Below are positions 1-64,000 of a stretch of 64,000 bases of DNA, in pieces. The notes under the pieces were generated by a model. That model did not search any database. It worked only from the letters and a program-made list of their open reading frames with translations, and was not told the origin of the DNA. Position numbers and translations under genes: made by a program. Within the stretch, counting starts at the first letter, position 1; the number at the start of each line of letters is the position of its first letter. Source of the stretch: an uncultured Paracoccaceae bacterium (GTDB taxonomy: Bacteria > Pseudomonadota > Alphaproteobacteria > Rhodobacterales > Rhodobacteraceae); NCBI GenBank assembly GCA_947494675.1, contig CANLVP010000002.1:868001-932000 (forward strand), given 5' to 3'.

Positions 1-747
1 CCGGCCGTCTTTGCGGCCTATTTTGGCAATGCCGCCGTTGCCGCCGCCTGCACCGCATGGCTTGGCCCGAACTACCAGATGACCGCACAGATCAACGTGG
101 TGCACCCCGGCGGGGCCGCGCAAGAGGCCCATCGCGACTATCACCTCGGCTTTCAAACCGCTGATATTTCGGCACAATACCCCGCCCATGTGCACGACCT
201 GTCCCCCGCGCTGACCCTGCAAGGCGGCATCGCCCATTGCGACATGCCGGTGGAAAGCGGTCCGACGAAACTGCTGCCGTTTTCGCAAGCCTACCGCCCC
301 GGCTATGCCGCATGGCGCCTGCCCGACTTCCGAGCGTATTTTGAGGATCACTGCGTCCAACTGCCCCTCGCCAAGGGCGACGCGCTGTTTTTCAACCCCG
401 CCCTCTTTCACGGGGCCGGTGCCAATACGACAACGGATATCCACCGCATGGCCAACCTCTTGCAGATATCCTCGGCCTTTGGTCGCGCGATGGAGGTGTT
501 GGACCGCGCCGCTATGTGCCGTGCACTTTATCCTGTCTTGCGCGCCCAACCCGGAGACCATCGCGCCGTGATCGCTGCCACCGCCGAAGGCTACAGCTTT
601 CCCACCAACCTTGACCGTGACCCGCCTGTCGGGGGCCTCGCCCCCGAAACCCAAGCTGCATTGATGCACCGCGCCTTGAACACGGATATGGCTCCAGAAG
701 CATTCGAGGCCGAACTCACCGCCCTCATGGACCGCCAGCGCCCCTAG
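1..747 (+). CDS. PhyH-like Fe(II)/2-oxoglutarate dioxygenase, 5' end cut by window edge
   Basis: The reading frame is open from the first base, so the gene begins outside the window; an internal ATG at 79 is not the true start. The protein carries the metal-binding facial triad of the phytanoyl-CoA dioxygenase fold: a proximal HRD (H-x-D) after a stretch rich in small residues, and a distal His in FHGAGAN about 95 residues later, followed by an Arg in HRMANLLQ that would hold 2-oxoglutarate. The family hydroxylates small molecules or lipids using Fe(II), O2 and 2-oxoglutarate; the substrate cannot be read here. Its stop codon overlaps the stop of the convergent coxM gene by three bases. Confidence 0.8.
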   Translation, partial: PAVFAAYFGNAAVAAACTAWLGPNYQMTAQINVVHPGGAAQEAHRDYHLGFQTADISAQYPAHVHDLSPALTLQGGIAHCDMPVESGPTKLLPFSQAYRPGYAAWRLPDFRAYFEDHCVQLPLAKGDALFFNPALFHGAGANTTTDIHRMANLLQISSAFGRAMEVLDRAAMCRALYPVLRAQPGDHRAVIAATAEGYSFPTNLDRDPPVGGLAPETQAALMHRALNTDMAPEAFEAELTALMDRQRP

Positions 748-1529
748 CGGGCAGCTGTGACCGCGCGCGCTGTCATGACCTTCACCAGATGCGCGCGGTA
801 GTCGGGCCCACCATGCACATCCTCCATCATGCCCTCCGCGGCGACCTCCAAATCGGCCAGAACGCCCGCGTCAAACTGCTTGCCCAAGGCATCCTCAGCC
901 TCCGACCAGCGATAGACGCCATCCTCCGACGCGCCAGTGACCGCGACGCGCACGCCATCCGCGTATCGCGCCACAAAGACGCCAACCAGGGCAAAGCGCG
1001 ACGCGGGCTGCACAAATTTCTGATAGCTCGACTTTTGCGGCACCGGAAACCGGACCTCTGTGATGATCTCGCCCTCGTCCAGCGCGGTGCTGAACATCCC
1101 GTCAAAGAACTCATCCGCCGCAATCTCGCGCCGGTCGGTGACCACACCGGCCCCCGTGCCCAAAACGGCCGCTGGGTAACAGGCCGCCGGGTCATTATTG
1201 GCAAGCGATCCGCCAATCGTGCCGCGATTGCGCACCGCAGGATCACCGATCCGACCCGCAAGTTGGGCCAGACCGGCAAAGGTCCCTTCATGAGCGGCGA
1301 CATCCGCATGGGTCGTCGCCCCACCAATGCACAACCGGCCATCATCGCCGGTGCAAATCCCCTTCATCTCGGCAATACCCGTTAGGCTAACCAGCTTTTC
1401 GGGGCTCGCCAAACGCTGCTTAAGCGTCGGGATCAGGGTCTGCCCGCCACCCAAGGCCTGCACGTCATCGCCCATGGACGCCACCGCCTCTGCAATGGAC
1501 TTTGGCCGCTCTATGTCAAAGTCATACAT
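744..1529 (-). CDS. FAD-binding medium subunit of a xanthine dehydrogenase/CO dehydrogenase-family enzyme (CoxM-like)
   Basis: 261 residues, the usual size for the FAD subunit. The N-terminus (MYDFDIERPKSIAEAV) and the glycine-rich ALGGGQTLIP segment form the FAD pyrophosphate site of the FAD_binding_5 domain. RNRGTIGGSLANNDPAAC is the second FAD motif. The C-terminal CO_deh_flav_C domain follows from about residue 165. In the family this subunit passes electrons from the [2Fe-2S] subunit to FAD and an acceptor. It lies 66 bases downstream of the iron-sulfur subunit, in the same direction. No molybdopterin subunit is adjacent, which is odd because the enzyme needs one. Confidence 0.88.
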   Translation of the reverse strand: MYDFDIERPKSIAEAVASMGDDVQALGGGQTLIPTLKQRLASPEKLVSLTGIAEMKGICTGDDGRLCIGGATTHADVAAHEGTFAGLAQLAGRIGDPAVRNRGTIGGSLANNDPAACYPAAVLGTGAGVVTDRREIAADEFFDGMFSTALDEGEIITEVRFPVPQKSSYQKFVQPASRFALVGVFVARYADGVRVAVTGASEDGVYRWSEAEDALGKQFDAGVLADLEVAAEGMMEDVHGGPDYRAHLVKVMTARAVTAAR

Positions 1530-1595
1530 CGTCGTTCCTTGCTTTCCGCAGCACGCCGATCACGCGCCGCAAGACTGTCCCGGTCACACCGCGCA

Positions 1596-2081
1596 TCACG
1601 CCACTGAAACGGTCGCGACGTCCTGACCAGAGGCCGCCATGATCGCCTTGACGATGTTTTGGTATCCGGTGCAGCGGCACATATTGCCTTCAAGATAATC
1701 GCGCACCTCGGCCTCTGACGGCTTAGGGTTTTCCATTAGCAGCGCTGCCGCTGACATCACCATGCCGGGTGTGCAGAACCCACATTGCAGGCCGTGATGA
1801 TCCTGAAACGCCTGCTGGATCACATTCAGTGACCCGTCCGCATTGGCCTGCCCTTCGATCGTTGCAACCGCGGCACCATCAGCCTCTGCCGCCAACATGG
1901 TGCAGGCCTTTACGGCAAGCCCATCCACATGCACCACACAGGCCCCGCACTGGCTAGTGTCACAGCCCACATGGGTGCCCGTCAGCCGCAGATCATCGCG
2001 TAGAAAATCCACCAGCAACGTCCGGCCCTCGACCTCTCCGGTCACTGCATTGCCATTTACGGTCATCGTGACGTGCACCAT
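1596..2081 (-). CDS. [2Fe-2S] small subunit of a xanthine dehydrogenase/CO dehydrogenase-family enzyme (CoxS-like)
   Basis: About 161 residues. The N-terminal plant-type ferredoxin domain has the cysteines of [14 protein letters not shown] plus the later KACTML cysteine. The C-terminal helical domain has CGFCTPGM and CRCTGY, the second [2Fe-2S] cluster ligands. The start at [10 protein letters not shown] is chosen over an in-frame codon 90 bases upstream because GAAAGGGG lies just before it and family members begin with this beta-strand. The role is electron transfer from a molybdopterin subunit to the FAD subunit encoded next. The large catalytic subunit is not in this operon. Confidence 0.88.
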
Positions 2082-2183
2082 CGGGCCCCTTTCATATCGT
2101 CGTTCCTGCATATGTAAACCACGCCGCTCGCGGGTTGAGAACCTCTGATCTTTGTCAATTTTCCGCATCATTCACCCAAAGGG

Positions 2184-2212
2184 TTGACTGATGCTGTCAA
2201 ACCGCTTAATTC
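2184..2212 (+). promoter_or_regulatory. Probable promoter and operator of the arsR-family operon
   Basis: TTGACT, a 17-base spacer and TAATTC form a sigma70-like promoter whose predicted transcription start falls at or next to the ATG at 2219, so the message may be leaderless. TTGAC-7-GTCAA is an inverted repeat inside the promoter, as expected for an autoregulating ArsR-type dimer. The -10 match is weak, so this is a prediction only. Confidence 0.4.
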
Positions 2213-2218
2213 CACCGT

Positions 2219-2566
2219 ATGGTTGAACGAACTCCAGAAGCCCTCCTGTCTGACGTGCTCAAGGCCGCATCAGACCCGACACGCCGCGCAATCCTGACGT
2301 TGCTTGCGCAGCAAGGGCCACTGCGGGTGGGCGAAATTCATGCCCGGTTCGACCTCTCGCTCAACGCGGTATCAAAGCACATCAAAGTGCTTGAGGGCGC
2401 GGGCCTTGTGGTCCGTCGCACCGCTTGGCGCGAACACCTGATCGAGGTGCAGATGGACCCGCTGCGGGTCATTGATGCGTGGTTCTCGGACCTCCGCTCG
2501 ATCTGGGATCTGCGCCTCGAGGCCCTCGATGATCTCATGAAAAAAGGAACTGCCACAAATGACTGA
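2219..2566 (+). CDS. ArsR-family transcriptional regulator
   Basis: 115 residues, entirely a winged helix: LKAASDPTRRAILTLLAQ, then the recognition helix FDLSLNAVSKHIKVLEGAGLV and the wing VVRRTAWREHLIEV. No metal-binding cysteine motif (ELCVCDL type) is present, so a metal sensor is unlikely. This is the subtype found directly upstream of AHSA1/SRPBCC genes. It overlaps the next gene by eight bases, implying translational coupling. No clear Shine-Dalgarno sequence precedes the ATG, consistent with a leaderless transcript. Confidence 0.88.
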   Translation: MVERTPEALLSDVLKAASDPTRRAILTLLAQQGPLRVGEIHARFDLSLNAVSKHIKVLEGAGLVVRRTAWREHLIEVQMDPLRVIDAWFSDLRSIWDLRLEALDDLMKKGTATND

Positions 2567-2993
2567 TCTCACTTTAACCACGTCCCGCACGATCGCCGCC
2601 CCGCAACAGGCGGTTTTTGAGGCTTGGCTCAACCCCGACATGCTGCGCCAATTCATGTGCCCCGCCCCCGGCATGTCGGTCCCTGCCGCCTCAAATGACC
2701 CCCGCGAAGGGGGCCGCTTTGATGTCATCATGAAAGCGGGCGAGGATGAGATGCCGCACGCCGGCACCTACCGCAAAATCACCAAACACAGCCAGATCGT
2801 CTTTACATGGGAAAGCCCCTATTCAACCGACGACAGCGAGGTCACGCTGGATTTCGCCCCTGACGGCGACGGAACAAAGGTGACCCTGACCCATGTGCGC
2901 TTTGCCTCAGAGGAAAGCCGCGACAACCATTTGGGCGGCTGGAACGCGATCCTGGACGCGCTGAATGCCGCCCTGTTGGAGACCGCATCATGA
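2559..2993 (+). CDS. SRPBCC (AHSA1-like) family protein
   Basis: 144 residues of the START/Bet v1-like fold. The N-terminus LTTSRTIAAPQQAVFEAWLNPDML is the typical first strand and helix pair, EGGRFDVIMKAG lines the cavity, and the long C-terminal helix is GGWNAILDALNAALLE. Members bind hydrophobic ligands or act as small hydrolases/cyclases; no catalytic residues can be assigned. Encoded between an ArsR regulator (8-base overlap) and a DUF1761 membrane protein (ATGA overlap), a common three-gene operon. The regulator probably controls all three. Confidence 0.85.
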   Translation: MTDLTLTTSRTIAAPQQAVFEAWLNPDMLRQFMCPAPGMSVPAASNDPREGGRFDVIMKAGEDEMPHAGTYRKITKHSQIVFTWESPYSTDDSEVTLDFAPDGDGTKVTLTHVRFASEESRDNHLGGWNAILDALNAALLETAS

Positions 2994-3370
2994 TCGAAGT
3001 CACTGCCCTGAACTGGCCTGCTGTCATCGCAGGTACAATCGCGGCCTTCGCGCTTGGCATGGTCTGGTTTTCACCCATGCTGTTCGGCAAGGCCTGGTCC
3101 ACCGGCAGCCACGACATCCAGCCCCCCGACAGCCCGCCAGTTGCGGCTATGGTGGTACAGCTCGCGGGCACTTTCGCGCTCGCCTTGGTGATTGGCCTGA
3201 CAGAGACCTATCAGGCCATCGGCGCGGCGATCACGGCCATTTTGGCGGCCGCCATCTTGGTCGCAGGCATGGACCTCTTCAGCCAAAAGACCGGTAAGGC
3301 CACGATGATCGACGCCAGTTACATTGTCGTCTCTGGCGTGCTGATGATCGCGGCACAGGCCTTACTTTGA
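2990..3370 (+). CDS. DUF1761 family membrane protein
   Basis: 126 residues with four predicted transmembrane segments. The family hallmark NWPAVIAGTIAAFALGMVWF, followed by SPMLFGKAW, is intact at the N-terminus. Its start codon overlaps the stop of the SRPBCC gene (ATGA). The function of the family is unknown. Its constant association with ArsR-SRPBCC pairs suggests a shared small-molecule or stress response in the inner membrane, but nothing in the sequence shows what is sensed or moved. Confidence 0.8.
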   Translation: MIEVTALNWPAVIAGTIAAFALGMVWFSPMLFGKAWSTGSHDIQPPDSPPVAAMVVQLAGTFALALVIGLTETYQAIGAAITAILAAAILVAGMDLFSQKTGKATMIDASYIVVSGVLMIAAQALL

Positions 3371-3420
3371 CCCATAACGCGGGCGGCCATCCGTCGCCCG
3401 CGCACCGCCAGATCCAACCC

Positions 3421-4395
3421 TCAAGTCGCCTTACGCAGCCGCGCGATCACCTCGGCCATGACGCTCACGGCGATCTCTGCCGGTTGCCGCCCGCCCAGAT
3501 CAAGGCCGACAGGCGCCGAAATCCGCGCAATATCACCCGCCCCAAATCCCGCTGCTGTCAGGCGTTCCACCCGTTTGGCATGGGTGCGCTTGGACCCCAA
3601 ACAGCCCAGATAAAACGCATCCGTCCCCAACGTCGCGACAATCGCGGGATCGTCCAGCTTGGGGTCATGGGTCAGTGTCACCACAGCCGTGCGCGTATCC
3701 GGGGCCAAGGCCGCCATCGCCGCATCCGGCCAATCCTCGACAATCGTTTCACCCGGAAACCGCGCCGCCGACCCAAAGGCCCCGCGCGGATCGATCAGCA
3801 CCGGGTCAAAGCCGCAGGCCCGCGCCATGCTGACCAGCGCCTGCGCGATGTGTACCGCCCCAACGATGATCATCCGCAGCGGCGGGTTGCGCACCGCCAC
3901 AAAGGTGTGCCCGTCCTCTTCGACGCCTGACCGGTCCAGCCGGAACCGGTCGGGATAGGACTCTGCCCCCACAACCGCGCGCGTTTCACCTTGCAGGTCA
4001 ACGACATAGGCCACGGGTCGCTTGTCGAGTTGCGCCTGATGCAGCGCCGTCAAATCCGCCACCGACATAGCCCCACCTACAGGCTCAACCAGCACCCTGA
4101 TCCGCCCGCCACAGGCCAGGCCCACGGCAAAGGCGTCATCATCGCTGACCCCGTAGTCCAAAAGCCGTGCCTTGCCGTCTTCCAGCGCCTCAATGGCCTC
4201 GACCATCACTGCACCTTCGACGCAACCGCCCGACACCGACCCTTCCATCGCGCCATCCGCGTCGATCACCAAGAGCGACCCCGCCGCACGCGGCGCTGAT
4301 CCCCATGTCTCTACAACTGTGGCGACGGCGACCTTGCGGCCCGTCATGTGCCAGTCATAGGCAAGGCTCAAGAGTGTCGCGTCAGGGATGCTCAT
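3421..4395 (-). CDS. xdhC: XdhC-family molybdenum cofactor insertion protein
   Basis: 324 residues. The N-terminal XdhC_CoxI domain has ATVVETWGSAPRAAGSLLVI and GSVSGGCVEGAV; the conserved Cys of SGGCVE is present and is implicated in sulfido-ligand and cofactor handling. The C-terminal domain is a Rossmann fold beginning RMIIVGAVHIAQAL, with LGSKRTHAKRVERL near the end. XdhC proteins bind and deliver sulfurated molybdenum cofactor to xanthine dehydrogenase-type enzymes. It fits with the coxS/coxM genes 1.3 kb away and implies that a molybdenum subunit exists elsewhere in the genome. It overlaps the DUF1203 gene upstream by 14 bases. Confidence 0.88.
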   Translation of the reverse strand: MSIPDATLLSLAYDWHMTGRKVAVATVVETWGSAPRAAGSLLVIDADGAMEGSVSGGCVEGAVMVEAIEALEDGKARLLDYGVSDDDAFAVGLACGGRIRVLVEPVGGAMSVADLTALHQAQLDKRPVAYVVDLQGETRAVVGAESYPDRFRLDRSGVEEDGHTFVAVRNPPLRMIIVGAVHIAQALVSMARACGFDPVLIDPRGAFGSAARFPGETIVEDWPDAAMAALAPDTRTAVVTLTHDPKLDDPAIVATLGTDAFYLGCLGSKRTHAKRVERLTAAGFGAGDIARISAPVGLDLGGRQPAEIAVSVMAEVIARLRKAT

Positions 4396-4855
4396 CAGGG
4401 ACGATCCGGGTCAGGAAACAATTGTTGCGCGCAGAACGCACATCAACGTAGGCCACATCATCCCGGTTGAGAAGGCTTTGCGCGGTCTGCGCGATGTCCG
4501 CTGACACCGTGATCTGCCCGGTGCCATATACGATCCGATGATCCGGCCCATAGCCTTTGAGCAAGTAATCAGGCGACGTCCCCAGAACCGGCGGCATCTC
4601 AGCCGCCCCATAGGGCGTGCAGTCCTGCGCACACAAAAAGATCGGCCCGGTTTCCGCATAAGGCTGCAGCGCTGGAAAAGGCCGCGCGGCACAGATCAGC
4701 ATTTCGGCCCCCGCAGGAACATTGTGCAGACAGGATCGGCACGGGGTCCCCACCCCATCACTGATCGCCCGTTCCGCAGGCATTCCATAGACGTCAGGAC
4801 CACCCGCACGCAGGGCATCAACTTCGGCTTGGTCGTACGGCAAATAATTCAGCAT
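4382..4855 (-). CDS. DUF1203 domain-containing protein
   Basis: 157 residues. It shows the DUF1203 signature: [37 protein letters not shown], and the C-terminal [16 protein letters not shown]. Cysteines at about 39, 42, 72 and 77 could bind a metal, although this has not been shown for the family. The gene ends inside the start of xdhC, so the two are translated together. This suggests a link to molybdoenzyme maturation or simply a shared transcript. Function unknown. Confidence 0.75.
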
Positions 4856-4994
4856 CTTCTCATCCTTTGTTCTGCCCCGACCCTACCGCCCTGCCCGTCT
4901 TGCCTGCGACCCGCTTCCTGCGCTTTCCCACCACACATTGCCCCGCCGCGCGCAAAGGCGTAGCCTGCCCCCAACACTACAGCGAGGCCCCGTC

Positions 4995-6218
4995 ATGAAC
5001 CATTCCAGCCCTATTGCCGCCGCCGGTTTCGGCCCGGACCTTGGCCCCTTTGACTGGGCCGATCCCTTCCGGCTCGAGGATCAACTGACCGAGGATGAGC
5101 GGATGCTGCGCGACGCCGCCCGCACCTTTGCCCAGGACCGCCTGCAACCCGGCATCACCGAGGCCTACCGCGATGCCGTGACCGCCCCCGAGGTTTTCGC
5201 CGACATGGGCGCAGCGGGCCTTTTGGGCAGCACCATCCCAGAGGCTTACGGCGGCCTTGGCGCAAACTATGTCACCTACGGCCTCATCGCACGCGAGATT
5301 GAGCGCGTGGACAGCGGCTACCGGTCGATGATGTCGGTGCAATCCAGCCTCGTGATGTATCCCATCCACGCATACGGCTCTGACGCGCAACGCGAAAAAT
5401 ACTTGCCGGGCCTTGCCGCTGGTACGTTGATCGGCTGCTTTGGCCTGACCGAACCTGACGCAGGTTCCGACCCCGCGGGCATGAAAACCATCGCCAAGAA
5501 AACCGCCGATGGATACGTGATCTCAGGCTCCAAAATGTGGATCTCCAACGCCCCCATCGCCGATGTCTTTGTGATCTGGGCCAAGTCAGAGGCGCATGAC
5601 GGCAAGATCCGTGGCTTCGTGCTTGAAAAAGGCATGGCGGGGCTCTCCGCCCCCAAGATCGGCGGCAAGCTCAGCCTGCGCGCTTCGATCACCGGCGAGA
5701 TCGTGATGAAGGACGTCGCCGTCCCCGACGACGCGATCCTGCCTGATGTGCAGGGCCTCAAGGGTCCGTTTGGCTGCCTCAACCGCGCACGCTACGGCAT
5801 CGCATGGGGTGTGATGGGCGCGGCAGAAGCCTGCTGGCACGCCGCCCGCCAATACGGGCTCGACCGTAAGCAATTTGGTAAACCACTGGCGCAGACACAA
5901 CTTTTCCAAAAGAAGCTCGCCGATATGCAGACCGAGATCGCGCTGGGGCTGCAAGGTGCGTTGCAAGTGGGTCGCCTCATGGACCACGGCAAGGCCGCGC
6001 CTGAAATGATCAGCCTGATGAAACGCAACAATTGCGGCAAGGCGCTCGACATCGCCCGCACCAGCCGCGACATGCACGGCGGTAACGGCATTTCAGAGGA
6101 CTTTCAGATCATGCGCCATATGGTTAACCTCGAAACCGTGAACACTTACGAAGGCACCCATGACGTCCACGCCCTGATCCTTGGCCGCGCCCAAACCGGG
6201 CTTCAGGCGTTTTTCTGA
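4995..6218 (+). CDS. gcdH: Glutaryl-CoA dehydrogenase
   Basis: 407 residues, typical for GcdH. The enzyme oxidises and decarboxylates glutaryl-CoA to crotonyl-CoA in lysine and tryptophan breakdown, passing electrons to ETF. Visible acyl-CoA dehydrogenase motifs include [14 protein letters not shown] (FAD/substrate), [10 protein letters not shown], and the C-terminal [10 protein letters not shown], whose Glu at about 386 is the catalytic base. The SLRAS segment and absence of a long C-terminal extension favour GcdH over other acyl-CoA dehydrogenases. The ATG at 4995 is preferred over an in-frame codon 57 bases upstream, since the added residues are Arg-rich and unlike the family. No partner gene is adjacent. 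Confidence 0.92.
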
Positions 6219-6321
6219 AAGAAAGACCTCAGTTTTGGCAATCACTCTGCGCAATTTCGCCCCAATGGACCGCTAGACCAAACGCAACCGGCCGCACAAG
6301 CGCCCAACCTCGGAGAGCAGC

Positions 6322-7284
6322 ATGACCGACACCAACCTCATCCTTGACGCTGATCTTGCTGGGCTGACCGGTGACGCTTGGTTGGATGCGCTGGAAGACG
6401 TGGCCGAGGAACACGGCTATTTCGAACCGCTTGGCCCCGATCATCAGGCGGTCTTTCTGGCCGCCGGTCCTCGCCTCTTGGTGACCTTCGAAGACGCCGA
6501 GACGATCTGCAAGACCGCCCATGGCGAGCCGCGCAGCTTTGCCTTTGCCCGCGATCACGGCTGGTCGATCCTCTCAGTGATCTCCAACGGCGAAAGCTGG
6601 TTCCGCCACCCCGCGATCTACCAATTCTTTGACAAACTGACCGACGAAGGCACCTTTGACGGCTTTGACGACGTGCTGTTCTTTGGCGCAAGTGGCGCAG
6701 GCTACGCTGCTGCCGCCTATAGCGTTGCCGCGCCTGGCGCCCGTGTGCTGGCCTTGCGGCCGCAATCGACACTGTCGGCCAATGTCGCAGGTTGGGACAC
6801 ACGCCATGTCGCCCACCGTCGCCACGATTTCACCAAACGCTACGGCTTTGCCCCCGATATGATCGAAGCCGCGCAAACCGCCTATATCGTCTACAGCCCG
6901 CTGCAAAAGGCTGACGCGATCCACGCCGCCATGTTCACCCGTGACAACGTGATGCCCCTGCGTGTCCCCGGCATCGGTGGCCGGATTGAGGCGGCACTGG
7001 ACTCGCTTGATGTGCTGGACGATCTGATCATGGCCGCGATGAAGGGCGACATCTCACCGGCCAGCTTCCGCCGCCTGCTGGCGGCACCGCTGAAATCCTA
7101 CGGCCACTACCTGCGCACGCTGCACAAACGCGCCATAGACAACGGCCATCCGCAATTGGCCGCTAATCTGGCGGCGGCTGTGCTGCGCCAGGGGCCGGAT
7201 GCCTTTTTTGAGGCGAAACTGGCCGAACATGCGGGCCAAGGCATCACGCCGCGCCGCGCCCTGTCGGCCTCTGCTGCCGAGTAA
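6322..7284 (+). CDS. Conserved Rhodobacterales protein with alpha/beta-hydrolase-like nucleophile elbow
   Basis: 320 residues. I recall orthologues in Roseobacter genomes named phosphoadenosine phosphosulfate reductase, but I see no PAPS reductase cysteine motif. What is visible is FFGASGAGYAAAAYSVAAPG at about 128-147, a G-x-S-x-G elbow with the following helix as in alpha/beta hydrolases or thioesterases. The preceding LFF strand and ALRPQSTLS after it fit that fold. The N-terminal 60 residues are acidic. It precedes pyrC by 52 bases on the same strand and could share its transcript. Function unassigned; the usual name should be treated with suspicion. Confidence 0.65.
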   Translation: MTDTNLILDADLAGLTGDAWLDALEDVAEEHGYFEPLGPDHQAVFLAAGPRLLVTFEDAETICKTAHGEPRSFAFARDHGWSILSVISNGESWFRHPAIYQFFDKLTDEGTFDGFDDVLFFGASGAGYAAAAYSVAAPGARVLALRPQSTLSANVAGWDTRHVAHRRHDFTKRYGFAPDMIEAAQTAYIVYSPLQKADAIHAAMFTRDNVMPLRVPGIGGRIEAALDSLDVLDDLIMAAMKGDISPASFRRLLAAPLKSYGHYLRTLHKRAIDNGHPQLAANLAAAVLRQGPDAFFEAKLAEHAGQGITPRRALSASAAE

Positions 7285-7335
7285 CTGCACACTCCGCTCT
7301 GGCCTTGACCTGCGCTGCGGTGTAATCCCATCGCC

Positions 7336-8391
7336 ATGAGCGATAAGAACATCACCACCCTGACGATCCGCCGCCCCGACGATTGGCACCTGCACCTGCG
7401 TGACGGGGCCATGTTGCAAGCGGTGTTACCCGAAACCACCCGGCACTTTGGCCGCGCGATCATCATGCCCAATCTGGTGCCGCCCGTGACCACCGCGGCA
7501 GAGGCTTCGGCCTACCGCGACCGGATCATGGCCGCGATGCCGCAAGGCGCTGATTTCACCCCGCTGATGACGCTCTATCTGACCGAAGATACTGACCCAA
7601 ATGACGTGGCCGCGGCCCATGCCGCAGGCATCGCCACGGCGGTCAAACTCTACCCCGCCGGGGCCACGACCAACTCTGCCTCAGGCGTCCGCGACTTTGA
7701 CAAGGTCCGCCCGGTCCTTGACCGCATGGCCGAGATTGGAATGCCGCTCTGCGTCCACGGCGAGGTCACAAACGCCGATATCGATATCTTCGACCGTGAG
7801 GCTGTGTTCATCGACAAGGTGCTCAAGCCCATCCGCAAGAAAAACCCAGACCTGCGCATCGTGATGGAACATGTGACCACGCAAGACGCCGTGGACTACG
7901 TGCGCGACGCCCATAAGAACACCGCCGCCACGATCACCACGCATCACCTGATCATCAACCGCAACAACATCCTCGCCGGTGGCATCCGCCCGCATTTCTA
8001 CTGCCTGCCCGTGGCCAAACGCGAACAACACCGCGTCGCATTGGTGCAGGCCGCGATCTCTGGCGACAAACGGTTCTTTCTGGGCACCGACAGCGCGCCC
8101 CACACGGACCCACTCAAACTGCAACCCTGCGGCTGTGCAGGCATCTTCACCGCCCCCAACACGATGTCTTGCCTGGCCGAGGTGTTCGACGCCGCAGGTG
8201 CGCTCAAAAAGCTAGAGGCATTCACGTCCCTCAACGGCCCAGCCTTCTACAAACTGCCCGCCAATGAGGCGACAATCACCCTGACCAAAGGCGCGCCCGT
8301 CACCTATCCGACCCAGATCGCCACAGACGACGGCCCTGTCACCGTATTTGACCCCGGCTTCCCGCTGCACTGGCGCGTTGAAAGCGCCTAA
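7336..8391 (+). CDS. pyrC: Dihydroorotase (class II)
   Basis: 351 residues, the size of the Escherichia coli-type enzyme. It interconverts carbamoyl-aspartate and dihydroorotate in pyrimidine synthesis. The zinc ligands are visible: HLHLR at 18-22, the lysine to be carboxylated in AVKLYPAG, His in CVHGE and MEHVT, and the catalytic Asp in GTDSAPH. The substrate loop [11 protein letters not shown] follows. pyrE lies 1.6 kb downstream in the same direction, with an oppositely oriented catalase-fold gene between them. Confidence 0.95.
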
Positions 8392-8492
8392 ACCCGGCTG
8401 GCCTGCGTTGCGCGTTCCAAGCGGCCGCTAATCAACAAACGTCGCACCATAAGTCTACTCACGCTTGGGTCCACGTTGCACACGAGTAGGCG

Positions 8493-9746
8493 CTAGCCTG
8501 CGAACGGGCATTTCCCCGCCATCTCGCCCGGTGCCCCGCCATAAAGATGGGATACGCGGACATTGCTGTGGGCAGCATGAACGTGCTTTCGCATCCGGAA
8601 CAACTGCCCCAAAGGCCGCATGGACGAAAGCGTGTTCCACGCGTTGAACTGCATATGTCCCCAAACCGCAGGCGTGTTAATCGATGTGTCGGTTGAAATT
8701 CTGAGCGTTCCTACGTCGACATAAGGCGACGCGACCTCATCCCAGGCGAGATCACAATATTCCGCCGTCATCACAGCCTTTGGCGGGTCGTCCGGACCGG
8801 GCTCGGGAATACAATCAGGCGTCGCCAATTGGACAGCCAAGGTAAATTCCGCCTCTTCACCTGACGCGAGCCAATCATCCATGTTTGCCTTATTGAAAGC
8901 GGCGAAATCGATCTTTGTACGGTCGTGTTTGGCGACCCTGTGCGGCTTGACAGGACGCAAACAGAATTTCATCGCTCCATCGCCAAGGGCAAAGGGACCA
9001 AATGAAAAATAGGGTTCGCCGGCCCATCCGTTCTGGTTCGCTGGTGCCTTGCGGAGCGGCTCCGCCAACGTCGCAACACGTCGTCTTGCATCCAGCAACA
9101 TCGCGATATTGCGCCAGTTCGCCAGCACCCTGAGCGTCTTGAGCGACGGAGGCTTCAAGCTGACGCCAACGGCCAATTGGCGTCCGTCACGGATGAAAAA
9201 GCTATGATCTGCCCCGTTGTCCCCGGCATTGCTCGATACAAGCAGCAGATCAAGCTCGTTGGCTTCGCCTTTTGCGGCATAGACGTTCGGCACTGGCTCC
9301 GGATATTCAAGCTTGAGCGCCAACCGCGCCGCAGCCAGACCCAGATCCGGGTCTTTCGCGATACCGGCACGGGCGACCACCGGATAGCTGCGCTGCTGCG
9401 CAAAAAGACCGACGCGGAACTGCGGGGGCAAGTTTCCGATCCGGTTGATTTCAAGTGTTCCGCGCAGCATGGCGCTTGTATGCCCCCAATGCGGTTCATG
9501 AAACGTCTCGTCATCACGCGCCGCATTTTTTCTCAGCGCCAGCGTATGCGCAGCGACCGAGGCTGCCGCAGCTTTGAAAAGACTCTCTTCATCCGGGTCA
9601 GTCACCTCCCGGGGCACAAGAAACCCGTCCTCGATACGATCTTCGGGCAGGTCGCCCGCAAAAACGCGCTTGTTGCGATACGGCGCGAAAAAGCCGTAAG
9701 CGAAATAGATGGTCAATAGGACCAACACGATCCACAGAAATGTCAT
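8493..9746 (-). CDS. Membrane-anchored catalase-fold haem protein
   Basis: 417 residues. The start at MTFLWIVLVLLTIYFAYG is chosen because GGGGA precedes it by about eight bases and the upstream in-frame extension is not conserved-looking. That N-terminus is a single transmembrane anchor. The rest matches the catalase fold: HWGHTSAMLRGTLEI (distal side), VARAGIAKDPDLGLAAARLALKL spread over the RfSna/RGmAlK region, ELDLLLVSSNAGDNGADHSFFIRD, and the PEPG...W.E.ASPYVDVGTLRI block. Near the C-terminus MRPLGQLFRMRKHVH aligns with the catalase-related RPLGxxxRxRxxVY segment, but the axial Tyr position reads His at about 390. Peroxidase or other activity is unproven. It is inserted in reverse between pyrC and pyrE. 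Confidence 0.75.
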   Translation of the reverse strand: MTFLWIVLVLLTIYFAYGFFAPYRNKRVFAGDLPEDRIEDGFLVPREVTDPDEESLFKAAAASVAAHTLALRKNAARDDETFHEPHWGHTSAMLRGTLEINRIGNLPPQFRVGLFAQQRSYPVVARAGIAKDPDLGLAAARLALKLEYPEPVPNVYAAKGEANELDLLLVSSNAGDNGADHSFFIRDGRQLAVGVSLKPPSLKTLRVLANWRNIAMLLDARRRVATLAEPLRKAPANQNGWAGEPYFSFGPFALGDGAMKFCLRPVKPHRVAKHDRTKIDFAAFNKANMDDWLASGEEAEFTLAVQLATPDCIPEPGPDDPPKAVMTAEYCDLAWDEVASPYVDVGTLRISTDTSINTPAVWGHMQFNAWNTLSSMRPLGQLFRMRKHVHAAHSNVRVSHLYGGAPGEMAGKCPFAG

Positions 9747-9979
9747 ACGTTCCCCAATCCCGCCTTGACGCCTGCGATTGTTACGCAGTTGCGCCGTCAA
9801 AACAACTGGTGCGGTTTCGTGCGACAATTTCCGCACGACCTCAATTCGACATTGGCACCATGCGACGCATCGCTCAGCTTGCACCCAAAGCCGTCGCCCG
9901 CTGTCCCGTGGTCACTCCCTCTTAACAATCCATACAAATCTCACTACACCCCAGCGCAGTTCACAATCAGGATGCGCAT

Positions 9980-10657
9980 ATGATCCCCTCCAGCTTTCCG
10001 CCCAAAGACGACATCGCCCGGCTCACGGCCTCCATGCTGCTGGAAATCAACGCGATCAGCTTTAACGCAGACGAACCCTTTACCCATGCCTCCGGCAAAA
10101 AGGCCCCGACTTATGTCGATTGCCGCAAGCTGATCTCTTACCCGCGCATCCGCGCGACCCTGATGGATTTCCTGACCGTCACGATCATGCGCGACGCAGG
10201 GTTTGAGGCTTTTGACAATATCGCAGGCGGTGAAACCGCAGGCATCCCCTTTGCCGCCCTTGTCGCCGAACGCATGGCCCTGCCCATGACCTACGTGCGC
10301 AAAAAGCCCAAAGGCTACGGCAAAAACGCCCGGATCGAAGGCACGATGACCGAAGACCAGCGCGTCTTGCTGGTCGAGGATCTGACCACCGATGGCGGCT
10401 CAAAACTGTCCTTCGTGGACGCCATCCGCGATACTGGCGCCACCTGCACCGCCACCGCTGTGATCTTTTACTACGGCATCTTTGACGGCGTGGAAAAGAC
10501 GCTGGCCGACCACGGCGTGCAGCTTTTGCACTTGTGCACATGGTGGGATGTGCTGGCCGTCGCGAAAGAGACACAAGCCTACGACGCAAAAACCCTAAGC
10601 GCGGTAGAGGCTTACCTGCGCAACCCCGCCGGCTGGACCCCCGGCGACACGATGTAG
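9980..10657 (+). CDS. pyrE: Orotate phosphoribosyltransferase
   Basis: 225 residues. The enzyme makes orotidine monophosphate from orotate and PRPP. The PRPP loop is [14 protein letters not shown] at about 129-142, and the orotate-side motif is [35 protein letters not shown] is the flexible catalytic loop carrying the essential lysine. The start follows a 230-base gap in which I found no attenuator-like hairpin. dnaB follows in the same direction after 266 bases. Confidence 0.95.
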
Positions 10658-10923
10658 GCAAAAAAATCTCCCCCGCGCTTTGGGGATAACACGCTGGCAG
10701 AATCGATTGCGCATCACAGATGTTGTGACAGCGCGTCCCAGACCTGCTATATCTCGCAGATCAGGACGCCTTTCGCGCCATCCCCAGATTTGTCCCGCCA
10801 CTTATCCACGGACATATCCAGATAGCGAATCTCAGCCCCGTGGTGTTATCACCACCGGACCGGCTGGGGGGTCGGAACGATGGGACAGACCGGGCGAAAA
10901 CGCCGGGCAACAGGGTTGAGCAG

Positions 10924-12417
10924 ATGAACGAAATTTCCACATTTAACGCCACTGGCGTGGAAGAAGCCGACGGCGATCTGATGCCGCACTCCATTGAGGC
11001 CGAACAGCAGCTTCTGGGCGCGATCCTCACCAACAACGACATCTTTGACCGCATCGCCAGCATCATCGGGCCAGAGCATTTCTACGACCCGGTGCACGCC
11101 CGTATCTTCGACGTCGCCGCCTCGCGCATTGCCAAAAACACCCTCGCCAGCCCGGTGACGCTCAAAACCTTTCTTGAGGATGACGAAGGCCTGAAAGAAC
11201 TGGGCGGCCCCGCCTATCTCGTGCGCCTTGCCGGTGCCGCGATCAGCGCCTTTGCGGCCAAGGACTACGCCCAGATGATCTATGATCTGGCGATCCGCCG
11301 GAAGCTGATCGAGGTGGGCGAAACTATCGCCGACAAGGCCAAAAAGGTCGATATCGCCTCCGAACCCTCGGCCCAGATTGTCGAGGCGGAACAGGAGCTT
11401 TACGCACTCGCCGAACAGGGCACCACCGAAAGCGGCTTTCAGTCCTTCTTGCGCGCCGTCACCGATGCGGTCAACGTCGCCAACGCCGCCTATCAGCGCG
11501 ACGGCGGCCTTGCCGGTGTCTCAACCGGCCTCACGGATATGGACAAGAAGCTGGGTGGCTTGCACAAGTCCGACCTGTTGATCCTCGCCGGTCGTCCCTC
11601 CATGGGGAAAACCTCGCTGGCCACCAACATCGCCTTCAACATCGCCAAGGCCTACAAAAAAGGCCTCTTGCCCGACGGCACCGAGGGTGCGGTCAACGGC
11701 GGCGTTGTCGGCTTCTATTCACTTGAGATGAGCGCCGAGCAGCTCGCCGCGCGGATTCTGTCAGAGGCATCAGAAGTGCCCAGCGAACAGATCCGCCGCG
11801 GCGATATGACCGAAGCCGAATTCCGCCGTTTCGTCGAAGCCGCCAAAAGCCTTGAGGCTTGCCCGCTTTTCATCGACGACACGCCTGCCCTGCCCATCAG
11901 CCAGCTCGCCGCCCGCGCCCGCCGCCTGAAACGGACCCACGGTCTGGACGTGCTGATGGTCGACTACCTCCAGCTGGTGCGCGGCACAGGTCGGTCGGAA
12001 AACCGCGTCAACGAAATCTCTGAGATCACCATGGGCCTCAAGGCCATCGCCAAGGAACTCAACATCCCGGTCATTGCACTGTCGCAGCTCTCGCGTCAGG
12101 TCGAAAGCCGCGAAGACAAACGCCCGCAGCTCTCTGACCTGCGTGAATCCGGCTCGATTGAGCAAGATGCCGACGTGGTCATGTTCGTGTTCCGCGAAGA
12201 ATACTACGTCGAACGCGAAAAACCCGGCGATCACGAGATGGAAAAGATGGCCGAATGGCAAGAACGCATGGAACGGCTGCACGGCAAAGCCGAAGTCGTC
12301 ATCGGCAAACAACGCCACGGCCCCATCGGGACGGTTGAGCTCTCCTTCGAAGGCCAATTCACCCGCTTCGGCAACCTGGTGAAGCCTTGGCAACAAGGCG
12401 ACGACCGCGAGTTCTAG
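10924..12417 (+). CDS. dnaB: Replicative DNA helicase DnaB
   Basis: 497 residues. The N-terminal domain begins MPHSIEAEQQLLGAILTNN and binds primase (DnaG). The RecA-like motor has Walker A in LAGRPSMGKTS, VGFYSLEMSAEQLAAR, Walker B in VLMVDYLQLV, and the arginine-finger region LSDLRESGSIEQDADVV. No intein is present in the Walker A region, a common insertion site. The ATG at 10924 matches the family; a longer in-frame reading from 10840 adds 28 unlikely residues. In the usual Rhodobacterales order alr would follow; here six accessory genes lie between. Confidence 0.96.
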   Translation: MNEISTFNATGVEEADGDLMPHSIEAEQQLLGAILTNNDIFDRIASIIGPEHFYDPVHARIFDVAASRIAKNTLASPVTLKTFLEDDEGLKELGGPAYLVRLAGAAISAFAAKDYAQMIYDLAIRRKLIEVGETIADKAKKVDIASEPSAQIVEAEQELYALAEQGTTESGFQSFLRAVTDAVNVANAAYQRDGGLAGVSTGLTDMDKKLGGLHKSDLLILAGRPSMGKTSLATNIAFNIAKAYKKGLLPDGTEGAVNGGVVGFYSLEMSAEQLAARILSEASEVPSEQIRRGDMTEAEFRRFVEAAKSLEACPLFIDDTPALPISQLAARARRLKRTHGLDVLMVDYLQLVRGTGRSENRVNEISEITMGLKAIAKELNIPVIALSQLSRQVESREDKRPQLSDLRESGSIEQDADVVMFVFREEYYVEREKPGDHEMEKMAEWQERMERLHGKAEVVIGKQRHGPIGTVELSFEGQFTRFGNLVKPWQQGDDREF

Positions 12418-12654
12418 GCCTTTGTTCGTAGATCAAGGATGACGGCTGTGCGGACTTTGCTGCCGTTCGCTGAGGCTGTGCGAAGGTCGGCTTATGTCGT
12501 CTGGGCTTTTCGAACTCCCTTGGGGCGTTGGCTGCCGCTGTATCTTTCGAACCGTGAGAGGCCGTAAACGTGGTGACATTCACGCAGGCGATCATGCGTT
12601 TGACTTTAAGTGGTTGAGGTGGAACTGTGGCCGTCTTGTATTTGGGAGAATTCA

Positions 12655-13299
12655 TTGAATATTTTATACACCGGAGCCGTTTCGACGGTTCTTTTGCTTG
12701 CGGCGGCGGGTGCAAATGCATCGACCATGAGCCAGACCCTGACCTTTTCAGACGAGACATCCAAGGCTCTGTCCGTATCAGGTTTTGACTCAAGTTTGGG
12801 AAACCTGACCGGCGTCAGCGCAGCGATGTTCGGCACGGTGTCGATTGATGCCGGCTCCATAGTTGGTCGTACAGACGACGGTGGCAGGTATTTTACATTT
12901 GTTGAAAGCGAAATCGAAATCGCTGGTAGCGGTATTTTTCTTATTGATTTTTTTGACGGCCCCCGTGCAGGTTGCTCCGGCACTAGCAGGACCGAGTGCA
13001 CAGCTACCTATAGGAGTTATTCCGATGACTTTAGCCGTTCAGGCACCTCTACATCGTTTTCAGATTTCATCGACAACGATGTAACTCTGAGATTGAGTGT
13101 CATTTTAGGCGCATCTGATGTTGACGGCAGCAGGACTAGCGCTCCCTCAACTTCCTGGAAAGCCTCGGGAAGCTTGACTGTCTCCTACACCTACGATGAG
13201 TTGCCCACCCCTTCGGCTGTCCCTCTTCCGGCTGGTTTGCCGTTGCTTCTGGCTGGTCTTGGAGCCTTTGGCATAGTGAGCCGCAGGCGCCGCAGCTGA
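12655..13299 (+). CDS. VPLPA-CTERM surface-sorted protein
   Basis: About 214 residues from a TTG start that has GGGAGAA four bases upstream. An in-frame codon at 12610 would add 15 residues without a ribosome site. The N-terminus (NILYTGAVSTVLLLAAAGANAS) is a signal peptide without positive charge. The body is Ser/Thr/Gly/Asp-rich with one Cys pair (GCSG...TEC), like secreted beta-rich proteins. The tail has the full sorting signal: VPLPA motif, a hydrophobic stretch, then RRRRS. In the family an exosortase cleaves at this tail and the protein is attached to the surface matrix. The gene is clearly more AT-rich than dnaB upstream. Ligand and role unknown. Confidence 0.8.
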   Translation: MNILYTGAVSTVLLLAAAGANASTMSQTLTFSDETSKALSVSGFDSSLGNLTGVSAAMFGTVSIDAGSIVGRTDDGGRYFTFVESEIEIAGSGIFLIDFFDGPRAGCSGTSRTECTATYRSYSDDFSRSGTSTSFSDFIDNDVTLRLSVILGASDVDGSRTSAPSTSWKASGSLTVSYTYDELPTPSAVPLPAGLPLLLAGLGAFGIVSRRRRS

Positions 13300-13319
13300 A
13301 ACAGCCGATATTCTGGAAG

Positions 13320-13344
13320 CGCCCTGCCAACGCAGGGCGTTTTT
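13320..13344 (+). terminator. Rho-independent terminator of the VPLPA-CTERM gene
   Basis: An eight-base-pair perfect stem (CGCCCTGC/GCAGGGCG) with a CAAC loop followed directly by TTTTT, 20 bases after the stop codon. Confidence 0.9.
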
Positions 13345-13695
13345 GCGCCTTATGGAGGATAACGGGTTCTGCACGCGACGACTTCCGCTAATTTCGCATG
13401 GACAGGATCAGCAACCCGGAACCAGTTCCGAATACAAGCATTCGCCGTCGGCATGTACCGTTCGAAGTTGATGTCTCTCCTTACAACGAATTGCAACCAT
13501 GGCATCGAAGCGGTCATTCGTGGCTCGTGCAGCATCCGATACTTCGGGCTCTCACCAGACATAACACATTGCCTTCCAACCAACCGCCCCGCTTCGCCGC
13601 CTCCCAACGGCAGCCTCCTGCACATCATTCTGACCTATAAAGCGCGGCAATTTTCGAGGTAAACCGCTTTCCCGCACTCACCCCCACAAAACCAT

Positions 13696-13726
13696 TTGAC
13701 TTGGAGCCACTCCAATAGGCTACCCC
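13696..13726 (+). promoter_or_regulatory. MerR-type promoter with dyad operator
   Basis: TTGACT and a -10 candidate TACCCC are 19 bases apart. This long spacing is characteristic of promoters twisted open by MerR-family activators. Between the elements is the dyad TTGGAG-CCA-CTCCAA (13701-13715), a perfect operator for a dimer. The expected transcript start coincides with the merR ATG at 13734, so the message is probably leaderless; no Shine-Dalgarno precedes that ATG. The regulator encoded next most likely binds here and controls itself and the reductase. Confidence 0.7.
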
Positions 13727-13733
13727 TAACCTC

Positions 13734-14102
13734 ATGCTTATTAATGACGCTGCCCGCGCTTCGGGCCTCTCCGCTGACACCATCCGGTTCTACGCCAAAT
13801 CCGGCATGTTGCCCCCTATCGCCCGCGACGCCCGCGGCTGGCGTGATTTTTCGCCCGGCGACGTCGAATGGCTCAAGACCCTCAAACACCTGCGCAACAC
13901 CGGCATGCCTCTGGCCGAGGTGAAACGCTTCGCCCAATCGGCCCATGCCCCGGACCCCAACACGCCCGAACACCGCGCCCTGCGGCTGAACATCATGCAA
14001 CGCCACGCCCACACCCTGGCCCGCCGTCAAACCGAACTCGACGCCTGCGCCAAATACCTCGCCCATAAGATCGCGATCTACTCCGGCCAAAAGGATAGCT
14101 GA
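13734..14102 (+). CDS. MerR-family transcriptional regulator
   Basis: 122 residues. The N-terminal helix-turn-helix reads LINDAARASGLSADTIRFYAKSGML, with the wing GWRDFSPGDVEWL. A long dimerisation helix follows (about 75-115). There is one cysteine, in ELDACAKYL within the dimerisation helix, and no paired cysteines typical of Hg, Cu or Zn sensors. It may therefore sense an electrophile or an organic ligand, as AdhR/NmlR-type regulators do; this is inference. The gene ends one base before the aldo/keto reductase and shares its operon. Confidence 0.88.
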   Translation: MLINDAARASGLSADTIRFYAKSGMLPPIARDARGWRDFSPGDVEWLKTLKHLRNTGMPLAEVKRFAQSAHAPDPNTPEHRALRLNIMQRHAHTLARRQTELDACAKYLAHKIAIYSGQKDS

Positions 14103-14103
14103 C

Positions 14104-15093
14104 ATGCCCACACTCACATTGCCCACCAAACCCACCCTTGGCCTTGGCTGCTGGGCCATCGGCGGCCCCTTCAACGCAGGCGACACCCCCGTCGGCTGGG
14201 GCGAGGTTGACGACGCCACCTCAACCGCGGCCATCAACGCAGGCATCGACCATGGCATCCGGCTCTTTGACACGGCCCAAGCCTATGGCACCGGACATTC
14301 CGAGACCGTGCTGGGCGCGGCCCTCAAAAACCACCCTGATGTCGCCGTCGTCACCAAAATCGGCATCGACATCGATCCCGCCACCCGCCAGATCACCCCC
14401 GACCAAACCGACCCGCAGGTGATCCGCGATAGCATCACCGCCTCGTGCAAACGGCTGCAACGCGACCACATCGACCTGATCCTGCTGCACCTCAACGACC
14501 TCGCCATCGACAAGGCCACCCCGATATTTGAGATGCTCTCGGACCTCCATCAAGCCGGCACCATCGGCAGTTACGGCTGGTCTACCGACTACCCCGACCG
14601 GGCCACCGCCTTTCCCGACCACACCGGATTTACCACCGTGGAAATGGCGATGAACGTCTTCTTTGCCGCCGAAAACATGGTGCCCGCCGTCGAAAAGGCG
14701 GGCCTCGTGGCCCTGATCCGCTCACCGCTGGCCATGGGGATCTTGGGCGGGCGCTACGACGCGTCCAGCACCTTTGCGGGCAATGACGTGCGCAGCCAGA
14801 ACCAGCAATGGCACGGGCACTTCAACGATGGCCGTGTATCGCCAGAGCGGCTGACGCAGCTCGACGCGATCCGTGACATCCTGACCACCAATGGCCGCTC
14901 ACTGGCGCAGGGTGCCATCGCCTGGCTCTGGGCACGCAGCCCCAATGCGATCCCGATCCCCGGCTTCCGCACCCCGGAACAAGTCACCGACCTCGCAGGC
15001 GCGCTCGCACATGGCCCGCTCAGCCCAGCGCAAATGGCCGAGATTGAAACCCTGATCAACCGTGGCGAAGAAGGCCCACCGCAACCGCGTTAG
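14104..15093 (+). CDS. Aldo/keto reductase
   Basis: 329 residues of the (beta/alpha)8 AKR fold. The catalytic tetrad is complete: Asp56 and Tyr61 in LFDTAQAYGTGHSE, Lys85 in VVTKIG and His129 in LLHLND. The C-terminal NADPH site is IPIPGFRTPEQV. It would reduce an aldehyde or ketone with NADPH. Its position one base after a MerR regulator gene suggests carbonyl stress as the inducer, as for other merR-reductase pairs; the substrate is not visible. Confidence 0.88.
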   Translation: MPTLTLPTKPTLGLGCWAIGGPFNAGDTPVGWGEVDDATSTAAINAGIDHGIRLFDTAQAYGTGHSETVLGAALKNHPDVAVVTKIGIDIDPATRQITPDQTDPQVIRDSITASCKRLQRDHIDLILLHLNDLAIDKATPIFEMLSDLHQAGTIGSYGWSTDYPDRATAFPDHTGFTTVEMAMNVFFAAENMVPAVEKAGLVALIRSPLAMGILGGRYDASSTFAGNDVRSQNQQWHGHFNDGRVSPERLTQLDAIRDILTTNGRSLAQGAIAWLWARSPNAIPIPGFRTPEQVTDLAGALAHGPLSPAQMAEIETLINRGEEGPPQPR

Positions 15094-15150
15094 CCTTGCT
15101 TTCTTTTGAATGAAAATATCTTGCGGGGGTCCAGGGGTGCATAACCCCCG
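15094..15150 (+). repeat. 3'-end dispersed repeat, family 1 (diverged copy)
   Basis: Begins at the stop codon of the aldo/keto reductase. It keeps the family layout: GCTTTCTTTTGAATGAAAAT followed by ATC and a GC-rich hairpin, here CGGGGGT (15124-15130) pairing with ACCCCCG (15144-15150). It lies between convergent genes and may end or stabilise both transcripts. Confidence 0.6.
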
Positions 15151-15160
15151 GCCTCTCCAA

Positions 15161-16333
15161 TCAGTCCTCGACGGTCCCCGCCTGACTCGTGGGGTCCACC
15201 GGTTTGGGCTTTTGAAACGGATAGATGAACTGCTTGAAATAGCCCTTCGGGACCGTATTCCCGATCACGCCGTAATCCTCTGGCCAACGCTCCTCGGGCA
15301 GGTGATGGGTGCCAAAAAGCCAGTCATAGATCGGAAAATGCGAGGAATAATTGATATCAATCGCCTCGCGGTCCGACCCGTGATGCCAGTGGTGGAACCG
15401 CGGCGTCACAAAGAACCGCTCAATAAACCCAAACTTCCAGCCGATATTGGAATGGATGAACGAGGATGAGAAATAGACGATCAGCAAATAGGCCTGAATA
15501 GCTGCCGGATCAAAGCCCATGGTAAACATCGGCACCGCTGTGAGCCCACGCAAAATGGCGATCTCAATCAGATGCATCCGCGCGCCCGCCAACCAATCCA
15601 TCGACTTGGTGGAATGGTGAATCGCATGAAACCGCCACAGCACCGGAAAGGTGTGAAACGCGCGGTGGGTCCAATATTGCACGAAATCCGTGGCCGCCAT
15701 GATGACAATCACCTGTAACCAAAACGGCTGGCTGCCGATGTAGGCCCGCACCCCGTCAAGCTGCACATTGGCGTTCACAAAATCCGTTGGCGCCAGCGTG
15801 ATAAAGCCCAAAACCTGCACCAGCATTGAGCTGATCAGATAATAGAACATGTCCTCACGCCACTCTCCCCGGAACACGGTTTGCCCTTTGCGCGCGGGAA
15901 AAAACCGTTCGAGCGGCACAAACAGAAAGCCCACCACCAGCACGTTGATGATGAAGTAATCCAACCCGAAATAGAACGCTTGCGGCCCCGCACCGCTGGT
16001 ATCGGGCTGCGTGGTCGCCATCAGCGACACCACCACCGTCAGGCCCAGCGCCGTCCACCCCAAGACCCGCTTGTCCGACAGGATCAGTGAGATCAGCGAG
16101 AGCGCATAACCAAAGAGCAGGATCATCCGCAACACGACCGTCATCACGCCGCTTTCATGGACAAAGGCAATCTCAGGGTAAGAAAACGTCTCGGGATACC
16201 AACGCAGCAGGACCATCAACAGCCCTGCAATCCCCGCCAACAAGGCCAGTGACCCCGACAACCACCCGCTCCCAAACGGCCGCGCATCCCGCGGTTTTTC
16301 CAACTCAGTGACCAGATCTCTGATAATGCCCAT
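15161..16333 (-). CDS. Sterol desaturase / fatty acid hydroxylase family membrane di-iron enzyme
   Basis: 390 residues with several transmembrane helices (about 25-45, 65-85, 95-110, 125-145, 165-185). The di-iron histidine boxes are present: HRAFH, then HAIHH, then HHWHH near the C-terminus. The DWLFGTHHLPEERWPEDYG tail is typical of bacterial members. The family hydroxylates or desaturates lipids in the membrane using O2; the exact substrate (ornithine lipid, carotenoid, hopanoid or fatty acid) is not decidable. The ATG at 16333 is used because GAGGA lies four bases upstream; a GTG one codon earlier is too close to it. Confidence 0.88.
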   Translation of the reverse strand: MGIIRDLVTELEKPRDARPFGSGWLSGSLALLAGIAGLLMVLLRWYPETFSYPEIAFVHESGVMTVVLRMILLFGYALSLISLILSDKRVLGWTALGLTVVVSLMATTQPDTSGAGPQAFYFGLDYFIINVLVVGFLFVPLERFFPARKGQTVFRGEWREDMFYYLISSMLVQVLGFITLAPTDFVNANVQLDGVRAYIGSQPFWLQVIVIMAATDFVQYWTHRAFHTFPVLWRFHAIHHSTKSMDWLAGARMHLIEIAILRGLTAVPMFTMGFDPAAIQAYLLIVYFSSSFIHSNIGWKFGFIERFFVTPRFHHWHHGSDREAIDINYSSHFPIYDWLFGTHHLPEERWPEDYGVIGNTVPKGYFKQFIYPFQKPKPVDPTSQAGTVED

Positions 16334-16646
16334 CACGTCCTCAAATGCTGCTTTTGCGCGAAATCATACACGCCAGTTCGGCAAGCGTGAGGCAAAATTC
16401 ATCAATTCGCCTCATCAATCCAAAACTGTCGCCGATACGGGACGGTGGGCGGGGCGCCTCGCGCTTGCGCGACAGCGGCCCACCGTCCCGTGGCATGGCT
16501 CTCACGTCGCAACCAACACCCGCAACATCCCGCATCCACCTGCTCCGCACCTGCGACCTTTCACGCAAACGTAAATCCTCGCACACAGCAAGCGCGTTGC
16601 ATCCCCCCCGCCATGCCCTATCTTCACCCGCAACAAGGGGGACCGC
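16334..16646. other. Divergent intergenic region
   Basis: 313 bases between divergent starts. It must hold both promoters. It contains a family 2 hairpin element (listed) and a short hairpin with GAGGC (16389-16393) and GCCTC (16409-16413) arms. Small open frames here lack any family signature. Confidence 0.6.
16438..16490 (+). repeat. Structured repeat, family 2, copy A
   Basis: An outer stem of 12 perfect pairs joins 16438-16449 (CGGGACGGTGGG) with 16479-16490. Inside are the conserved blocks GGGACGGYGGGCGGGGCG and ACAGCGGC, which flank an inner hairpin TCGCG-CTTG-CGCGA. Two further copies occur in this window at 18740 and 29587 with the same layout but different inner hairpin sequences. 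Confidence 0.75.
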
Positions 16647-17933
16647 ATGACCGACGATACCAACCTCTCACGTGCACAGGCCCGTGGCGTCCGCAACGCC
16701 CGTGATCTGGAAACCCAACTGGGCTGGCTCGACAATATCACCGGCACCGCCCTCGGTGTGCTGGCAGTGGCCTCTGGCATCTACACCTACCTTGGCGTGT
16801 CCTCCCTTCTCGATGACAACGGCGCGCTCAGCGTCTTTGCCGCGCTGGCCTATTCTGTCGCCGTCTCTGTCGGCATCTTCGTCTTCTGGTCCTATATGAT
16901 GCGCCTGATGCCTGCAGTGCGCACCGGCGCGGCCCGCATGGGGCTGTTTCTGGCAATGTGCCTGGGCTCCTGCGCCATCATCGCCATGTCATCATGGCTG
17001 AACGCCGCCGCCCTCGCCGGGGCCGCCGCTGTGGAACAGCACCTTGCCGAAACCGTGCAAGACTACCAAGAGGCGCTTGAACGCACCAACGAGATCACGC
17101 AATCCGCGCAATCCCTTTCCCGCGATGTGGCCCGCGTCCGCCAATCCTTTGTTGATCTTTCGGAACAAGAGGCGACCGGCCAGCTTTCGGGTTTTGCAGG
17201 TCAAGGCGCCGTCTTCCGCCTCTTACGGCAAAAGTCCGACGAACTCGCAGCGCTCGAGGCGCAAATCACCACCCAGGAAAGTCTCGTCTCCGATGCCTTC
17301 GCCGACGGCAACCAGATCCTGACCCGCATGCGCGCCTTGACGGTCGAGCAAGGCCCCGTTGAGCAACGCTCTGTCCTCTTCTCCGAAGAGGCCGTGCGCC
17401 TCGCCAATGTCATCACGCAATTGCGCCAGCTCTCTGTCGCCCCCTTGGTGCAGCGGGCCGCCCGCGACTTGGCAGATTCCGTGGTCCTGCCACAGCTCGA
17501 CGGCTCTGACGCCTCGACCCGGCAGGGGCAACAGGCCACCATCGACAGCGTGCTCACCGTCCTTGCCCAACGGGCCGCCGTGCTGGAATCCGCGGCACAA
17601 TCGGTGATCGACATGACGCCCCCTACCGATACCACCTATACCCCGATCTCAGCCGCCGACGCGGTGATCCTCTATGCCCGCAACTTTGTCCCCTCCTGGG
17701 CCGGAGCCATCGCAATTGACCTGCTGCCCGCCGTGTTGGTGCTGATTGTGACGATCACCCAAAGCGCCATCCGCTTCGCCCGTGACGGCAGCGCCGCAGA
17801 AGATAGCTTAACCCTCTCGGAACTCCGCGCCGCCATGATCGCGCTCAAAGACATCGACACCACGATGTCGGCCACCACAGCCCCACCGCGCGCCAAACCC
17901 GAAGCGCCGCCCAAACCCCACGTCGTCGAATGA
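16647..17933 (+). CDS. Coiled-coil inner-membrane protein of unknown function
   Basis: 428 residues. There are three hydrophobic segments near the N-terminus (about 29-55, 60-85 and 98-125). A long Gln/Glu/Ala-rich helical region (about 128-300, with ETVQDYQEALERTNEITQSA and KSDELAALEAQITTQ) follows and reads as coiled coil. A fourth membrane segment lies at about 353-378 (IAIDLLPAVLVLIVTITQSA), and a Pro/Lys/Ala-rich tail ends the protein. The coiled coil would lie in the periplasm if the N-terminus is cytoplasmic. It overlaps the next gene by four bases (ATGA). I do not recognise a named family. Confidence 0.7.
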   Translation: MTDDTNLSRAQARGVRNARDLETQLGWLDNITGTALGVLAVASGIYTYLGVSSLLDDNGALSVFAALAYSVAVSVGIFVFWSYMMRLMPAVRTGAARMGLFLAMCLGSCAIIAMSSWLNAAALAGAAAVEQHLAETVQDYQEALERTNEITQSAQSLSRDVARVRQSFVDLSEQEATGQLSGFAGQGAVFRLLRQKSDELAALEAQITTQESLVSDAFADGNQILTRMRALTVEQGPVEQRSVLFSEEAVRLANVITQLRQLSVAPLVQRAARDLADSVVLPQLDGSDASTRQGQQATIDSVLTVLAQRAAVLESAAQSVIDMTPPTDTTYTPISAADAVILYARNFVPSWAGAIAIDLLPAVLVLIVTITQSAIRFARDGSAAEDSLTLSELRAAMIALKDIDTTMSATTAPPRAKPEAPPKPHVVE

Positions 17934-18700
17934 CCACGCTCAATCCCAATACCGGTCGCACCCTGCGCTGGATCTTTGCCGCGCAAATCGCATTTGCCGC
18001 GGTGTTGATCGGTGCCGACCTCACCCGCATCCTGCCGACGCTGCTCACACCCTCTGACGCGCCAGAACTGACCCAGCCCATCGGCCCCGGCGACCAGACC
18101 CGCCGCTTCGCCCCGTCCGATCTTGCTCCCCGCACCGCCACCCCCGGCACAAGGCCCATTCCCACGACCACCGATATGCCCAGCCGCCTCGACTTTGTCG
18201 CCGCCGACTGGAACGGCGATCCCGTGATCACCCTCACCGGCGATATCGCCCCCGGTGACGCCACCCGCTTTGCCGAATTTCTTGATGCCCAATCCACGCC
18301 TCCCGTGACCGCCTTTCTCAACAGCCCCGGGGGCTCCGTGCAGGACGCGCTGGCCATCGGCCGCACATTGCGCACGGCTGGCATCAATACCGAAATGACG
18401 GCCTCCGATATCTGCCTCTCGGCCTGCCCCTACCTCTTGGCCGCGGGCACCACCCGCACCGCCGACCCAGAGGCGCTCATCGGCGTGCACCAACACTACT
18501 TTGGCGAAAACACCGCCCTGCCCGCCTTCCTCGCCGTCTCAGACATCCAACGCGGTCAGGGCGAGGTCATGCGCTATCTCGACGACATGGGCGTCGACCC
18601 GCTGATCATGCAACACGCGCTCACAACCCCCCCGGATGAAATCTACCTGCTTACCCCATCCGAGCAGGAAACATACAACCTCACCACCCCCGCGCCTTAG
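17930..18700 (+). CDS. Periplasmic ClpP-fold (COG3904-like) protein
   Basis: 256 residues. One N-terminal membrane segment or uncleaved signal (13-30) precedes a Pro/Thr-rich linker (40-85). The remainder resembles ClpP/crotonase proteases: FLNSPGGSVQDALAIGRTLR is the oxyanion strand and helix, DICLSACPYLLAAG holds a Ser-Ala-Cys nucleophile segment (Ser164), and IGVHQHYF supplies a His (187) at the expected spacing. The combination suggests an active Ser/His peptidase facing the periplasm, though no activity is known. It is translationally coupled to the coiled-coil membrane protein, so the two probably work together. Confidence 0.72.
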   Translation: MTTLNPNTGRTLRWIFAAQIAFAAVLIGADLTRILPTLLTPSDAPELTQPIGPGDQTRRFAPSDLAPRTATPGTRPIPTTTDMPSRLDFVAADWNGDPVITLTGDIAPGDATRFAEFLDAQSTPPVTAFLNSPGGSVQDALAIGRTLRTAGINTEMTASDICLSACPYLLAAGTTRTADPEALIGVHQHYFGENTALPAFLAVSDIQRGQGEVMRYLDDMGVDPLIMQHALTTPPDEIYLLTPSEQETYNLTTPAP

Positions 18701-18739
18701 GCTTTCTTTGGTCCATAAATATCCCCGCCGGAGGCCTCC
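18701..18739 (+). repeat. 3'-end dispersed repeat, family 1
   Basis: Starts at the base after the stop codon of the ClpP-fold gene. It carries the core CTTTGGTCCATAAATATC followed by CCCGCCGGAGGC. It is immediately followed by a family 2 element, the only place in this window where the two families touch. Confidence 0.75.
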
Positions 18740-18795
18740 GGGACGGCGGGCGGGGCGCGTTTGCATCTTGCAAACAGCGGCGCACGCGCGTCCCC
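18740..18795 (+). repeat. Structured repeat, family 2, copy B
   Basis: Conserved GGGACGGCGGGCGGGGCG at 18740-18757 and ACAGCGGC at 18774-18781. The inner hairpin is GTTTGCA-TCT-TGCAAAC, seven perfect pairs. The outer stem GGGACG/CGTCCC has six pairs. Confidence 0.75.
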
Positions 18796-18832
18796 GATTG
18801 CACAAATCCCCCGACCCTGCCAAAAGACGGGC

Positions 18833-19870
18833 ATGAGCACCGGACACCTCACCATTGACCTCTCGGCCATCGCCGCCAACTGGCAGGCGCTCGACGCCAA
18901 ATCCGGCGTGGAAACCGCAGCCGTGGTCAAGGCTGACGGTTACGGTCTGGGTGCCGCCCGCGTCGCCACCGCACTGGCACAGGCAGGTGCACGACAGTTC
19001 TTCGTGGCCGTCGCCGAAGAAGGCGCTGCCGTCCGCCAAGCGCTCGGCCCCGGTCCCTCCATCTCCGTCTTTTCGGGCCATATGGAAGGCGACACCGACA
19101 CCCTGCGCGATCTGGCGCTCACGCCAATGCTCAACTCCGCCACACAGGTCAAACGCCACTTTGACACCCTGCCCGGCCAGCCCTTTGGCGTGCAGCTTGA
19201 TACCGGCATGAACCGGCTCGGCATGGAATGGGACGATTGGGCCACGACGGCCGAACAGGTGATGCGCGCAGGCCCAACGCTTGTGATGTCGCATCTGGCC
19301 TGCGCCGATGAACCCGACCACCCGATGAACCCCTACCAGCTTGATGTCTTCCATCAGATGACCGACGGCATCTCGACCCCGCGCAGTCTGGCCGCAACGG
19401 GCGGCATCCTGCTGGGTGAGAAATATCACTTCGACCTGACCCGCCCCGGCGTCGGCCTTTATGGCGGGGCCCCCTTTGCGGACGCCCAGCCCGTGGCCCG
19501 CATCGACCTGCCCGTGATCCAGATCCGCGACCTGACCGCGGGCGAGGTCGTAGGCTACGGCAACAGCTGGCAGTCTGAGCGTCCGGCCCGCATCGCCACC
19601 ATCGCCGCAGGCTACGCAGATGGCCTGCTACGCCACATGTCTGGCCGCGCAACGCTCTGGCATGACGGGCAACCTTGCCCCCTTGTGGGCCGCGTTTCGA
19701 TGGATCTGATCACAGTTGACGTAACGGACTGTGACGAGGATCCCGCTTACCTCACAATCCTCGGCCCGCACCAATCCGTCGATGATTTGGCTCGCGCTGC
19801 TGGCACCATCGGCTACGAAGTGCTCACCTCCCTCGGCCCGCGCTATTCACGCCACTACGCCCAGCGCTAG
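18833..19870 (+). CDS. alr: Alanine racemase
   Basis: 345 residues. It interconverts L- and D-alanine for peptidoglycan. The PLP lysine is in [11 protein letters not shown] (Lys33), the substrate-side [10 protein letters not shown] motif is intact, and [12 protein letters not shown] and [13 protein letters not shown] give the second-domain active-site elements, including the catalytic Tyr of the C-terminal domain (AGYADG). The ATG at 18833 fits family length; an in-frame start at 18761 would place the family 2 repeat inside the protein. It belongs to the dnaB-alr-radA-purF backbone. Confidence 0.95.
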
Positions 19871-20188
19871 GCCTAAGCGATTCGGACATTCCGACACAAA
19901 TTCGCGCCGCAAACCCCTGAAATCACAAAGAATTGCGCCCAGCCCCGGATACAGGCTGTAATCACGCGATCCTCATAGACCTTGTGCGGCGCAGGGCTCC
20001 TCCTACTACCCCTATGCGGCCCGGCCGCGGCAATTGTCTCCCACCCCGCAACAGTCCCGATCACCGCACCAAATTGACCCATCAACAGGCCTGATGCCAC
20101 AAATCCCCCGGTTTTCCCCTGAAATTGCCAAAGGCCAATCACCTAATCTTACAGCATGTTACGAAATGAGCATTCTGGGGGATGCGGT
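19871..20188. other. Intergenic stretch between alr and the next operon
   Basis: 318 bases. An 89-codon minus-strand frame (19873-20142) is open but has no recognisable motif or ribosome site. I see no terminator with a T-run and no RNA gene. The right end must contain the promoter of the following operon; GGGGGA serves as its ribosome site. Confidence 0.5.
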
Positions 20189-20959
20189 ATGTTTATGAAA
20201 AATCTTATTCTGGGGTCTGCCCGTCTCTTTCACCTTTTGGCGCTTGGTGCCGTCGCGATCCTTGGGATTGCAGCACTCGCCTATACGGTCGCCTGCGCCT
20301 TTGGGGTCGCACCATGGCTCACCATGACCGCCTCTTTTGGAGAGGTGACATACACCAACGCTGGTCAATGGCTACAAATCGGCGCAACTGCGCTCCTGCT
20401 TGCCATGGCGTTCTTCCTGCCCACCTCTGCACGTATCGCGGCGCTGGAACACAGCCACCGCCGGTTTGAGATGACGATGGACGACGTGGCCCGCGCCTAT
20501 CACCTCGCCCATACCGCCGACCGCGCAGGCCTCTTCAGCCTCAGCTCTGAATTTGACGCCGTGCGCGAACGCCTCGCCTATCTGCGCGACCACCCCGATC
20601 TGGAACAGCTTGAACCGCAAGTGCTCGAGGTTGCCGCCCAGATGTCACAACAGGCCCGTCACCTCTCGGACGTCTACTCGGACGAGAAAGTCGCCCGCGC
20701 CAAGGCCTTCCTGCAACAACGCCAGGAAGAAGCAGAAGCCCAGCAGGAACGTATCGTCGAGGCCCTGCACGTCACCAGCCAAATCCGCACTTGGGCACAA
20801 CAGGTCGACGTTGAGGAATCCATTGTCGCGAGCCAACTCAGCCAACTTGATGAAAAGTTGCAAGCCGCACTGCCGCACTTGGGCTACACGATGGAACACG
20901 ACGACAGCGATGAAACAGACAACGTCGTCTCCCTGCCCGCCAAACCTGCGGCTGAGTAA
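20189..20959 (+). CDS. Conserved membrane protein with coiled-coil domain
   Basis: 256 residues. Two membrane segments lie at the N-terminus (about 10-35 and 60-80, the second in WLQIGATALLLAMAFFLPTS). A long helical domain follows, with DDVARAYHLAHTADRAGLF, YLRDHPDLEQLEPQVLEVAAQMSQ and a Gln/Glu-rich coiled coil FLQQRQEEAEAQQERIVEAL. I recall relatives in Rhodobacterales labelled DNA repair protein, but no nuclease, ATPase or DNA-binding motif is visible and the membrane anchor argues against that name. The ATG at 20189 has GGGGGA eight bases upstream. Six bases separate it from the next gene. Confidence 0.7.
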   Translation: MFMKNLILGSARLFHLLALGAVAILGIAALAYTVACAFGVAPWLTMTASFGEVTYTNAGQWLQIGATALLLAMAFFLPTSARIAALEHSHRRFEMTMDDVARAYHLAHTADRAGLFSLSSEFDAVRERLAYLRDHPDLEQLEPQVLEVAAQMSQQARHLSDVYSDEKVARAKAFLQQRQEEAEAQQERIVEALHVTSQIRTWAQQVDVEESIVASQLSQLDEKLQAALPHLGYTMEHDDSDETDNVVSLPAKPAAE

Positions 20960-20965
20960 CCTCTT

Positions 20966-21568
20966 ATGATCATCGACGACCTGATCATGGCCCTTGTGCA
21001 GGTCATGATCGCGATCGCCACGGTGCTGATCGAGCTTATGGTCCACCTTGGCGCTCTGATGTTCGGAGCATCATTCATGGCCGCACGTCACACCGGGCTG
21101 ATCCGCGCGGGATTTGTCATCACCGCCCTGGGGGCAGCATATCTTCTCTTCGGGATCATTCGTTGGCTTGTGCCTGCCCTTGCCACACCAGCACTGACCC
21201 CGCTCTATTCTGGTCCCGCCTTCGGTGTGATCCTGATCTTGCTCCTTTTAGGTCTGTTCTTGTTGGCAATCGGCGCAGAATACAAAGCGCCAGAAACCAC
21301 TGACGCACGCCCCAAGGCCAGTGCCGCGCCGGGCTGGCTCATCCACCTCTTTTCCTATGGCTTTTCCTTCCTGCTGGTCCTGGCAGTCCTATCCGGAACC
21401 AGTAGCACCGCCCACAACCGCAGCTTGACCGACCGCGCCTGCGACACCGCCCGGACCAAGATCACCGCTGACACCGAAACCAAACTGACCGAAGGCCTTG
21501 ATCTGGCAGGCGACCTGCTGGGCCGCGACCTGACATCAAACCTTCCCTGCCAGTCGCCAACCGAATAA
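20966..21568 (+). CDS. Hypothetical multi-pass membrane protein
   Basis: 200 residues with about four hydrophobic segments (10-38, 46-72, 80-102, 122-140). A C-terminal polar region with two cysteines (RACDTART and NLPCQSPTE) could form a disulfide in the periplasm. No family is recognised. It lies between the coiled-coil membrane protein and a PqiA-domain protein, all in one direction with gaps of 6 and 27 bases, so the three probably form one operon concerned with the envelope. Confidence 0.6.
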   Translation: MIIDDLIMALVQVMIAIATVLIELMVHLGALMFGASFMAARHTGLIRAGFVITALGAAYLLFGIIRWLVPALATPALTPLYSGPAFGVILILLLLGLFLLAIGAEYKAPETTDARPKASAAPGWLIHLFSYGFSFLLVLAVLSGTSSTAHNRSLTDRACDTARTKITADTETKLTEGLDLAGDLLGRDLTSNLPCQSPTE

Positions 21569-21595
21569 GCAGGCCAAAACGAACGAAGGCCTCCG

Positions 21596-22039
21596 ATGCA
21601 AACAACCCTCAAATACGCCAACCTCGCGCTGCTGATCCTCTTTCCCATCGCGTGGTTCGCCCCACTCATGCGCGCAGGCCTCCTGCCGCTCTTTGGCCTG
21701 TCGGAAATTTCGGTGATCTCGGGCCTGCAATCGCTGTGGGAGAGCGATATCTTTCTGGCCCTCATGGTCACCGCCTTCGCCCTTTTCGCCCCCTACCTCA
21801 AAACCATCGGTCTGGCGCTGACACACTTCCAGCTGCTCAGCCCCAAACTCCTGCCCGCCCTGTCATGGATGGGCAAACTGGCCATGGCCGACATCTTTCT
21901 GATCGCGCTCTATATCGTGGTGGCCAAAGGCGTCGGCATCGGTAAATTGGAAACCGCATGGGGGCTCTACCTCTTTACCGCCTGCATCCTCGCCTCCATC
22001 GTGATCTCGGGCCTGACCAAACCGCCAGCGCCGGAGTAA
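21596..22039 (+). CDS. PqiA-domain (paraquat-inducible protein A family) membrane protein
   Basis: 147 residues with four transmembrane helices. It corresponds to one PqiA/LetA domain: an N-terminal hydrophobic helix, FLALMVTAFALFAPYLKTIGLA, then WMGKLAMADIFLIALYIVVA followed by the closing helix. The MxDIF segment is the family signature. The zinc-finger cysteines seen in longer PqiA proteins are absent. LetA/PqiA proteins work with MCE proteins in lipid transport between membranes; no MCE gene is near, so the role here is open. Confidence 0.8.
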   Translation: MQTTLKYANLALLILFPIAWFAPLMRAGLLPLFGLSEISVISGLQSLWESDIFLALMVTAFALFAPYLKTIGLALTHFQLLSPKLLPALSWMGKLAMADIFLIALYIVVAKGVGIGKLETAWGLYLFTACILASIVISGLTKPPAPE

Positions 22040-22097
22040 AACACCCGCCAATCAAGCCCCCCTTGCCAGCGCCGCACGATAGGTCCAAAAGGTGAAC

Positions 22098-23471
22098 ATG
22101 GCCAAAGACCTTTCCTTCTCCTGCTCCGACTGCGGCGCTGTCACCTCCAAATGGTCGGGGCGCTGCGACGGCTGCGGCGCGTGGAACACCATCACCGAAG
22201 ACAAAGCGCTCGCCTCTGGGCCGAAGAAAAAGTCGCTGGGCGGCATGCGGGGCAACACCATCCCCCTCACCGACCTCGCCACCGCCGAGGCCGAACCACC
22301 CCGCACCCTGTCGGGCGTCGCCGAACTTGACCGCGTGCTGGGCGGCGGGCTGACCAAAGCCTCTGCCCTGCTGGTCGGAGGCGACCCCGGTATCGGCAAA
22401 TCCACGCTCCTGCTGCAAGCCGCCGCCCGCTTTGCCCGTGGCGGGCTTAAGGTCATCTATATCTCTGGCGAGGAATCAAACGCCCAGGTCCAGATGCGCG
22501 CCCGCCGCCTTGGCCTGACAGAATCCCCGGTCAAACTGGCGTCGGAAACCAACCTGCGCGACATCCTCACCACCCTGGACGCTGAAAAGCCCGACCTTGC
22601 GATCATCGACTCGATTCAGACCATGTGGGCCGACAACGTGGAATCCGCTCCCGGTTCCGTCTCTCAGGTCCGCAGCAGCGCGCACGAACTGACGACCTTT
22701 GCCAAGCGCAACGGCATGGCCGTGGTCATGGTCGGCCACGTCACCAAAGAAGGCGCCATCGCAGGCCCCCGCGTCGTCGAACACATGGTCGACACCGTGC
22801 TTTACTTCGAAGGCGAGCGTGGCCACCAGTTCCGCATCCTACGTGCGGTCAAGAACCGCTTTGGCCCCGCAGACGAAATCGGCGTCTTTGAAATGACCGG
22901 CAAAGGGTTGGCCGAGGTCAAGAACCCCTCTGCCATGTTCCTGTCCGAACGCGGCGACCCTGCCCCCGGCTCTGTGGTCTTTGGCGGCATCGAAGGGACC
23001 CGTCCTGTGCTGTGCGAGATACAAGCCCTTGTGTCCCCTTCGCCACACAGCCAACCCCGCCGATCTGTCGTCGGATGGGACGGATCACGCCTTGCGATGA
23101 TCCTTGCCGTGCTGGAATCCCGCGCCGGTGTCCCCTTCACCGGATTGGACGTCTACCTCAACGTAGCAGGGGGTTTGCGCATCACTGAACCTGCCGCAGA
23201 CCTTGCCGTGGCAGCAGCCCTTGTGTCCGCCCGCGAAGACGCCGCGATACCAAAAGACGCCGTTCTTTTCGGCGAAATCTCTCTCTCCGGTGCGCTGCGA
23301 CCCTGCGTTCAGACGGAAAATAGATTGAAAGAAGCCTCAAAACTTGGTTTTACCTCCGCAATCATGCCGCAACAGGCCAAATCACCTGCGGCATCCGGCC
23401 TTGATCTGCGCACCATGCAGACCCTGACCGATTTTGTGACAACGGTGTTCGGCGAACGCGGACCCGAATGA
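22098..23471 (+). CDS. radA: DNA repair protein RadA
   Basis: 457 residues. RadA is a RecA-like ATPase that migrates branches in recombination intermediates. The zinc finger has Cys at 9, 12, 23 and 26 (CSDC...CDGC). Walker A is GGDPGIGKS, the RadA-specific KNRFG motif is present, and the C-terminal Lon-like domain starts near LDVYLNVAGGLRITEPAADLA. The ATG at 22098 is favoured over a GTG two codons earlier because AAAAGG lies at a suitable distance. Confidence 0.96.
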   Translation: MAKDLSFSCSDCGAVTSKWSGRCDGCGAWNTITEDKALASGPKKKSLGGMRGNTIPLTDLATAEAEPPRTLSGVAELDRVLGGGLTKASALLVGGDPGIGKSTLLLQAAARFARGGLKVIYISGEESNAQVQMRARRLGLTESPVKLASETNLRDILTTLDAEKPDLAIIDSIQTMWADNVESAPGSVSQVRSSAHELTTFAKRNGMAVVMVGHVTKEGAIAGPRVVEHMVDTVLYFEGERGHQFRILRAVKNRFGPADEIGVFEMTGKGLAEVKNPSAMFLSERGDPAPGSVVFGGIEGTRPVLCEIQALVSPSPHSQPRRSVVGWDGSRLAMILAVLESRAGVPFTGLDVYLNVAGGLRITEPAADLAVAAALVSAREDAAIPKDAVLFGEISLSGALRPCVQTENRLKEASKLGFTSAIMPQQAKSPAASGLDLRTMQTLTDFVTTVFGERGPE

Positions 23472-23483
23472 AGGAGCGGACCG

Positions 23484-24044
23484 TTGGAAGGTTTCACCAT
23501 TGTTGATGGCGTCGTCGCCGCAATTATCGTCGTTTCGGCCCTGCTGGCCTATAGCCGCGGTTTCGTCCGCGAGGCCATGGCCATCGCAGGCTGGATCGGT
23601 GCCACGATCCTCGCCTTCATCTTTGCCGATCAGGCCGAACCACTTGTCCGCCAGATCCCCGTCATTGGCGACTTTATTGGCGATAGCTGCGAACTGAGCA
23701 TTATTGCTGCCTTCGCTGCCGTCTTTGCCGTTGCCCTTGTGGTAGTCTCGATCTTTACGCCGCTCTTTTCGTCGCTGGTGCAACGCTCTGCGCTCAACGG
23801 CCTCGACCAAGGGGCCGGTTTCCTCTTTGGCGTGCTGCGCGGCATCCTGCTGGTGGCTGTGGCCTTCTTTGTCTACCAAACCGTGCTCTCCGCTCAGGAT
23901 ATCCCGATGATCGAAGACAGCCGCTCTGCCAAGGTCTTTGCCCGCATGACCGGTCAGATCGAAAATCGCGACCCAGAAGCGGCACTTGGCTGGCTGACAA
24001 TCCAGTACGAGCAGCTGGTTGGTGCGTGTTCCGCGCCCGAATAA
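23484..24044 (+). CDS. cvpA: CvpA family protein
   Basis: 186 residues with four membrane segments: FTIVDGVVAAIIVVSALLAYSRGF (the R-GF-RE signature follows), AGWIGATILAFIF, LSIIAAFAAVFAVALVVVSIF and FLFGVLRGILLVAVAFFVYQ. CvpA is linked to envelope stress resistance and, historically, colicin V production. It starts with TTG; AAGGAG seven bases upstream supports that codon. It is 12 bases after radA and precedes purF in the usual backbone order, although two VPLPA-CTERM genes lie between here. Confidence 0.9.
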   Translation: MEGFTIVDGVVAAIIVVSALLAYSRGFVREAMAIAGWIGATILAFIFADQAEPLVRQIPVIGDFIGDSCELSIIAAFAAVFAVALVVVSIFTPLFSSLVQRSALNGLDQGAGFLFGVLRGILLVAVAFFVYQTVLSAQDIPMIEDSRSAKVFARMTGQIENRDPEAALGWLTIQYEQLVGACSAPE

Positions 24045-24130
24045 GGCACCAGTTTCGCCCAGATCGGGTCACAATTCGACATTAATAAACTCTTAACACG
24101 CGCGAACAATGCGCGAGATAAGGGTATGTG

Positions 24131-24721
24131 ATGAAGACTTTGATTTCGGCCATTTCGGCACTCTTCCTATCCGTCACCGCAGCCTCGGCTGCGACGATCA
24201 ACTATGATTTTCTGGCGTCAGGCACAAATTCCAGCTCTGTCAGCTATTCCGAAGGTGGCGTCGCCCTCACCGTGACATCGACACTCGGCAACGTCGCCGT
24301 GACGTCCAATGGCTTGGGCGTGACAGGCAACCCCGAAGGCGGTCGCATCGGCCTTGGCGAAAGCCTGACCTTCGACTTTGGCTCTGTCCTTGTCGATCAA
24401 ATCACCGGCCTGATGTTTGAAACACAGAACCAGTCCGAACAATTCGGTATCATTATCAACGGCGCGGCGACCCTGTTCACCCTGCCCGCTGCCCCCGGCA
24501 CAAGCTTTGTGACGCTCGATTTCACCAGCCTGATCCCAACGGGCGGCGTGTCCAGCTTTACAATCTTTGGCGTCCAGCCAAACGCGGCTGGCAATCGCGG
24601 CGTGAAGGTCGGCGGCATCACAGTGAACGCAATCAACGTGCCAACCATCCCGCTCCCGGCCTCTGGCCTGCTGTTGCTGACAGGCTTTGGCGCAATCGCG
24701 CTGCGCCGCCGCACCAGCTAA
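24131..24721 (+). CDS. VPLPA/PEP-CTERM-type surface-sorted protein
   Basis: 196 residues. Signal peptide MKTLISAISALFLSVTAASA is cleaved before ATINYDF. The mature part is a low-complexity beta-rich domain (FDFGSVLVDQITGLMFETQN resembles the DUF642/choice-of-anchor jelly-roll strand pattern). The C-terminus IPLPASGLLLLTGFGAIALR followed by RRTS is the exosortase-type sorting tail, slightly diverged (IPLPA in place of VPLPA). It is probably attached to the cell surface or exopolysaccharide. It is convergent with another CTERM gene. Confidence 0.8.
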   Translation: MKTLISAISALFLSVTAASAATINYDFLASGTNSSSVSYSEGGVALTVTSTLGNVAVTSNGLGVTGNPEGGRIGLGESLTFDFGSVLVDQITGLMFETQNQSEQFGIIINGAATLFTLPAAPGTSFVTLDFTSLIPTGGVSSFTIFGVQPNAAGNRGVKVGGITVNAINVPTIPLPASGLLLLTGFGAIALRRRTS

Positions 24722-24820
24722 CCGCGAAATTACCCCCACGGGATCGGGCGTGCCGCATCGGCGCGCCCTTTCTCGTTGTGGCCGCAGCGTTTCGACATCG
24801 CCGAGACCGGCAACCCCCAC

Positions 24821-24847
24821 AAAAAAACGGCCCCCAAATGGGGACCG
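24821..24847 (-). terminator. Rho-independent terminator for the minus-strand VPLPA-CTERM gene
   Basis: On the minus strand CGGTCCCC-ATTT-GGGGGCCG forms an eight-pair stem (one G-T pair) followed by seven T residues, 28 bases after the stop codon. Confidence 0.85.
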
Positions 24848-24874
24848 CTTCAGCCTTAGCGCTTTGCAACAGGC

Positions 24875-25441
24875 TTAGCCTTTGCGACGCTTGAGCCCCG
24901 CCAACAGCGCCATACCACCGATCATCAGCGGCATGCCTGCAGGCAGTGGAACCGGCGCTGGGGCCGCGTCAGCCGTGATTGACCAGTCAAAGGTATTCAC
25001 CCAATCGATCCAGTCACCCGGAGGTGTCAAATCCGTAAACAGGATCGACACATTGCCATCCAGCAGGATCGACGCCAGCTCACCATCGGTCAGCGCCGCT
25101 GAAATGGTGTGGGACGAGTCGTGAAGCGTGTCGTCAGTCCCATTGTCAAAACGGTCGTTCGCAGAATTGCCATCGGACAGGGTGCCCAACGACAACCCAT
25201 CAACCGCCAGGGTGAAGTACTCGCCGCTGGGCGTGTGAAAGTCACCGCTATAGGTCAGTGTAAACAGGCCATTGGTCCACCCCGTGGCCGCACCGCCAAA
25301 GGCAACCGTATCTGTGAACGTCAGGCCGGGGCCTGTGTTCGAATATTGCGACGCCGAGGACGCGCTGACCAGCGTGGCCGCCTGTGCGGCACCGGCAAGA
25401 AGCACCGTCGTTGCGGTGGCCGCAATCATTGTTTTCAACAT
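24875..25441 (-). CDS. VPLPA-CTERM surface-sorted protein
   Basis: 188 residues from the ATG that has CGGAG eight bases upstream; a GTG three codons earlier lacks spacing. Signal peptide MLKTMIAATATTVLLAGAAQA. The mature domain is Gly/Thr/Asp/Ser-rich (FTLTYSGDFHTPSGEYFTLA, DRFDNGTDDTLHDSSHTISA) with no cysteines, like choice-of-anchor proteins. The C-terminus is APVPLPAGMPLMIGGMALLA, then GLKRRKG: a complete exosortase sorting signal. It is the third CTERM protein in about 12 kb; no exosortase gene is in the window. Confidence 0.85.
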   Translation of the reverse strand: MLKTMIAATATTVLLAGAAQAATLVSASSASQYSNTGPGLTFTDTVAFGGAATGWTNGLFTLTYSGDFHTPSGEYFTLAVDGLSLGTLSDGNSANDRFDNGTDDTLHDSSHTISAALTDGELASILLDGNVSILFTDLTPPGDWIDWVNTFDWSITADAAPAPVPLPAGMPLMIGGMALLAGLKRRKG

Positions 25442-25916
25442 ATATCTCACTCCGTAAACGCCCCCGCCTTCGGTTTTAAGTCAGGCCGCATGTGACACAA
25501 CCTGTTTAGAGATCGTTAACCACGAAAATATCGCAGCCACTTTGATACGCAGTCGCCCTGTTCTTACCTTTGGTCAACATAGCTTGGATATGCCAGCAGA
25601 TTGGGTAATGCGGCGCTGGTCACAATGCGTCACACACCGCGACCGGTAGCGTTTTTCGCTCAGTGACAATCATGGCTCAACGATCTGATTGTCTGGCATC
25701 CGCAAAGAGACTCGCCATATTTCAATTCAAATTGATTCGATCCCGCCCAGCCTGATGGCGGCATCTGCCTATCGTTGCTAAAGCGACCTCAGATCACGCA
25801 ACACGTGCAACGGCTGTGCGTGCTGTTGTCGATTTGCGACCCCGCCCACCGCTGTCACACATCTGTCATATCGACCCCGTGACAGCACCGTTTCAAACCG
25901 CTACACGTCGCCTCAG
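25442..25916. other. Divergent intergenic region between a CTERM gene and purF
   Basis: 475 bases, AT-richer than its surroundings. Open frames in it are short and motif-free. It should hold the promoters of both flanking genes. I found no riboswitch-like fold by eye; in particular I could not make out a purine or PRPP aptamer consensus. Confidence 0.5.
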
Positions 25917-27416
25917 ATGTTCACGGATTCGAAGGCTGCCACCTTGACCGACACCTTGCCCCTCGCCCATCCCTTTGATGATGACAAACTGAAAGAGGAA
26001 TGCGGCGTCTTTGGCGTGGTTGGCGTGACAGACGCTGCCAACTTTGTGGCCCTCGGCCTGCACGCCCTGCAACACCGCGGACAAGAGGCGGGCGGCATCG
26101 TCACTCACCACCCTGAAACCGGGTTTCACCAGGCCCGCCGCATGGGCCTCGTGCGCGACAACTTCACCTCACCCGCGATGATGGCAAAACTGCCCGGCGG
26201 CATCGGTATCGGCCACGTGCGCTATTCCACTGCCGGGGCCAAGGGTCAGACCGAAATCCGCGACGTGCAGCCCTTCTTTGGCGAATTCGCCATGGGCGGC
26301 GCCGCCATCGCCCACAACGGCAACATCACCAACGCCATGTCGCTCCGGCGCGAGCTGATCGAACGCGGCTCGATCTTCCAGAGCCACAGCGATTCCGAAT
26401 GTATCATCCACCTCATGGCCCGCTCCATGGGCCGCCGCATCCCCGACCGCATGGAAGAGGCGCTGCGCAAAGTCGAAGGCGCGTTCTCCGTCGTCGCCAT
26501 GACCCGGACCAAGCTGATCGGCTGCCGCGACCCACTGGGCGTGCGACCGCTGGTGCTGGGCAAGATCGGTGACGGCTGGGCGCTGGCCTCCGAGACCTGC
26601 GCGCTTGATATCATCGGCGCGGAATTCGTACGCGAGATTGAACCGGGCGAAATGGTCGTTGTGACAGCCGAGCGTGGCGTCGAAAGCCATCAACCGTTCC
26701 GTCCCGCCAAATCCCGCTTTTGCATCTTTGAACACGTCTATTTCAGCCGCCCCGACAGCCAATTGGGCGGCCGTTCTGTCTATGAGACCCGCGAAAACAT
26801 CGGCCGCGAACTGGCGAAAGAAGCCCCGGTTGATGCCGACCTCGTCTGCCCCGTGCCCGACAGCGGCACCCCCGCTGCCATCGGCTATAGCCTGCAAAGC
26901 GGGATCCCCTACGCCATGGGCATCATCCGCAACAACTACATGGGTCGGACCTTCATCGAACCGACCGAGCAGATCCGCAACATGGGCGTGCGCCTGAAGC
27001 TCAACGTCAACCGCGCTCTGATCCGCGGCAAACGCGTGATCCTCGTGGACGATAGCGTTGTGCGCGGCACCACCAGCCGTAAAATCAAGGAAATGATCCT
27101 TGATGCGGGCGCGGCAGAGGTCCACTTCCGCATCGCCTCGCCTCCCACATCCTGGCCTTGCTTTTACGGCGTCGACACGCCAGAGCGCGAAAAACTGCTC
27201 GCCGCGACCATGTCCGAGGATGAGATGCGCGACCATCTAGGCGTCGACAGTCTGCGGTTTATCTCGCTCGACGGCCTCTACCGCGCCGTGGGCGAGGCCA
27301 ATGGCCGCAACAAAGCTTCCCCCGCTTATTGCGACGCCTGTTTCTCAGGCGAATACCCCGTCGCTCCCTCCGACATGATCGAACAAGGCTTTCAGGGGAA
27401 AGAGGCAGCCGAATAG
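25917..27416 (+). CDS. purF: Amidophosphoribosyltransferase
   Basis: 499 residues. It catalyses the first step of purine synthesis, transferring glutamine nitrogen to PRPP. The glutaminase nucleophile is Cys29 in KEECGVFG, so the first 28 residues are a propeptide to be removed. GHVRYSTAG and NGNITNA are glutamine-site motifs. The PRPP loop is VILVDDSVVRGTTS. Cysteines at the C-terminal side (PPTSWPCFYGVDTP and YCDACFSG) match the [4Fe-4S]-containing Bacillus-type class. It closes the conserved dnaB-purF backbone. Confidence 0.96.
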   Translation: MFTDSKAATLTDTLPLAHPFDDDKLKEECGVFGVVGVTDAANFVALGLHALQHRGQEAGGIVTHHPETGFHQARRMGLVRDNFTSPAMMAKLPGGIGIGHVRYSTAGAKGQTEIRDVQPFFGEFAMGGAAIAHNGNITNAMSLRRELIERGSIFQSHSDSECIIHLMARSMGRRIPDRMEEALRKVEGAFSVVAMTRTKLIGCRDPLGVRPLVLGKIGDGWALASETCALDIIGAEFVREIEPGEMVVVTAERGVESHQPFRPAKSRFCIFEHVYFSRPDSQLGGRSVYETRENIGRELAKEAPVDADLVCPVPDSGTPAAIGYSLQSGIPYAMGIIRNNYMGRTFIEPTEQIRNMGVRLKLNVNRALIRGKRVILVDDSVVRGTTSRKIKEMILDAGAAEVHFRIASPPTSWPCFYGVDTPEREKLLAATMSEDEMRDHLGVDSLRFISLDGLYRAVGEANGRNKASPAYCDACFSGEYPVAPSDMIEQGFQGKEAAE

Positions 27417-27573
27417 CTCCCGCGCTATAAGTCATCCAAACCGCAGTTTTCCTTCACCGGTGACCGAATTGGCATCGGGCCTGCCCGGTTGAAGGCCAAT
27501 ATCCCTTCTTCTACCCCACCGAACAGGCTGGTTTTCGAAACGACCAGCTTCATTTCATGGGTCAGTGACCTCA

Positions 27574-27996
27574 CTACCGCATCGGCGGCTCACCAAAGGT
27601 CTGGGTGCGCCCCTGCGCCGTCACCGTCCAGATCGCCGCAACCAATTGCCTGCGCCGCGCGTCCCAGCCCGATGGATCAGGCGCAAAAGTCGTCCGCCAC
27701 GCCCCTTGGATTAACACGGGCACCGTCACGCCCTCAGAGGCCTTGCCCTGCCCGCGCAGATGCGCCAAATGGCCCAGCAACCACGCCGCTGCCGCCTTCC
27801 GCCGCCCGGCAAAAAGCACTTCAAACGTCAGCCCGTTTGCGGTCACTGCCGTCACCACCAGATCGTGCCGCACGCTCAGGTGCACTTGCGGCGACAGCGT
27901 CACGTTCACACTGACCAAATTTCCCTTGAACAGCCCCGCATCTTCCACCTGCGGGGCTACAAATCCACCTGATTGCCGCTCTCTTTGATGTTGCAT
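27574..27996 (-). CDS. Hypothetical protein
   Basis: 140 residues. The ATG at 27996 has AGGA at good spacing; a TTG two codons earlier is the alternative. The sequence alternates beta-like stretches (LVSVNVTLSPQVHLSVRHDL, VVTAVTANGLTFEVLFAGR) with one Ala/Arg-rich helix (KAAAAWLLGHLAHLRGQGK), and has no cysteines, signal peptide or membrane segment. No family is recognised. It is flanked by purF (convergent) and an arsC-like gene (divergent). Confidence 0.5.
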   Translation of the reverse strand: MQHQRERQSGGFVAPQVEDAGLFKGNLVSVNVTLSPQVHLSVRHDLVVTAVTANGLTFEVLFAGRRKAAAAWLLGHLAHLRGQGKASEGVTVPVLIQGAWRTTFAPDPSGWDARRRQLVAAIWTVTAQGRTQTFGEPPMR

Positions 27997-28110
27997 GTCC
28001 AATCCTGACCACTGCCCAACGGCACCCCTACCAGACCGCGGTTAAAGTTCGGTTGCGCCTGTCGCACCGCCTGCGCTAATCCTCAGGCAGCCACGCTGAA
28101 AGGACCTCCC

Positions 28111-28506
28111 ATGACCACCGTCATCCACCACAATCCCGCCTGCGGCACCTCGCGCAATGTGCTGGCCGCGATCCGCGCCACAGGGACAGAGCCTGTGGTC
28201 ATCGAATACCTCTCCACCGGCTGGACCCGGCCACAGCTTTTGGCGCTTTTTGCCGCTGCAGACCTGACGCCAAAGACTGCCCTGCGCACCCACAAGACCG
28301 ACGCGGCGGAGCGCGGCCTGCCTGACGCCGACGACGACACCATCCTTGATGCGATGATCGCCGATCCAGTTCTGGTAAACCGCCCAATCGTTTGCACACC
28401 AAAAGGTGTCGCACTCTGCCGCCCGTCCGAAACCGTGCTACCGCTCCTGGAAAATCAGCCCACGGCGCCATTGTTGAAAGAGGACGGAAGCCCTCTCTTT
28501 GGCTAG
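28111..28506 (+). CDS. Arsenate reductase-like protein (ArsC/Spx family)
   Basis: 131 residues of thioredoxin-like fold. The nucleophilic cysteine is Cys11 in NPACGTSRNVL, the motif of glutaredoxin-linked ArsC. NRPIVCTPKGVALCRPSE contains the arginines that bind arsenate in that family. No ars regulator or efflux gene is adjacent, so whether arsenate is the natural substrate is unclear. Ribosome site AAAGGA precedes the ATG. Confidence 0.85.
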   Translation: MTTVIHHNPACGTSRNVLAAIRATGTEPVVIEYLSTGWTRPQLLALFAAADLTPKTALRTHKTDAAERGLPDADDDTILDAMIADPVLVNRPIVCTPKGVALCRPSETVLPLLENQPTAPLLKEDGSPLFG

Positions 28507-28517
28507 TATCCGCCGAC

Positions 28518-28544
28518 GCTGCGTTACAAATGCCGCAACGCAGC
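28518..28544 (+). terminator. Hairpin after the arsC-like gene
   Basis: GCTGCGTT and AACGCAGC form a perfect eight-pair stem with an 11-base loop, 12 bases after the stop codon. There is no T-run, so it may be a Rho-dependent or RNA-stabilising hairpin. Confidence 0.45.
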
Positions 28545-28560
28545 GACGACATCTTGCAAC

Positions 28561-28620
28561 TGTCTTTGATCGCGCCCATATCGCCGCAGCACCCATTATC
28601 GCGGTGCGTGATCAAAGACA
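28561..28620 (+). repeat. Long inverted repeat upstream of the 28,630 gene
   Basis: TGTCTTTGATC (28561-28571) is repeated exactly as its complement GATCAAAGACA (28610-28620). The pairing extends inward to 15 pairs with one G-T pair. A smaller CCGC/GCGG pairing can form inside. The 60-base structure ends nine bases before the ATG of the next gene, so if transcribed it would place a strong stem against the ribosome site. Confidence 0.7.
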
Positions 28621-28629
28621 TTTAGACAC

Positions 28630-28893
28630 ATGGCAACTCCTGCCCAAACCCCACAAAACGTGGCCGATGCCGCGGCTATCCCTGATGCCCTGCCGCTGAA
28701 TGGCGTGGCCCTCATCGGCCTGATGTCCGATGGCGCGGGCGGTGCCGCACTCTTGCGCAACCAAAGTGGAGAGATCGCGCGCGTGGCCCCCGGCGGCAGC
28801 GCCTTTGGCCTGACTGTCACCGCGCTCGATGAAACCACCGCCGTGCTCTCTGGCCCCGATGGGGCTGTGCATACCTTGCAAATCCCCGGCTAG
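28630..28893 (+). CDS. Small protein resembling a GspC/PilP-type beta domain
   Basis: 87 residues. After a 20-residue polar N-terminus, LNGVALIGLMSDGAGGAALL, GEIARVAPGGSAFGLTVTAL and AVLSGPDGAVHTLQ show the repeated strand pattern of the GspC homology-region/PilP fold, in which a strand L-IGV is followed by a G-x-x-V-x-x-G-D turn. No signal peptide or membrane anchor is present and no pilus or type II secretion gene is near. Function unknown; the fold assignment is tentative. No clear ribosome site; a long inverted repeat precedes it. Confidence 0.55.
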   Translation: MATPAQTPQNVADAAAIPDALPLNGVALIGLMSDGAGGAALLRNQSGEIARVAPGGSAFGLTVTALDETTAVLSGPDGAVHTLQIPG

Positions 28894-28941
28894 GGTCGCA
28901 GGGCGATTGCCATTTCGCGCGCCAAGCCCTAAAGCCTGCCC

Positions 28942-29583
28942 ATGACCAAAACAGCCCTCATTACCGGCGCATCGCGCGGCTTTGGTGCCGCCATCGCCAC
29001 CGCCCTCGCCCCCACGCATCACGTGATCGCCGTGGCCAAAACCACCGGCGCATTGGAAGAGCTTGACGATGGCATTCAGGCCGCAGGCGGTGCCGCGACA
29101 CTGGCCCCGATGGATATCACGGTGGATGCCGCCATGCAGCAGCTCTGTCGCGGGATATTTGACCGCTGGGGCAGCCTCGATCTGTGGGTCCACGCCGCCA
29201 TCCACGCGGCCCCACTGGCCCCTGCCGATCATATCGGGGCCAAGGACCTCTCCAGGTCGCTCGACGTCAACGTTACCGCCACCCAACGGCTGATCGCCTA
29301 TGTCGCACCGCTCTTGGGGGCTGGTGGCCGCGCGGTGTTCCTTGATGACCCCCGCGCCGGGGCGCAGTTCTTTGGCGCATACGGCGCGACCAAAGGCGCG
29401 CAGATGGCGCTGGCCCGCAGTTGGCAGGCCGAAAGCGCAAAGACCGGGCCAAACGTCACCATCCTCACGCCCAACCCCATGGCAACGGCCACCCGCGCGC
29501 GGTTCTACCCCGGCGAAGACCGCAATGCCCTCGCCACGCCTGCGTCAGAGGCCGCGCGCCTGCTGCCAGAACTCCTCGGTTAA
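28942..29583 (+). CDS. Short-chain dehydrogenase/reductase-like protein
   Basis: 213 residues. The cofactor motif TGASRGFG is at 8-15 and the active-site pair Tyr/Lys is in [11 protein letters not shown]. The catalytic Ser expected in the strand before it is missing: [13 protein letters not shown] replaces the usual S-S segment. The protein is shorter than classical SDRs (about 250). Activity may be altered or lost. It is the last gene before a family 2 repeat and surE. Confidence 0.8.
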
Positions 29584-29586
29584 TCC

Positions 29587-29642
29587 GGGACGGCGGGCGG
29601 GGCGATTTGCCCCGCAGGGGCAACAGCGGCGCCGGGCCGTCC
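29587..29642 (+). repeat. Structured repeat, family 2, copy C
   Basis: Begins three bases after the SDR stop codon. Conserved GGGACGGCGGGCGGGGCG at 29587-29604 and ACAGCGGC at 29623-29630 flank the inner hairpin TTGCCCC-GCA-GGGGCAA (seven pairs). The outer stem GGACGGC/GCCGTCC has seven pairs. Confidence 0.75.
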
Positions 29643-29743
29643 TGACGCAACCGCGCCACATCACAGGCCCTTCGCCACAGTCCCGCTTCCCTTCGCCTCC
29701 GCCCCACCCTAAACCGGTGTCAGACAGGCGGACGGGGACTTCC

Positions 29744-30529
29744 ATGCGCATTCTCATCACCAATGACGACGGCATCAACGCCCCCGGGCTCGCCACCCTG
29801 CATGCCATCGCCTCAGCCGTCGCTGGCCCCAAAGGTGAAGTCTGGACCGTGGCCCCCGCATTTGAACAGTCCGGCGTCGGCCACTGCATCAGCTACACCA
29901 AGCCGATGATGATCTCCGAACTCGGCCCCCGCCGTTTCGCCGCCGAAGGCTCCCCCGCCGATTGCGTGCTGGCCGCACTCTACCACGTCATGCCCGACAC
30001 ACCGCCCGACCTGATCCTCTCCGGCGTCAATCGCGGCAACAACGCCGCCGATAACACGCTCTACTCCGGCACCATCGGGGCCGCGATGGAGGCGGCCCTG
30101 CAACGCCTGCCCGCCATCGCCCTGTCGCAGTTCTTTGGCCCCGACAACGCCCAACTTGATGACCCGTTTGAGGCCGCCGCCCAGCACGGTGCGACCCTTG
30201 TACAAACCCTGCTCGACCGCGCCGAATGGGGCGGCGACGGCTATAAGATGTTCTACAACGTCAACTTCCCGCCGATCCCGGCAGACAAGGTGACCGGCAC
30301 CGCCATGGTCGCCCAAGGCCAACGGCCCAACATCCCCTTTGGCATGACCGCGCAAACCGCCCCCAATGGCCGCACCTTCCTGTGGATCAAGGGCGGGCCA
30401 CAGCATGAACCCACAGCACCGGGCACCGACGTGCACGCCAACCTCGCTGGCCAAATCGCCGTCACCCCCATGCGCGCGGACCTCACTGACCATACCAGCC
30501 TAGCCGCGATGCAGGACGTCTTTGCATGA
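29744..30529 (+). CDS. surE: 5'/3'-nucleotidase SurE
   Basis: 261 residues. SurE removes phosphate from nucleoside monophosphates and is linked to stationary-phase survival. The metal site is [15 protein letters not shown] (Asp8, Asp9), the Ser of FEQSGVG and the Asn of [18 protein letters not shown]. The ATG at 29744 is set by the family start; a longer in-frame reading from 29300 overlaps the SDR gene. It overlaps pcm by four bases (ATGA). Confidence 0.95.
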
Positions 30530-31164
30530 CCGACGCGCAAACCAAGATGCAGTTCCTCTACGCCCTGCGCTCCAAGGGTGTCACCGACGCCCGCGTGCTC
30601 ACGGCAATGGAAAAGGTCGACCGCGCCGCCTTTGTCAAAGGCCTGTTCTCGGACCGCGCGTATGAGGATATGCCCCTGCCGATCAACTGCGGCCAAACCA
30701 TTAGCCAGCCGTCCGTCGTGGGGATCATGACCCAAGCGCTCAATGTCCAGCCGCGCGACAAAGTGCTCGAGGTCGGGACCGGCTCTGGCTATCAGGCAGC
30801 AATCCTCGCGCAGCTTGCCCGCCGGGTCTATACCGTGGACCGGCACAAACGCCTCGTCGCCGAAGCACAGGCCGTCTTTGACGCGCAAGACATTACCAAC
30901 ATCACCGCCTTTGCCGCCGACGGCAGCCACGGGCTGCCCGATCAGGCCCCCTTTGACCGGATCCTGCTGACAGCCGCTGCAGAAGACCCCCCAAGCCCCC
31001 TCTTGGCGCAACTGCGCGTGGGCGGTATCATGGTGCTGCCGGTGGGCCAGTCCGACACGGTGCAATCGCTGATCCGGGTCACCCGGACCGACACAGGATT
31101 TGACTACGACGAGTTGCGCCAAGTGCGCTTTGTGCCCTTACTCGAAGGGCTGGGACAAGACTGA
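30526..31164 (+). CDS. pcm: Protein-L-isoaspartate O-methyltransferase
   Basis: 212 residues. It repairs isoaspartyl damage in proteins using S-adenosylmethionine. [20 protein letters not shown] is the substrate motif, and [14 protein letters not shown] is SAM motif [14 protein letters not shown] and GGIMVLPVG are the later motifs. It is coupled to surE and followed by the NlpD-like gene after 52 bases, the classical surE-pcm-nlpD stationary-phase operon. Confidence 0.94.
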
Positions 31165-31216
31165 ATGCCAATGACGACCCCGGCAACAAGGGGCGCGGTA
31201 TGATAGGAGAGCAGAC

Positions 31217-32404
31217 ATGAAACGCCATCCCCTCCGGCTGATGATGACCACCGGTGCCATCGCCCTTTTGGCCGCCTGCGAAGGCGGGCTGCCCGACTTT
31301 GACCTGCGCGACATGGGCAACGGCTTTGACACCTCCGAGGCCGTGGCTAACCTGCCCGACCGCCCCGCCGCAGATGATCGCGGCGTGATCTCTTACCCCA
31401 ACTATCAGGTCGCCGTGGCCCGGTCCGGCGATAATGTCGCCTCCGTCGCCACCCGCATCGGCCTGAACGCGGGCGAACTGGCGCGCTTTAACGGCATCGC
31501 CGCCGATGCAGCCCTGCGCCCGGGGGAGCTTTTGGCACTGCCCTCCCGCGTGGCCGAACCTTCGCCCGCTACAGGTGCGGCGACCACAGGCCCCATCCAA
31601 CCGCTCGACGTGGCCGCGGTCGCCACCACGGCGCTGGACCGCGTCGATGGCCAGGCCACAACGCCCGCCCCCGCCGCGACCCCGGCCACGACGACACCTG
31701 CCGCAGGGGTCGAACCGATCCGTCACAAGGTCCAGCGCGGCGAAACCGTCTTCTCGCTCTCGCGCCTTTATAACGTGCCGGTCTCTAACATCGCCGAATG
31801 GAACAGCCTCGGCTCTGACCTCACGGTGCGCGAGGGCGCATTCCTGCTGATCCCACAGGCTGGCAGCCGCCGCCCTGTCGCAGCCCCGGCCCCCGTGACT
31901 GACCCCGGCGTCGGCACACCAACACCAACACCGCCAAGCGCCTCGGCCCCGCTGCCCGCTGAAACACCCGTCGCCGCAACCGAGAGCCTACCGGCCCCCG
32001 AGACACCCGACACCGGTGCCTCCACCACACCTGCCCCGGCAGCCACAAACCCCAACGCGAGCCTTATCCGGCCCGTCACAGGCACTGTGATCCGTGAATA
32101 TTCCCCCGGTCGCAACGAAGGCATCGATATCGGCGTGCCTGCTGGCACGTCCGTCAAAGCCGCCGCCTCTGGCTCTATCGCTGCAGTGACGACCGACACC
32201 AATGGCGTCGCTATCGTGGTCATCAAACACGCGGACAATCTGCTGACAGTCTACACCAATATGGACGGGCTATCGGTGTCCAAAGGCGACAACGTCAGCC
32301 AAGGCCAAACCATCGGTCGCGTCCGCGCAGGCGACCCCAGCTTCCTGCACTTCGAAACCCGGCGTGGGCTGCAATCCGTCGACCCCGCCGGGCTGTTGCC
32401 ATAG
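31217..32404 (+). CDS. nlpD: NlpD-like lipoprotein: two LysM domains and a degenerate LytM domain
   Basis: 395 residues. The lipobox ALLAAC is at about 16-21 after a short signal sequence, so it is a lipoprotein. Two LysM domains bind peptidoglycan (about 60-110 and 170-215, the second with HKVQRGETVFSLSRLYNVP). Ala/Pro/Thr-rich linkers follow. The C-terminal M23/LytM domain (about 285-395) lacks zinc ligands: NEGIDIG has Asn where His is expected, VYTNMDGL has Asn for His, and SFLHFE has Phe for the first His of H-x-H. As in E. coli NlpD and EnvC, it should therefore activate an amidase for cell separation and not cut peptidoglycan itself. Confidence 0.9.
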   Translation: MKRHPLRLMMTTGAIALLAACEGGLPDFDLRDMGNGFDTSEAVANLPDRPAADDRGVISYPNYQVAVARSGDNVASVATRIGLNAGELARFNGIAADAALRPGELLALPSRVAEPSPATGAATTGPIQPLDVAAVATTALDRVDGQATTPAPAATPATTTPAAGVEPIRHKVQRGETVFSLSRLYNVPVSNIAEWNSLGSDLTVREGAFLLIPQAGSRRPVAAPAPVTDPGVGTPTPTPPSASAPLPAETPVAATESLPAPETPDTGASTTPAPAATNPNASLIRPVTGTVIREYSPGRNEGIDIGVPAGTSVKAAASGSIAAVTTDTNGVAIVVIKHADNLLTVYTNMDGLSVSKGDNVSQGQTIGRVRAGDPSFLHFETRRGLQSVDPAGLLP

Positions 32405-32504
32405 GCTTGCCAGCGCCGCGCTCCGGCGGCACGTTCAGACTGCAGGCGGGTGACTTGGGCGTGACCCCCTGCACTCAAGCGCGCAACGCAAAGGCCCGGA
32501 CAGG

Positions 32505-33041
32505 ATGATCATTGTATTGAACGGCTATCCCGGTGTTGGAAAGCTCACCATCGGACAGAAACTGGCCGCGCTTCTCAATGGCCGCCTTCTCGATATCCAC
32601 ACGGTCTATAACGTGGCCTTTGCCCTCACCACGTTCCGCACCCCGGCATTCATGGAAACGGTCGAAAAGATCGAAGCCATTGCCCATGACCTTATCCACC
32701 AGCTGCCACCGCACGAACCCGTCGTGCTGACGACCGTCATCGCAGGCGAAAGCGATTGGGGCGACGCGGAATGGAACAGGCTGGTAGCCCTCGGCGACGC
32801 CCGCCCGCCCTTTTGCGTGGTGCACATCAGTTGCAGTCTGGACGAGAACATCAACCGCATTCAATCCGCCGGGCGCGATCAGAAATCAAAGCCCCGCGAT
32901 CCGGACATGGCCCGGCGCAACCAAACGCAAGCCCAACCCCTTGCCGGATTGCAGGCCGCGAACCTCCTGCAACTCGACACGACAGCGCTTTCCGCCGATG
33001 AGGCCGCGCAAGCGATCTCCCAATGGGTCCAAAAGCTTTAG
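32505..33041 (+). CDS. P-loop NTPase (small kinase-like)
   Basis: 178 residues. Walker A is NGYPGVGKLTIGQ at 6-18; the Lys-Leu-Thr variant is typical of small nucleoside/aminoglycoside-type kinases. A DxH segment in LLDIHTVYNVAF could bind the acceptor. The lid region is rich in Arg/Lys (QSAGRDQKSKPRDPDMARRN). No substrate can be named. It stands alone between nlpD and the convergent DUF815 gene. Confidence 0.75.
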   Translation: MIIVLNGYPGVGKLTIGQKLAALLNGRLLDIHTVYNVAFALTTFRTPAFMETVEKIEAIAHDLIHQLPPHEPVVLTTVIAGESDWGDAEWNRLVALGDARPPFCVVHISCSLDENINRIQSAGRDQKSKPRDPDMARRNQTQAQPLAGLQAANLLQLDTTALSADEAAQAISQWVQKL

Positions 33042-33125
33042 ATGCCGCACAAGCCTCTGGACGCGTTCACAGGTCATCAACCCCAGCGCCCGCTGCATTG
33101 CCTAACAGCCGTTCACACTTCGATG

Positions 33126-33173
33126 CATATGGTTTGTGCATCGTCTGTGCATGGTTTTCATATGGTTTCTGCA
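33126..33173 (+). repeat. Pair of 15-base direct repeats
   Basis: CATATGGTTTGTGCA (33126-33140) and CATATGGTTTCTGCA (33159-33173) differ at one base and start 33 bases apart, about three helical turns. A partial third unit (CATGGTTTT) lies between them. They sit between convergent genes, so they are not obviously promoter operators. Confidence 0.6.
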
Positions 33174-33200
33174 CGGCCGTTTTGACCGTGCGGTGGCGTC

Positions 33201-34043
33201 TTAACCTTTGAACGTCACGCCCTTGCGACCCGCCAGATCGATGAAATACTGCCAGGCCACCCGGCCCGACCGCGACCCGCGTGTGGCCTGCCATTCAATC
33301 GCTTCTGCCCGCATCTCATCTGGGTCGATCTTGACCCCATGTGCCGCGCAATAGCCTGAAATCATGTCCAAATATTCGTCCTGCGTGCAAGGATGGAACC
33401 CCAGCCAAAGCCCAAAACGGTCGCTCAGCGATACCTTCTCTTCCACCGCTTCCGATGGGTTAATCCCTGATTGACGCTCATTCTCTATCATATCCCGTGG
33501 CATCAAATGCCGCCGGTTCGACGTGGCATAAAGCACGACATTCTCCGGCCGCCCCTCAATCCCGCCATCCAAAACCGCCTTCAAAGATTTGTAATGCGCA
33601 TCATCATGGGAAAACGACAGATCGTCGCAGAACAGGATAAACCGCTCCGATGCGTGGCGCAGCAGGGTTAACAGACGGTTAATGCTGGGCAGGTCCTCGC
33701 GCTGAATCTCGATGATCTTCAGGTCCTTGAATTCCGCTTGAACAGCGCCATGTATCGCTTTGACAAGGCTGGATTTTCCCATGCCGCGCGCCCCCCACAA
33801 TAGGGCGTTATTGGCAGGCATTCCGTCGGCAAACTGGCGGGTATTGGCCAGCAAAGTATCGCGCGACCGGTCAATCCCAACAAGCAGATCAACCGCCACG
33901 CGATTGACCTCTGGCACAGGTATCAACATGTCCGGATCAGCTTGCCAGACAAAGGCCGTCGCACCGCTGAAATCCGGGGCCTGCGCCGCTGGTGGTCGCA
34001 ACCGCTCCAGCGCTGCCGCAATCCGCTCCAGCGGATCACTCAT
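33201..34043 (-). CDS. DUF815-family AAA ATPase
   Basis: 280 residues. Walker A is LLWGARGMGKSSLV and Walker B is FILFCDDLSF. The family signature YATSNRRHLMPRDM with ENERQSGINPSEAVEEKVSL and SDRFGLWLGFHP is complete. It is a conserved P-loop protein of unknown job. Its start overlaps the stop of tatC by four bases, so it is translated from the tatABC message, a fixed arrangement in alphaproteobacteria that may be only operon sharing. Confidence 0.88.
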   Translation of the reverse strand: MSDPLERIAAALERLRPPAAQAPDFSGATAFVWQADPDMLIPVPEVNRVAVDLLVGIDRSRDTLLANTRQFADGMPANNALLWGARGMGKSSLVKAIHGAVQAEFKDLKIIEIQREDLPSINRLLTLLRHASERFILFCDDLSFSHDDAHYKSLKAVLDGGIEGRPENVVLYATSNRRHLMPRDMIENERQSGINPSEAVEEKVSLSDRFGLWLGFHPCTQDEYLDMISGYCAAHGVKIDPDEMRAEAIEWQATRGSRSGRVAWQYFIDLAGRKGVTFKG

Positions 34044-34909
34044 GACTTGGGATCCTCGTCCGCGATGTCTCCATAGAGGTCTTCGTTCTCGTCCAGAATG
34101 CCCTCTTCCCGCAGCTTCTGAACCCGCTTCTTTTCAACGCGTGCCACAAGTTGGATCGACACCTCGTAAAGGCCGTAAACCACAACGAAAAGAATGACTT
34201 GGCTGATCACATCCGGCGGCGTTGCGAGTGCCGCCAGCATCAAGATGCCCACCACCGCATACTTCCGGGTGGTGCGCAGCCCACGTGACGACACCAGCCC
34301 CGCCTTGCCCATCAGCGTCAGCAAAACCGGCAGCTGAAAGCACAACCCAAAGGCCACGATGAACTTGATCGTCAGGCTCAGATAAGCCTGCGCTGAACCC
34401 TGAAACACCGTGCCAGCGGCCTGCGTGCTGGATGAGACACCTTCAACAAGGCTTTCAGTGCTTTGAAAACCAAGGAAAAAGTCGAACGCCAACGGCGTAA
34501 TCACATAGAACGCAAAGGACGCGCCAAGCAGGAACATGAACGGCGATGCGATCAGAAACGGCAGAAACGCGCCCTTCTCGGACTTATAGAGTCCGGGTGC
34601 GATAAACCGCCACAATTGGTGCGAGATGATTGGGAACGACAACACCAAGCCACCCAGCAAAGAGATTGAAATCGCTGTGAAAAATCCCTCTTCCAGCTTG
34701 ATAAAGATCAGTCCGCAATCGGCCCCGTCGCGCTGCAACGCATCACACAAGGGGCGCGTCAGGAACTCAAAAATCGGCCGCCAGACGGTAAAGCAGATCA
34801 CCATGCCAACGATAAACGCCAGCACCGACCGGATCAGCCGCGTCCGCAACTCCGCAAGGTGCTCCATCAGTGGCGCGGCGCTGTCGTCCATGTCTTCAGT
34901 GGCGCTCAT
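34040..34909 (-). CDS. tatC: Twin-arginine translocase subunit TatC
   Basis: 289 residues with six transmembrane helices. [18 protein letters not shown] is the conserved N-terminus whose Glu contacts the RR signal. [19 protein letters not shown] is the cytoplasmic loop motif, and [20 protein letters not shown] the late signature. It recognises folded Tat substrates. It overlaps tatB by four bases upstream and the DUF815 gene by four bases downstream. Confidence 0.95.
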
Positions 34910-35448
34910 GACGGATCACTCTTCTTGGCCTTAGGCGCTGCTTTTGCCTTTGTTGTCTTAGGCTTAGCTGCCGCCTTTGGCTTGGCCGTAGCCTTGGGTT
35001 TCGCCGCTGTCTTGGCTTTCGCGGGGGCTTTGGCTTTCGCAGGTGCCTTCGCCGCCGGTGCATCATCCACCTTCACAACCTCAGCCGTTTTACGGGCTTC
35101 AACCGCCTTGGTACTGGCCTCAAGCATGCGATCCTTCGCCGCCTGCCGCTCTTCCGAAAGCTTCGCCGTTTCCGACCCCGGCGCAAAGGCTGTCCCGGTC
35201 GCTTCACGCACTTTATCAAGCCCGAATTTCTGAGGGTTTGCAGCCGCTTGCAGCCCTTTGCTGATGTCTTTTACGCCACTCTCGTCAGCCGCCGCCTCCA
35301 TCGCCCGCGAAAACTCGCGCGCCATGCCCTTTGCCTTGCCCGTGAACTGGCCAAGGGTGCGAAACATATTGGGCAGGTCCTTTGGACCAATCACAATCAG
35401 GGCGACGATGCCAAGCAGCACCATCTCGCTCCAGCCAAGGCCGAACAT
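34906..35448 (-). CDS. tatB: Twin-arginine translocase subunit TatB
   Basis: 180 residues. The single membrane helix and amphipathic helix are standard: [20 protein letters not shown], then [26 protein letters not shown]. From about residue 128 the protein is a Lys/Ala/Pro repeat tail ([20 protein letters not shown] and similar), resembling histone H1 tails and much more basic than E. coli TatB. TatB pairs with TatC in substrate recognition. GGAGG precedes the ATG. Confidence 0.93.
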
Positions 35449-35465
35449 CGCGGTTCCTCCGGGGC

Positions 35466-35678
35466 TTAGGCTTTGTCTTTTTCGTCTTCAGGCGTCACAT
35501 CGCGCGCCTCGGCCATGCCGTCTTCCAGCTCGGCCTTGCCATCATCCACGCCCTTCTTGAACGCGGTGATGCCTTTGCCGACTTCGCCCATCAGGGATGA
35601 AATCTTGCCACGACCAAAAAGCACCAGAACCACAACTGCGATCAGCAGAAGACCCGGCAAACCAATGTTATTGAGCAT
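35466..35678 (-). CDS. tatA: Twin-arginine translocase subunit TatA
   Basis: 70 residues from the ATG preceded by GAGGAG; an in-frame codon 45 bases upstream lacks a ribosome site and would add Arg/Cys residues unlike the family. [20 protein letters not shown], the [10 protein letters not shown] hinge, and the amphipathic [14 protein letters not shown] with an acidic tail are typical. TatA forms the size-variable pore. It is first in the tatABC-DUF815 operon. Confidence 0.94.
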
Positions 35679-35877
35679 ATCGTTCTCCTCAAACCCGGCG
35701 CATCGCGCACCGGGACGTTTCAACTCTTACACTCTAGATAGGGGGGCGTTTGCCTGTTGGGAAGCCGTAAATCGCTCGAACCAGAGGTCATTTTGCCCTA
35801 TTATTATTGGCATTTCGGCTTTTTGCGTCAATAAATTGTCAACTGACAGAAATTTGGCACATACAAAGGGAATCACC

Positions 35878-36543
35878 ATGCGCCGCGCAGACCGTCTGAT
35901 GCAAATCGTTCAACTGCTGCGCGATGGCGACCTTCACAAGGCGGGCGACATCGCCAAAGCGACTGGCGCATCGCTGCGCACGATTTACCGCGACATGGAC
36001 ACGCTTGCGGCCTCTGGTGTCCCGATTGAGGGCGCGCGTGGGGTGGGATACCGCGTCACCGCCGCCATCACCCTGCCGCCGTTGAACCTGACCATGACAG
36101 AGGTTGAAGCACTGCACCTTGGCCTTGCTGCCGTAGGCCAATCAGAGGATGGCGAACTTGCGTCCGCCGCCCGCAGCCTCAGCAGCAAGATCGACGCTGT
36201 GATGCCAGAGGATCGCAGCCGCGCACCTGCCACCACCAACTTTGCCATTTACCCCTTTGCCGACGCCGCCCGTGGGTTCCAGCATCTGCCAACGATCCGC
36301 CAAGCCATCCGGGCGAGACAAAAGCTCCAGATCACCTTGGACGACAAACAACGCATCCTGCGGCCCCTGCAGCTCGACTACTGGGGACGCCTTTGGACCT
36401 GCGTGGCCTGGTGTGAGACGACCAAGGCCTTTGATGAGTTGCGGGTCGACCAAATCACGACATTGCGCACCCTGCCCGGTCTCTTTGTGGACGAATCAGG
36501 AAAATCACTCAAAGACTTCAACCACTTGAAGGCCAGAGTTTAA
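35878..36543 (+). CDS. HTH (YafY-type) transcriptional regulator with WYL-like domain
   Basis: 221 residues. The N-terminal winged helix is RRADRLMQIVQLLRDGDLHK then AGDIAKATGASLRTIYRDMD, and GARGVGYRV is the wing. The C-terminal half ends with a WYL-type module (ILRPLQLDYWGRLWTCVAWC, DELRVDQITTL), with WTC where WYL is usual. WYL domains bind ligands or nucleic acid; the signal is unknown. TGTC-4-GACA at 35837-35848, about 30 bases before the ATG, could be an autoregulatory operator. AAAGGG serves as ribosome site. A much longer in-frame reading from 35473 runs antisense through tatA and is rejected. Confidence 0.83.
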   Translation: MRRADRLMQIVQLLRDGDLHKAGDIAKATGASLRTIYRDMDTLAASGVPIEGARGVGYRVTAAITLPPLNLTMTEVEALHLGLAAVGQSEDGELASAARSLSSKIDAVMPEDRSRAPATTNFAIYPFADAARGFQHLPTIRQAIRARQKLQITLDDKQRILRPLQLDYWGRLWTCVAWCETTKAFDELRVDQITTLRTLPGLFVDESGKSLKDFNHLKARV

Positions 36544-36580
36544 GCTTTTTGGTTCACAAATATCCCCGCCGGAGGCTCCC
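36544..36580 (+). repeat. 3'-end dispersed repeat, family 1
   Basis: Starts directly after the stop codon of the WYL regulator. Core TTTGGTTCACAAATATC followed by CCCGCCGGAGGC. It ends five bases before the stop of the convergent PhyH-like gene. Confidence 0.75.
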
Positions 36581-36584
36581 GAGC

Positions 36585-37307
36585 TCACAACCAGCGCTCT
36601 GGCGAAATCAAGGGTCTGAAGTAGGCAATGGGGCGCGGCGCATCACCGTCACTCCATGGGGCAACCCCGTGGATCAAGTGCCGGTGAAGGAGGGTCGCTT
36701 CCCCCACCCGTGCAGGCAGTTCAACCCGTTCGCAGTTCTCAAACACGTCGCGGCGGGCGGCTTGATAGACGTCAGTCACTTCCAGATCACCCCATTCTGA
36801 CGCATCCACACCAGCAAAGGCCTGGGTAAACGCTGTCTGTATGATGTGATGTGACCCGCGCCAAACCACCAAGGGGCTGCTGGCAACGTCCGATAGCGGC
36901 AGACCGAGGATGAAGCCATGCGGCTCTCGCAGGTGTCGGCGCTTTTCGGGGCCTTCGGGCAGTAATCCATCAAGGTGGGCAGCATCCCGTGTGGCGCGAA
37001 ACCGATGGGCGGCATCGCTTTCACCCGTGTCTTGCTGCGGGTAGCCTGGAAAGACCACCGAAAGCTGTGCGGCGTGCCATGTCGCTGGCGGGTCAATCAA
37101 CCCCCCCCAAGGGCCTTTCAGCGGAACGTCCCCGATTGATCCATCTGCCGCATTCGGCAAGGCATCAACACCAACAAACCATGTTCCGCCATGGCGTCTT
37201 TCTGTCATATCAATGGTTTGCGCGGCATTCTTCGCGGCTTCGGCCCAACGCGCCACCCGTGCGTCCCACGGCAAGAGCGCAAAGCCTTCGGTGGCAAAGC
37301 CTACCAC
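36585..37307 (-). CDS. PhyH-like Fe(II)/2-oxoglutarate dioxygenase
   Basis: 240 residues. The iron site reads AAHLDGLLPEG (H-x-D) and HRHLIHGVAPW (distal His), with RPIAYFRP after it. EPHGFILGLPLSDVASSPLVVWRGSHH is the double-stranded beta-helix core of the phytanoyl-CoA dioxygenase family. The start is GTG, overlapping the stop of the TauE gene by seven bases. Substrate unknown; its position at the end of a transcript holding an anion exporter and, further up, a sulfosugar cluster makes an organosulfur substrate conceivable, but nothing in the residues shows it. Confidence 0.78.
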   Translation of the reverse strand: MVGFATEGFALLPWDARVARWAEAAKNAAQTIDMTERRHGGTWFVGVDALPNAADGSIGDVPLKGPWGGLIDPPATWHAAQLSVVFPGYPQQDTGESDAAHRFRATRDAAHLDGLLPEGPEKRRHLREPHGFILGLPLSDVASSPLVVWRGSHHIIQTAFTQAFAGVDASEWGDLEVTDVYQAARRDVFENCERVELPARVGEATLLHRHLIHGVAPWSDGDAPRPIAYFRPLISPERWL

Positions 37308-38119
37308 CCGGCCGCCTTGCGCAGCATATTCAGCGCCACAAGGATCAGGAACACGCCGAACACCCGCTTGAGCGGTTTGGGGTCCATCCTATGGGCCAAT
37401 GCAGCACCCAAGGGCGCTGTGATCAGCGTCATCGCGACGACCAGCACGAAGGCCGCAAGGTTCACCGACCCCAAAGTCAGCGGCGGGGCCACGGCCACGG
37501 GGGACATCAGGAACCCGATCACTGCCGGCACCGCGATAATCACGCCAAAGCCTGCCGCCGTCGCGACCGCGCGGTGGATTGGCACGCCATGCAGGGTCAT
37601 CAGCGGCACGCCAAAAGATCCGCCGCCGATCCCCATCAGCACCGACAAAAACCCCACAACTGGCGAAAACGCGGCACGAAACACGCCGCCCGGCATTTTA
37701 TCACCCCGCCGCCACGTGGACTTGCCAAAGGTCATGTAGAGGCCAACCAGCACCGCCAATCCGCCAAAGATCGCCTGCAAGGTGCCGGATCGTAGTGCCG
37801 CCGCGGTCACGACGCCAATGCAGGCCCCCACGACAATCCCCGGCGCCCAGCTGCGCAGGATTGACCATTCCACAGCACCCTTTTTGTGGTGCGACATGAC
37901 CGAACGGGTGGAGGTGAAGATGATCGTGGCAAGCGAGGTCGCCAGACAGATTTGCATCAGCTGCGGGCTGTCATAACCCAAAGCCGAAAAGGCGTAAAAG
38001 AACGCGGGCACCAGAACGATCCCGCCGCCGACCCCCAAAAGCCCGGCGAGCACGCCTGCGAAAGCACCAATCACCATGATCAGCGCGGCTGTCCCAAGCA
38101 AGAGCCCCATATCATCCAT
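37301..38119 (-). CDS. TauE/SafE family anion (probable sulfite/sulfonate) exporter
   Basis: 272 residues, about eight transmembrane helices. The family opening GAFAGVLAGLLGVGGGIVLV is present and repeated in the second half (VGFLSVLMGIGGGSFGVPLM), the internal duplication of TauE/SafE. These proteins export sulfite, sulfoacetate or similar anions. The ATG shares one base with the dusA stop (TGATG). The upstream genes on this strand are dusA, the sqgA-like gene and gntR, so read-through from the sulfoquinovose cluster is possible; that would suit export of the sulfite released there. Confidence 0.82.
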   Translation of the reverse strand: MDDMGLLLGTAALIMVIGAFAGVLAGLLGVGGGIVLVPAFFYAFSALGYDSPQLMQICLATSLATIIFTSTRSVMSHHKKGAVEWSILRSWAPGIVVGACIGVVTAAALRSGTLQAIFGGLAVLVGLYMTFGKSTWRRGDKMPGGVFRAAFSPVVGFLSVLMGIGGGSFGVPLMTLHGVPIHRAVATAAGFGVIIAVPAVIGFLMSPVAVAPPLTLGSVNLAAFVLVVAMTLITAPLGAALAHRMDPKPLKRVFGVFLILVALNMLRKAAGW

Positions 38120-39111
38120 CACGCGGCCTTTTCTGTGACATGTTCCAATGCGCGCAGCACCACATCCGTAGAGGCCCCATCGCGGTGCGCTTGTTCCGAC
38201 AAGGTCCGCCGCCAGCCCCGTGCACCCGGGCGTCCTTGGAACAGGCCCAGCATATGTCGCGAGACGTGATGCAACCGCCCGCCGCCTGCAACGTGGTCCG
38301 CAATGTACGGCAACATCAGATGCACAACCTCTTCAGCGGTGCGTGCGAGGCCTTTGCCAAAAATCCGCGAATCCGCTTCCAGCAAGATCGTGGCAGGAGT
38401 GTGGTAGGCCGCACGTCCGATCATGACGCCGTCCACCCCCCCATCCAGAAATTCTGCAGCATCATCAAGTGTTTCGACGCCACCGTTCACACTTAGATGC
38501 AGATGCGGAAAGGTCGCTTTCATCTGCCGCACCAGATCATAGTCCAGCGGTGGGATATCGCGGTTTTCCTTGGGACTTAGCCCCTGCAGCCACGCCTTGC
38601 GGGCATGAATCGCAAAGCGGTCAACGCCCGCTGCACTCACCCGTGCAATGAAATCCGGCAAGACCTCTGTCGGGTCCTGTTCGTCCACGCCGATCCGGCA
38701 TTTGACGGTGACAGGCACGGTCACCGCCGCCCGCATCGCCGCGACACAATCGGCCACCAATGCGGGGCTTTCCATCAGAACGGCCCCAAAGGACCCTGAC
38801 TGCACCCGATCCGACGGGCAGCCACAGTTGAGGTTCACCTCATCATAGCCGAAATCTTCGCAAATCCGAGCGGCCTGCGCGAGTTGCACGGGATCAGACC
38901 CGCCCAATTGCACCGCGACAGGATGCTCGCGCGCATCAAAACCCAAGAGCCGGTCGCGGTCGCCGTGGATCACCGCCGGCGCCGTCACCATTTCGGTGTA
39001 AAGCAGGACGTGTTGCGACATGGACCGGTGCAGCACGCGGCAATGCCGGTCCGTCCAATCCATCATAGGGGCGACGCTCAAACGCGCGTTATGGGCCACA
39101 GGGTCATTCAT
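38119..39111 (-). CDS. dusA: tRNA-dihydrouridine(20/20a) synthase DusA
   Basis: 330 residues. It reduces uridine in the tRNA D-loop with FMN and NADPH. The start APMMDWTDRHCR and YTEMVTAPAVIHG are DusA-specific; the catalytic Cys is in VNLNCGCPSDRVQSG. HARKAWLQGLSPKENRDIPP is the FMN and tRNA-binding motif. The family GRAAY and C-terminal four-helix region are present. It is a housekeeping gene placed 46 bases after the sqgA-like gene and coupled to tauE. Confidence 0.95.
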   Translation of the reverse strand: MNDPVAHNARLSVAPMMDWTDRHCRVLHRSMSQHVLLYTEMVTAPAVIHGDRDRLLGFDAREHPVAVQLGGSDPVQLAQAARICEDFGYDEVNLNCGCPSDRVQSGSFGAVLMESPALVADCVAAMRAAVTVPVTVKCRIGVDEQDPTEVLPDFIARVSAAGVDRFAIHARKAWLQGLSPKENRDIPPLDYDLVRQMKATFPHLHLSVNGGVETLDDAAEFLDGGVDGVMIGRAAYHTPATILLEADSRIFGKGLARTAEEVVHLMLPYIADHVAGGGRLHHVSRHMLGLFQGRPGARGWRRTLSEQAHRDGASTDVVLRALEHVTEKAA

Positions 39112-39157
39112 CAGCCGCGATATAGGCCAAGGGGCCGCCCCTGACCAGCCATACGCG

Positions 39158-40246
39158 TTACAGCAACACGGCCTGTCCTGATGCGGCGCTTTCCTGTGCG
39201 GCTAGCCCCATGGCGACGGCGCGTGCGCCGTCGTCCAACGTGACTTCGACCGTGCCCTCACCGCGGATCACGGCGTTGAAACGCTGGTGCTGATAGAAGG
39301 TTGAGCCATTGTGATCCCCTGCCTCAAGCAGCGTTGGATCAACCGGCACTTCGCTAATGATTGGCCCTTTGGGCGCACGCGGGCTGATCACGAGCTGCGG
39401 CACGGGTGCGGGACCAAGCAGTTGCGGCCAGAACCGGCCGGGTCCGGGAACAAGTGCTTCGATCTTGCCGTTGGGGCCAACGGCGCTGATTTCTTCCTGA
39501 TACCGGCTGCCTTCTGCAAACATGCACAATTCCAGCATCGCCCGTGCACCGCTATCAAAATCGAGGATCACATAGCCGTTGTCCCAGATATCAGGCACGC
39601 GACCGTCGTAGTCTTCATCCTTGTGATTGAGCGTTTGACCTGCGCTGGCCATCACCCGCACAGGCTCTGATTTCAGGATCAGGCGCATGAGATCGAAGAA
39701 GTGACAGCACTTTTCGACCAAAGTGCCGCCGGTGTTGGCGTTGAACCGGTTCCAGTCGCCGATCTTGGGCAGGAAGGGAAAGCGATGCTCGCGCACGGTC
39801 AGCATGGAAATCCCGCCGGTGGCGCTTTCGACCTGATTAATCAGCGCTTGAATGGGCGGCATGTAGCGATATTCCATCGCGACCCAGACCGGCGCGTCGT
39901 AGCTTTTTGCAAATGCGGTGATCTTTGCCGCATCCGCAGGGTCGGTATAAAGCGGCTTTTCGCATAGGATCGGAACGGTCTTTTTCGCGGCGATCTGCTG
40001 CAATTGATCCACATGCAGGAAATTGGGGCTGACAATGACGACCGCATCAAGGTGCGGATGATCCATCAAGTCATCAATGCTGACGGCAACGGTCGCTTGC
40101 CCTGCCAAATCAGCCGCCGATTGCGCCAGATCGTCCACCGGATCATAGACAACGCTGACCTGACCGTGCGGCAGTAGATTGATATTCTGGATGTGCTCGC
40201 GCCCCATCATGCCACAGCCGATCACGCCGTAGTTCACCATTTCCAT
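39158..40246 (-). CDS. sqgA: Gfo/Idh/MocA family oxidoreductase, candidate NAD-dependent sulfoquinovosidase (SqgA/GH188 type)
   Basis: 362 residues. The N-terminal Rossmann fold has YGVIGCGMMGREH (6-18) and the family EKP motif in CEKPLYTDP (95-103). GGTLVEKCCHFFDLM (173-187) gives Lys179 and His182 as likely catalytic residues. In the GH188 glycosidases of this superfamily NAD+ transiently oxidises sugar C3 so that the glycosidic bond can be eliminated. It follows gntR by six bases and diverges from a smoC-like operon. No classical GH31 sulfoquinovosidase is in the window, which fits the known substitution of SqgA for it. Function is inferred from family and context; a plain sugar dehydrogenase is the alternative. 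Confidence 0.65.
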   Translation of the reverse strand: MEMVNYGVIGCGMMGREHIQNINLLPHGQVSVVYDPVDDLAQSAADLAGQATVAVSIDDLMDHPHLDAVVIVSPNFLHVDQLQQIAAKKTVPILCEKPLYTDPADAAKITAFAKSYDAPVWVAMEYRYMPPIQALINQVESATGGISMLTVREHRFPFLPKIGDWNRFNANTGGTLVEKCCHFFDLMRLILKSEPVRVMASAGQTLNHKDEDYDGRVPDIWDNGYVILDFDSGARAMLELCMFAEGSRYQEEISAVGPNGKIEALVPGPGRFWPQLLGPAPVPQLVISPRAPKGPIISEVPVDPTLLEAGDHNGSTFYQHQRFNAVIRGEGTVEVTLDDGARAVAMGLAAQESAASGQAVLL

Positions 40247-40252
40247 CCGGAC

Positions 40253-40960
40253 TTACCCTTTTCCCATGCGCGACACATAGCGCGCTTTGTTGTTGTCAAA
40301 CCATGTGCGTGAAAACTCCACAGGGCTGCCCTCGGCGCTCCTGCTGATCCGCTCGATGTAGCCCACGGCAATGCCACCGCGCAGGTGAAAGGCCTCTGGC
40401 GTCCAGCGCGGAAGTTGCGCGACACCGATGCGGTCCTCGACGCTGGCGATGACCACGCCCAATTCATCGCGGTAAAATTCATAGAGCGAGTCTGACAGAT
40501 CGCTCACCGTCACTGATTCCCGCAGAGATCCATCTAGCCAGATCTCTTCCAGCGCCATCAAATCGCCGTCCAGCCTGCGCAAACGCCTGATCCGGTGGCC
40601 TTCCTCGTCAGGGCCAAAATCAGGGGCATCCTTTGGCTTTGTCAGCCGGTCAACCGACAGCACATCTGCGGTCGGCAAGCCACCACCGCGCACCTTTTCA
40701 AGGCGGAAAAACGCATAGACGCTTTGCACATCGGGAATGTGGCGTACGTAGTTGCCAGAGCCTTGAACGCGATCCAAAAGCCCCTTGCCTTCCAGGTCAG
40801 CCAGCGACTTGCGCAAGGTCCCGACAGAGATGCCAAGCTCTGCTGCCATCTCGCGTTCCGGCGGCAAACGCGCGCCATCGGCAAGGTGCCCGGCGGCAAT
40901 CTCACGGATCAGCATTTCGCTCACAGCGACGTATTTTGGCAGCGCGGACGCTTGCGCCAT
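40253..40960 (-). CDS. GntR-family (HutC-type) transcriptional regulator, likely controlling the sulfoquinovose genes
   Basis: 235 residues. The winged helix is YVAVSEMLIREIAAGHLADG, then LPPEREMAAELGISVGTLRK. The C-terminal UTRA ligand domain includes FGPDEEGHRIRRLRRLDGDL, MALEEIWLD and FSRTWFDNNKARYVSRM. UTRA domains bind sugars, sugar phosphates or related effectors, so sulfoquinovose or a pathway intermediate is a reasonable ligand. It is divergent from smoC, with a matching dyad between them, and probably represses both operons. Confidence 0.87.
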   Translation of the reverse strand: MAQASALPKYVAVSEMLIREIAAGHLADGARLPPEREMAAELGISVGTLRKSLADLEGKGLLDRVQGSGNYVRHIPDVQSVYAFFRLEKVRGGGLPTADVLSVDRLTKPKDAPDFGPDEEGHRIRRLRRLDGDLMALEEIWLDGSLRESVTVSDLSDSLYEFYRDELGVVIASVEDRIGVAQLPRWTPEAFHLRGGIAVGYIERISRSAEGSPVEFSRTWFDNNKARYVSRMGKG

Positions 40961-40989
40961 AACGCGACCCTCCCCGGCCTGCGTAAAAT

Positions 40990-41007
40990 TGATACACTAT
41001 TGTTTCA
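40990..41007. promoter_or_regulatory. Dyad operator between gntR-sqgA and smoCBA
   Basis: TGATACA-CTAT-TGTTTCA is an inverted repeat with seven-base arms and one mismatch, 18 bases in all. It is the only good dyad in the roughly 100-base divergent region, so it is the best candidate for the GntR binding site. It lies 53 bases before the smoC ATG and 30 bases before the gntR start. Confidence 0.55.
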
Positions 41008-41059
41008 CTCAAAATCCCGTGCTACGCAAGTCCCAAGAACAGATTCTTTGGGGGAAGTC

Positions 41060-42220
41060 ATGGATCAAGTTGTCCCGGTCACCAGCGCCGATCTCGATGC
41101 GGCAGAGGTATCGTGGTTTTCGGCCCTATGTTCGGACGACTATCAGTTCCTCGGCGTGCCCGACGGCGACTTGCGGTCGTCTTGGGAACACTGCCGCGAC
41201 ATCGCGCTTACGGCTGAAAACCAAGGGTTCCGCAATATTCTTGCCCCTTCTTCGTATCAAGTTGGTCAGGACACTCTGTCCTTTGTCGCGGGTATTGCCC
41301 CGCTGACCGAAAAGATCAATTTCCTCGCCGCGATCCGCTGCGGGGAGGTGCAGCCGATCATGCTGGCCCGCACAATCGCCACGCTTGATCATATGCTCAA
41401 AGGTCGCCTGACGCTGAACATCATTTCCTCGGATTTTCCCGGGGAAAAGGCCTCTTCGCCCTACCGCTACAAGCGCAGTCATGAGGTGGTCGAGATCCTG
41501 CGACAGGCTTGGACACAGGATGAAATCAACCACGACGGCGAGATCTACCAATTCGCCAATGTCCCGACCGACCCTGCGCGGCCTTACCAGCAAAACGGTG
41601 GTCCTTTGCTGTATTTTGGCGGTTACTCTCCCGATGCGATGGAACTTTGCGGCGCGCAATGTGACGTCTATCTGATGTGGCCTGAAACCCAAGATCAGTT
41701 GGCGCAACGGATGAAAGACGTCCACGCACGGGCTGAGGCCCATGGCCGCACGCTTGACTATGGTCTGCGGGTCCACATGATCGTGCGTGACACCGAACAA
41801 GAAGCGAAAGAATACGCCGATTACATCGCCTCCAAGCTTGACGATGAATACGGCAAACTGATCCGCGACCGCGCCCATGACAGCATCAGCCTTGGGGTGG
41901 CCCATCAGGCCCGCGCCCGCGAGCTGGCCGATCAATTTGGCTATACAGAGCCTGGTCTTTGGACCGGTGTTGGCCGCGCCCGCTCCGGCTGTGGTGCGGC
42001 GCTTGTCGGCTCTACCGACCAGATTCTGTCGAAAATTGAGGGTTACAAAAAGATGGGCATCCGTGCTTTCATCTTCTCAGGTTATCCGCACATCGCAGAG
42101 GCCGAACACTTTGGCGCCCGCGTCATGCCCGAACTCAAGACCTGCTCTTTGCCGCACGCCCATGGCCGCGTCCCGGCACAGACACCCGCAACGCCCTTGG
42201 GCACAGGAGAACGCCGCTAA
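41060..42220 (+). CDS. smoC: FMNH2-dependent sulfoquinovose monooxygenase (SmoC-like, luciferase-like family)
   Basis: 386 residues, a bacterial-luciferase-like barrel related to alkanesulfonate monooxygenase SsuD. It begins MDQVVPVTSADLDAAEVSWF. INFLAAIRCGEVQPIMLART, LDHMLKGRLTLNIISSDFPG and YRYKRSHEVVEILRQAWTQ are the FMN and substrate segments of the SsuD group. CGAALVGSTDQILSKIEGY is near the C-terminus. From memory it is very close to Agrobacterium SmoC, which splits the C-S bond of sulfoquinovose to give sulfite and 6-dehydroglucose. The aldo/keto reductase and flavin reductase that this reaction needs follow with no gap. GGGGGAAG precedes the ATG; a much longer in-frame reading overlaps gntR and is rejected. 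Confidence 0.82.
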   Translation: MDQVVPVTSADLDAAEVSWFSALCSDDYQFLGVPDGDLRSSWEHCRDIALTAENQGFRNILAPSSYQVGQDTLSFVAGIAPLTEKINFLAAIRCGEVQPIMLARTIATLDHMLKGRLTLNIISSDFPGEKASSPYRYKRSHEVVEILRQAWTQDEINHDGEIYQFANVPTDPARPYQQNGGPLLYFGGYSPDAMELCGAQCDVYLMWPETQDQLAQRMKDVHARAEAHGRTLDYGLRVHMIVRDTEQEAKEYADYIASKLDDEYGKLIRDRAHDSISLGVAHQARARELADQFGYTEPGLWTGVGRARSGCGAALVGSTDQILSKIEGYKKMGIRAFIFSGYPHIAEAEHFGARVMPELKTCSLPHAHGRVPAQTPATPLGTGERR

Positions 42221-43111
42221 ATGGATCGCGTCCAGATCACCCCCAATTTGACTTTCAGCCGCATTGTTTATGGCATGTGGCGTCTGGCCGAAGCCGACGA
42301 TACCTCGGCCGCGCATGTGCAAGCCAAGGTCGAGGCCTGCCTTGCCCAAGGCATCACCACGATGGATCAAGCCGACATCTACGGCGGCTATGAGGCCGAA
42401 GAGGTGTTTGGCGCCGCGCTGAAAGCGGCCCCGGCACTGCGCGACCAGATCGAGATTGTCACCAAATGCGATATCGTCGCCCCTGCCGGGCGCTATGCAG
42501 ATGCGCGGGTGAAATACTACGACACATCCGCCGATCACATCCGCGCATCGGTCGATCATTCCTTGCGTTTGATGAACATCGACCACATCGACCTTTTGCT
42601 GGTTCACCGCCCCGATCCCTTTATGGATCATCTTGAAACCGGTGCGGTGCTGGATGAGGTTGTGGCAGCAGGTAAGGTTGGCGCGGTTGGCGTGTCGAAC
42701 TTTAAGCTGCACGACTGGAATTTGCTGCAATCGGCGATGAAGACCCAGCTTGCCACCAATCAGATCGAGCTTTCAGTCACTGCGCATGCAGGCTTCACCA
42801 ATGGTGACGTGGCCTACCTGCAGGAACGCGCCAAGCCGATCATGGCGTGGTCGCCTTTGGGCGGCGGCAGCCTGATGACGGGCGAAGGCCCAGTACAAGA
42901 CGCGTTGGGCGCCGTTGCCTCAGCCAATGGCGTGGACAAAAGCGCTGTTGCAGTCGCTTGGCTGCTGGCGCATCCTGCCAAGATCATGCCAGTGATGGGC
43001 ACCAACAATATGAACCGCATCAGCAGCTTAGCAGATGCACTTAAAGTTCAGATGGACCGCCAGACCTGGTATGAAATTTACACAGCGGCCTTGGGCCAAG
43101 AGGTGCCATAA
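42221..43111 (+). CDS. smoB: Aldo/keto reductase, probable NADPH-dependent 6-dehydroglucose reductase (SmoB-like)
   Basis: 296 residues. The AKR tetrad is Asp49 and Tyr54 (TMDQADIYGGYEAE), Lys82 (VTKCDIVAPAGRY) and His129 (LLLVHRPDP). The NADPH site is MPVMGTNNMNRISSLA. The N-terminus FSRIVYGMWRLAEADDTSAA and the stretch ending ADIYGGYEAE match my recollection of Agrobacterium SmoB, which reduces the 6-aldehyde left by SmoC to glucose. Translation starts at the base after the smoC stop and its own stop overlaps smoA by one base, so the three proteins are made in step. Confidence 0.8.
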   Translation: MDRVQITPNLTFSRIVYGMWRLAEADDTSAAHVQAKVEACLAQGITTMDQADIYGGYEAEEVFGAALKAAPALRDQIEIVTKCDIVAPAGRYADARVKYYDTSADHIRASVDHSLRLMNIDHIDLLLVHRPDPFMDHLETGAVLDEVVAAGKVGAVGVSNFKLHDWNLLQSAMKTQLATNQIELSVTAHAGFTNGDVAYLQERAKPIMAWSPLGGGSLMTGEGPVQDALGAVASANGVDKSAVAVAWLLAHPAKIMPVMGTNNMNRISSLADALKVQMDRQTWYEIYTAALGQEVP

Positions 43112-43617
43112 TGGACGCAGGAACCATCGCCACGTTTGACCCGTCAACCGACGCGGATAGCTTTCGCGGCGCGCTTGGCACCTTTGTCACGGGCGTGACC
43201 GTCGTCACCACCGACAGCCCCGAGGGGCCTGTGGCCATCGTCGCCAATAGCTTTGCCAGCGTCTCGCTCGACCCGCCGCTGGTGCTGTGGTCCCCCGCCA
43301 AATCGTCCAAACGGTTTGAACACTTTGCAGGCTCGCGCCGCTTTGCTGTCCATGTGCTTGCTGCCGACCAGCGCGATATCTGTGCGGCCATCGTGAAATC
43401 CAAAACCGCCATTGCGGATGTGCCCACCCACCTTAGCCACTGCGGCATGCCCATCATCGAAGGGGCGCTTGCCACCTTCGAATGCAACCTTGAGGCCACG
43501 CATGATGCAGGCGACCACGTGATCATCGTGGGCCGCGTCACAAAAGCCCATCACACCGACGGGGAACCACTTGTGTTCCACGGCGGCAAATACGGAACGT
43601 TCAACATTGCCCCATGA
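43111..43617 (+). CDS. smoA: Flavin reductase (SmoA-like) supplying FMNH2
   Basis: 168 residues of the flavin reductase-like FMN-binding split barrel (HpaC type). FRGALGTFVTGVTVVTT is the family start, PVAIVANSFASVSLDPPLVL binds flavin, and the late GDHVIIVGRVTKAHH with FHGGKYGTF closes the barrel. It would reduce FMN with NAD(P)H for the monooxygenase. It overlaps smoB by one base. The transport genes follow after a 114-base gap occupied by repeats. Confidence 0.85.
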   Translation: MDAGTIATFDPSTDADSFRGALGTFVTGVTVVTTDSPEGPVAIVANSFASVSLDPPLVLWSPAKSSKRFEHFAGSRRFAVHVLAADQRDICAAIVKSKTAIADVPTHLSHCGMPIIEGALATFECNLEATHDAGDHVIIVGRVTKAHHTDGEPLVFHGGKYGTFNIAP

Positions 43618-43706
43618 TGTTTTCTTTGGTTCACAAGTATCCCGGGGGGTCGCGTAGCGACGGGGCAGCGCCCCCAGACTAAAAATGAAGCGACCGCAAA
43701 GCGGTC
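43618..43706 (+). repeat. Family 1 repeat plus hairpins between smoA and the TRAP genes
   Basis: Starts after the smoA stop with the core CTTTGGTTCACAAGTATC. The GC-rich part holds GTCGC-GTA-GCGAC (43649-43661) and GGGGC-AGC-GCCCC (43662-43674). A separate perfect hairpin GACCGC-AAA-GCGGTC follows at 43692-43706. Lying inside an apparent operon, they could attenuate or process the message so that enzymes and transporter are made in different amounts. Confidence 0.65.
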
Positions 43707-43731
43707 ACCATATAACAGGGGAGGAGCCGCA

Positions 43732-44331
43732 ATGTCGGTCCTGTTTGGGGTCCTTTGGCCCTTGGAAAGGTTCAACACCGCGATTCTCGCGGTGGGTCGA
43801 TGGATTTCGGTCGTAGCGCTTGCGCTCATGGTCATTGTGATCCTGTCACAGGTCTTTTTCCGTTACGCCGTGGGCGACGCGCTCAACTGGTCGGAAGAGG
43901 CCGCGCGCTTCGGCATGCTTTGGATGACCGGCCTGATGGCTCCGCTGGCCTACCGCATTGGCGGCTTTGTCGCGATCGATATGCTGGAACGGGCCCTGCC
44001 CCGTATGCTCGCGGGCCTTCTCGCGCTCTTCCTTCTCGCGGTTTCGCTTTGGGTCCTGATCGTCTTTTGGGAACGCGGGTTGAACAACCACGTCGATACC
44101 CTTTCAGGTCGCGGCTGTTCGGCCTCTCTGCGCTGGCCCTTCGGGATCGAGATCGGTAAATGCGGCGCAAAGTTCCAGAATAACTTTCAGTTTGCCTCGC
44201 TCTGGGTGGGGATGAACTTGCTGATCCTCGTGAACATCGAACTGATCATCCGTCAGCTGATTACCTTTGCGGGTCATGGCGACAAACTGACCCGTCTGAC
44301 GGCAGACGAAGACATCGCGGGGGCAAACTAA
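43732..44331 (+). CDS. TRAP transporter small permease (DctQ family)
   Basis: 199 residues with four transmembrane helices. ILSQVFFRYAVGDALNWSEE and AARFGMLWMTGLMAPLAYR are the DctQ signature. There is an unusual polar insert between helices 3 and 4 with two cysteines (RGCSASL, GKCGAKF), making it longer than common DctQ proteins. It pairs with the large permease. GGGGAGGAG is its ribosome site. The substrate is inferred from the neighbouring smo genes as sulfoquinovose or its glycosides. Confidence 0.88.
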   Translation: MSVLFGVLWPLERFNTAILAVGRWISVVALALMVIVILSQVFFRYAVGDALNWSEEAARFGMLWMTGLMAPLAYRIGGFVAIDMLERALPRMLAGLLALFLLAVSLWVLIVFWERGLNNHVDTLSGRGCSASLRWPFGIEIGKCGAKFQNNFQFASLWVGMNLLILVNIELIIRQLITFAGHGDKLTRLTADEDIAGAN

Positions 44332-45812
44332 TGCTGATCTGGTTCCTACCTCTTTTCCTTCTCCTGATCATGATCGGCCTGCCGGTGGTCTTTGGCCTTT
44401 TGGCTGCACCAATCGCCTTGATCATGATGGAAGGCGATACCCGCAACGTCGTCGCGGGTCTTTACCGCAACCTTTACAACGGCATGGACAGCTTTCCGCT
44501 GATGGCCCTGCCGTTCTTTATGCTCGCAGGCGAAGTCATGAACCGGGGCGGCATTACTGTGCGTCTCGTTGAATTCTCCCAAGCCTTTATGGGCCACCTG
44601 AGGGGGGGACTCGCACACGTCAACATCCTCTCCTCCATTCTCTTTGCCGGGCTGTCAGGCTCTGCTGTTGCCGATACATCCGCGCTGGGGTCAACGCTGA
44701 TCCCCGCGATGGAAAAGAACGGCTATACCCGGAAATTTGCCGCCGCTGTGACCGCTGCGTCCTCGGTGATCGGTCCGATCATTCCGCCCTCGGGCATTAT
44801 GATCATCTATGCCTATGTCATGGGTGAAAGCGTCGCGGCGCTGTTCCTTGCAGGCATCGTGCCCGGCATCATGGTGGGTGTTGGCCTGATGGTCATGGTC
44901 CGCCTGATGGCTGATCGTTACGAGCTGCCAAAGGCGGAACGTATTGTCACCAAGGACCAGACCATCAGCCCGGTTGAATACTGGGTCAGCTTTGCGCTTT
45001 TGCGGCTGAACGTCGGTGGTTTGCTCTGGCTTTTGGGCAGCAACTTCCTGCCCGAGGGTCAATCGGGTGCAGGCTGGGCGCTGTTCTTGGCAGCCTTGGT
45101 TGCGGCGCACTTTATCCTTGTTGGCTATCGCAAACGGTGCAGCCACGATTTCCGCATGGTCGCCAAAAAGGCTGTGGCCCCGCTGCAGACCCCGATCATC
45201 ATTTTGGGCGGTATCCTTGTGGGCGTCATGACCCCGACCGAAGCCTCTGCTATCGCCGTGGCCTATGCGCTTGTCGTTAGCTTCCTTGTGCTGCGCTCGA
45301 TGAACGGGCGCGACCTGATCGAAGTGCTGACCAAATCGGCGCTGTCGACCTCTGCGGTGCTCTTGCTGGTTGGCGCGGCGGTGTCGTTCAAAACCGTCGT
45401 GTCTCTGTCACACGCCCCTGAGATCATGTCGGAATACATCCTTGGCCTGTCCGAGAATCCGCTCGTGCTCTTGTTCCTGATCAACATCCTGCTGTTTATC
45501 GTCGGCATGTTCCTTGATGCGGGGCCAGCGATCATCATCCTGGGGCCGATCCTTGGACCGATCTTTGTCGATCTGGGCGTCCACCCTGTCCACTTTGCCA
45601 TCATCATGTCGGTCAACCTGACCGTCGGATTGGCGACCCCGCCCATGGGCTTGGTCTTATTCGTCGCGAGTACCGTCTCGGGCGAAAAGGTCGAAACGAT
45701 CGCCAAGGCGATTTTGCCCTTCCTCGCGGTTGAGATATTCGTGATCTTCCTGATCACTTACGTCCCAGCCATTTCAATGACGATTCCGCGCTTGACGGGC
45801 TTCGTCCAATAA
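44331..45812 (+). CDS. TRAP transporter large permease (DctM family)
   Basis: 493 residues, about twelve transmembrane helices. MALPFFMLAGEVMNRGGIT, the helix-hairpin FAAAVTAASSVIGPIIPPSG and VNLTVGLATPPMGLVLFVAS are the inverted-repeat hallmarks of DctM. An extra hydrophobic stretch around 225-280 makes it longer than the usual 425 residues. It is the Na+-driven channel of the transporter. Its ATG shares a base with the dctQ stop (TAATG). Confidence 0.92.
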   Translation: MLIWFLPLFLLLIMIGLPVVFGLLAAPIALIMMEGDTRNVVAGLYRNLYNGMDSFPLMALPFFMLAGEVMNRGGITVRLVEFSQAFMGHLRGGLAHVNILSSILFAGLSGSAVADTSALGSTLIPAMEKNGYTRKFAAAVTAASSVIGPIIPPSGIMIIYAYVMGESVAALFLAGIVPGIMVGVGLMVMVRLMADRYELPKAERIVTKDQTISPVEYWVSFALLRLNVGGLLWLLGSNFLPEGQSGAGWALFLAALVAAHFILVGYRKRCSHDFRMVAKKAVAPLQTPIIILGGILVGVMTPTEASAIAVAYALVVSFLVLRSMNGRDLIEVLTKSALSTSAVLLLVGAAVSFKTVVSLSHAPEIMSEYILGLSENPLVLLFLINILLFIVGMFLDAGPAIIILGPILGPIFVDLGVHPVHFAIIMSVNLTVGLATPPMGLVLFVASTVSGEKVETIAKAILPFLAVEIFVIFLITYVPAISMTIPRLTGFVQ

Positions 45813-45856
45813 CGGGACACTGTTCCCAAACCGACCAACGCATAGGGAGAGAATAC

Positions 45857-46915
45857 ATGCTCAAAGGTCTACTGAAAGGCGCACTTGCCGCCACGCTGCT
45901 TGCAGGGTCTGCAATGACGGCCACGGCACAGGATTTTACGATCCGCGCCACAGCAAACTCTAACGAAAACGACGAAGACTATGATGGTCTGGTCGTGTTC
46001 AAGAACTACGTCGAGGCGGCCTCTAACGGGCGCATCGCTGTGGAACTCTTCATCGGCACGCAGCTTTGCGGCACTGGTGCAGAGTGTCTTGAAGGCGTCT
46101 CTGAGGGCTCAATCGATGTCTATATCTCCACCTCTGGTGGTGCGGCCGGCATCTTCCCTTATGTGCAGGTTCTTGATCTGCCCTACCTGATGTCCGATGA
46201 CCGCGTGGCCGAGGCCGTGCTGACAGGTGACTTTGTCCGCACCATGCGCGACATGGCGCTGGAAACATCCGGCAACACAATCCGCCTGATGACTGTCGGC
46301 AACACCGGTGGCTGGCGCAACTTTGCCAACACGCAGCGTCGTGTTGCGATGCCATCTGACATGGAAGGTCTGAAAATCCGGACTGTTGTCGCTGACCTGC
46401 CGCAGGAACTCGTCCGCGCACTTGGTGCGTCCCCGACCCCGATCCCATGGCCCGAGCTCTTTACCTCGTTCCAGACCGGTGTTGTTGAAGGTTCCAAGAA
46501 CGGCATCACCGACATCATGGGCATGAAGTTCCCTGATGCGGGTCTGCAATATGTCACGCTTGACGGTCACGCCTACATGGGTGCGCTGTGGTGGATGTCG
46601 AACGACAACTTCATGGCGATGCCAGAAGATCTGCGTAAAGTCGTCGTTGATGGCTTCAGCCAGCTGCAGCAGGCAACGTTTGCCTCGCCAAAGCGGAAGT
46701 CCATCGAAGCCTATGAGGCCTTCGTTGCAGGTGGTGGCGACCTTTATGTCCCGACACCAGACGAAAAAGCCGCATTCGCCGAAGCAGCTGCCCCTGTGCA
46801 GGACTGGTTCCGTGGCAATGTTGACGGGGGTGACCAAATCCTCGACGCGCTGATCGCTGCTGTGGCCGAAGCCGAAGCCGGTCTGGCCGAAGACTACGCC
46901 AAAGACCTGAACTAA
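45857..46915 (+). CDS. TRAP transporter substrate-binding protein (DctP family)
   Basis: 352 residues. Signal peptide MLKGLLKGALAATLLAGSAM with TATA before QDFTIRA sends it to the periplasm. The conserved carboxylate/anion-binding Arg is in GLKIRTVVAD, followed by PIPWPELFTSFQTGVVEG, the family signature. A Cys pair (LCGTGAEC) near residue 80 may form a disulfide. It would capture sulfoquinovose, sulfoquinovosyl glycerol or a related anionic sugar; the TRAP Arg suits a sulfonate. It is the last gene of the operon. Confidence 0.9.
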   Translation: MLKGLLKGALAATLLAGSAMTATAQDFTIRATANSNENDEDYDGLVVFKNYVEAASNGRIAVELFIGTQLCGTGAECLEGVSEGSIDVYISTSGGAAGIFPYVQVLDLPYLMSDDRVAEAVLTGDFVRTMRDMALETSGNTIRLMTVGNTGGWRNFANTQRRVAMPSDMEGLKIRTVVADLPQELVRALGASPTPIPWPELFTSFQTGVVEGSKNGITDIMGMKFPDAGLQYVTLDGHAYMGALWWMSNDNFMAMPEDLRKVVVDGFSQLQQATFASPKRKSIEAYEAFVAGGGDLYVPTPDEKAAFAEAAAPVQDWFRGNVDGGDQILDALIAAVAEAEAGLAEDYAKDLN

Positions 46916-46937
46916 GGATCAACCGATCCGAAGACGC

Positions 46938-46967
46938 AAAAGGGCCGCTCCATCGGGTGGCCCTTTT
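46938..46967 (+). terminator. Terminator of the smo-TRAP operon
   Basis: AAAAGGGCC and GGCCCTTTT form a nine-pair stem around a 12-base loop, 22 bases after the stop codon. The symmetric A and T ends would let it work in both directions; the next gene converges on it. Confidence 0.85.
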
Positions 46968-47030
46968 CATTGGTGCAACGGCTTGTGTTGAATTGGGAGC
47001 AAGTGCTGTTCGCGCCGCGCAAAAAGCGAT

Positions 47031-47669
47031 CTAGTTCTTTCGCCGCACCTTGCCGTAGAGCCGCTTGTTCAGCTTCACGAAGTCATCGATCGCGGCACCC
47101 AATCCGCCCAACTGCCGCCCCTTGAGATAGAAATATCCAGCGGTCGCACCGATGAACGCCCCGAACGTATCGACGATCAGGTCGGCCATCGTATCGACCA
47201 ATCCCGACTTTTGCATGTTCATCCCAAAGATCTGGTCCATCCCAAACTCAAAGATTTCCCACAAGGCACCGATTGCGATGGCTGTAGCAAAGGACAACAC
47301 CGCGATGGCCAGTGGCGGGGCGGCGAAACGGTCTCCTTCAAAAAGCATGAAGATGAACAAAAAGCCGATCAATCCGAAGCCAAGTGCCGACCCAAAATGC
47401 AGGGCAATGTCCCACCACCAGTAGCGTTCGTAAAAGTCAAAGACCTCACCCAAAAACAGCGTGCCAAAGACAAAAATCACGCTTGCCAGCAGGAATGACG
47501 GGGGCAGTTCGATCCCGATCCAGCGGGCAAACCTGCGCGGTGACAGCGTAAGGACCCATGTGGCCAGCGCAACGAAGACAACAGACCATTGCGCTTCGAA
47601 CACAGCAACGCCTGCTGCCAAAAGCAGGATCAACTGCATGATGCGCACAAAAGTTTCGGATGTCTGCAT
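47031..47669 (-). CDS. YjdF/DUF2238-type membrane protein
   Basis: 212 residues with six membrane segments. YERYWWWDIALHFGSALGFG and ALWEIFEFGMDQIFGMNMQK, then GLVDTMADLIVDTFGAFIGA are the family marks. The C-terminus is basic (LYGKVRRKN). The ATG at 47669 has GGGG nearby; an in-frame codon 66 bases upstream overlaps the divergent gene. The family function is unknown. Its start is 34 bases from the start of the divergent hydrolase gene, so the promoters overlap. Confidence 0.8.
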   Translation of the reverse strand: MQTSETFVRIMQLILLLAAGVAVFEAQWSVVFVALATWVLTLSPRRFARWIGIELPPSFLLASVIFVFGTLFLGEVFDFYERYWWWDIALHFGSALGFGLIGFLFIFMLFEGDRFAAPPLAIAVLSFATAIAIGALWEIFEFGMDQIFGMNMQKSGLVDTMADLIVDTFGAFIGATAGYFYLKGRQLGGLGAAIDDFVKLNKRLYGKVRRKN

Positions 47670-47703
47670 GGTTTCACCCCGCGCGTCGCCCCATATCATG
47701 GGC

Positions 47704-48432
47704 ATGAACGACACGATGAACATAGGCCTGCGCATTGCCAGCTACAATATCCGCGCTGGATTGGGGACAGACCTGCGCCGTGATCCCGCGCGCACCTTGG
47801 CGACCATTGCAGCGCTCAAGGCGCAGATCGTTGTGCTGCAAGAGGCTGACTTTCGCCTTGGTCATCGCCCCTCTGCCCTGCCCCGTCATCAGATTGGGGA
47901 CACCGGGCTTGCCCCTGTCGATTTTGGTGGTCATCCCGACAGCCTTGGATGGCACGGGATTGCAATGCTGGCCACGCCAGACGTAGAGATATCCGACCAG
48001 ACCCATATTGATCTGCCTGGGCTCGAACCGCGTGGGGCCATCATCGCAGATGCGCAGACCGCGATTGGCCCGGTGCGTATTGTGGGCGTTCACTTGGGAT
48101 TGCTGCGTTACAACCGCCGCAGACAGCTTGATCACCTGCGCCATTCGCTAGCCGACAAAGACCCGCGCCCCACGCTGATCCTTGGTGATTTCAACGAATG
48201 GAGCGTCAAGCGCGGCCTGGGGCGTCTTGCGCGCGATTACAGGATCGTGACACCGGGGCGGAGTTTTCCGGCCCGCCGCCCGCTTTTGCCGTTGGACCGC
48301 ATTGCCCATAGCCCTGATCTGGACCTGACACCGCTGACGCTGCCGCCCATGCCCAAGGGTCCGCATGCCTCTGACCACCGGCCCATTCTGGCGCATGTTG
48401 TCCCCATTGCCGCAGGGCGCGCGCCCCGCTAG
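47704..48432 (+). CDS. Endonuclease/exonuclease/phosphatase (EEP) family hydrolase
   Basis: About 242 residues. The EEP catalytic motifs are in order: IASYNIRAGLG, IVVLQEADFRLG (metal Glu), VGVHLGLLRYNRRRQLDHL, LILGDFNEW (Asp and Asn) and the closing HASDHRPILAHV (Asp-His). There is no signal peptide. It could be a cytoplasmic phosphodiesterase or nuclease; small EEP proteins with cardiolipin-synthase-linked operons are known, but no such partner is here. Start choice is uncertain (47698, 47704 or 47716), as no ribosome site is seen. Confidence 0.83.
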   Translation: MNDTMNIGLRIASYNIRAGLGTDLRRDPARTLATIAALKAQIVVLQEADFRLGHRPSALPRHQIGDTGLAPVDFGGHPDSLGWHGIAMLATPDVEISDQTHIDLPGLEPRGAIIADAQTAIGPVRIVGVHLGLLRYNRRRQLDHLRHSLADKDPRPTLILGDFNEWSVKRGLGRLARDYRIVTPGRSFPARRPLLPLDRIAHSPDLDLTPLTLPPMPKGPHASDHRPILAHVVPIAAGRAPR

Positions 48433-48462
48433 TTTGCCCGCACCAAACAAAGGACGACCCAT

Positions 48463-48858
48463 ATGGCATATCGCGGCGCGGGCGGCACAGAAGGTGGCAG
48501 CGGGACATTTCTGATTGGGATCGCGATGATGATCCTGGGCGGTTATCTCTTGCTCAACAATATTGTGGTGCGTCCGGTTCTGGGCTTTGGCATGGTCGCC
48601 TTTCGGCTTGGCGGCATGCCGATTACGACGGGCATCATCCTGATCCCCTTCATCTTTGGTGTCGCACTGATCTTTTACAACAGCCGCAACTGGCTGGGTT
48701 GGCTTTTGGCCTGCGGATCGCTCTTGGCGCTGGTTGGCGGGGTCATCGCCAATATGACGCTGCAGTTTGGCGCGATCAGCGCCTTTGACCTCATTGTGAT
48801 CCTCGTGCTTATAGCAGGCGGCTTGGGCCTTTTCCTACGATCCTTACGCGCTGGGTGA
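48463..48858 (+). CDS. Hypothetical four-helix membrane protein
   Basis: 131 residues: a Gly-rich N-terminus (YRGAGGTEGGSGT), then four hydrophobic segments (about 16-35, 52-70, 76-95, 104-126). AAAGGACG is the ribosome site. Thirty bases separate it from the EEP gene, so it is probably co-transcribed. No family recognised. Confidence 0.65.
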   Translation: MAYRGAGGTEGGSGTFLIGIAMMILGGYLLLNNIVVRPVLGFGMVAFRLGGMPITTGIILIPFIFGVALIFYNSRNWLGWLLACGSLLALVGGVIANMTLQFGAISAFDLIVILVLIAGGLGLFLRSLRAG

Positions 48859-49329
48859 TCAGTTAAACGGATACATCCACACCCGGTAATCGTCGATCAG
48901 CACCTCCGCGCGGGCGCGTTCCTCTGCTGTCAAGCGCGGCGTGATTTCTTCAAGCGAATCCAATGCGTCAGGGTCCCCGCCTATTGCTGAAAGCGCATAC
49001 CAAAGGTAGGCTCTGACCATATCAGGTGCGGGCAAACCGCGCCCCACCTCGTAGTACCAGCCTAGCCCAGATTGCGCCCCCGGATGCCCCTTCAACGACG
49101 ACCTGAGATACCAGTCAAATGCCCGCTCATCGTCGCGCGGCACGCCAAGTCCCATGGCGTACATGACACCGATCAGCTCTTCGGCGTCGGCATTGCCAGA
49201 GCGGGCGTAAAGTTCGAACATCTCGCGCGCTTCTTCAAAGGCACCCGCCTCCATCAGATCGCGCGCTTCCTCCATATCGGCCGCCGCCGTGCCCGCCCAC
49301 AGGCACAGGGCCATCGCTATCTTGCGCAT
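48859..49329 (-). CDS. Sel1-repeat-like periplasmic protein
   Basis: 156 residues. Signal peptide MRKIAMALCLWAGTAAA. ADAEELIGVMYAMGLGVPRD and AQSGLGWYYEVGRGLPAPDM are two Sel1-type helical repeats, with further helices on both sides. Such repeats hold protein partners. AAGGAG nine bases upstream firmly sets this start, which abuts the start of the divergent peroxidase. Its stop codon adjoins that of the convergent membrane protein with no gap. Confidence 0.8.
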   Translation of the reverse strand: MRKIAMALCLWAGTAAADMEEARDLMEAGAFEEAREMFELYARSGNADAEELIGVMYAMGLGVPRDDERAFDWYLRSSLKGHPGAQSGLGWYYEVGRGLPAPDMVRAYLWYALSAIGGDPDALDSLEEITPRLTAEERARAEVLIDDYRVWMYPFN

Positions 49330-49332
49330 CTT

Positions 49333-50589
49333 TTGTGTCTCCTTGCTGCACCGGTTGCGGCCCAGATCAGCCCCGACGATTACATTGCCGCTGACCCTGA
49401 TCAAGCCCGCCTTGGTCAACTTTTGTTCTATGATAAAATCCTGTCAGGCAACCGCAATATCTCTTGCGGCACATGCCACCACCACGACCTTGCAGGCGGT
49501 GACGGTCTGTCGCTTGGCATCGGTGAGGGCGGTGTTGGCGTTGGCCCTGATCGCACCGCTGGCACGGGTGCTGATCAGATCAAAAAGCGCATCCCCCGTA
49601 ATGCCCCAGCGCTCTGGAATATCGGGCACAACAGCGTTGAGGTACTGTTTCACGATGGCCGCCTCTCGGTCTCTGATATCTACGGCAACGGCTTCAATTC
49701 CCCGGCAGAGGAATGGCTGCCCAAAGGCCTCGACAATATCGTCGCGGCTCAGGCCCTGTTCCCGCTCACCGCACAATTTGAGATGGCGGGCAATCCCGGC
49801 GAAAACGATGTGATCGGGGCCGTGCGCAACCGCATCGACCGCGGCTGGCCGATCATCGCCAAACGTGTCCGCACGATCCCAGAGTATGGCGAGATGTTCG
49901 TCGCGGCCTTCCCCCACATCAACGACCCAAGCGAGGTTACAATCGTCGAGATCGGCAATGCGCTTGGGGCGTTCATCAGCACCGAATGGCGATCGTCAGA
50001 TAGCCCCTATGACGCATGGTTGACCGGCACCCCGCTGCCCGACGACGCCGAGCGCGGGCGACAGCTCTTTACCAATTTGCGCTGTGCCTCCTGCCATGCT
50101 GGACCGCTTTTTACCGATCAAGATTTCCATAGCATTGGCGTTCCCGCCTTTGGCCCTGGCCGCACCCGACGGTTTGATCCGATGCCCCGCGATGTTGGTC
50201 GGATGGGCGAAACCGACCTGCTGGAGGACGCCTATAAATTCCGCACCCCTTCCTTGCGCAACGTGGCTCTGACTGGCCCCTACGGCCACAACGGTGCTTT
50301 CCCAACGCTTGAGGCGATGATCCGTCACCACGCAGGTCAGGACATCTGGACCCCTGAGATGGCGCAATTGCCCGATGTCCCGTGGCTTGCGGCAGGCGAT
50401 TTTGCGATCCGCGCCGACACCCGCGAAATGGCCCGGCTGGCTGCGGCGCGTGAATTGGCACCCTTCACGGTGAGTGATGCCGATATCGCTGACCTCACCG
50501 CCTTCCTGCACGCCCTGACCGGTAAATCCGCCGAGACCCGCCCATTGGGCCGGCCTGAGACTGTCCCTTCCGGCCTGCCGGTCGATTAG
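49333..50589 (+). CDS. Di-haem cytochrome c peroxidase family protein
   Basis: About 418 residues. Two haem c sites, CGTCHHHD and CASCHAG, are at family spacing. The peroxidase/MauG landmarks FYDKILSGNRNISCGTC, DIYGNGFNSPAEEW and FRTPSLRNVALTGPYGHNGA follow. The family reduces H2O2 or oxidises large substrates in the periplasm. The start is uncertain: TTG at 49333 gives a short leader (CLLAAPVAAQ), and no ATG or GTG suits in this frame for 80 codons upstream. A start inside the Sel1 gene on the other strand, or a frameshift, is possible. Confidence 0.85.
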   Translation: MCLLAAPVAAQISPDDYIAADPDQARLGQLLFYDKILSGNRNISCGTCHHHDLAGGDGLSLGIGEGGVGVGPDRTAGTGADQIKKRIPRNAPALWNIGHNSVEVLFHDGRLSVSDIYGNGFNSPAEEWLPKGLDNIVAAQALFPLTAQFEMAGNPGENDVIGAVRNRIDRGWPIIAKRVRTIPEYGEMFVAAFPHINDPSEVTIVEIGNALGAFISTEWRSSDSPYDAWLTGTPLPDDAERGRQLFTNLRCASCHAGPLFTDQDFHSIGVPAFGPGRTRRFDPMPRDVGRMGETDLLEDAYKFRTPSLRNVALTGPYGHNGAFPTLEAMIRHHAGQDIWTPEMAQLPDVPWLAAGDFAIRADTREMARLAAARELAPFTVSDADIADLTAFLHALTGKSAETRPLGRPETVPSGLPVD

Positions 50590-50636
50590 GTCTTTCTTTG
50601 ATCCACAAATATCCTGGGGTCCGGGGCAAAGCCCCG
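50590..50636 (+). repeat. 3'-end dispersed repeat, family 1
   Basis: Immediately follows the peroxidase stop. Core CTTTGATCCACAAATATC, then a perfect hairpin CGGGGC-AAA-GCCCCG (50622-50636). It ends nine bases before the stop of the convergent glycerate kinase gene. Confidence 0.7.
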
Positions 50637-50644
50637 AAATGGCA

Positions 50645-51820
50645 TCACCCCCGGATCAAAACACCCAGATCAGCAACATTGGTGCCGGTCGCCTCTGTGA
50701 TCAGCAAATCGCCCGCCTCTTTCAGCGCGGCATAGCTGTCGTTGTTCGCAAGCAACCCATCAACGTCGCTGATCCGTGCCAAGGTGCCCTGATCCACCAG
50801 ACCGCCTGCGGCATCCGTCGGCCCGTCACGCCCGTCTGATCCACCTTGCAGACAGGTCCAATTGCTCCAGCCTCGCGCCTGCGCCTCTAACGCGATCCGC
50901 AAGGCGAGCTCTTGGTTGCGTCCACCGCGCCCGTCACCTTTCAGCACGACCGTGGTCTCGCCGCCCCAGATGGTGACCCCCGGCCCGGCCTGATCGCAGA
51001 TCACCTTGGCGGCCTCGGCGACATCGCCCTCAACTGGCTCCAGAACGGTGCAAACCCCGGCGACCTTTTGCATGGCGGCCACGCTCAGCGCGTTTGACCC
51101 TACAAGGATATTCTTGGCCGCTGGCAAAGGATCCGGTGTCTGCCCTGCCGCAAGATGCGCCTTGACCGAGGCTGGCATGTCATCCCAGATCCCCGCACCT
51201 TGTAGGACATCAACCGCCTCTTGCGCGGTGCCAATTGGGGCGACGGTCGGCCCGCTGGCAATCACAGCCAAATCATCGCCAACCACATCCGACAGGATGA
51301 GCGCGGTGACCGGCCCAGCCGCCGCGCGCAACATGCCACCGCCTTTCAGCTCCGAAAGTTGCTGACGCACCAAGTTCATCGCTGTGATCTCAAGCCCGCC
51401 GCCCAAGAGCGCCCGGTTCACTGCCTGTTTGTCGGCCAAGGATACGCCTGCGACCGGTGCGGGCAACAGGGCCGACCCGCCGCCAGACATCAACACAAGG
51501 ATTGGTCCGTCCGCGGCCCGCAAGGCCGCAAGAACACGCTGGCCTGCCATCAGGCCGTTTTCGTCCGGCACGGGGTGGCCCGCCGCCAGTACCTCTGCCC
51601 CTGCCAACTCGCTGGCGTTTTCGTAGTTCGTCACCACAAGCGTTTGCACACCGGGAAAGGCGGCAATCGCGGGTGCGGCCATCGCGCGTGCGGCTTTGCC
51701 GACCGCAATGATCAGCTTTGGCGGTGTGATCCCGGATAAGTGCTGCGCGACCGCAGCTGTTGGGTCTGCCGCGGCAACCCCGGCTTGAAAAATTTCGAAT
51801 GCGTGCTGTCTTTGATCCAT
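50645..51820 (-). CDS. Glycerate 2-kinase (MOFRL family)
   Basis: 391 residues. The type II glycerate kinase (GckA/TtuD) fold is clear: IIAVGKAARAMAAPA, VVTNYENASELAGAEVLAAG with HPVPDENG, VLMSGGGSALLPAP, LSDVVGDDLAVIASGPT and the C-terminal MOFRL domain WGGETTVVLKGDGRGGRNQE. It makes 2-phosphoglycerate from glycerate, feeding central metabolism from serine-cycle, glyoxylate or C3 sources. The ATG at 51820 begins MDQRQHAFEIF as in relatives; a TTG 42 bases upstream is less likely. It is divergent from imuA. Confidence 0.88.
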   Translation of the reverse strand: MDQRQHAFEIFQAGVAAADPTAAVAQHLSGITPPKLIIAVGKAARAMAAPAIAAFPGVQTLVVTNYENASELAGAEVLAAGHPVPDENGLMAGQRVLAALRAADGPILVLMSGGGSALLPAPVAGVSLADKQAVNRALLGGGLEITAMNLVRQQLSELKGGGMLRAAAGPVTALILSDVVGDDLAVIASGPTVAPIGTAQEAVDVLQGAGIWDDMPASVKAHLAAGQTPDPLPAAKNILVGSNALSVAAMQKVAGVCTVLEPVEGDVAEAAKVICDQAGPGVTIWGGETTVVLKGDGRGGRNQELALRIALEAQARGWSNWTCLQGGSDGRDGPTDAAGGLVDQGTLARISDVDGLLANNDSYAALKEAGDLLITEATGTNVADLGVLIRG

Positions 51821-51937
51821 GCGCGCAGAAAACCCTGCATGAACAGGAACGACAAGCCCCAATTCACTCCATTTGGAGGCCTAATAACATGCGACCAATG
51901 CCGAACAGAGGTTTGACGGATAGGACAAAGTGAATTA

Positions 51938-51952
51938 GAACAAATAGAGAAC
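51938..51952. promoter_or_regulatory. LexA (SOS) box upstream of imuA
   Basis: GAAC-AAATAGA-GAAC matches the alphaproteobacterial LexA site GAACN7GAAC exactly. It overlaps a plausible promoter, either TTGACG (51913-51918) with TAGAAC (51936-51941) at 17 bases, or a -10 TATATT at 51954-51959. LexA bound here would block transcription of imuA-imuB-dnaE2 until DNA damage. Confidence 0.85.
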
Positions 51953-51972
51953 ATATATTGCTGGCCACCCCC

Positions 51973-52629
51973 ATGACCCATGATCTCCGCACCTCGTCTG
52001 CCCTCTTGCGCGACCGCAATGCGCCCGACCGCAGTGACCTGCCGACCCTGTCAGAGGTCTTTGCAGAAACTGCGATTGATGGCGCGGTCACCGGCTTTGT
52101 CTGCGCGCAGCTTGCCGCCGTCGACAAACCCGTGCTGTGGATCCAGGACCGCGTCTCGCGGCGCGAAACCGGTCGCCCCCACCCGCCGGGCCTGCCGGGG
52201 CAGCTCAGGGTGATCCATGTTGATGTCTCAAAACCAGTTGATGTGCTCTGGGCCATGGAAGAAGGGCTGCAATGCAGCGGCCTGTCAGCAGTCCTGGGTG
52301 AGGTTTGGGGCGATCCCGCCGCCCTCGACTTTACAGCCACCAAACGGCTGGCCCTCAGGGCAGAAGCGCAGGCAAGGCCCGCCATCCTGCTCCGCCGTGC
52401 CGCCAGCCCGGACCTCTCAGCCGCACGCCTGCGCTGGCGCGTCAGCAGCCTGCCCTCAGCGCAATCCCCCCGCGATATCCGTGCCCCCGGTGATCCGCTC
52501 TGGCGGGCCGAACTTTTCCGCGCCCGCTGGCGCACACCCGGCGCATGGGTCGCCCGCCATGACGACACAGGGCTGGCGCTGGATCACGCCCGCCCCGCCA
52601 GCCCGCAACAGATCCAGGCCAGCGCCTAG
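51973..52629 (+). CDS. imuA: ImuA, SOS mutasome RecA-like protein
   Basis: About 218 residues. ImuA is a RecA/SulA-related partner of ImuB and DnaE2 in error-prone lesion bypass. Visible are LPTLSEVFAETAIDGAVTGF, VLWIQDRVSRRETGRPHPPG, the LRVIHVDVSKPVDVLWAMEE block, and the Arg/Ala-rich RLALRAEAQARPAILLRR. The ATP motif is degraded, as usual for ImuA. The ATG at 51973 or a TTG at 51958 could start it; neither has a good ribosome site, and the short distance to the promoter suggests a nearly leaderless message. Confidence 0.85.
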   Translation: MTHDLRTSSALLRDRNAPDRSDLPTLSEVFAETAIDGAVTGFVCAQLAAVDKPVLWIQDRVSRRETGRPHPPGLPGQLRVIHVDVSKPVDVLWAMEEGLQCSGLSAVLGEVWGDPAALDFTATKRLALRAEAQARPAILLRRAASPDLSAARLRWRVSSLPSAQSPRDIRAPGDPLWRAELFRARWRTPGAWVARHDDTGLALDHARPASPQQIQASA

Positions 52630-52634
52630 CCCCA

Positions 52635-52675
52635 TGTTTTTTTCGGTTTATAAATATCCCCGCCGGAGGCTCCCG
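52635..52675 (+). repeat. 3'-end dispersed repeat, family 1, between imuA and imuB
   Basis: TTTTTTTCGGTTTATAAATA then TCCCCGCCGGAGGC. It lies inside the presumed mutasome operon, 30 bases before the imuB ATG, and leaves imuB without an obvious ribosome site. Confidence 0.7.
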
Positions 52676-52704
52676 CCGCAACCACCCCCGGGACGCCTGC
52701 CGCG

Positions 52705-54528
52705 ATGACACACAAGGACCAGCTGCACGTCCTTGCGTTTCCAACCCCACCTGCTGCCAAGGACCCGACCAAGGCGCCGCCCGATGCTCTGGCGCGCGCG
52801 CTCAAAGCTCTGCGCGCTGCCGAAGCCCGACGCCCAAGCCCGCCAGAGCCGACACAAGACGCCCCGCAAGAGACCCGCGAAAGCTTCAGCCCCATTGGCA
52901 CACCGCGCTGGCGTGCAGGTCCAAACGCCACAGGGTCCGGGCGGGCGGGTGTCGCCGCAGGCGCAGTCGCACCGCAAGGACCACAGACAGACCGTGACCC
53001 GCTCGCACGGCGTATCGTCAGCATCCACCTGGCCGACTTTGCCATGGAACGCTGGTTGCGGTGGACCGCGGCCCGTAATGAGGCCCCGCCCGACGATCTG
53101 CCCGTAATCCTTGCGACCGAAGGCCCGCACGGCCCCATCGTGCATGCCTGCACCCGCGCCGCCCGGTTGGAAGGCATCCATGAAGGGGCCCGCGTCGTAG
53201 ATATGCGCGCGCTTTGCCCCAATGTGCAGATCGCCTATGCCGATACCGGCGGCGATGCGGCTGCCCTTGCCAAACTGGCACTTTGGACCCGGCGCTGGTG
53301 CCCGTGGACGGCTGTGGATGGCCGCGACGGGCTGGTGCTTGATACCACCGGCTCTGACCACCTCTGGGGTGGCGAAGCGGCCATGTTGCGCGATATCGAA
53401 GAACGGCTGAGCCTGATTGGTCTCTCTGCCAGCCTTGCCGCCGCGCCCACACATGGGGCCGCTTGGGCGATGGCGCGGATGGGGGGCGTGCGCCGCGTGG
53501 TGACAGCCGAAAAGCTGGCGCAGGACATGGCCGCCTTGCCTGCCCGCGCCCTGCGGCTGGATGGCGATACGCAGCTTTTGCTGAAACGTCTGGGCCTCAA
53601 GACCGTCGGTGATCTGGCGGCCGTCCCAAGGATGAGCCTCGCGCGGCGCTTCAACCGGGCGGCCCTGCCGCAAAACCCACTGCTGCGGCTCGACCAGATG
53701 ATGGGCCGTCTGGCCGAACCTGTGAACGCCGCCGATGACCCGCCCCGCTTTGCAGTGCAGGCACGACTGGCCGAACCGGTTGAGGATCCCACCCCGCATC
53801 TCCCCGGCCTCTGCGCGGAGCTTTGCACCGGACTTGATACGGCCGGTTTCGGGGCACGGCGGGTGACTGTAACGGTCTTTCGCACCGATGGTGAAGTGCG
53901 CGACATCACCGTCGCTACGGCCCATGCCACGCGTGATCCCGCGCATATCTGCCGCCTGTTTGACGGCAAGCTGGAACAGATCGATCCCGGCTTTGGTTTT
54001 GATCTGATCACATTGGCCGCCAGTCAGGCTGAGACATTAGAGGTGGTGCAGACCCGGCTGGATGGACAGGCCGACACAAGCGCCGAACTGGCCCGTCTGG
54101 TGGACCGTCTCTCGGCCCGCCTTGGGGCGCATGCCGTGCGCTGCCCCGTCCCCACCCCCAGCCATATTCCCGAACGCGCCGCCCAGTGGCGTCCTGCCAT
54201 GGCAGGCCCACCACCAGCACCACAAGCTCTGCCTGACCGGCCCTTGCGGCTTTTTGATCATCCCGAAGAGGTACGCGTGGTTTACGCCGTGCCCGAAGGG
54301 CCGCCTGCGCAATTTATCTGGCGCAAACAAACCCACCGGGTGGTGCGTTTTGCCGGGCCAGAGCGCATCGCACCCGAATGGTGGCGCGATATGCCCGGCA
54401 CCCGTTTGCGCGATTATTACCGGATCGAAGATGACCGGGGACGCCGCATCTGGCTGTATCGTGATGGTGTGCTGGATGATGGCCGCGGTGAGACGCCCCG
54501 CTGGTTCGTGCATGGTGTTTTCGCATGA
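52705..54528 (+). CDS. imuB: ImuB, catalytically inactive Y-family polymerase-like mutasome hub
   Basis: 607 residues. The Y-family body begins at about residue 102 with RRIVSIHLADFAMERWLRW. The acidic triad of active polymerases is missing, as in other ImuB proteins: SIHLADF stands where DxD is expected, and VDGRDGLVLDTTG replaces the catalytic DE segment. LLKRLGLKTVGDLAAVPRMS is the helix-hairpin-helix. A beta-clamp-binding-like DRPLRLFDHPEE is near 520. The first 100 residues are an Ala/Pro/Gln-rich extension absent from the usual ImuB start. It bridges the clamp, ImuA and DnaE2. Confidence 0.88.
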   Translation: MTHKDQLHVLAFPTPPAAKDPTKAPPDALARALKALRAAEARRPSPPEPTQDAPQETRESFSPIGTPRWRAGPNATGSGRAGVAAGAVAPQGPQTDRDPLARRIVSIHLADFAMERWLRWTAARNEAPPDDLPVILATEGPHGPIVHACTRAARLEGIHEGARVVDMRALCPNVQIAYADTGGDAAALAKLALWTRRWCPWTAVDGRDGLVLDTTGSDHLWGGEAAMLRDIEERLSLIGLSASLAAAPTHGAAWAMARMGGVRRVVTAEKLAQDMAALPARALRLDGDTQLLLKRLGLKTVGDLAAVPRMSLARRFNRAALPQNPLLRLDQMMGRLAEPVNAADDPPRFAVQARLAEPVEDPTPHLPGLCAELCTGLDTAGFGARRVTVTVFRTDGEVRDITVATAHATRDPAHICRLFDGKLEQIDPGFGFDLITLAASQAETLEVVQTRLDGQADTSAELARLVDRLSARLGAHAVRCPVPTPSHIPERAAQWRPAMAGPPPAPQALPDRPLRLFDHPEEVRVVYAVPEGPPAQFIWRKQTHRVVRFAGPERIAPEWWRDMPGTRLRDYYRIEDDRGRRIWLYRDGVLDDGRGETPRWFVHGVFA

Positions 54529-54533
54529 GGGCG

Positions 54534-54618
54534 CAATTTTTCGACGAAAAATTGAGATACGATTTTTTGCAAAAATCGCATGCCTCCGGCGGAGATATTT
54601 ATATTCCAAAGAAAGGCC
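54534..54618. repeat. Two AT-rich perfect hairpins and a reversed family 1 repeat between imuB and dnaE2
   Basis: CAATTTTTCG-A-CGAAAAATTG (54534-54554) and CGATTTTT-TGC-AAAAATCG (54560-54578) are perfect inverted repeats. They are followed on the minus strand by a family 1 copy (54579-54618; minus strand TTTCTTTGGAATATAAATAT then CTCCGCCGGAGGC). This is the only family 1 copy not pointing away from an upstream stop codon. GAAAGG inside it may serve as the dnaE2 ribosome site. Confidence 0.75.
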
Positions 54619-54624
54619 GGGCGC

Positions 54625-57600
54625 ATGCCTGAGAATGATCACGCCCATCCGCGCAAAACACTGCCCGAGGATGAGGATTTCACCCCCAATCCGCCGGCCC
54701 CGTTTGTAGAGCTGGGACTGGCCACATGTTTTTCGTTTCTGCGCGGCGCCTCTGACGCGGTTGATCTGGCCGCAACCGCCTGGGCCCTCGGCTATGATCA
54801 GATCGGTGTGGCGGATTGGAATTCCATGGCCGGTGTCGTGCGTATTCATACGGCAGCCCAGACGACGCATTTGCGCCCCGTGATCGGCGCGCGGATCATC
54901 CTGACCAGCGGTGAGGCGTTTCTGGCCTATCCCACCGACCGCGCCGCCTATGGGCAGCTCTCGGCGGTGCTGTCCAAAGGCAAGAACCGCCGCCCCGACG
55001 GGGCATGGCAGGACAAGGGGATCTGCGAGATTGATCTGGCGGATCTCGACGCGCTTGGCGATGGGGTCATTCTGATTGCCCTGCCCCCTGACGATCTGGA
55101 CGGTTTCGCCCGCCGCCTGCCACAGCTGATCCGTCGCTTGCCGGGCCTTAGCCATATTGCTGCCCACTATCGTTACCGCGCTGATGATGTGGCGCGGATC
55201 AACCAGCTGGACGCTTTGGCCAGTCAGCACCAGCTTGGCCTCTTGGCGACGAATGATGTGCTTTATCACGCGCCCGAACGCCGCGCCTTGCAGGATGTGA
55301 TGACCTGCATCCGTGAAAAGACCACGATCCAAAAAGCGGGCCACCTGCTGGAACCCAACGCAGAACGCCATCTGAAATCACCGCAAGAGATGCAGCGCCT
55401 CTTTGCCCAATGGCCCCACGCCATTCAGGCCAGCCTCGCCATCGCCAAACGTTGCCAGTTCAGCCTGTCGGAGCTGAAATACGAATACCCCAATGAGATT
55501 TTGCCCAAGGGGCGCACCTCGATCGAACAACTGCGGATCAACACCGCCGAAGGTGCTGCGCGGCGCTATCCGGATGGTGTCCCCCTGCCCGTGCAGGTCG
55601 CGATCGACAAGGAATTGGCGATGATCGAAGACAAGGAGATCGCCAATTACATCCTGACGATTGAAAGCATCGTGAAATTCGCCCGCGAAACCGCCAAGCC
55701 GCCGATCCTGTGTCAGGGGCGTGGGTCTGCGGCGAACTCTGCCGTCTGTTATTGCCTTGGGATCACTGCAGTCGACCCCGCCCAGCATGACCTTTTGTTT
55801 GAGCGGTTCATTTCCGAAGACCGGGTCGAGCCGCCCGATATCGACGTGGATTTCGAACATGAGCGACGCGAGGAGGTGATCCAGCACATCTATGACACCT
55901 ACGGTCGCCACCGTGCGGGGCTTTGCGCCACCGTGATCCACTACCGCCCGCGATCTGCGATCCGCGAGGTGGGCAAGGTCATGGGCTTGTCAGAGGATGT
56001 GACCGGCGCGCTGGCCAAGACCGTTTGGGGGTCCTGGGGTAAGGATATCGCCGAAGGTCACGCCAATGAGGCGGGCGTTGATCTGACCGATCCCCTGATG
56101 CGGCGCACGTTGATCGTGGCCCAGCAGATGATCGGGATGCCGCGCCATCTGGGCCAGCATGTAGGCGGGTTTATCCTCACCGAAAACGCCCTGACCCATA
56201 CGGTGCCCATCGGCAATGGCGCGATGCCGGACCGGACGTTTATCGAATGGGACAAGGACGATATTGAGGCTTTGGGCATCTTCAAGGTCGATATTCTGGC
56301 CCTTGGGATGCTGACCTGTATCCGCAAATGCTTTGACCTGATTGCAGCACACCACGGCGAGACATGGACACTGGCCACCGTCCCAAAGGAGGACACGCGC
56401 GTCTACGATATGCTGTGCAAAGGCGACAGCATCGGGGTCTTTCAGGTCGAATCCCGCGCCCAGATCAACATGCTGCCGCGCCTGCGCCCGCGCACCTTTT
56501 ATGATCTGGTAATCGAGGTCGCGATTGTCCGTCCCGGCCCTATTCAGGGCGATATGGTGCATCCCTATCTGCGCAGGCGCAGTGGTCAGGAACCGGTGGA
56601 ATACCCGGCCCCCGCGGCCCCGCACGATCCATCAGAGCTTAAAAACATCCTCGGTCGCACGCTGGGTGTGCCGATCTTTCAGGAACAAGCCATGAAGATC
56701 GCCATTGATGCGGCGAAGTTTTCCAGCAAGGAGGCCAATCAGTTGCGCAAGGCGATGGCCACGTTCCGCAGCAAAGGCAACATCGAACTGCTTGAGGAAA
56801 AGATGGTCGGGCGCATGGTCGAGCGCGGCTATGATCCGGAATTCGCCACCCGTTGCTTTGATCAGATCAAGGGCTTTGGCGAATACGGATTTCCCGAAAG
56901 TCACGCGGCGAGCTTTGCGCAATTGGTCTATGTCTCCAGCTGGTTGAAGTGTCATTTTCCCGGAGCCTTTTGTGCTGCCTTGCTGAATTCGCAGCCGATG
57001 GGCTTTTATGCCCCCGCACAACTTGTGCGCGATGCACAGGAACACGGGGAAGTGGTGCTGCCTGCAGATGTGAACTTTTCGGATTGGGACACGACACTGG
57101 AACCAATGGGCCAAGGCGGCTTTGCGGTGCGGTTGGGGATGCGCCAAATCACCGGCTTGCGCGAGGATATCGCGGCCCGGATCATGGCGGCACGCGATGC
57201 ACCCTATCAGGACATCGCCGATCTTAAGGCCCGCACCGGCATTGGCGCCGCACACGTCCGCCGCTTGGCCGAGGCCGATGCGATGCGGTCCATGTTCATC
57301 GACCGCAGGCAGGCCCTGTGGGAGGCAAAGGGGTTACGCGACGCGCCAGATTTGCCGCTGTTTCAGGACGGCACCGACGAAGGCGTTGAACGCACCGTGC
57401 CCCTGCCGGTGATGCCGGTTTGTGAACAAGTGGTGTCGGATTATCAGACCATGCGCCTGTCGCTGAAAGCACACCCCATGGCCTTCATGCGAAAATCCAT
57501 GCAAAAACAGGGCTTTATTGACACAGCACAGCTCAAGCACAGCCGCCCATGGCAGCGGGTCAAGATGGCAGGGCTGGTGCTGATCCGGCAAAGGCCGGGC

Positions 57601-57930
57601 ACGGCGAAGGGGGTATGCTTTATCACGATCGAGGATGAGGTCGGCGTCGCCAATATCGTCGTCTGGCCCAAAGTGATGGAGCAGTTCCGCAAGACAGTGA
57701 TGCAATCACGGCTTTTGCAGATCGAAGGATATGTGCAGCGCGATGTGGAAATCATCCATGTGGTCGCGCAAAATCTGATCGATAAATCGGATGCCCTACA
57801 ACGGCTGGCCCCTGATGATCTGGCCCCGCCGCTCGCCCATGCCGATGAGGTGGTCAAACCCCTGCCCGCGCCCTCATCCCGGCACCCGCGCGATGTGCGG
57901 ATCATCCCCAAAAGCCGTGATTTTCATTGA
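54625..57930 (+). CDS. dnaE2: Error-prone DNA polymerase DnaE2
   Basis: 1,101 residues, the length of DnaE2 and shorter than replicative DnaE. The PHP domain starts VELGLATCFSFLRGASDAVD. The C-family palm has LCQGRGSAANSAVCYCLGIT and the catalytic PPDIDVDFEHERREE aspartates. FGEYGFPESHAASFAQLVYV and the OB-fold GLVLIRQRPGTAKGVCFITI follow. The final Arg-rich tail SSRHPRDVRIIPKSRDFH is the DnaE2 hallmark. It carries out damage-induced mutagenic synthesis with ImuA and ImuB. The ATG at 54625 is preferred over one at 54580 that lies within the repeat. Confidence 0.95.
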   Translation: MPENDHAHPRKTLPEDEDFTPNPPAPFVELGLATCFSFLRGASDAVDLAATAWALGYDQIGVADWNSMAGVVRIHTAAQTTHLRPVIGARIILTSGEAFLAYPTDRAAYGQLSAVLSKGKNRRPDGAWQDKGICEIDLADLDALGDGVILIALPPDDLDGFARRLPQLIRRLPGLSHIAAHYRYRADDVARINQLDALASQHQLGLLATNDVLYHAPERRALQDVMTCIREKTTIQKAGHLLEPNAERHLKSPQEMQRLFAQWPHAIQASLAIAKRCQFSLSELKYEYPNEILPKGRTSIEQLRINTAEGAARRYPDGVPLPVQVAIDKELAMIEDKEIANYILTIESIVKFARETAKPPILCQGRGSAANSAVCYCLGITAVDPAQHDLLFERFISEDRVEPPDIDVDFEHERREEVIQHIYDTYGRHRAGLCATVIHYRPRSAIREVGKVMGLSEDVTGALAKTVWGSWGKDIAEGHANEAGVDLTDPLMRRTLIVAQQMIGMPRHLGQHVGGFILTENALTHTVPIGNGAMPDRTFIEWDKDDIEALGIFKVDILALGMLTCIRKCFDLIAAHHGETWTLATVPKEDTRVYDMLCKGDSIGVFQVESRAQINMLPRLRPRTFYDLVIEVAIVRPGPIQGDMVHPYLRRRSGQEPVEYPAPAAPHDPSELKNILGRTLGVPIFQEQAMKIAIDAAKFSSKEANQLRKAMATFRSKGNIELLEEKMVGRMVERGYDPEFATRCFDQIKGFGEYGFPESHAASFAQLVYVSSWLKCHFPGAFCAALLNSQPMGFYAPAQLVRDAQEHGEVVLPADVNFSDWDTTLEPMGQGGFAVRLGMRQITGLREDIAARIMAARDAPYQDIADLKARTGIGAAHVRRLAEADAMRSMFIDRRQALWEAKGLRDAPDLPLFQDGTDEGVERTVPLPVMPVCEQVVSDYQTMRLSLKAHPMAFMRKSMQKQGFIDTAQLKHSRPWQRVKMAGLVLIRQRPGTAKGVCFITIEDEVGVANIVVWPKVMEQFRKTVMQSRLLQIEGYVQRDVEIIHVVAQNLIDKSDALQRLAPDDLAPPLAHADEVVKPLPAPSSRHPRDVRIIPKSRDFH

Positions 57931-57954
57931 TTGAAAAACAGGCAATTCGGCAGG

Positions 57955-57969
57955 GTTCCGCCACGGAAC
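57955..57969 (+). terminator. Hairpin after dnaE2
   Basis: GTTCCG-CCA-CGGAAC, six perfect pairs, 25 bases after the stop. No T-run follows, so termination here would be weak or Rho-assisted. Confidence 0.35.
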
Positions 57970-58033
57970 ACGCGCAAGTTGTCATCTAACCTTTGCAAAT
58001 TCACGCCAAACCGCCAGCATCAAAGCATTAACC

Positions 58034-61000
58034 ATGGGGGAATTGGACATGTTTGGACGCTTCAAAATCGGTATTCAGTTTGGTGGATTCGGACCGGACA
58101 CATTGACGGGAAGTGCCCGGAAAGACGTGCTTTTTGGACGTCGGGGCGATGACACGATTGATGGGGACGCAGGCAAGGATCAGCTCTTTGGTGGCTTTGG
58201 CAACGATTCCCTGATCGGCGGGGCTGGTGCGGATAAATTGTTCGGTGGTTTTGGCCTCGACACTGCCGTTTTTGAAGGCGGCGTCGATGATTACACCGTC
58301 CACGGCGTAAAATCCAACGGTCGCGGCCCGATCAAAGCCAAGGTGACGGACGCCAATGGCGACACCGACCGGCTCCATGGTGTTGAGGCGCTTTATTTCG
58401 CCGCTGACGACTACACCGCCCATCTTGATGGCCGCAATAACGCCGTACTGGCGCGCGATGACCAGGCTGCATCTGACGCCACGGGCGCGATCCTTGCGGG
58501 GCTGACGGACAATGATTTCGACTTTGACGGCGATGCGCTGACGATCACCAGCATCGATACAAGCGGCCTCACCGGCTCTGCCACGCTGAACGATGATGGC
58601 ACGATCAGCTATGCCACCGACGGCGCATTTGCCGCACTCAAAGAAGGTGAAACCGCCGAGACAACGCTCACCTACACGGTCAGTGACGGCAATGGTGCCA
58701 CCGATACAGCGACCGTAACCATCACCGTCACGGGCGAAAACGACGCGCCCGAGCTGACGCTTGCTGATGCCGTGGATGTCGCGGAAAACACCACCGCCGT
58801 TGCAACCGCCAGCGCCTTTGACGTCGATGGCGACGCGATCACCTACAGCCTTTCGGGCGACGACGCGGTGCTGTTTGCTATCGACGCAAATGGCGTGCTG
58901 ACCTTTGTGGACGCCCCCGATTTTGAAGCCCCCGCCGATCTGGATGGCGACAATGTCTATGACGTGACCGTCACCGCCAGCGATGGCAGCCTGAGCGACA
59001 GCGCTGACATCGCCGTGACCGTCACGGACGAGGATGAAGGCCCCGCCCCCAAGGTCTGGATCAACGAATTTCACTATGACAACACCGGCAGCGATGTCGG
59101 CGAATTCATTGAACTTGCAGGCACGGCAGGCGTCGATCTGACCGGCTGGTCCATCGTGCTTTATAACGGGTCGAACGGCACCGCTTACAACACGATTGAC
59201 TTGTCTGGGGCGCTTTCGGATACCGCAGGCGGCTTTGGCTTTGACGTCACCGACCTGCCAAGCAACGGCTTACAGAACGGCGCGCCCGACGGGATCGCCT
59301 TGGTTGACAGCAGCGGCGATGTAGTTGAATTCATCTCCTACGAAGGCAGCCTGACTGCCACCGATGGCCCCGCGGCAGGCCTGACCTCTCAGGATGTGGG
59401 CGTGGCAGAAACCAGCAGCCAAGCCGTAGGCGGATCGATCCAACGCAGCGGCGTGCAGGACGAATTCGTCTGGACCGTGACCACCACCAATACCTCGGGC
59501 AGCGTCAACGAAGGCCAAACCTTGGGCGATGTACCACCCAACGTCTACATCAACGAATTTCACTACGATAACACAAGCACGGATGTGGGCGAGTTTATCG
59601 AAGTGGCAGGCGATGCGGGCACGGATCTGACCGGTTGGTCGCTGGTGCTGTACAACGGTTCCAATGGCACGCCTTACAACACCATCGCGCTTGATGGCGT
59701 CTTGGCGGACACCGACAATGGTCTTGGCTTTGACGTGACCGACCTGCCCACCAATGGCCTGCAAAACGGTGGCCCCGATGGCATCGCGCTGGTGAATGCG
59801 GATGGCAAGGTGGTTGAGTTCCTGTCCTACGAAGGCAGCTTTGACGCTGTCGGCGGCGCTGCGGATGGCATGACATCGACCGACATCGGCGTGTCAGAAA
59901 CAAGCAGCACAGCTGTGGGTGACAGCCTGCAACGGGCGGATGACGGCACATGGTTTGGGCCCGCGCCGGAAACCAAAGGGGCCGCAAACGACGCCGGGAC
60001 ACCTGTGGCAACCGATGTGGCCCTGTCGGAGTTCCACTACGACAACGCAGGCAGCGACGTGGACGAATTCGTCGAAGTATCGGGCACTGCAGGCGCCGAT
60101 CTGACCGGTTGGTCGCTTGCGTTCTACAACGGCTCTAATGGCACGGTCTACAACACCGTGGCGCTGACCGGCACGCTGAACGCGGATGGTTTCGCCTCGG
60201 TTGATGTGCCGGGCATACAAAACGGCGCGCCCGATGGGATCGCCTTGGTTGCGCCTGACGGCACCGTGACAGAGTTTATTTCCTACGAAGGCGACCTGAC
60301 AGCCACCGATGGCCCCGCCTCAGGCATGACAGCCACCGACATCGGCGTGTCCGAGACCAGCAGCACCGCCATTGGCGACAGCCTGCAAAAGGATGCGGAC
60401 GGCAACTGGCAGGGCCCAGCCGCCAGCACACGCGATGCGGCCAATGACGACGCACCACCGCCCCCACCCCCGCCAACCGGCACAACGCTGATTTCGACGG
60501 TGCAAGGCAGCGGTGCGGCCTCTGCCCTTGATGGCGTGATCGTCAATGTCGAGGCCGTCGTGACCGCAGTGATGTCGAACGGCTTTTACCTGCAGGAAGA
60601 GGATACCGACGCCGACGCGGATGCTGCGACATCCGAAGGCATCTTTGTCTTTACCGGCGACACGCCCGGCGTCACGGTCACTGATGTGGTCTATGTCACC
60701 GGCACGGTCGACGAATTCTTCGACTTCACCCAGTTGACCGACGCCACTGTCACGCAAATCGGCACCGCTGCATTGCCAACGGCCGCCGATCTGACCTTGC
60801 CCGACAGCATCGCCAGCTTGGAGAATTTCGAGGGCATGCAAGTCAGCCTCGCCTCGGACGATGCCAATGCGCCATTGACGATTATTGAAACGTTCAACTT
60901 TGACCGTTTCGGCGAAATCGTTGTCAGCGAGGGCACGCAAATTCAACCAACGCAAATCTATGATGCGCAAACCGAATTGGCCGAAATCCAAGCCCTTACA

Positions 61001-62290
61001 GCGGCAAACGCCGTCAACCGTCTGACGATTGATGATGGCAATTCATCCCAGAACCCAGATTCCTTTGCCTATATCGCCAACACCACGGCAGGCGACAACG
61101 GCGACGGCATCCTGAGCGCTGGTGACACCTTTACCGAGGATGGCCCCACCTTGCGTCTGGGGGCAGAGCTTGATGCCCCGGTTAACGGTGTGCTGTCCTA
61201 CAGCTTTGGTGAGTATAAGATCATCCCGACAGAGACCCTGTCGATTGATCCAACCACCAACGAAGGCGCACGTGAGGACACGCCACCCGATGTGGGCGGT
61301 GACCTGAAAGTCGTCAGCTTCAATGCGCTGAACTACTTCACCTCGCTGGATGACCCTGCCCTCACCACGGCCGAGAAAGTCGCCCTTTACGGCTATGACC
61401 CACGCGGTGCGGCCACGCCAGAAGATCTGGCCCGCCAGACCGAGAAACTGGTCAATGCGCTGATCGCCCTTGATGGCGACATCGTGGGCCTGCAAGAAAT
61501 CGAGAACAACGGCTTTGACAGCGACAGCGCGATTTCCACGCTGGTCGATGCGCTCAATGCCGAACTCGGTGACACGGTCTATGGTTTCGTCGATCCGACG
61601 GGCGGCATTGGTGGGCAATTGGGCACGGATGCGATCACGACTGGCTTTATCTACAAGCTCGATAGCGTTGATGTGACCGGGTCCGACTACCTTGTATTTG
61701 ATGATGGCGGGCAGCAGCGCAATCGCCCTGCCGTGGCTGCGACCTTTGAGGATCAGGATGGCGAGGCGGTGACAATTGCCGTCAACCACTTCAAATCCAA
61801 AGGCGGCACAGGCACCGGCGAAGACGCCGATATGGGCGACGGTCAGGGCAACTTCAACGCTGTCCGCACCGCGGCGGCAGAGCAGTTGACCGCATGGCTT
61901 GAGACTGCACCAACCGGGTCAGCCGATCCGGATGTGCTGATCATCGGCGATCTGAACGCCTACCTGCAGGAAGACCCTGTTCAGGCTATTGAGGCCGCAG
62001 GCTATGACAACCTGCTTGAGATGTTCGTGGGCGCCGAAGATGCTTTCAGCTTCATCTTTGACGGCCAGCAAGGCGCGCTTGATCATGCCTTGTCGACCAC
62101 CGCGTTGACCGATCAGATCACAGGTGTCGCAGAATGGCATATCAACGCGCAAGAGCCGGATTTGTTGAACTATAACAGCCTGTTCAACGACGCGAGCTTC
62201 TACAATGGCGATGATGTCTTTGCCGCCTCCGACCACGATCCATTGCTGATTGGTCTGACGCTTGGGAACGACCTGCTGCTCCTGACCTAG
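58034..62290 (+). CDS. Giant secreted nuclease: N-terminal RTX repeats, cadherin-like domains, three lamin-tail domains, OB fold and EEP nuclease (ExeM/NucH-like)
   Basis: 1,418 residues. There is no Sec signal. RTX nonapeptides (for example GGFGNDSLIGGAGADKLFGG) occupy about 18-90, then cadherin-like Ca2+ domains (about 170-335). Three lamin-tail domains begin at residues 340, 503 and 661, each with a near-identical EFHYDN start, and a poly-Pro linker is near 820. An OB-type domain (about 830-930) precedes the EEP nuclease from 1091: VVSFNALNYF, IVGLQEIENNGF, NHFKSKGGTG, IIGDLNAYLQ, ASDHDPLLIGL. It probably degrades extracellular DNA after type I export. RTX repeats at the N-terminus are unusual. 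A second ATG at 58049 has a better ribosome site (GGGGGA). Confidence 0.88.
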   Translation: MGELDMFGRFKIGIQFGGFGPDTLTGSARKDVLFGRRGDDTIDGDAGKDQLFGGFGNDSLIGGAGADKLFGGFGLDTAVFEGGVDDYTVHGVKSNGRGPIKAKVTDANGDTDRLHGVEALYFAADDYTAHLDGRNNAVLARDDQAASDATGAILAGLTDNDFDFDGDALTITSIDTSGLTGSATLNDDGTISYATDGAFAALKEGETAETTLTYTVSDGNGATDTATVTITVTGENDAPELTLADAVDVAENTTAVATASAFDVDGDAITYSLSGDDAVLFAIDANGVLTFVDAPDFEAPADLDGDNVYDVTVTASDGSLSDSADIAVTVTDEDEGPAPKVWINEFHYDNTGSDVGEFIELAGTAGVDLTGWSIVLYNGSNGTAYNTIDLSGALSDTAGGFGFDVTDLPSNGLQNGAPDGIALVDSSGDVVEFISYEGSLTATDGPAAGLTSQDVGVAETSSQAVGGSIQRSGVQDEFVWTVTTTNTSGSVNEGQTLGDVPPNVYINEFHYDNTSTDVGEFIEVAGDAGTDLTGWSLVLYNGSNGTPYNTIALDGVLADTDNGLGFDVTDLPTNGLQNGGPDGIALVNADGKVVEFLSYEGSFDAVGGAADGMTSTDIGVSETSSTAVGDSLQRADDGTWFGPAPETKGAANDAGTPVATDVALSEFHYDNAGSDVDEFVEVSGTAGADLTGWSLAFYNGSNGTVYNTVALTGTLNADGFASVDVPGIQNGAPDGIALVAPDGTVTEFISYEGDLTATDGPASGMTATDIGVSETSSTAIGDSLQKDADGNWQGPAASTRDAANDDAPPPPPPPTGTTLISTVQGSGAASALDGVIVNVEAVVTAVMSNGFYLQEEDTDADADAATSEGIFVFTGDTPGVTVTDVVYVTGTVDEFFDFTQLTDATVTQIGTAALPTAADLTLPDSIASLENFEGMQVSLASDDANAPLTIIETFNFDRFGEIVVSEGTQIQPTQIYDAQTELAEIQALTAANAVNRLTIDDGNSSQNPDSFAYIANTTAGDNGDGILSAGDTFTEDGPTLRLGAELDAPVNGVLSYSFGEYKIIPTETLSIDPTTNEGAREDTPPDVGGDLKVVSFNALNYFTSLDDPALTTAEKVALYGYDPRGAATPEDLARQTEKLVNALIALDGDIVGLQEIENNGFDSDSAISTLVDALNAELGDTVYGFVDPTGGIGGQLGTDAITTGFIYKLDSVDVTGSDYLVFDDGGQQRNRPAVAATFEDQDGEAVTIAVNHFKSKGGTGTGEDADMGDGQGNFNAVRTAAAEQLTAWLETAPTGSADPDVLIIGDLNAYLQEDPVQAIEAAGYDNLLEMFVGAEDAFSFIFDGQQGALDHALSTTALTDQITGVAEWHINAQEPDLLNYNSLFNDASFYNGDDVFAASDHDPLLIGLTLGNDLLLLT

Positions 62291-62305
62291 ACCGCCCAAC
62301 AAACA

Positions 62306-62335
62306 AAGCCGCCACGTTTCACCGTGGCGGCTTTT
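62306..62335 (+). terminator. Bidirectional terminator after the nuclease gene
   Basis: AAGCCGCCACG and CGTGGCGGCTT form an 11-pair perfect stem with a six-base loop and short T/A runs on both sides. It serves the nuclease gene and the convergent cytochrome b561 gene. Confidence 0.88.
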
Positions 62336-62357
62336 CCCGTTTTGGGGATAGGCCAAG

Positions 62358-62858
62358 TCAGAGCGGCAGCTTCCCCGTCATGCTTTCCAACACCTTGTCG
62401 CGGCGCACAATCTTGTGCCAAAGCGCCCCGGCGATATGGGCCAGCAAGAGCAGCGGCAAGGCAGCCAGCGCGGCCTCATGCAGGCCAACCATCGCGGTCA
62501 CAAAGAACCCTGAGAGCGCCGGGACCGTGTATCCCAAGGCGATCCCAAGCCCGCTCAGGACGATGGCAAAAACGCTGACGTAAAGCCCGATGTGCACGGC
62601 CTTTGAGGCCAGATGCTCCCACTTCGGTGCTTCGGCAGGCAGCCGCGTGGCCCCCGCGAACGCCTTGGTCCAGATCAGGCGCACCGCAAAGATGGCCCCC
62701 AGCGCCACGGCAAACAGGACTTCGGTTTGTAAGACGCCGGGATGCGACAGTTGCGAGACATCATCAAGGCCCTTGAAATATCCAAAGGCGATCAGCCCCG
62801 CCGAAATCCAGTGAATGCCGCGTGTAACGTAGCCGTGGGGTTTTGCGTCGGGGGTCAT
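62358..62858 (-). CDS. Cytochrome b561 family protein
   Basis: 166 residues with four transmembrane helices. Haem-ligand histidines sit in TRGIHWISAGLIAFGYFKG, in KAVHIGLYVSVFAI, and in the last helix pair GLHEAALAALPLLLLAHIAG followed by ALWHK. It moves electrons in the inner membrane, commonly from ubiquinol to a periplasmic partner or oxygen. The ATG follows AGAGGT by seven bases; a GTG three codons upstream is less likely. It lies 24 bases after the small membrane protein gene on the same strand. Confidence 0.88.
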   Translation of the reverse strand: MTPDAKPHGYVTRGIHWISAGLIAFGYFKGLDDVSQLSHPGVLQTEVLFAVALGAIFAVRLIWTKAFAGATRLPAEAPKWEHLASKAVHIGLYVSVFAIVLSGLGIALGYTVPALSGFFVTAMVGLHEAALAALPLLLLAHIAGALWHKIVRRDKVLESMTGKLPL

Positions 62859-62882
62859 ATTGATCACCTCTTGTCTTTCGGC

Positions 62883-63086
62883 TTAAGCGGAAGGTGCAGC
62901 GTCAGCGGCCCGGTCCTGAACCACGCCCACGAAGGGTGCGGCGAGGATCGTCAGCCCGGCCAGCGCCAGCGCAAAGACGGCCAGCGTCGCGACAACGGCA
63001 AGGCCGATCCCGGCCATCACGCCGCCCACGCAGAAAAGGACAACAGTTGCAGCAGTCGAGGTGATTGATTGGGTCAGGTTTTTCAT
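62883..63086 (-). CDS. Small hydrophobic membrane protein
   Basis: 67 residues with two hydrophobic stretches (about 12-35 and 37-55) and a short polar tail. TGGAGACGAC upstream gives a ribosome site. No family is recognised. It is encoded between the sensor kinase and cytochrome b561 in one direction and is probably co-transcribed with the latter. Confidence 0.6.
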   Translation of the reverse strand: MKNLTQSITSTAATVVLFCVGGVMAGIGLAVVATLAVFALALAGLTILAAPFVGVVQDRAADAAPSA

Positions 63087-63162
63087 TTGGTCGTCTCCAT
63101 GTTCATCTTGTTGCGATGACTTGGATATGACGGTCGGGTTTTACCGGCGCCTGACCTGAACC

Positions 63163-64000
63163 TTACAAATTTGCAAAGTTGAGCGTGACGCGCAGCCCGC
63201 TTGGTGTGTTCTCGGACAGCGCCAGCCCTGCCCCATGACGATCGGCCACAGCCCGCACCAGCGCCAGCCCCAGCCCGGTGCCATCACTGCCGCGTGCTGC
63301 ATCAAGGCGCACCATGGGCTTGAGGATTTCGGCATATTGCGACGGGTCCACCCCCGGCCCATCGTCGGCCACCCCCATTGCGGTGCCATCTGCAAACAGC
63401 GTGATCGTCTCGCCGCCATGAACCAGCGCGTTCTGGATCAGATTGGCCATGGCCTGCACCAGCATCTGCCGATCCGCCATGACGGTACCAGTTTCCTTTG
63501 TCACCACATCCAGCCGCTTGCCGCTATCTTCGATCACTGGGCCAAAGGTCTCTACCAATTCGGCGATCAACGGCTCCAGCTTCACGGGTTCGAACCCATC
63601 ACGGCCCTGCGCTGCCTCAATCCGGGCCACCCGCATGATGGTGTCAAAGATACCCGAAAGTCGCGCCGCCTCTTCCAGCGCGGCGCCCCGTTCTTCGCCC
63701 GCTGGCAGCATCTCTAACTGTGCGCGTAAGCGGGCCAACGGCGTGCGCAGATCATGGGCCAAGCTGGCACTCAGATGCCGGGTCTGGGCAACCAGCCGTT
63801 CCAGTTCCGTCGCGGTGACGTCAAGGCGCGCGGCGATATCATCAAGGTCATCCACTGACCGTGTCCGGCCCGTGCGGGCCGACAAATCCCCTGCGGCCAG
63901 CCGGTCCAGCGTGTCATTGATCCGCACAAGCCGACGGCGCGCCAGCAGCCCTGTCCCAAGCCCAATTGCCAGCGTCGACAGGATCACAAGGCCTGCGGTC
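63163..64000 (-). CDS. Two-component sensor histidine kinase, N-terminal part outside window
   Basis: At least 279 residues; the frame stays open to the window edge, so the sensing domain is missing. What remains is the end of a membrane helix (GLVILSTLAIGLGTGLLA), a HAMP domain (RRRLVRINDTLDRLAAGDLS), the phospho-acceptor box SASLAHDLRTPLARLR, and the ATPase boxes ANLIQNALVHG, VADDGPGVD and GTGLGLALVRAVADRHG. The layout is that of OmpR-linked kinases. The response regulator is expected upstream of it, outside the window. Signal unknown. Confidence 0.9.
   Translation of the reverse strand, partial: TAGLVILSTLAIGLGTGLLARRRLVRINDTLDRLAAGDLSARTGRTRSVDDLDDIAARLDVTATELERLVAQTRHLSASLAHDLRTPLARLRAQLEMLPAGEERGAALEEAARLSGIFDTIMRVARIEAAQGRDGFEPVKLEPLIAELVETFGPVIEDSGKRLDVVTKETGTVMADRQMLVQAMANLIQNALVHGGETITLFADGTAMGVADDGPGVDPSQYAEILKPMVRLDAARGSDGTGLGLALVRAVADRHGAGLALSENTPSGLRVTLNFANL

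Follow-up and report, generated by a model that had tools for sequence, protein, structure and literature searches.

The window, a 64,000-nucleotide stretch of the genome of an uncultured Paracoccaceae bacterium, carries eight open reading frames between positions 39158 and 46915, and the Pfam families agree for all eight. On the reverse strand lie sqgA, a gene for a protein of the Gfo/Idh/MocA fold (39158..40246), and a GntR/UTRA-family regulator gene (40253..40960; PF00392 and PF07702). Divergent from these, the forward strand carries smoC (41060..42220, with its ATG at 41060), smoB (42221..43111) and a smoA-type flavin reductase gene (43111..43617), followed by the three components of a TRAP transporter in the order small permease DctQ (43732..44331; PF04290), large permease DctM (44331..45812; PF06808, and TIGR00786 at 397 bits with a cut-off of 268) and solute-binding protein DctP (45857..46915; PF03480). 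There is a 0-base gap between smoC and smoB, and a 1-base overlap both between smoB and the flavin reductase gene and between dctQ and dctM. The open reading frames and Pfam matches confirm the layout given by an earlier sequence-only reading, namely three enzyme genes with a TRAP transporter downstream and a divergent gntR, although its description of the enzyme genes as "fused" is inapt because they are separate neighbouring reading frames. The conserved neighbourhood extends past 46915, with a pair of genes at 48859-50589 that recurs beside the TRAP transporter: a Sel1-repeat protein (48859..49329, reverse strand; PF08238) with, by eye, a signal-peptide-like N terminus, and a MauG/CcpA-type di-haem c protein (49333..50589, forward strand; start uncertain, the frame being open from 49072). 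A putative glycerate kinase, named by eye (50645..51862, reverse strand), is a recurrent neighbour with a weak link.

The gene set around SmoC was compared across 80 GTDB loci, the best 80 of 292 relatives, a sample that is biased to close relatives and in which several loci have short flanks. SmoB was found in 79, the flavin reductase in 78 (44-98% identity) and both GH188 and the GntR regulator in all 80, and because the same set recurs in this way the grouping is not due to chance. The SmoC sequence scores 745 bits against 7olf and 719 against 7oh2, which we take to be SmoC structures, in comparison with 198 bits for 7jv3 and 181 for E. coli SsuD (1m41). That the monooxygenase instead serves sulfur scavenging, as an SsuD-type enzyme for alkanesulfonates in general or as one for other sulfonates, next to coincidental neighbours, would be in keeping with the shared superfamily, with matches to two SsuD NCBIfam models at 237 and 231 bits and with the generic PDB names of 7olf and 7oh2, but is very improbable given that both scores fall under the model cut-offs (518 and 510), that the bit score is some 4-fold higher for the structures taken to be SmoC and that SmoB and GH188 keep company with it in 79 and 80 of these 80 loci. 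We therefore reject an SsuD identity on the bit scores, the cut-offs and a profile search in which this protein was the sole match to the SsuD model in its own genome, and the grouping with SsuD that had been named as the way to refute the SmoC reading was not found.

The reading of the second enzyme as SmoB likewise held, with 417 bits to 7bby, presumably a SmoB structure under a generic PDB name, as against 207 bits to YdhF (1og6). Its residues D49-Y54-K82-H129 (P0002 numbering, read from the translation) form what we take to be the catalytic tetrad motif of the aldo/keto reductases. The flavin reductase belongs to PF01613 and has FerA as its nearest NCBIfam model (195 bits, below the cut-off of 260), and no SmoA-labelled match was found among solved structures; its designation as SmoA, from family and position, is the weakest of the assignments. 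Taken together, the interval 41060-43617 encodes SmoC, SmoB and a SmoA-type flavin reductase, with wide margins over relatives for the first two. In the cited portion of one survey, a sulfo-SMO-positive genome is one in which SmoB and SmoC are both encoded within a 10-ORF window (PMC13372026). By bit score, the present locus has a SmoC orthologue, not SsuD, and a SmoB in the same cluster.

The divergent Gfo/Idh gene is, judged by its PDB matches and ligand residues, a GH188 NAD+-dependent sulfoquinovosidase. The protein scores 514 bits against 8zn9, 377 against 8qc3 (ArSqgA, identical in sequence to 8qc6, the ArSqgA complex with sulfoquinovose (SQ)) and 371 against 8qc2 (FlSqgA with SQ). Residues were mapped by eye on an alignment with ArSqgA, in a set that omits a residue printed as Glu163, and 8 of the 8 published ligand residues checked, both sulfonate-binding and catalytic, are kept: K97, Y126, R155 and L159 are equivalent to ArSqgA K107, Y136, R166 and L170, and K161, E178, H182 and H312 to K172, E189, H193 and H321, with the roles assigned to them in the cited part of PMC10755693. 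The sulfoquinovosidase that a sulfo-SMO pathway requires is thus supplied by the GH188 gene, which removes the lack of such an enzyme as an objection to the pathway. A genome search gave no match to a GH31 gene in the organism's own genome, with the control search matching 6 of 14 genomes. Since the gene is read as a GH188 sulfoquinovosidase, sulfoquinovosyl glycerol (SQGro) is probably a substrate for the organism as well as the free sugar. The sequence-only reading of an Agrobacterium-type sulfo-SMO cluster was largely right, but it left this gene unnamed within the very interval it covered.

As a whole, the cluster is in all likelihood one for SQ utilisation of the sulfo-SMO type. From the gene identities and their conserved company, which are observed, we infer every activity, transport step and regulatory action that follows, with the sulfo-SMO reactions taken as set out in the cited text of PMC12890257. 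SQ, and probably SQ glycosides too, would be imported by the DctPQM TRAP transporter, and a cytoplasmic SqgA would free SQ through a transient, NAD+-dependent oxidation at C3. SmoA would provide reduced flavin for SmoC, which would cleave the C-S bond oxidatively to give sulfite and 6-oxo-glucose, and SmoB would reduce the latter to glucose. Glucose could then enter metabolism via a glucokinase, which a genome search found encoded elsewhere in the same genome. The Sel1 and MauG-type di-haem proteins, probably periplasmic, would belong to the neighbourhood of the TRAP transporter.

The divergent promoter contains a 14-bp motif, on whose conservation the candidate operator AATTGATACACTATTG was placed at 40987..41002 (forward strand), and by eye a -10-like TACGCA is found at 41023-41028. 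Of 81 intergenic regions, 65 contain the form AATTGATACA on one strand or the other, and it is kept in both Rhodobacteraceae and Rhizobiales rows. When the 3.9-Mb genome was searched with up to 1 mismatch allowed, TTGATACACTATTG gave a single match, so that no second operator copy was found at that stringency, and the reversed control gave 0. Looser matches are meaningless, because at up to 3 mismatches the window yields 1 match against 1.55 expected. The motif is thus a candidate GntR operator, and the regulator may act on the divergent promoter through TTGATACACTATTG.

DctP was found in 144 family genomes, 110 of which also have SmoC; 55 genomes have SmoC alone, 34 DctP alone and 195 neither (odds ratio 11.5), in counts that include the window's own genome and with Fisher values that ignore shared ancestry. 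The searches scored the top few candidates per genome, and genomes were counted as SmoC-negative when nothing matched at E 1e-100; L141, a locus in this class, has a SmoC fragment at its contig end. Distances could be placed for 98 of the 110 pairs; 92 of these 98 lie within 10 kb and the other 6 are on different contigs. Among the 74 SmoC loci whose downstream flank is 5.5 kb or longer, 60 have the complete three-gene TRAP set, none a partial set and 14 no TRAP nearby, so the transporter is not obligatory for SmoC loci; at the genome level, 55 of 165 SmoC genomes gave no DctP at E 1e-100. The 34 loci with DctP and no SmoC divide into 22 that are sulfo-EMP-like, with at least two of a kinase, an aldolase and an isomerase, 4 with a partial SMO set, 1 with an SMO fragment, 5 others and 2 that were dropped for DctP identity under 60% (L126 and L130, the latter with kinase and isomerase). 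GH188 is present in 26 of the 34. At an example of the EMP-like loci, L129, the isomerase scores 252 bits against the NCBIfam SQ isomerase model (cut-off 700), and the aldolase has its closest matches in a DUF2090 protein and in tagatose-bisphosphate aldolases, with only 54 bits to YihT of the SQ pathway; given this distance, the sulfo-EMP label is one that we infer. A DctP tree, made quickly under LG+G4 with no bootstrap, calls for a minimum of 4 switches between SMO and EMP contexts, of which its starred branches force 2 per label. The transporter therefore seems, from this pattern of gene company, to follow the substrate and not the pathway.

The same gene company suggests that the TRAP substrate is SQ or SQGro and that DctP would bind SQ or an SQ glycoside; no ligand could be named from NCBIfam or Pfam models. 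We consider it improbable that the transporter takes up something else, for instance a sugar acid or a short sulfonate, and that local synteny alone has placed it beside the SQ genes. Such a role would agree with the abstract of PMC4646407, according to which an arginine/carboxylate contact limits TRAP binding proteins to carboxylate ligands, with the weak matches of DctP to its nearest solved structures (111 bits and below) and with the 14 of 74 SmoC loci that manage without it. Against it, the transporter is found with two enzyme sets that differ but have GH188 in common, the quick tree without bootstrap needs at least 4 changes between them, and TRAP systems have been proposed, in the cited parts of the sources, for three other sulfonates: taurine and sulfolactate (PMC10507020) and isethionate (PMC6386719; the binding protein 8t9t has been solved). 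Published SQ uptake, as far as the cited text of PMC12421959 extends, is attributed to ABC systems. Among the papers listed in the literature searches, none was found that links SQ to a TRAP importer or to a di-haem peroxidase; Liu 2023 (ISME J), on SQ use by Roseobacter, may show the transporter.

The di-haem protein combines a PF03150 domain (122 bits) with two CxxCH sites, C57-C60-H61 and C263-C266-H267 (P0009 numbering), both of which are kept without change in all 30 proteins aligned. It scores 109 bits against the MauG equivalog TIGR03791 (cut-off 444) and does not reach the cut-off for any of the four NCBIfam models that it matched. Its predicted structure has a mean pLDDT of 74 and a pTM of 0.79, with pLDDT under 50 at 273-280 and 289-319 in the C-terminal haem region, and the Foldseek matches listed for this model were MacA, bacterial CCPs, the MbnH-type 6e1c and MauG, at 22-27% identity and TM-scores of 0.45-0.55 by query and 0.51-0.72 by target, giving no separation between the CCP and MauG classes. 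A search at E 1e-90 matched 218 genomes; with orthologues cut at 467 bits or more, a value chosen after seeing the gap in scores from 467 to 401 bits, 113 of them retain the protein, at 118 places, and DctP is present in 106 of the 113. Once duplicates and rows with low coverage or stops had been taken out, 47 Sel1 and 51 di-haem rows were counted. These distributions suggest that the pair, which is probably periplasmic, tracks the TRAP transporter.

A serious competitor, which we nevertheless rate as somewhat doubtful, is that the two proteins form an ordinary peroxidase unit of the periplasm that hitch-hikes with the transporter by shared ancestry. Consistent with this, no match to the pair was found in the flanks, some of them short, of 59 of the best 80 of 292 SmoC loci, a group that takes in four close relatives of the window (L002, L003, L005 and L007) and all loci titled Rhizobium, Agrobacterium or Pannonibacter. 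Of two cultured relatives with the cluster, Yoonia vestfoldensis SKA53 (L010) showed no di-haem gene in its flank, and Cognatiyoonia sediminum DSM 28715 (L013) has dctP, sqgA and the genes of the pair. Moreover, in 6 of the 106 genomes with both DctP and the di-haem protein the two share a contig but are separated by over 8 kb (650 kb in the same-genus genome G333), in 14 they are on different contigs, some long, and 105 further genomes have only a more distant di-haem homologue. On the other hand, the order and orientation of Sel1, di-haem and TRAP genes agree in 45 of 45 loci across SMO (21), EMP-like (19) and other (5) contexts, where DctP above 60% identity and more than 30% of the di-haem protein were required; outside this set stand L045, with a 46% partial match at its edge and no TRAP, and the TRAP-less L146-L148. 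At L129 the di-haem gene (ending at 11795) overlaps the kinase gene (starting at 11792), and the pair is found in 24 of the 34 DctP-only loci, in which eight other window neighbours occur in 0 to 1.

If the pair does belong with the transporter, a first guess at the role of the di-haem protein is oxidative modification of a partner or detoxification during uptake. MbnH oxidises its partner MbnP. More speculatively, and in our view unlikely in its full form, TRAP, Sel1 and MauG-type di-haem proteins could make up an exchangeable periplasmic uptake module for SQ glycosides that is combined with either sulfo-SMO or sulfo-EMP enzymes, in which the di-haem protein would oxidise the aromatic-rich Sel1 partner, as in MbnH/MbnP, or the imported molecule, for example by turning the glycerol end of SQGro into a carboxylate, which a TRAP transporter would favour and which, after GH188, would feed the glycerate kinase encoded nearby.

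Among the remaining neighbours, the glycerate kinase has a homologue in 96 family genomes (own included), and in at least 14 of these its gene lies within 6 kb of the di-haem, DctP or SmoC gene, a minimum since only positions picked as relevant were counted. It was rejected as a firm member of the cluster, being present at 23 of the 80 SmoC loci compared (the best of 292) and at 1 of the 34 loci with DctP but no SmoC, and is kept as a weak lead. Two genes beside sqgA, for a TauE-type exporter (8/80 SmoC loci, 0/34 DctP-only loci) and a dihydrouridine synthase (9/80 and 1/34), were rejected as members and reflect local synteny, given their rarity in both sets.

The sulfo-SMO systems of Agrobacterium tumefaciens and Novosphingobium (also called sulfo-ASMO; SmoABC or SquD/SquF/SsuE) likewise combine SmoC and SmoB with a flavin reductase in a single operon. 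The Agrobacterium cluster, we assume, also has a GH31 sulfoquinovosidase and an ABC importer; in contrast to both systems, the present locus has GH188 in place of GH31 and TRAP in place of ABC. The Roseobacter-clade clusters described in PMC10755693 contain the same enzymes including GH188 and, in the part of that account cited here, are near-universal in the clade. The SmoC/SmoB/GH188 content is thus already known and unsurprising for a Roseobacter-type genome, as far as the cited parts of PMC10755693 and PMC13372026 extend; these enzymes are the known answer to how such bacteria break down one of the largest organosulfur pools, and here they support use of the glycosides beyond free SQ. The text of PMC10755693 cited here does not discuss a TRAP transporter or a di-haem/Sel1 pair. 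If the TRAP reading is true, SQ uptake in this family often depends on a TRAP transporter found with more than one pathway for SQ, which offers a pathway-independent genomic marker, and if the pair belongs with it, the di-haem enzyme would play a part in the use of sulfosugars that has not been described. The latter shares, in its sequence and predicted model, the two CxxCH haem sites and overall fold of MauG, MbnH and the bacterial di-haem CCPs (PF03150), and differs from them in its link to TRAP and Sel1 genes and in scoring under the NCBIfam cut-offs.

An ORF check placed all eight genes of the cluster (39158-46915) where the sequence-only reading had put them and with the same spacing, and Pfam assignments were concordant, so that the cluster itself is confirmed; the three enzyme genes, which had been called fused, are adjacent instead. 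The monooxygenase matched two solved structures across residues 4-385, 7olf (745 bits) and 7oh2 (719 bits), which carry generic PDB names and which we take to be SmoC; the next structure match was far lower (7jv3, 198 bits). An identity as SsuD, the grouping that the same reading had named as counting against it, can be dismissed, as the protein gave only 181 bits to E. coli SsuD (1m41) and 237 bits to the SsuD equivalog model, below the cut-off of 518. A search of the genome with that model returned no gene besides this monooxygenase. The aldo/keto reductase scored 417 bits to 7bby, presumably Agrobacterium SmoB, versus 207 bits to YdhF. The flavin reductase belongs to the family expected for SmoA, and none of its matches among solved structures was labelled SmoA. 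A glucokinase is encoded elsewhere in the genome.

These enzyme matches support the proposed sulfo-SMO interpretation, although it had left out a GH188 gene and is supported here with that gene added. Judged by its sequence, the divergent Gfo/Idh gene encodes a sulfoquinovosidase of family GH188 that matches 8zn9 (514 bits), ArSqgA (8qc3, 377 bits) and FlSqgA (8qc2, 371 bits). The available text of Kaur et al. (PMC10755693) describes the latter two enzymes and gives K107, Y136, R166, L170, K172, E189, H193 and H321 as residues for sulfoquinovose (SQ) and its sulfonate; the window equivalents, mapped by eye from alignments, are K97, Y126, R155, L159, K161, E178, H182 and H312 in the same order. 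GH31 had no match in the genome. Given the predicted GH188 enzyme, the host should be able to use SQ glycosides, a point that the earlier scheme left unexplained. The divergent promoter contains AATTGATACACTATTG, retained in rows from two orders, and TTGATACACTATTG occurs once in the genome; the latter element, which may overlap the promoter, is a candidate binding site (operator) for the GntR protein.

A complete TRAP trio lies 3' of the enzyme genes in 60 of 74 SmoC loci with enough downstream DNA, the TRAP genes being wholly missing downstream in the remaining 14. Among 394 family genomes, DctP was found in 144, SmoC (E 1e-100) in 165 and both in 110, with the two at most 10 kb apart in 92 of 98 placed pairs. 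Of the genomes that have DctP and lack SmoC (34 in all), 26 carry GH188, and in 22 the same TRAP is accompanied by two or more of the following: a PfkB kinase, an aldolase of the LacD type and a protein resembling SQ isomerase. We infer that these 22 are sulfo-EMP-type clusters, a label kept at that strength because the isomerase-like protein scores under the NCBIfam cut-off and the aldolase has 8tnf (326 bits) and tagatose-bisphosphate aldolases as its nearest matches, against 54 bits for YihT. A quick DctP tree requires at least four changes between SMO and EMP-like company. Most simply, the transporter can be read as going with the substrate rather than the pathway. A sulfonate is a plausible ligand, since the accessible parts of earlier papers propose TRAP importers for taurine and sulfolactate (PMC10507020) and for isethionate (PMC6386719); on the contrary side, the accessible part of PMC4646407 describes TRAP binding proteins as restricted to carboxylates.

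Two SmoC loci without TRAP (L071, L073) have downstream ORFs that by eye resemble ABC sugar transporter parts, a possible stand-in. Four further loci (L116, L123, L135, L144) have SmoB and TRAP, with SmoA in three, and their genomes gave no SmoC match at E 1e-100; they seem to be smo clusters without their monooxygenase. By eye, a Rieske-type-looking ORF adjoins SmoB in L123.

About 2 kb past DctP stand a Sel1-repeat gene and a divergent MauG/CcpA-type di-haem gene (48859-50589), a pair linked to TRAP in both SMO and EMP-like contexts. At an orthologue level picked after inspecting the scores, the di-haem gene occurs in 113 of 394 genomes, 106 of them with TRAP, and 38 genomes have TRAP without it (odds ratio 97, shared ancestry ignored). 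On one contig, 86 of 92 di-haem/TRAP pairs are at most 8 kb apart; 14 further pairs are on separate contigs. SmoC genomes carry the gene in 79 of 110 cases with DctP versus 5 of 55 without, and it is present in 27 of the 34 genomes with DctP and no SmoC. All 45 counted loci have it downstream of dctP in the same orientation, with sel1 divergent. The pair recurs in 24 of 34 DctP-only loci, where eight other neighbours of the window cluster recur in 0-1. It is an accessory rather than a requirement: 59 of 80 SmoC loci, including the close relatives L002, L003, L005 and L007, have no match to it in their flanks, and a same-genus genome (G333) has it 650 kb from TRAP. Three of the seven TRAP-less di-haem genes directly adjoin SmoA (L146-L148), with no Sel1 match beside them. 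In L129 the di-haem gene looks like part of a catabolic operon because it overlaps a kinase gene. One locus (L125, 4653-12576) holds GH188, GntR, TRAP and the pair together, with no SmoABC or sulfo-EMP matches within that stretch.

The di-haem protein has two CxxCH sites, both invariant in the alignment, and a di-haem peroxidase fold (predicted structure, Foldseek); its Sel1 partner has a dozen conserved Trp and Tyr. Because MauG and MbnH oxidize aromatic residues in partner proteins, one guess by analogy is that the di-haem protein modifies a partner protein; others are putative peroxide removal and putative oxidation of the imported glycoside.

Adjoining the di-haem gene is a putative glycerate kinase gene (50645-51862, minus strand); 96 family genomes have a homologue, and at least 14 of them place it close to SQ genes. 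A TauE-type exporter and a dihydrouridine synthase beside sqgA (37301-39111, minus strand) probably reflect synteny only, being found in just 8 and 9 of 80 SmoC loci, respectively. By eye, a phytanoyl-CoA-dioxygenase-type-looking ORF lies near the SQ genes (36585-37307, minus strand), with similar ORFs near TRAP in L114 (2636-3379) and L119 (7916-8605), and a 1418-residue ORF (58034-62290, plus strand) has a secreted calcium-binding-repeat look and a nuclease-like C-terminal part.

Around SmoC, the best 80 of 292 GTDB loci contain SmoB in 79, a SmoA-like gene in 78, and GH188 and the GntR gene in all 80. A 2026 survey, in its available portion, finds sulfo-SMO clusters prominent among aquatic genomes (PMC13372026). 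What is worth a second look is that TRAP accompanies more than one gene set, together with its di-haem/Sel1 company; the enzyme core is already known and not novel, as the gene set is recurrent here and the available text of Kaur et al. (PMC10755693) reports GH188 as near-universal in sulfo-SMO clusters of the Roseobacter clade.
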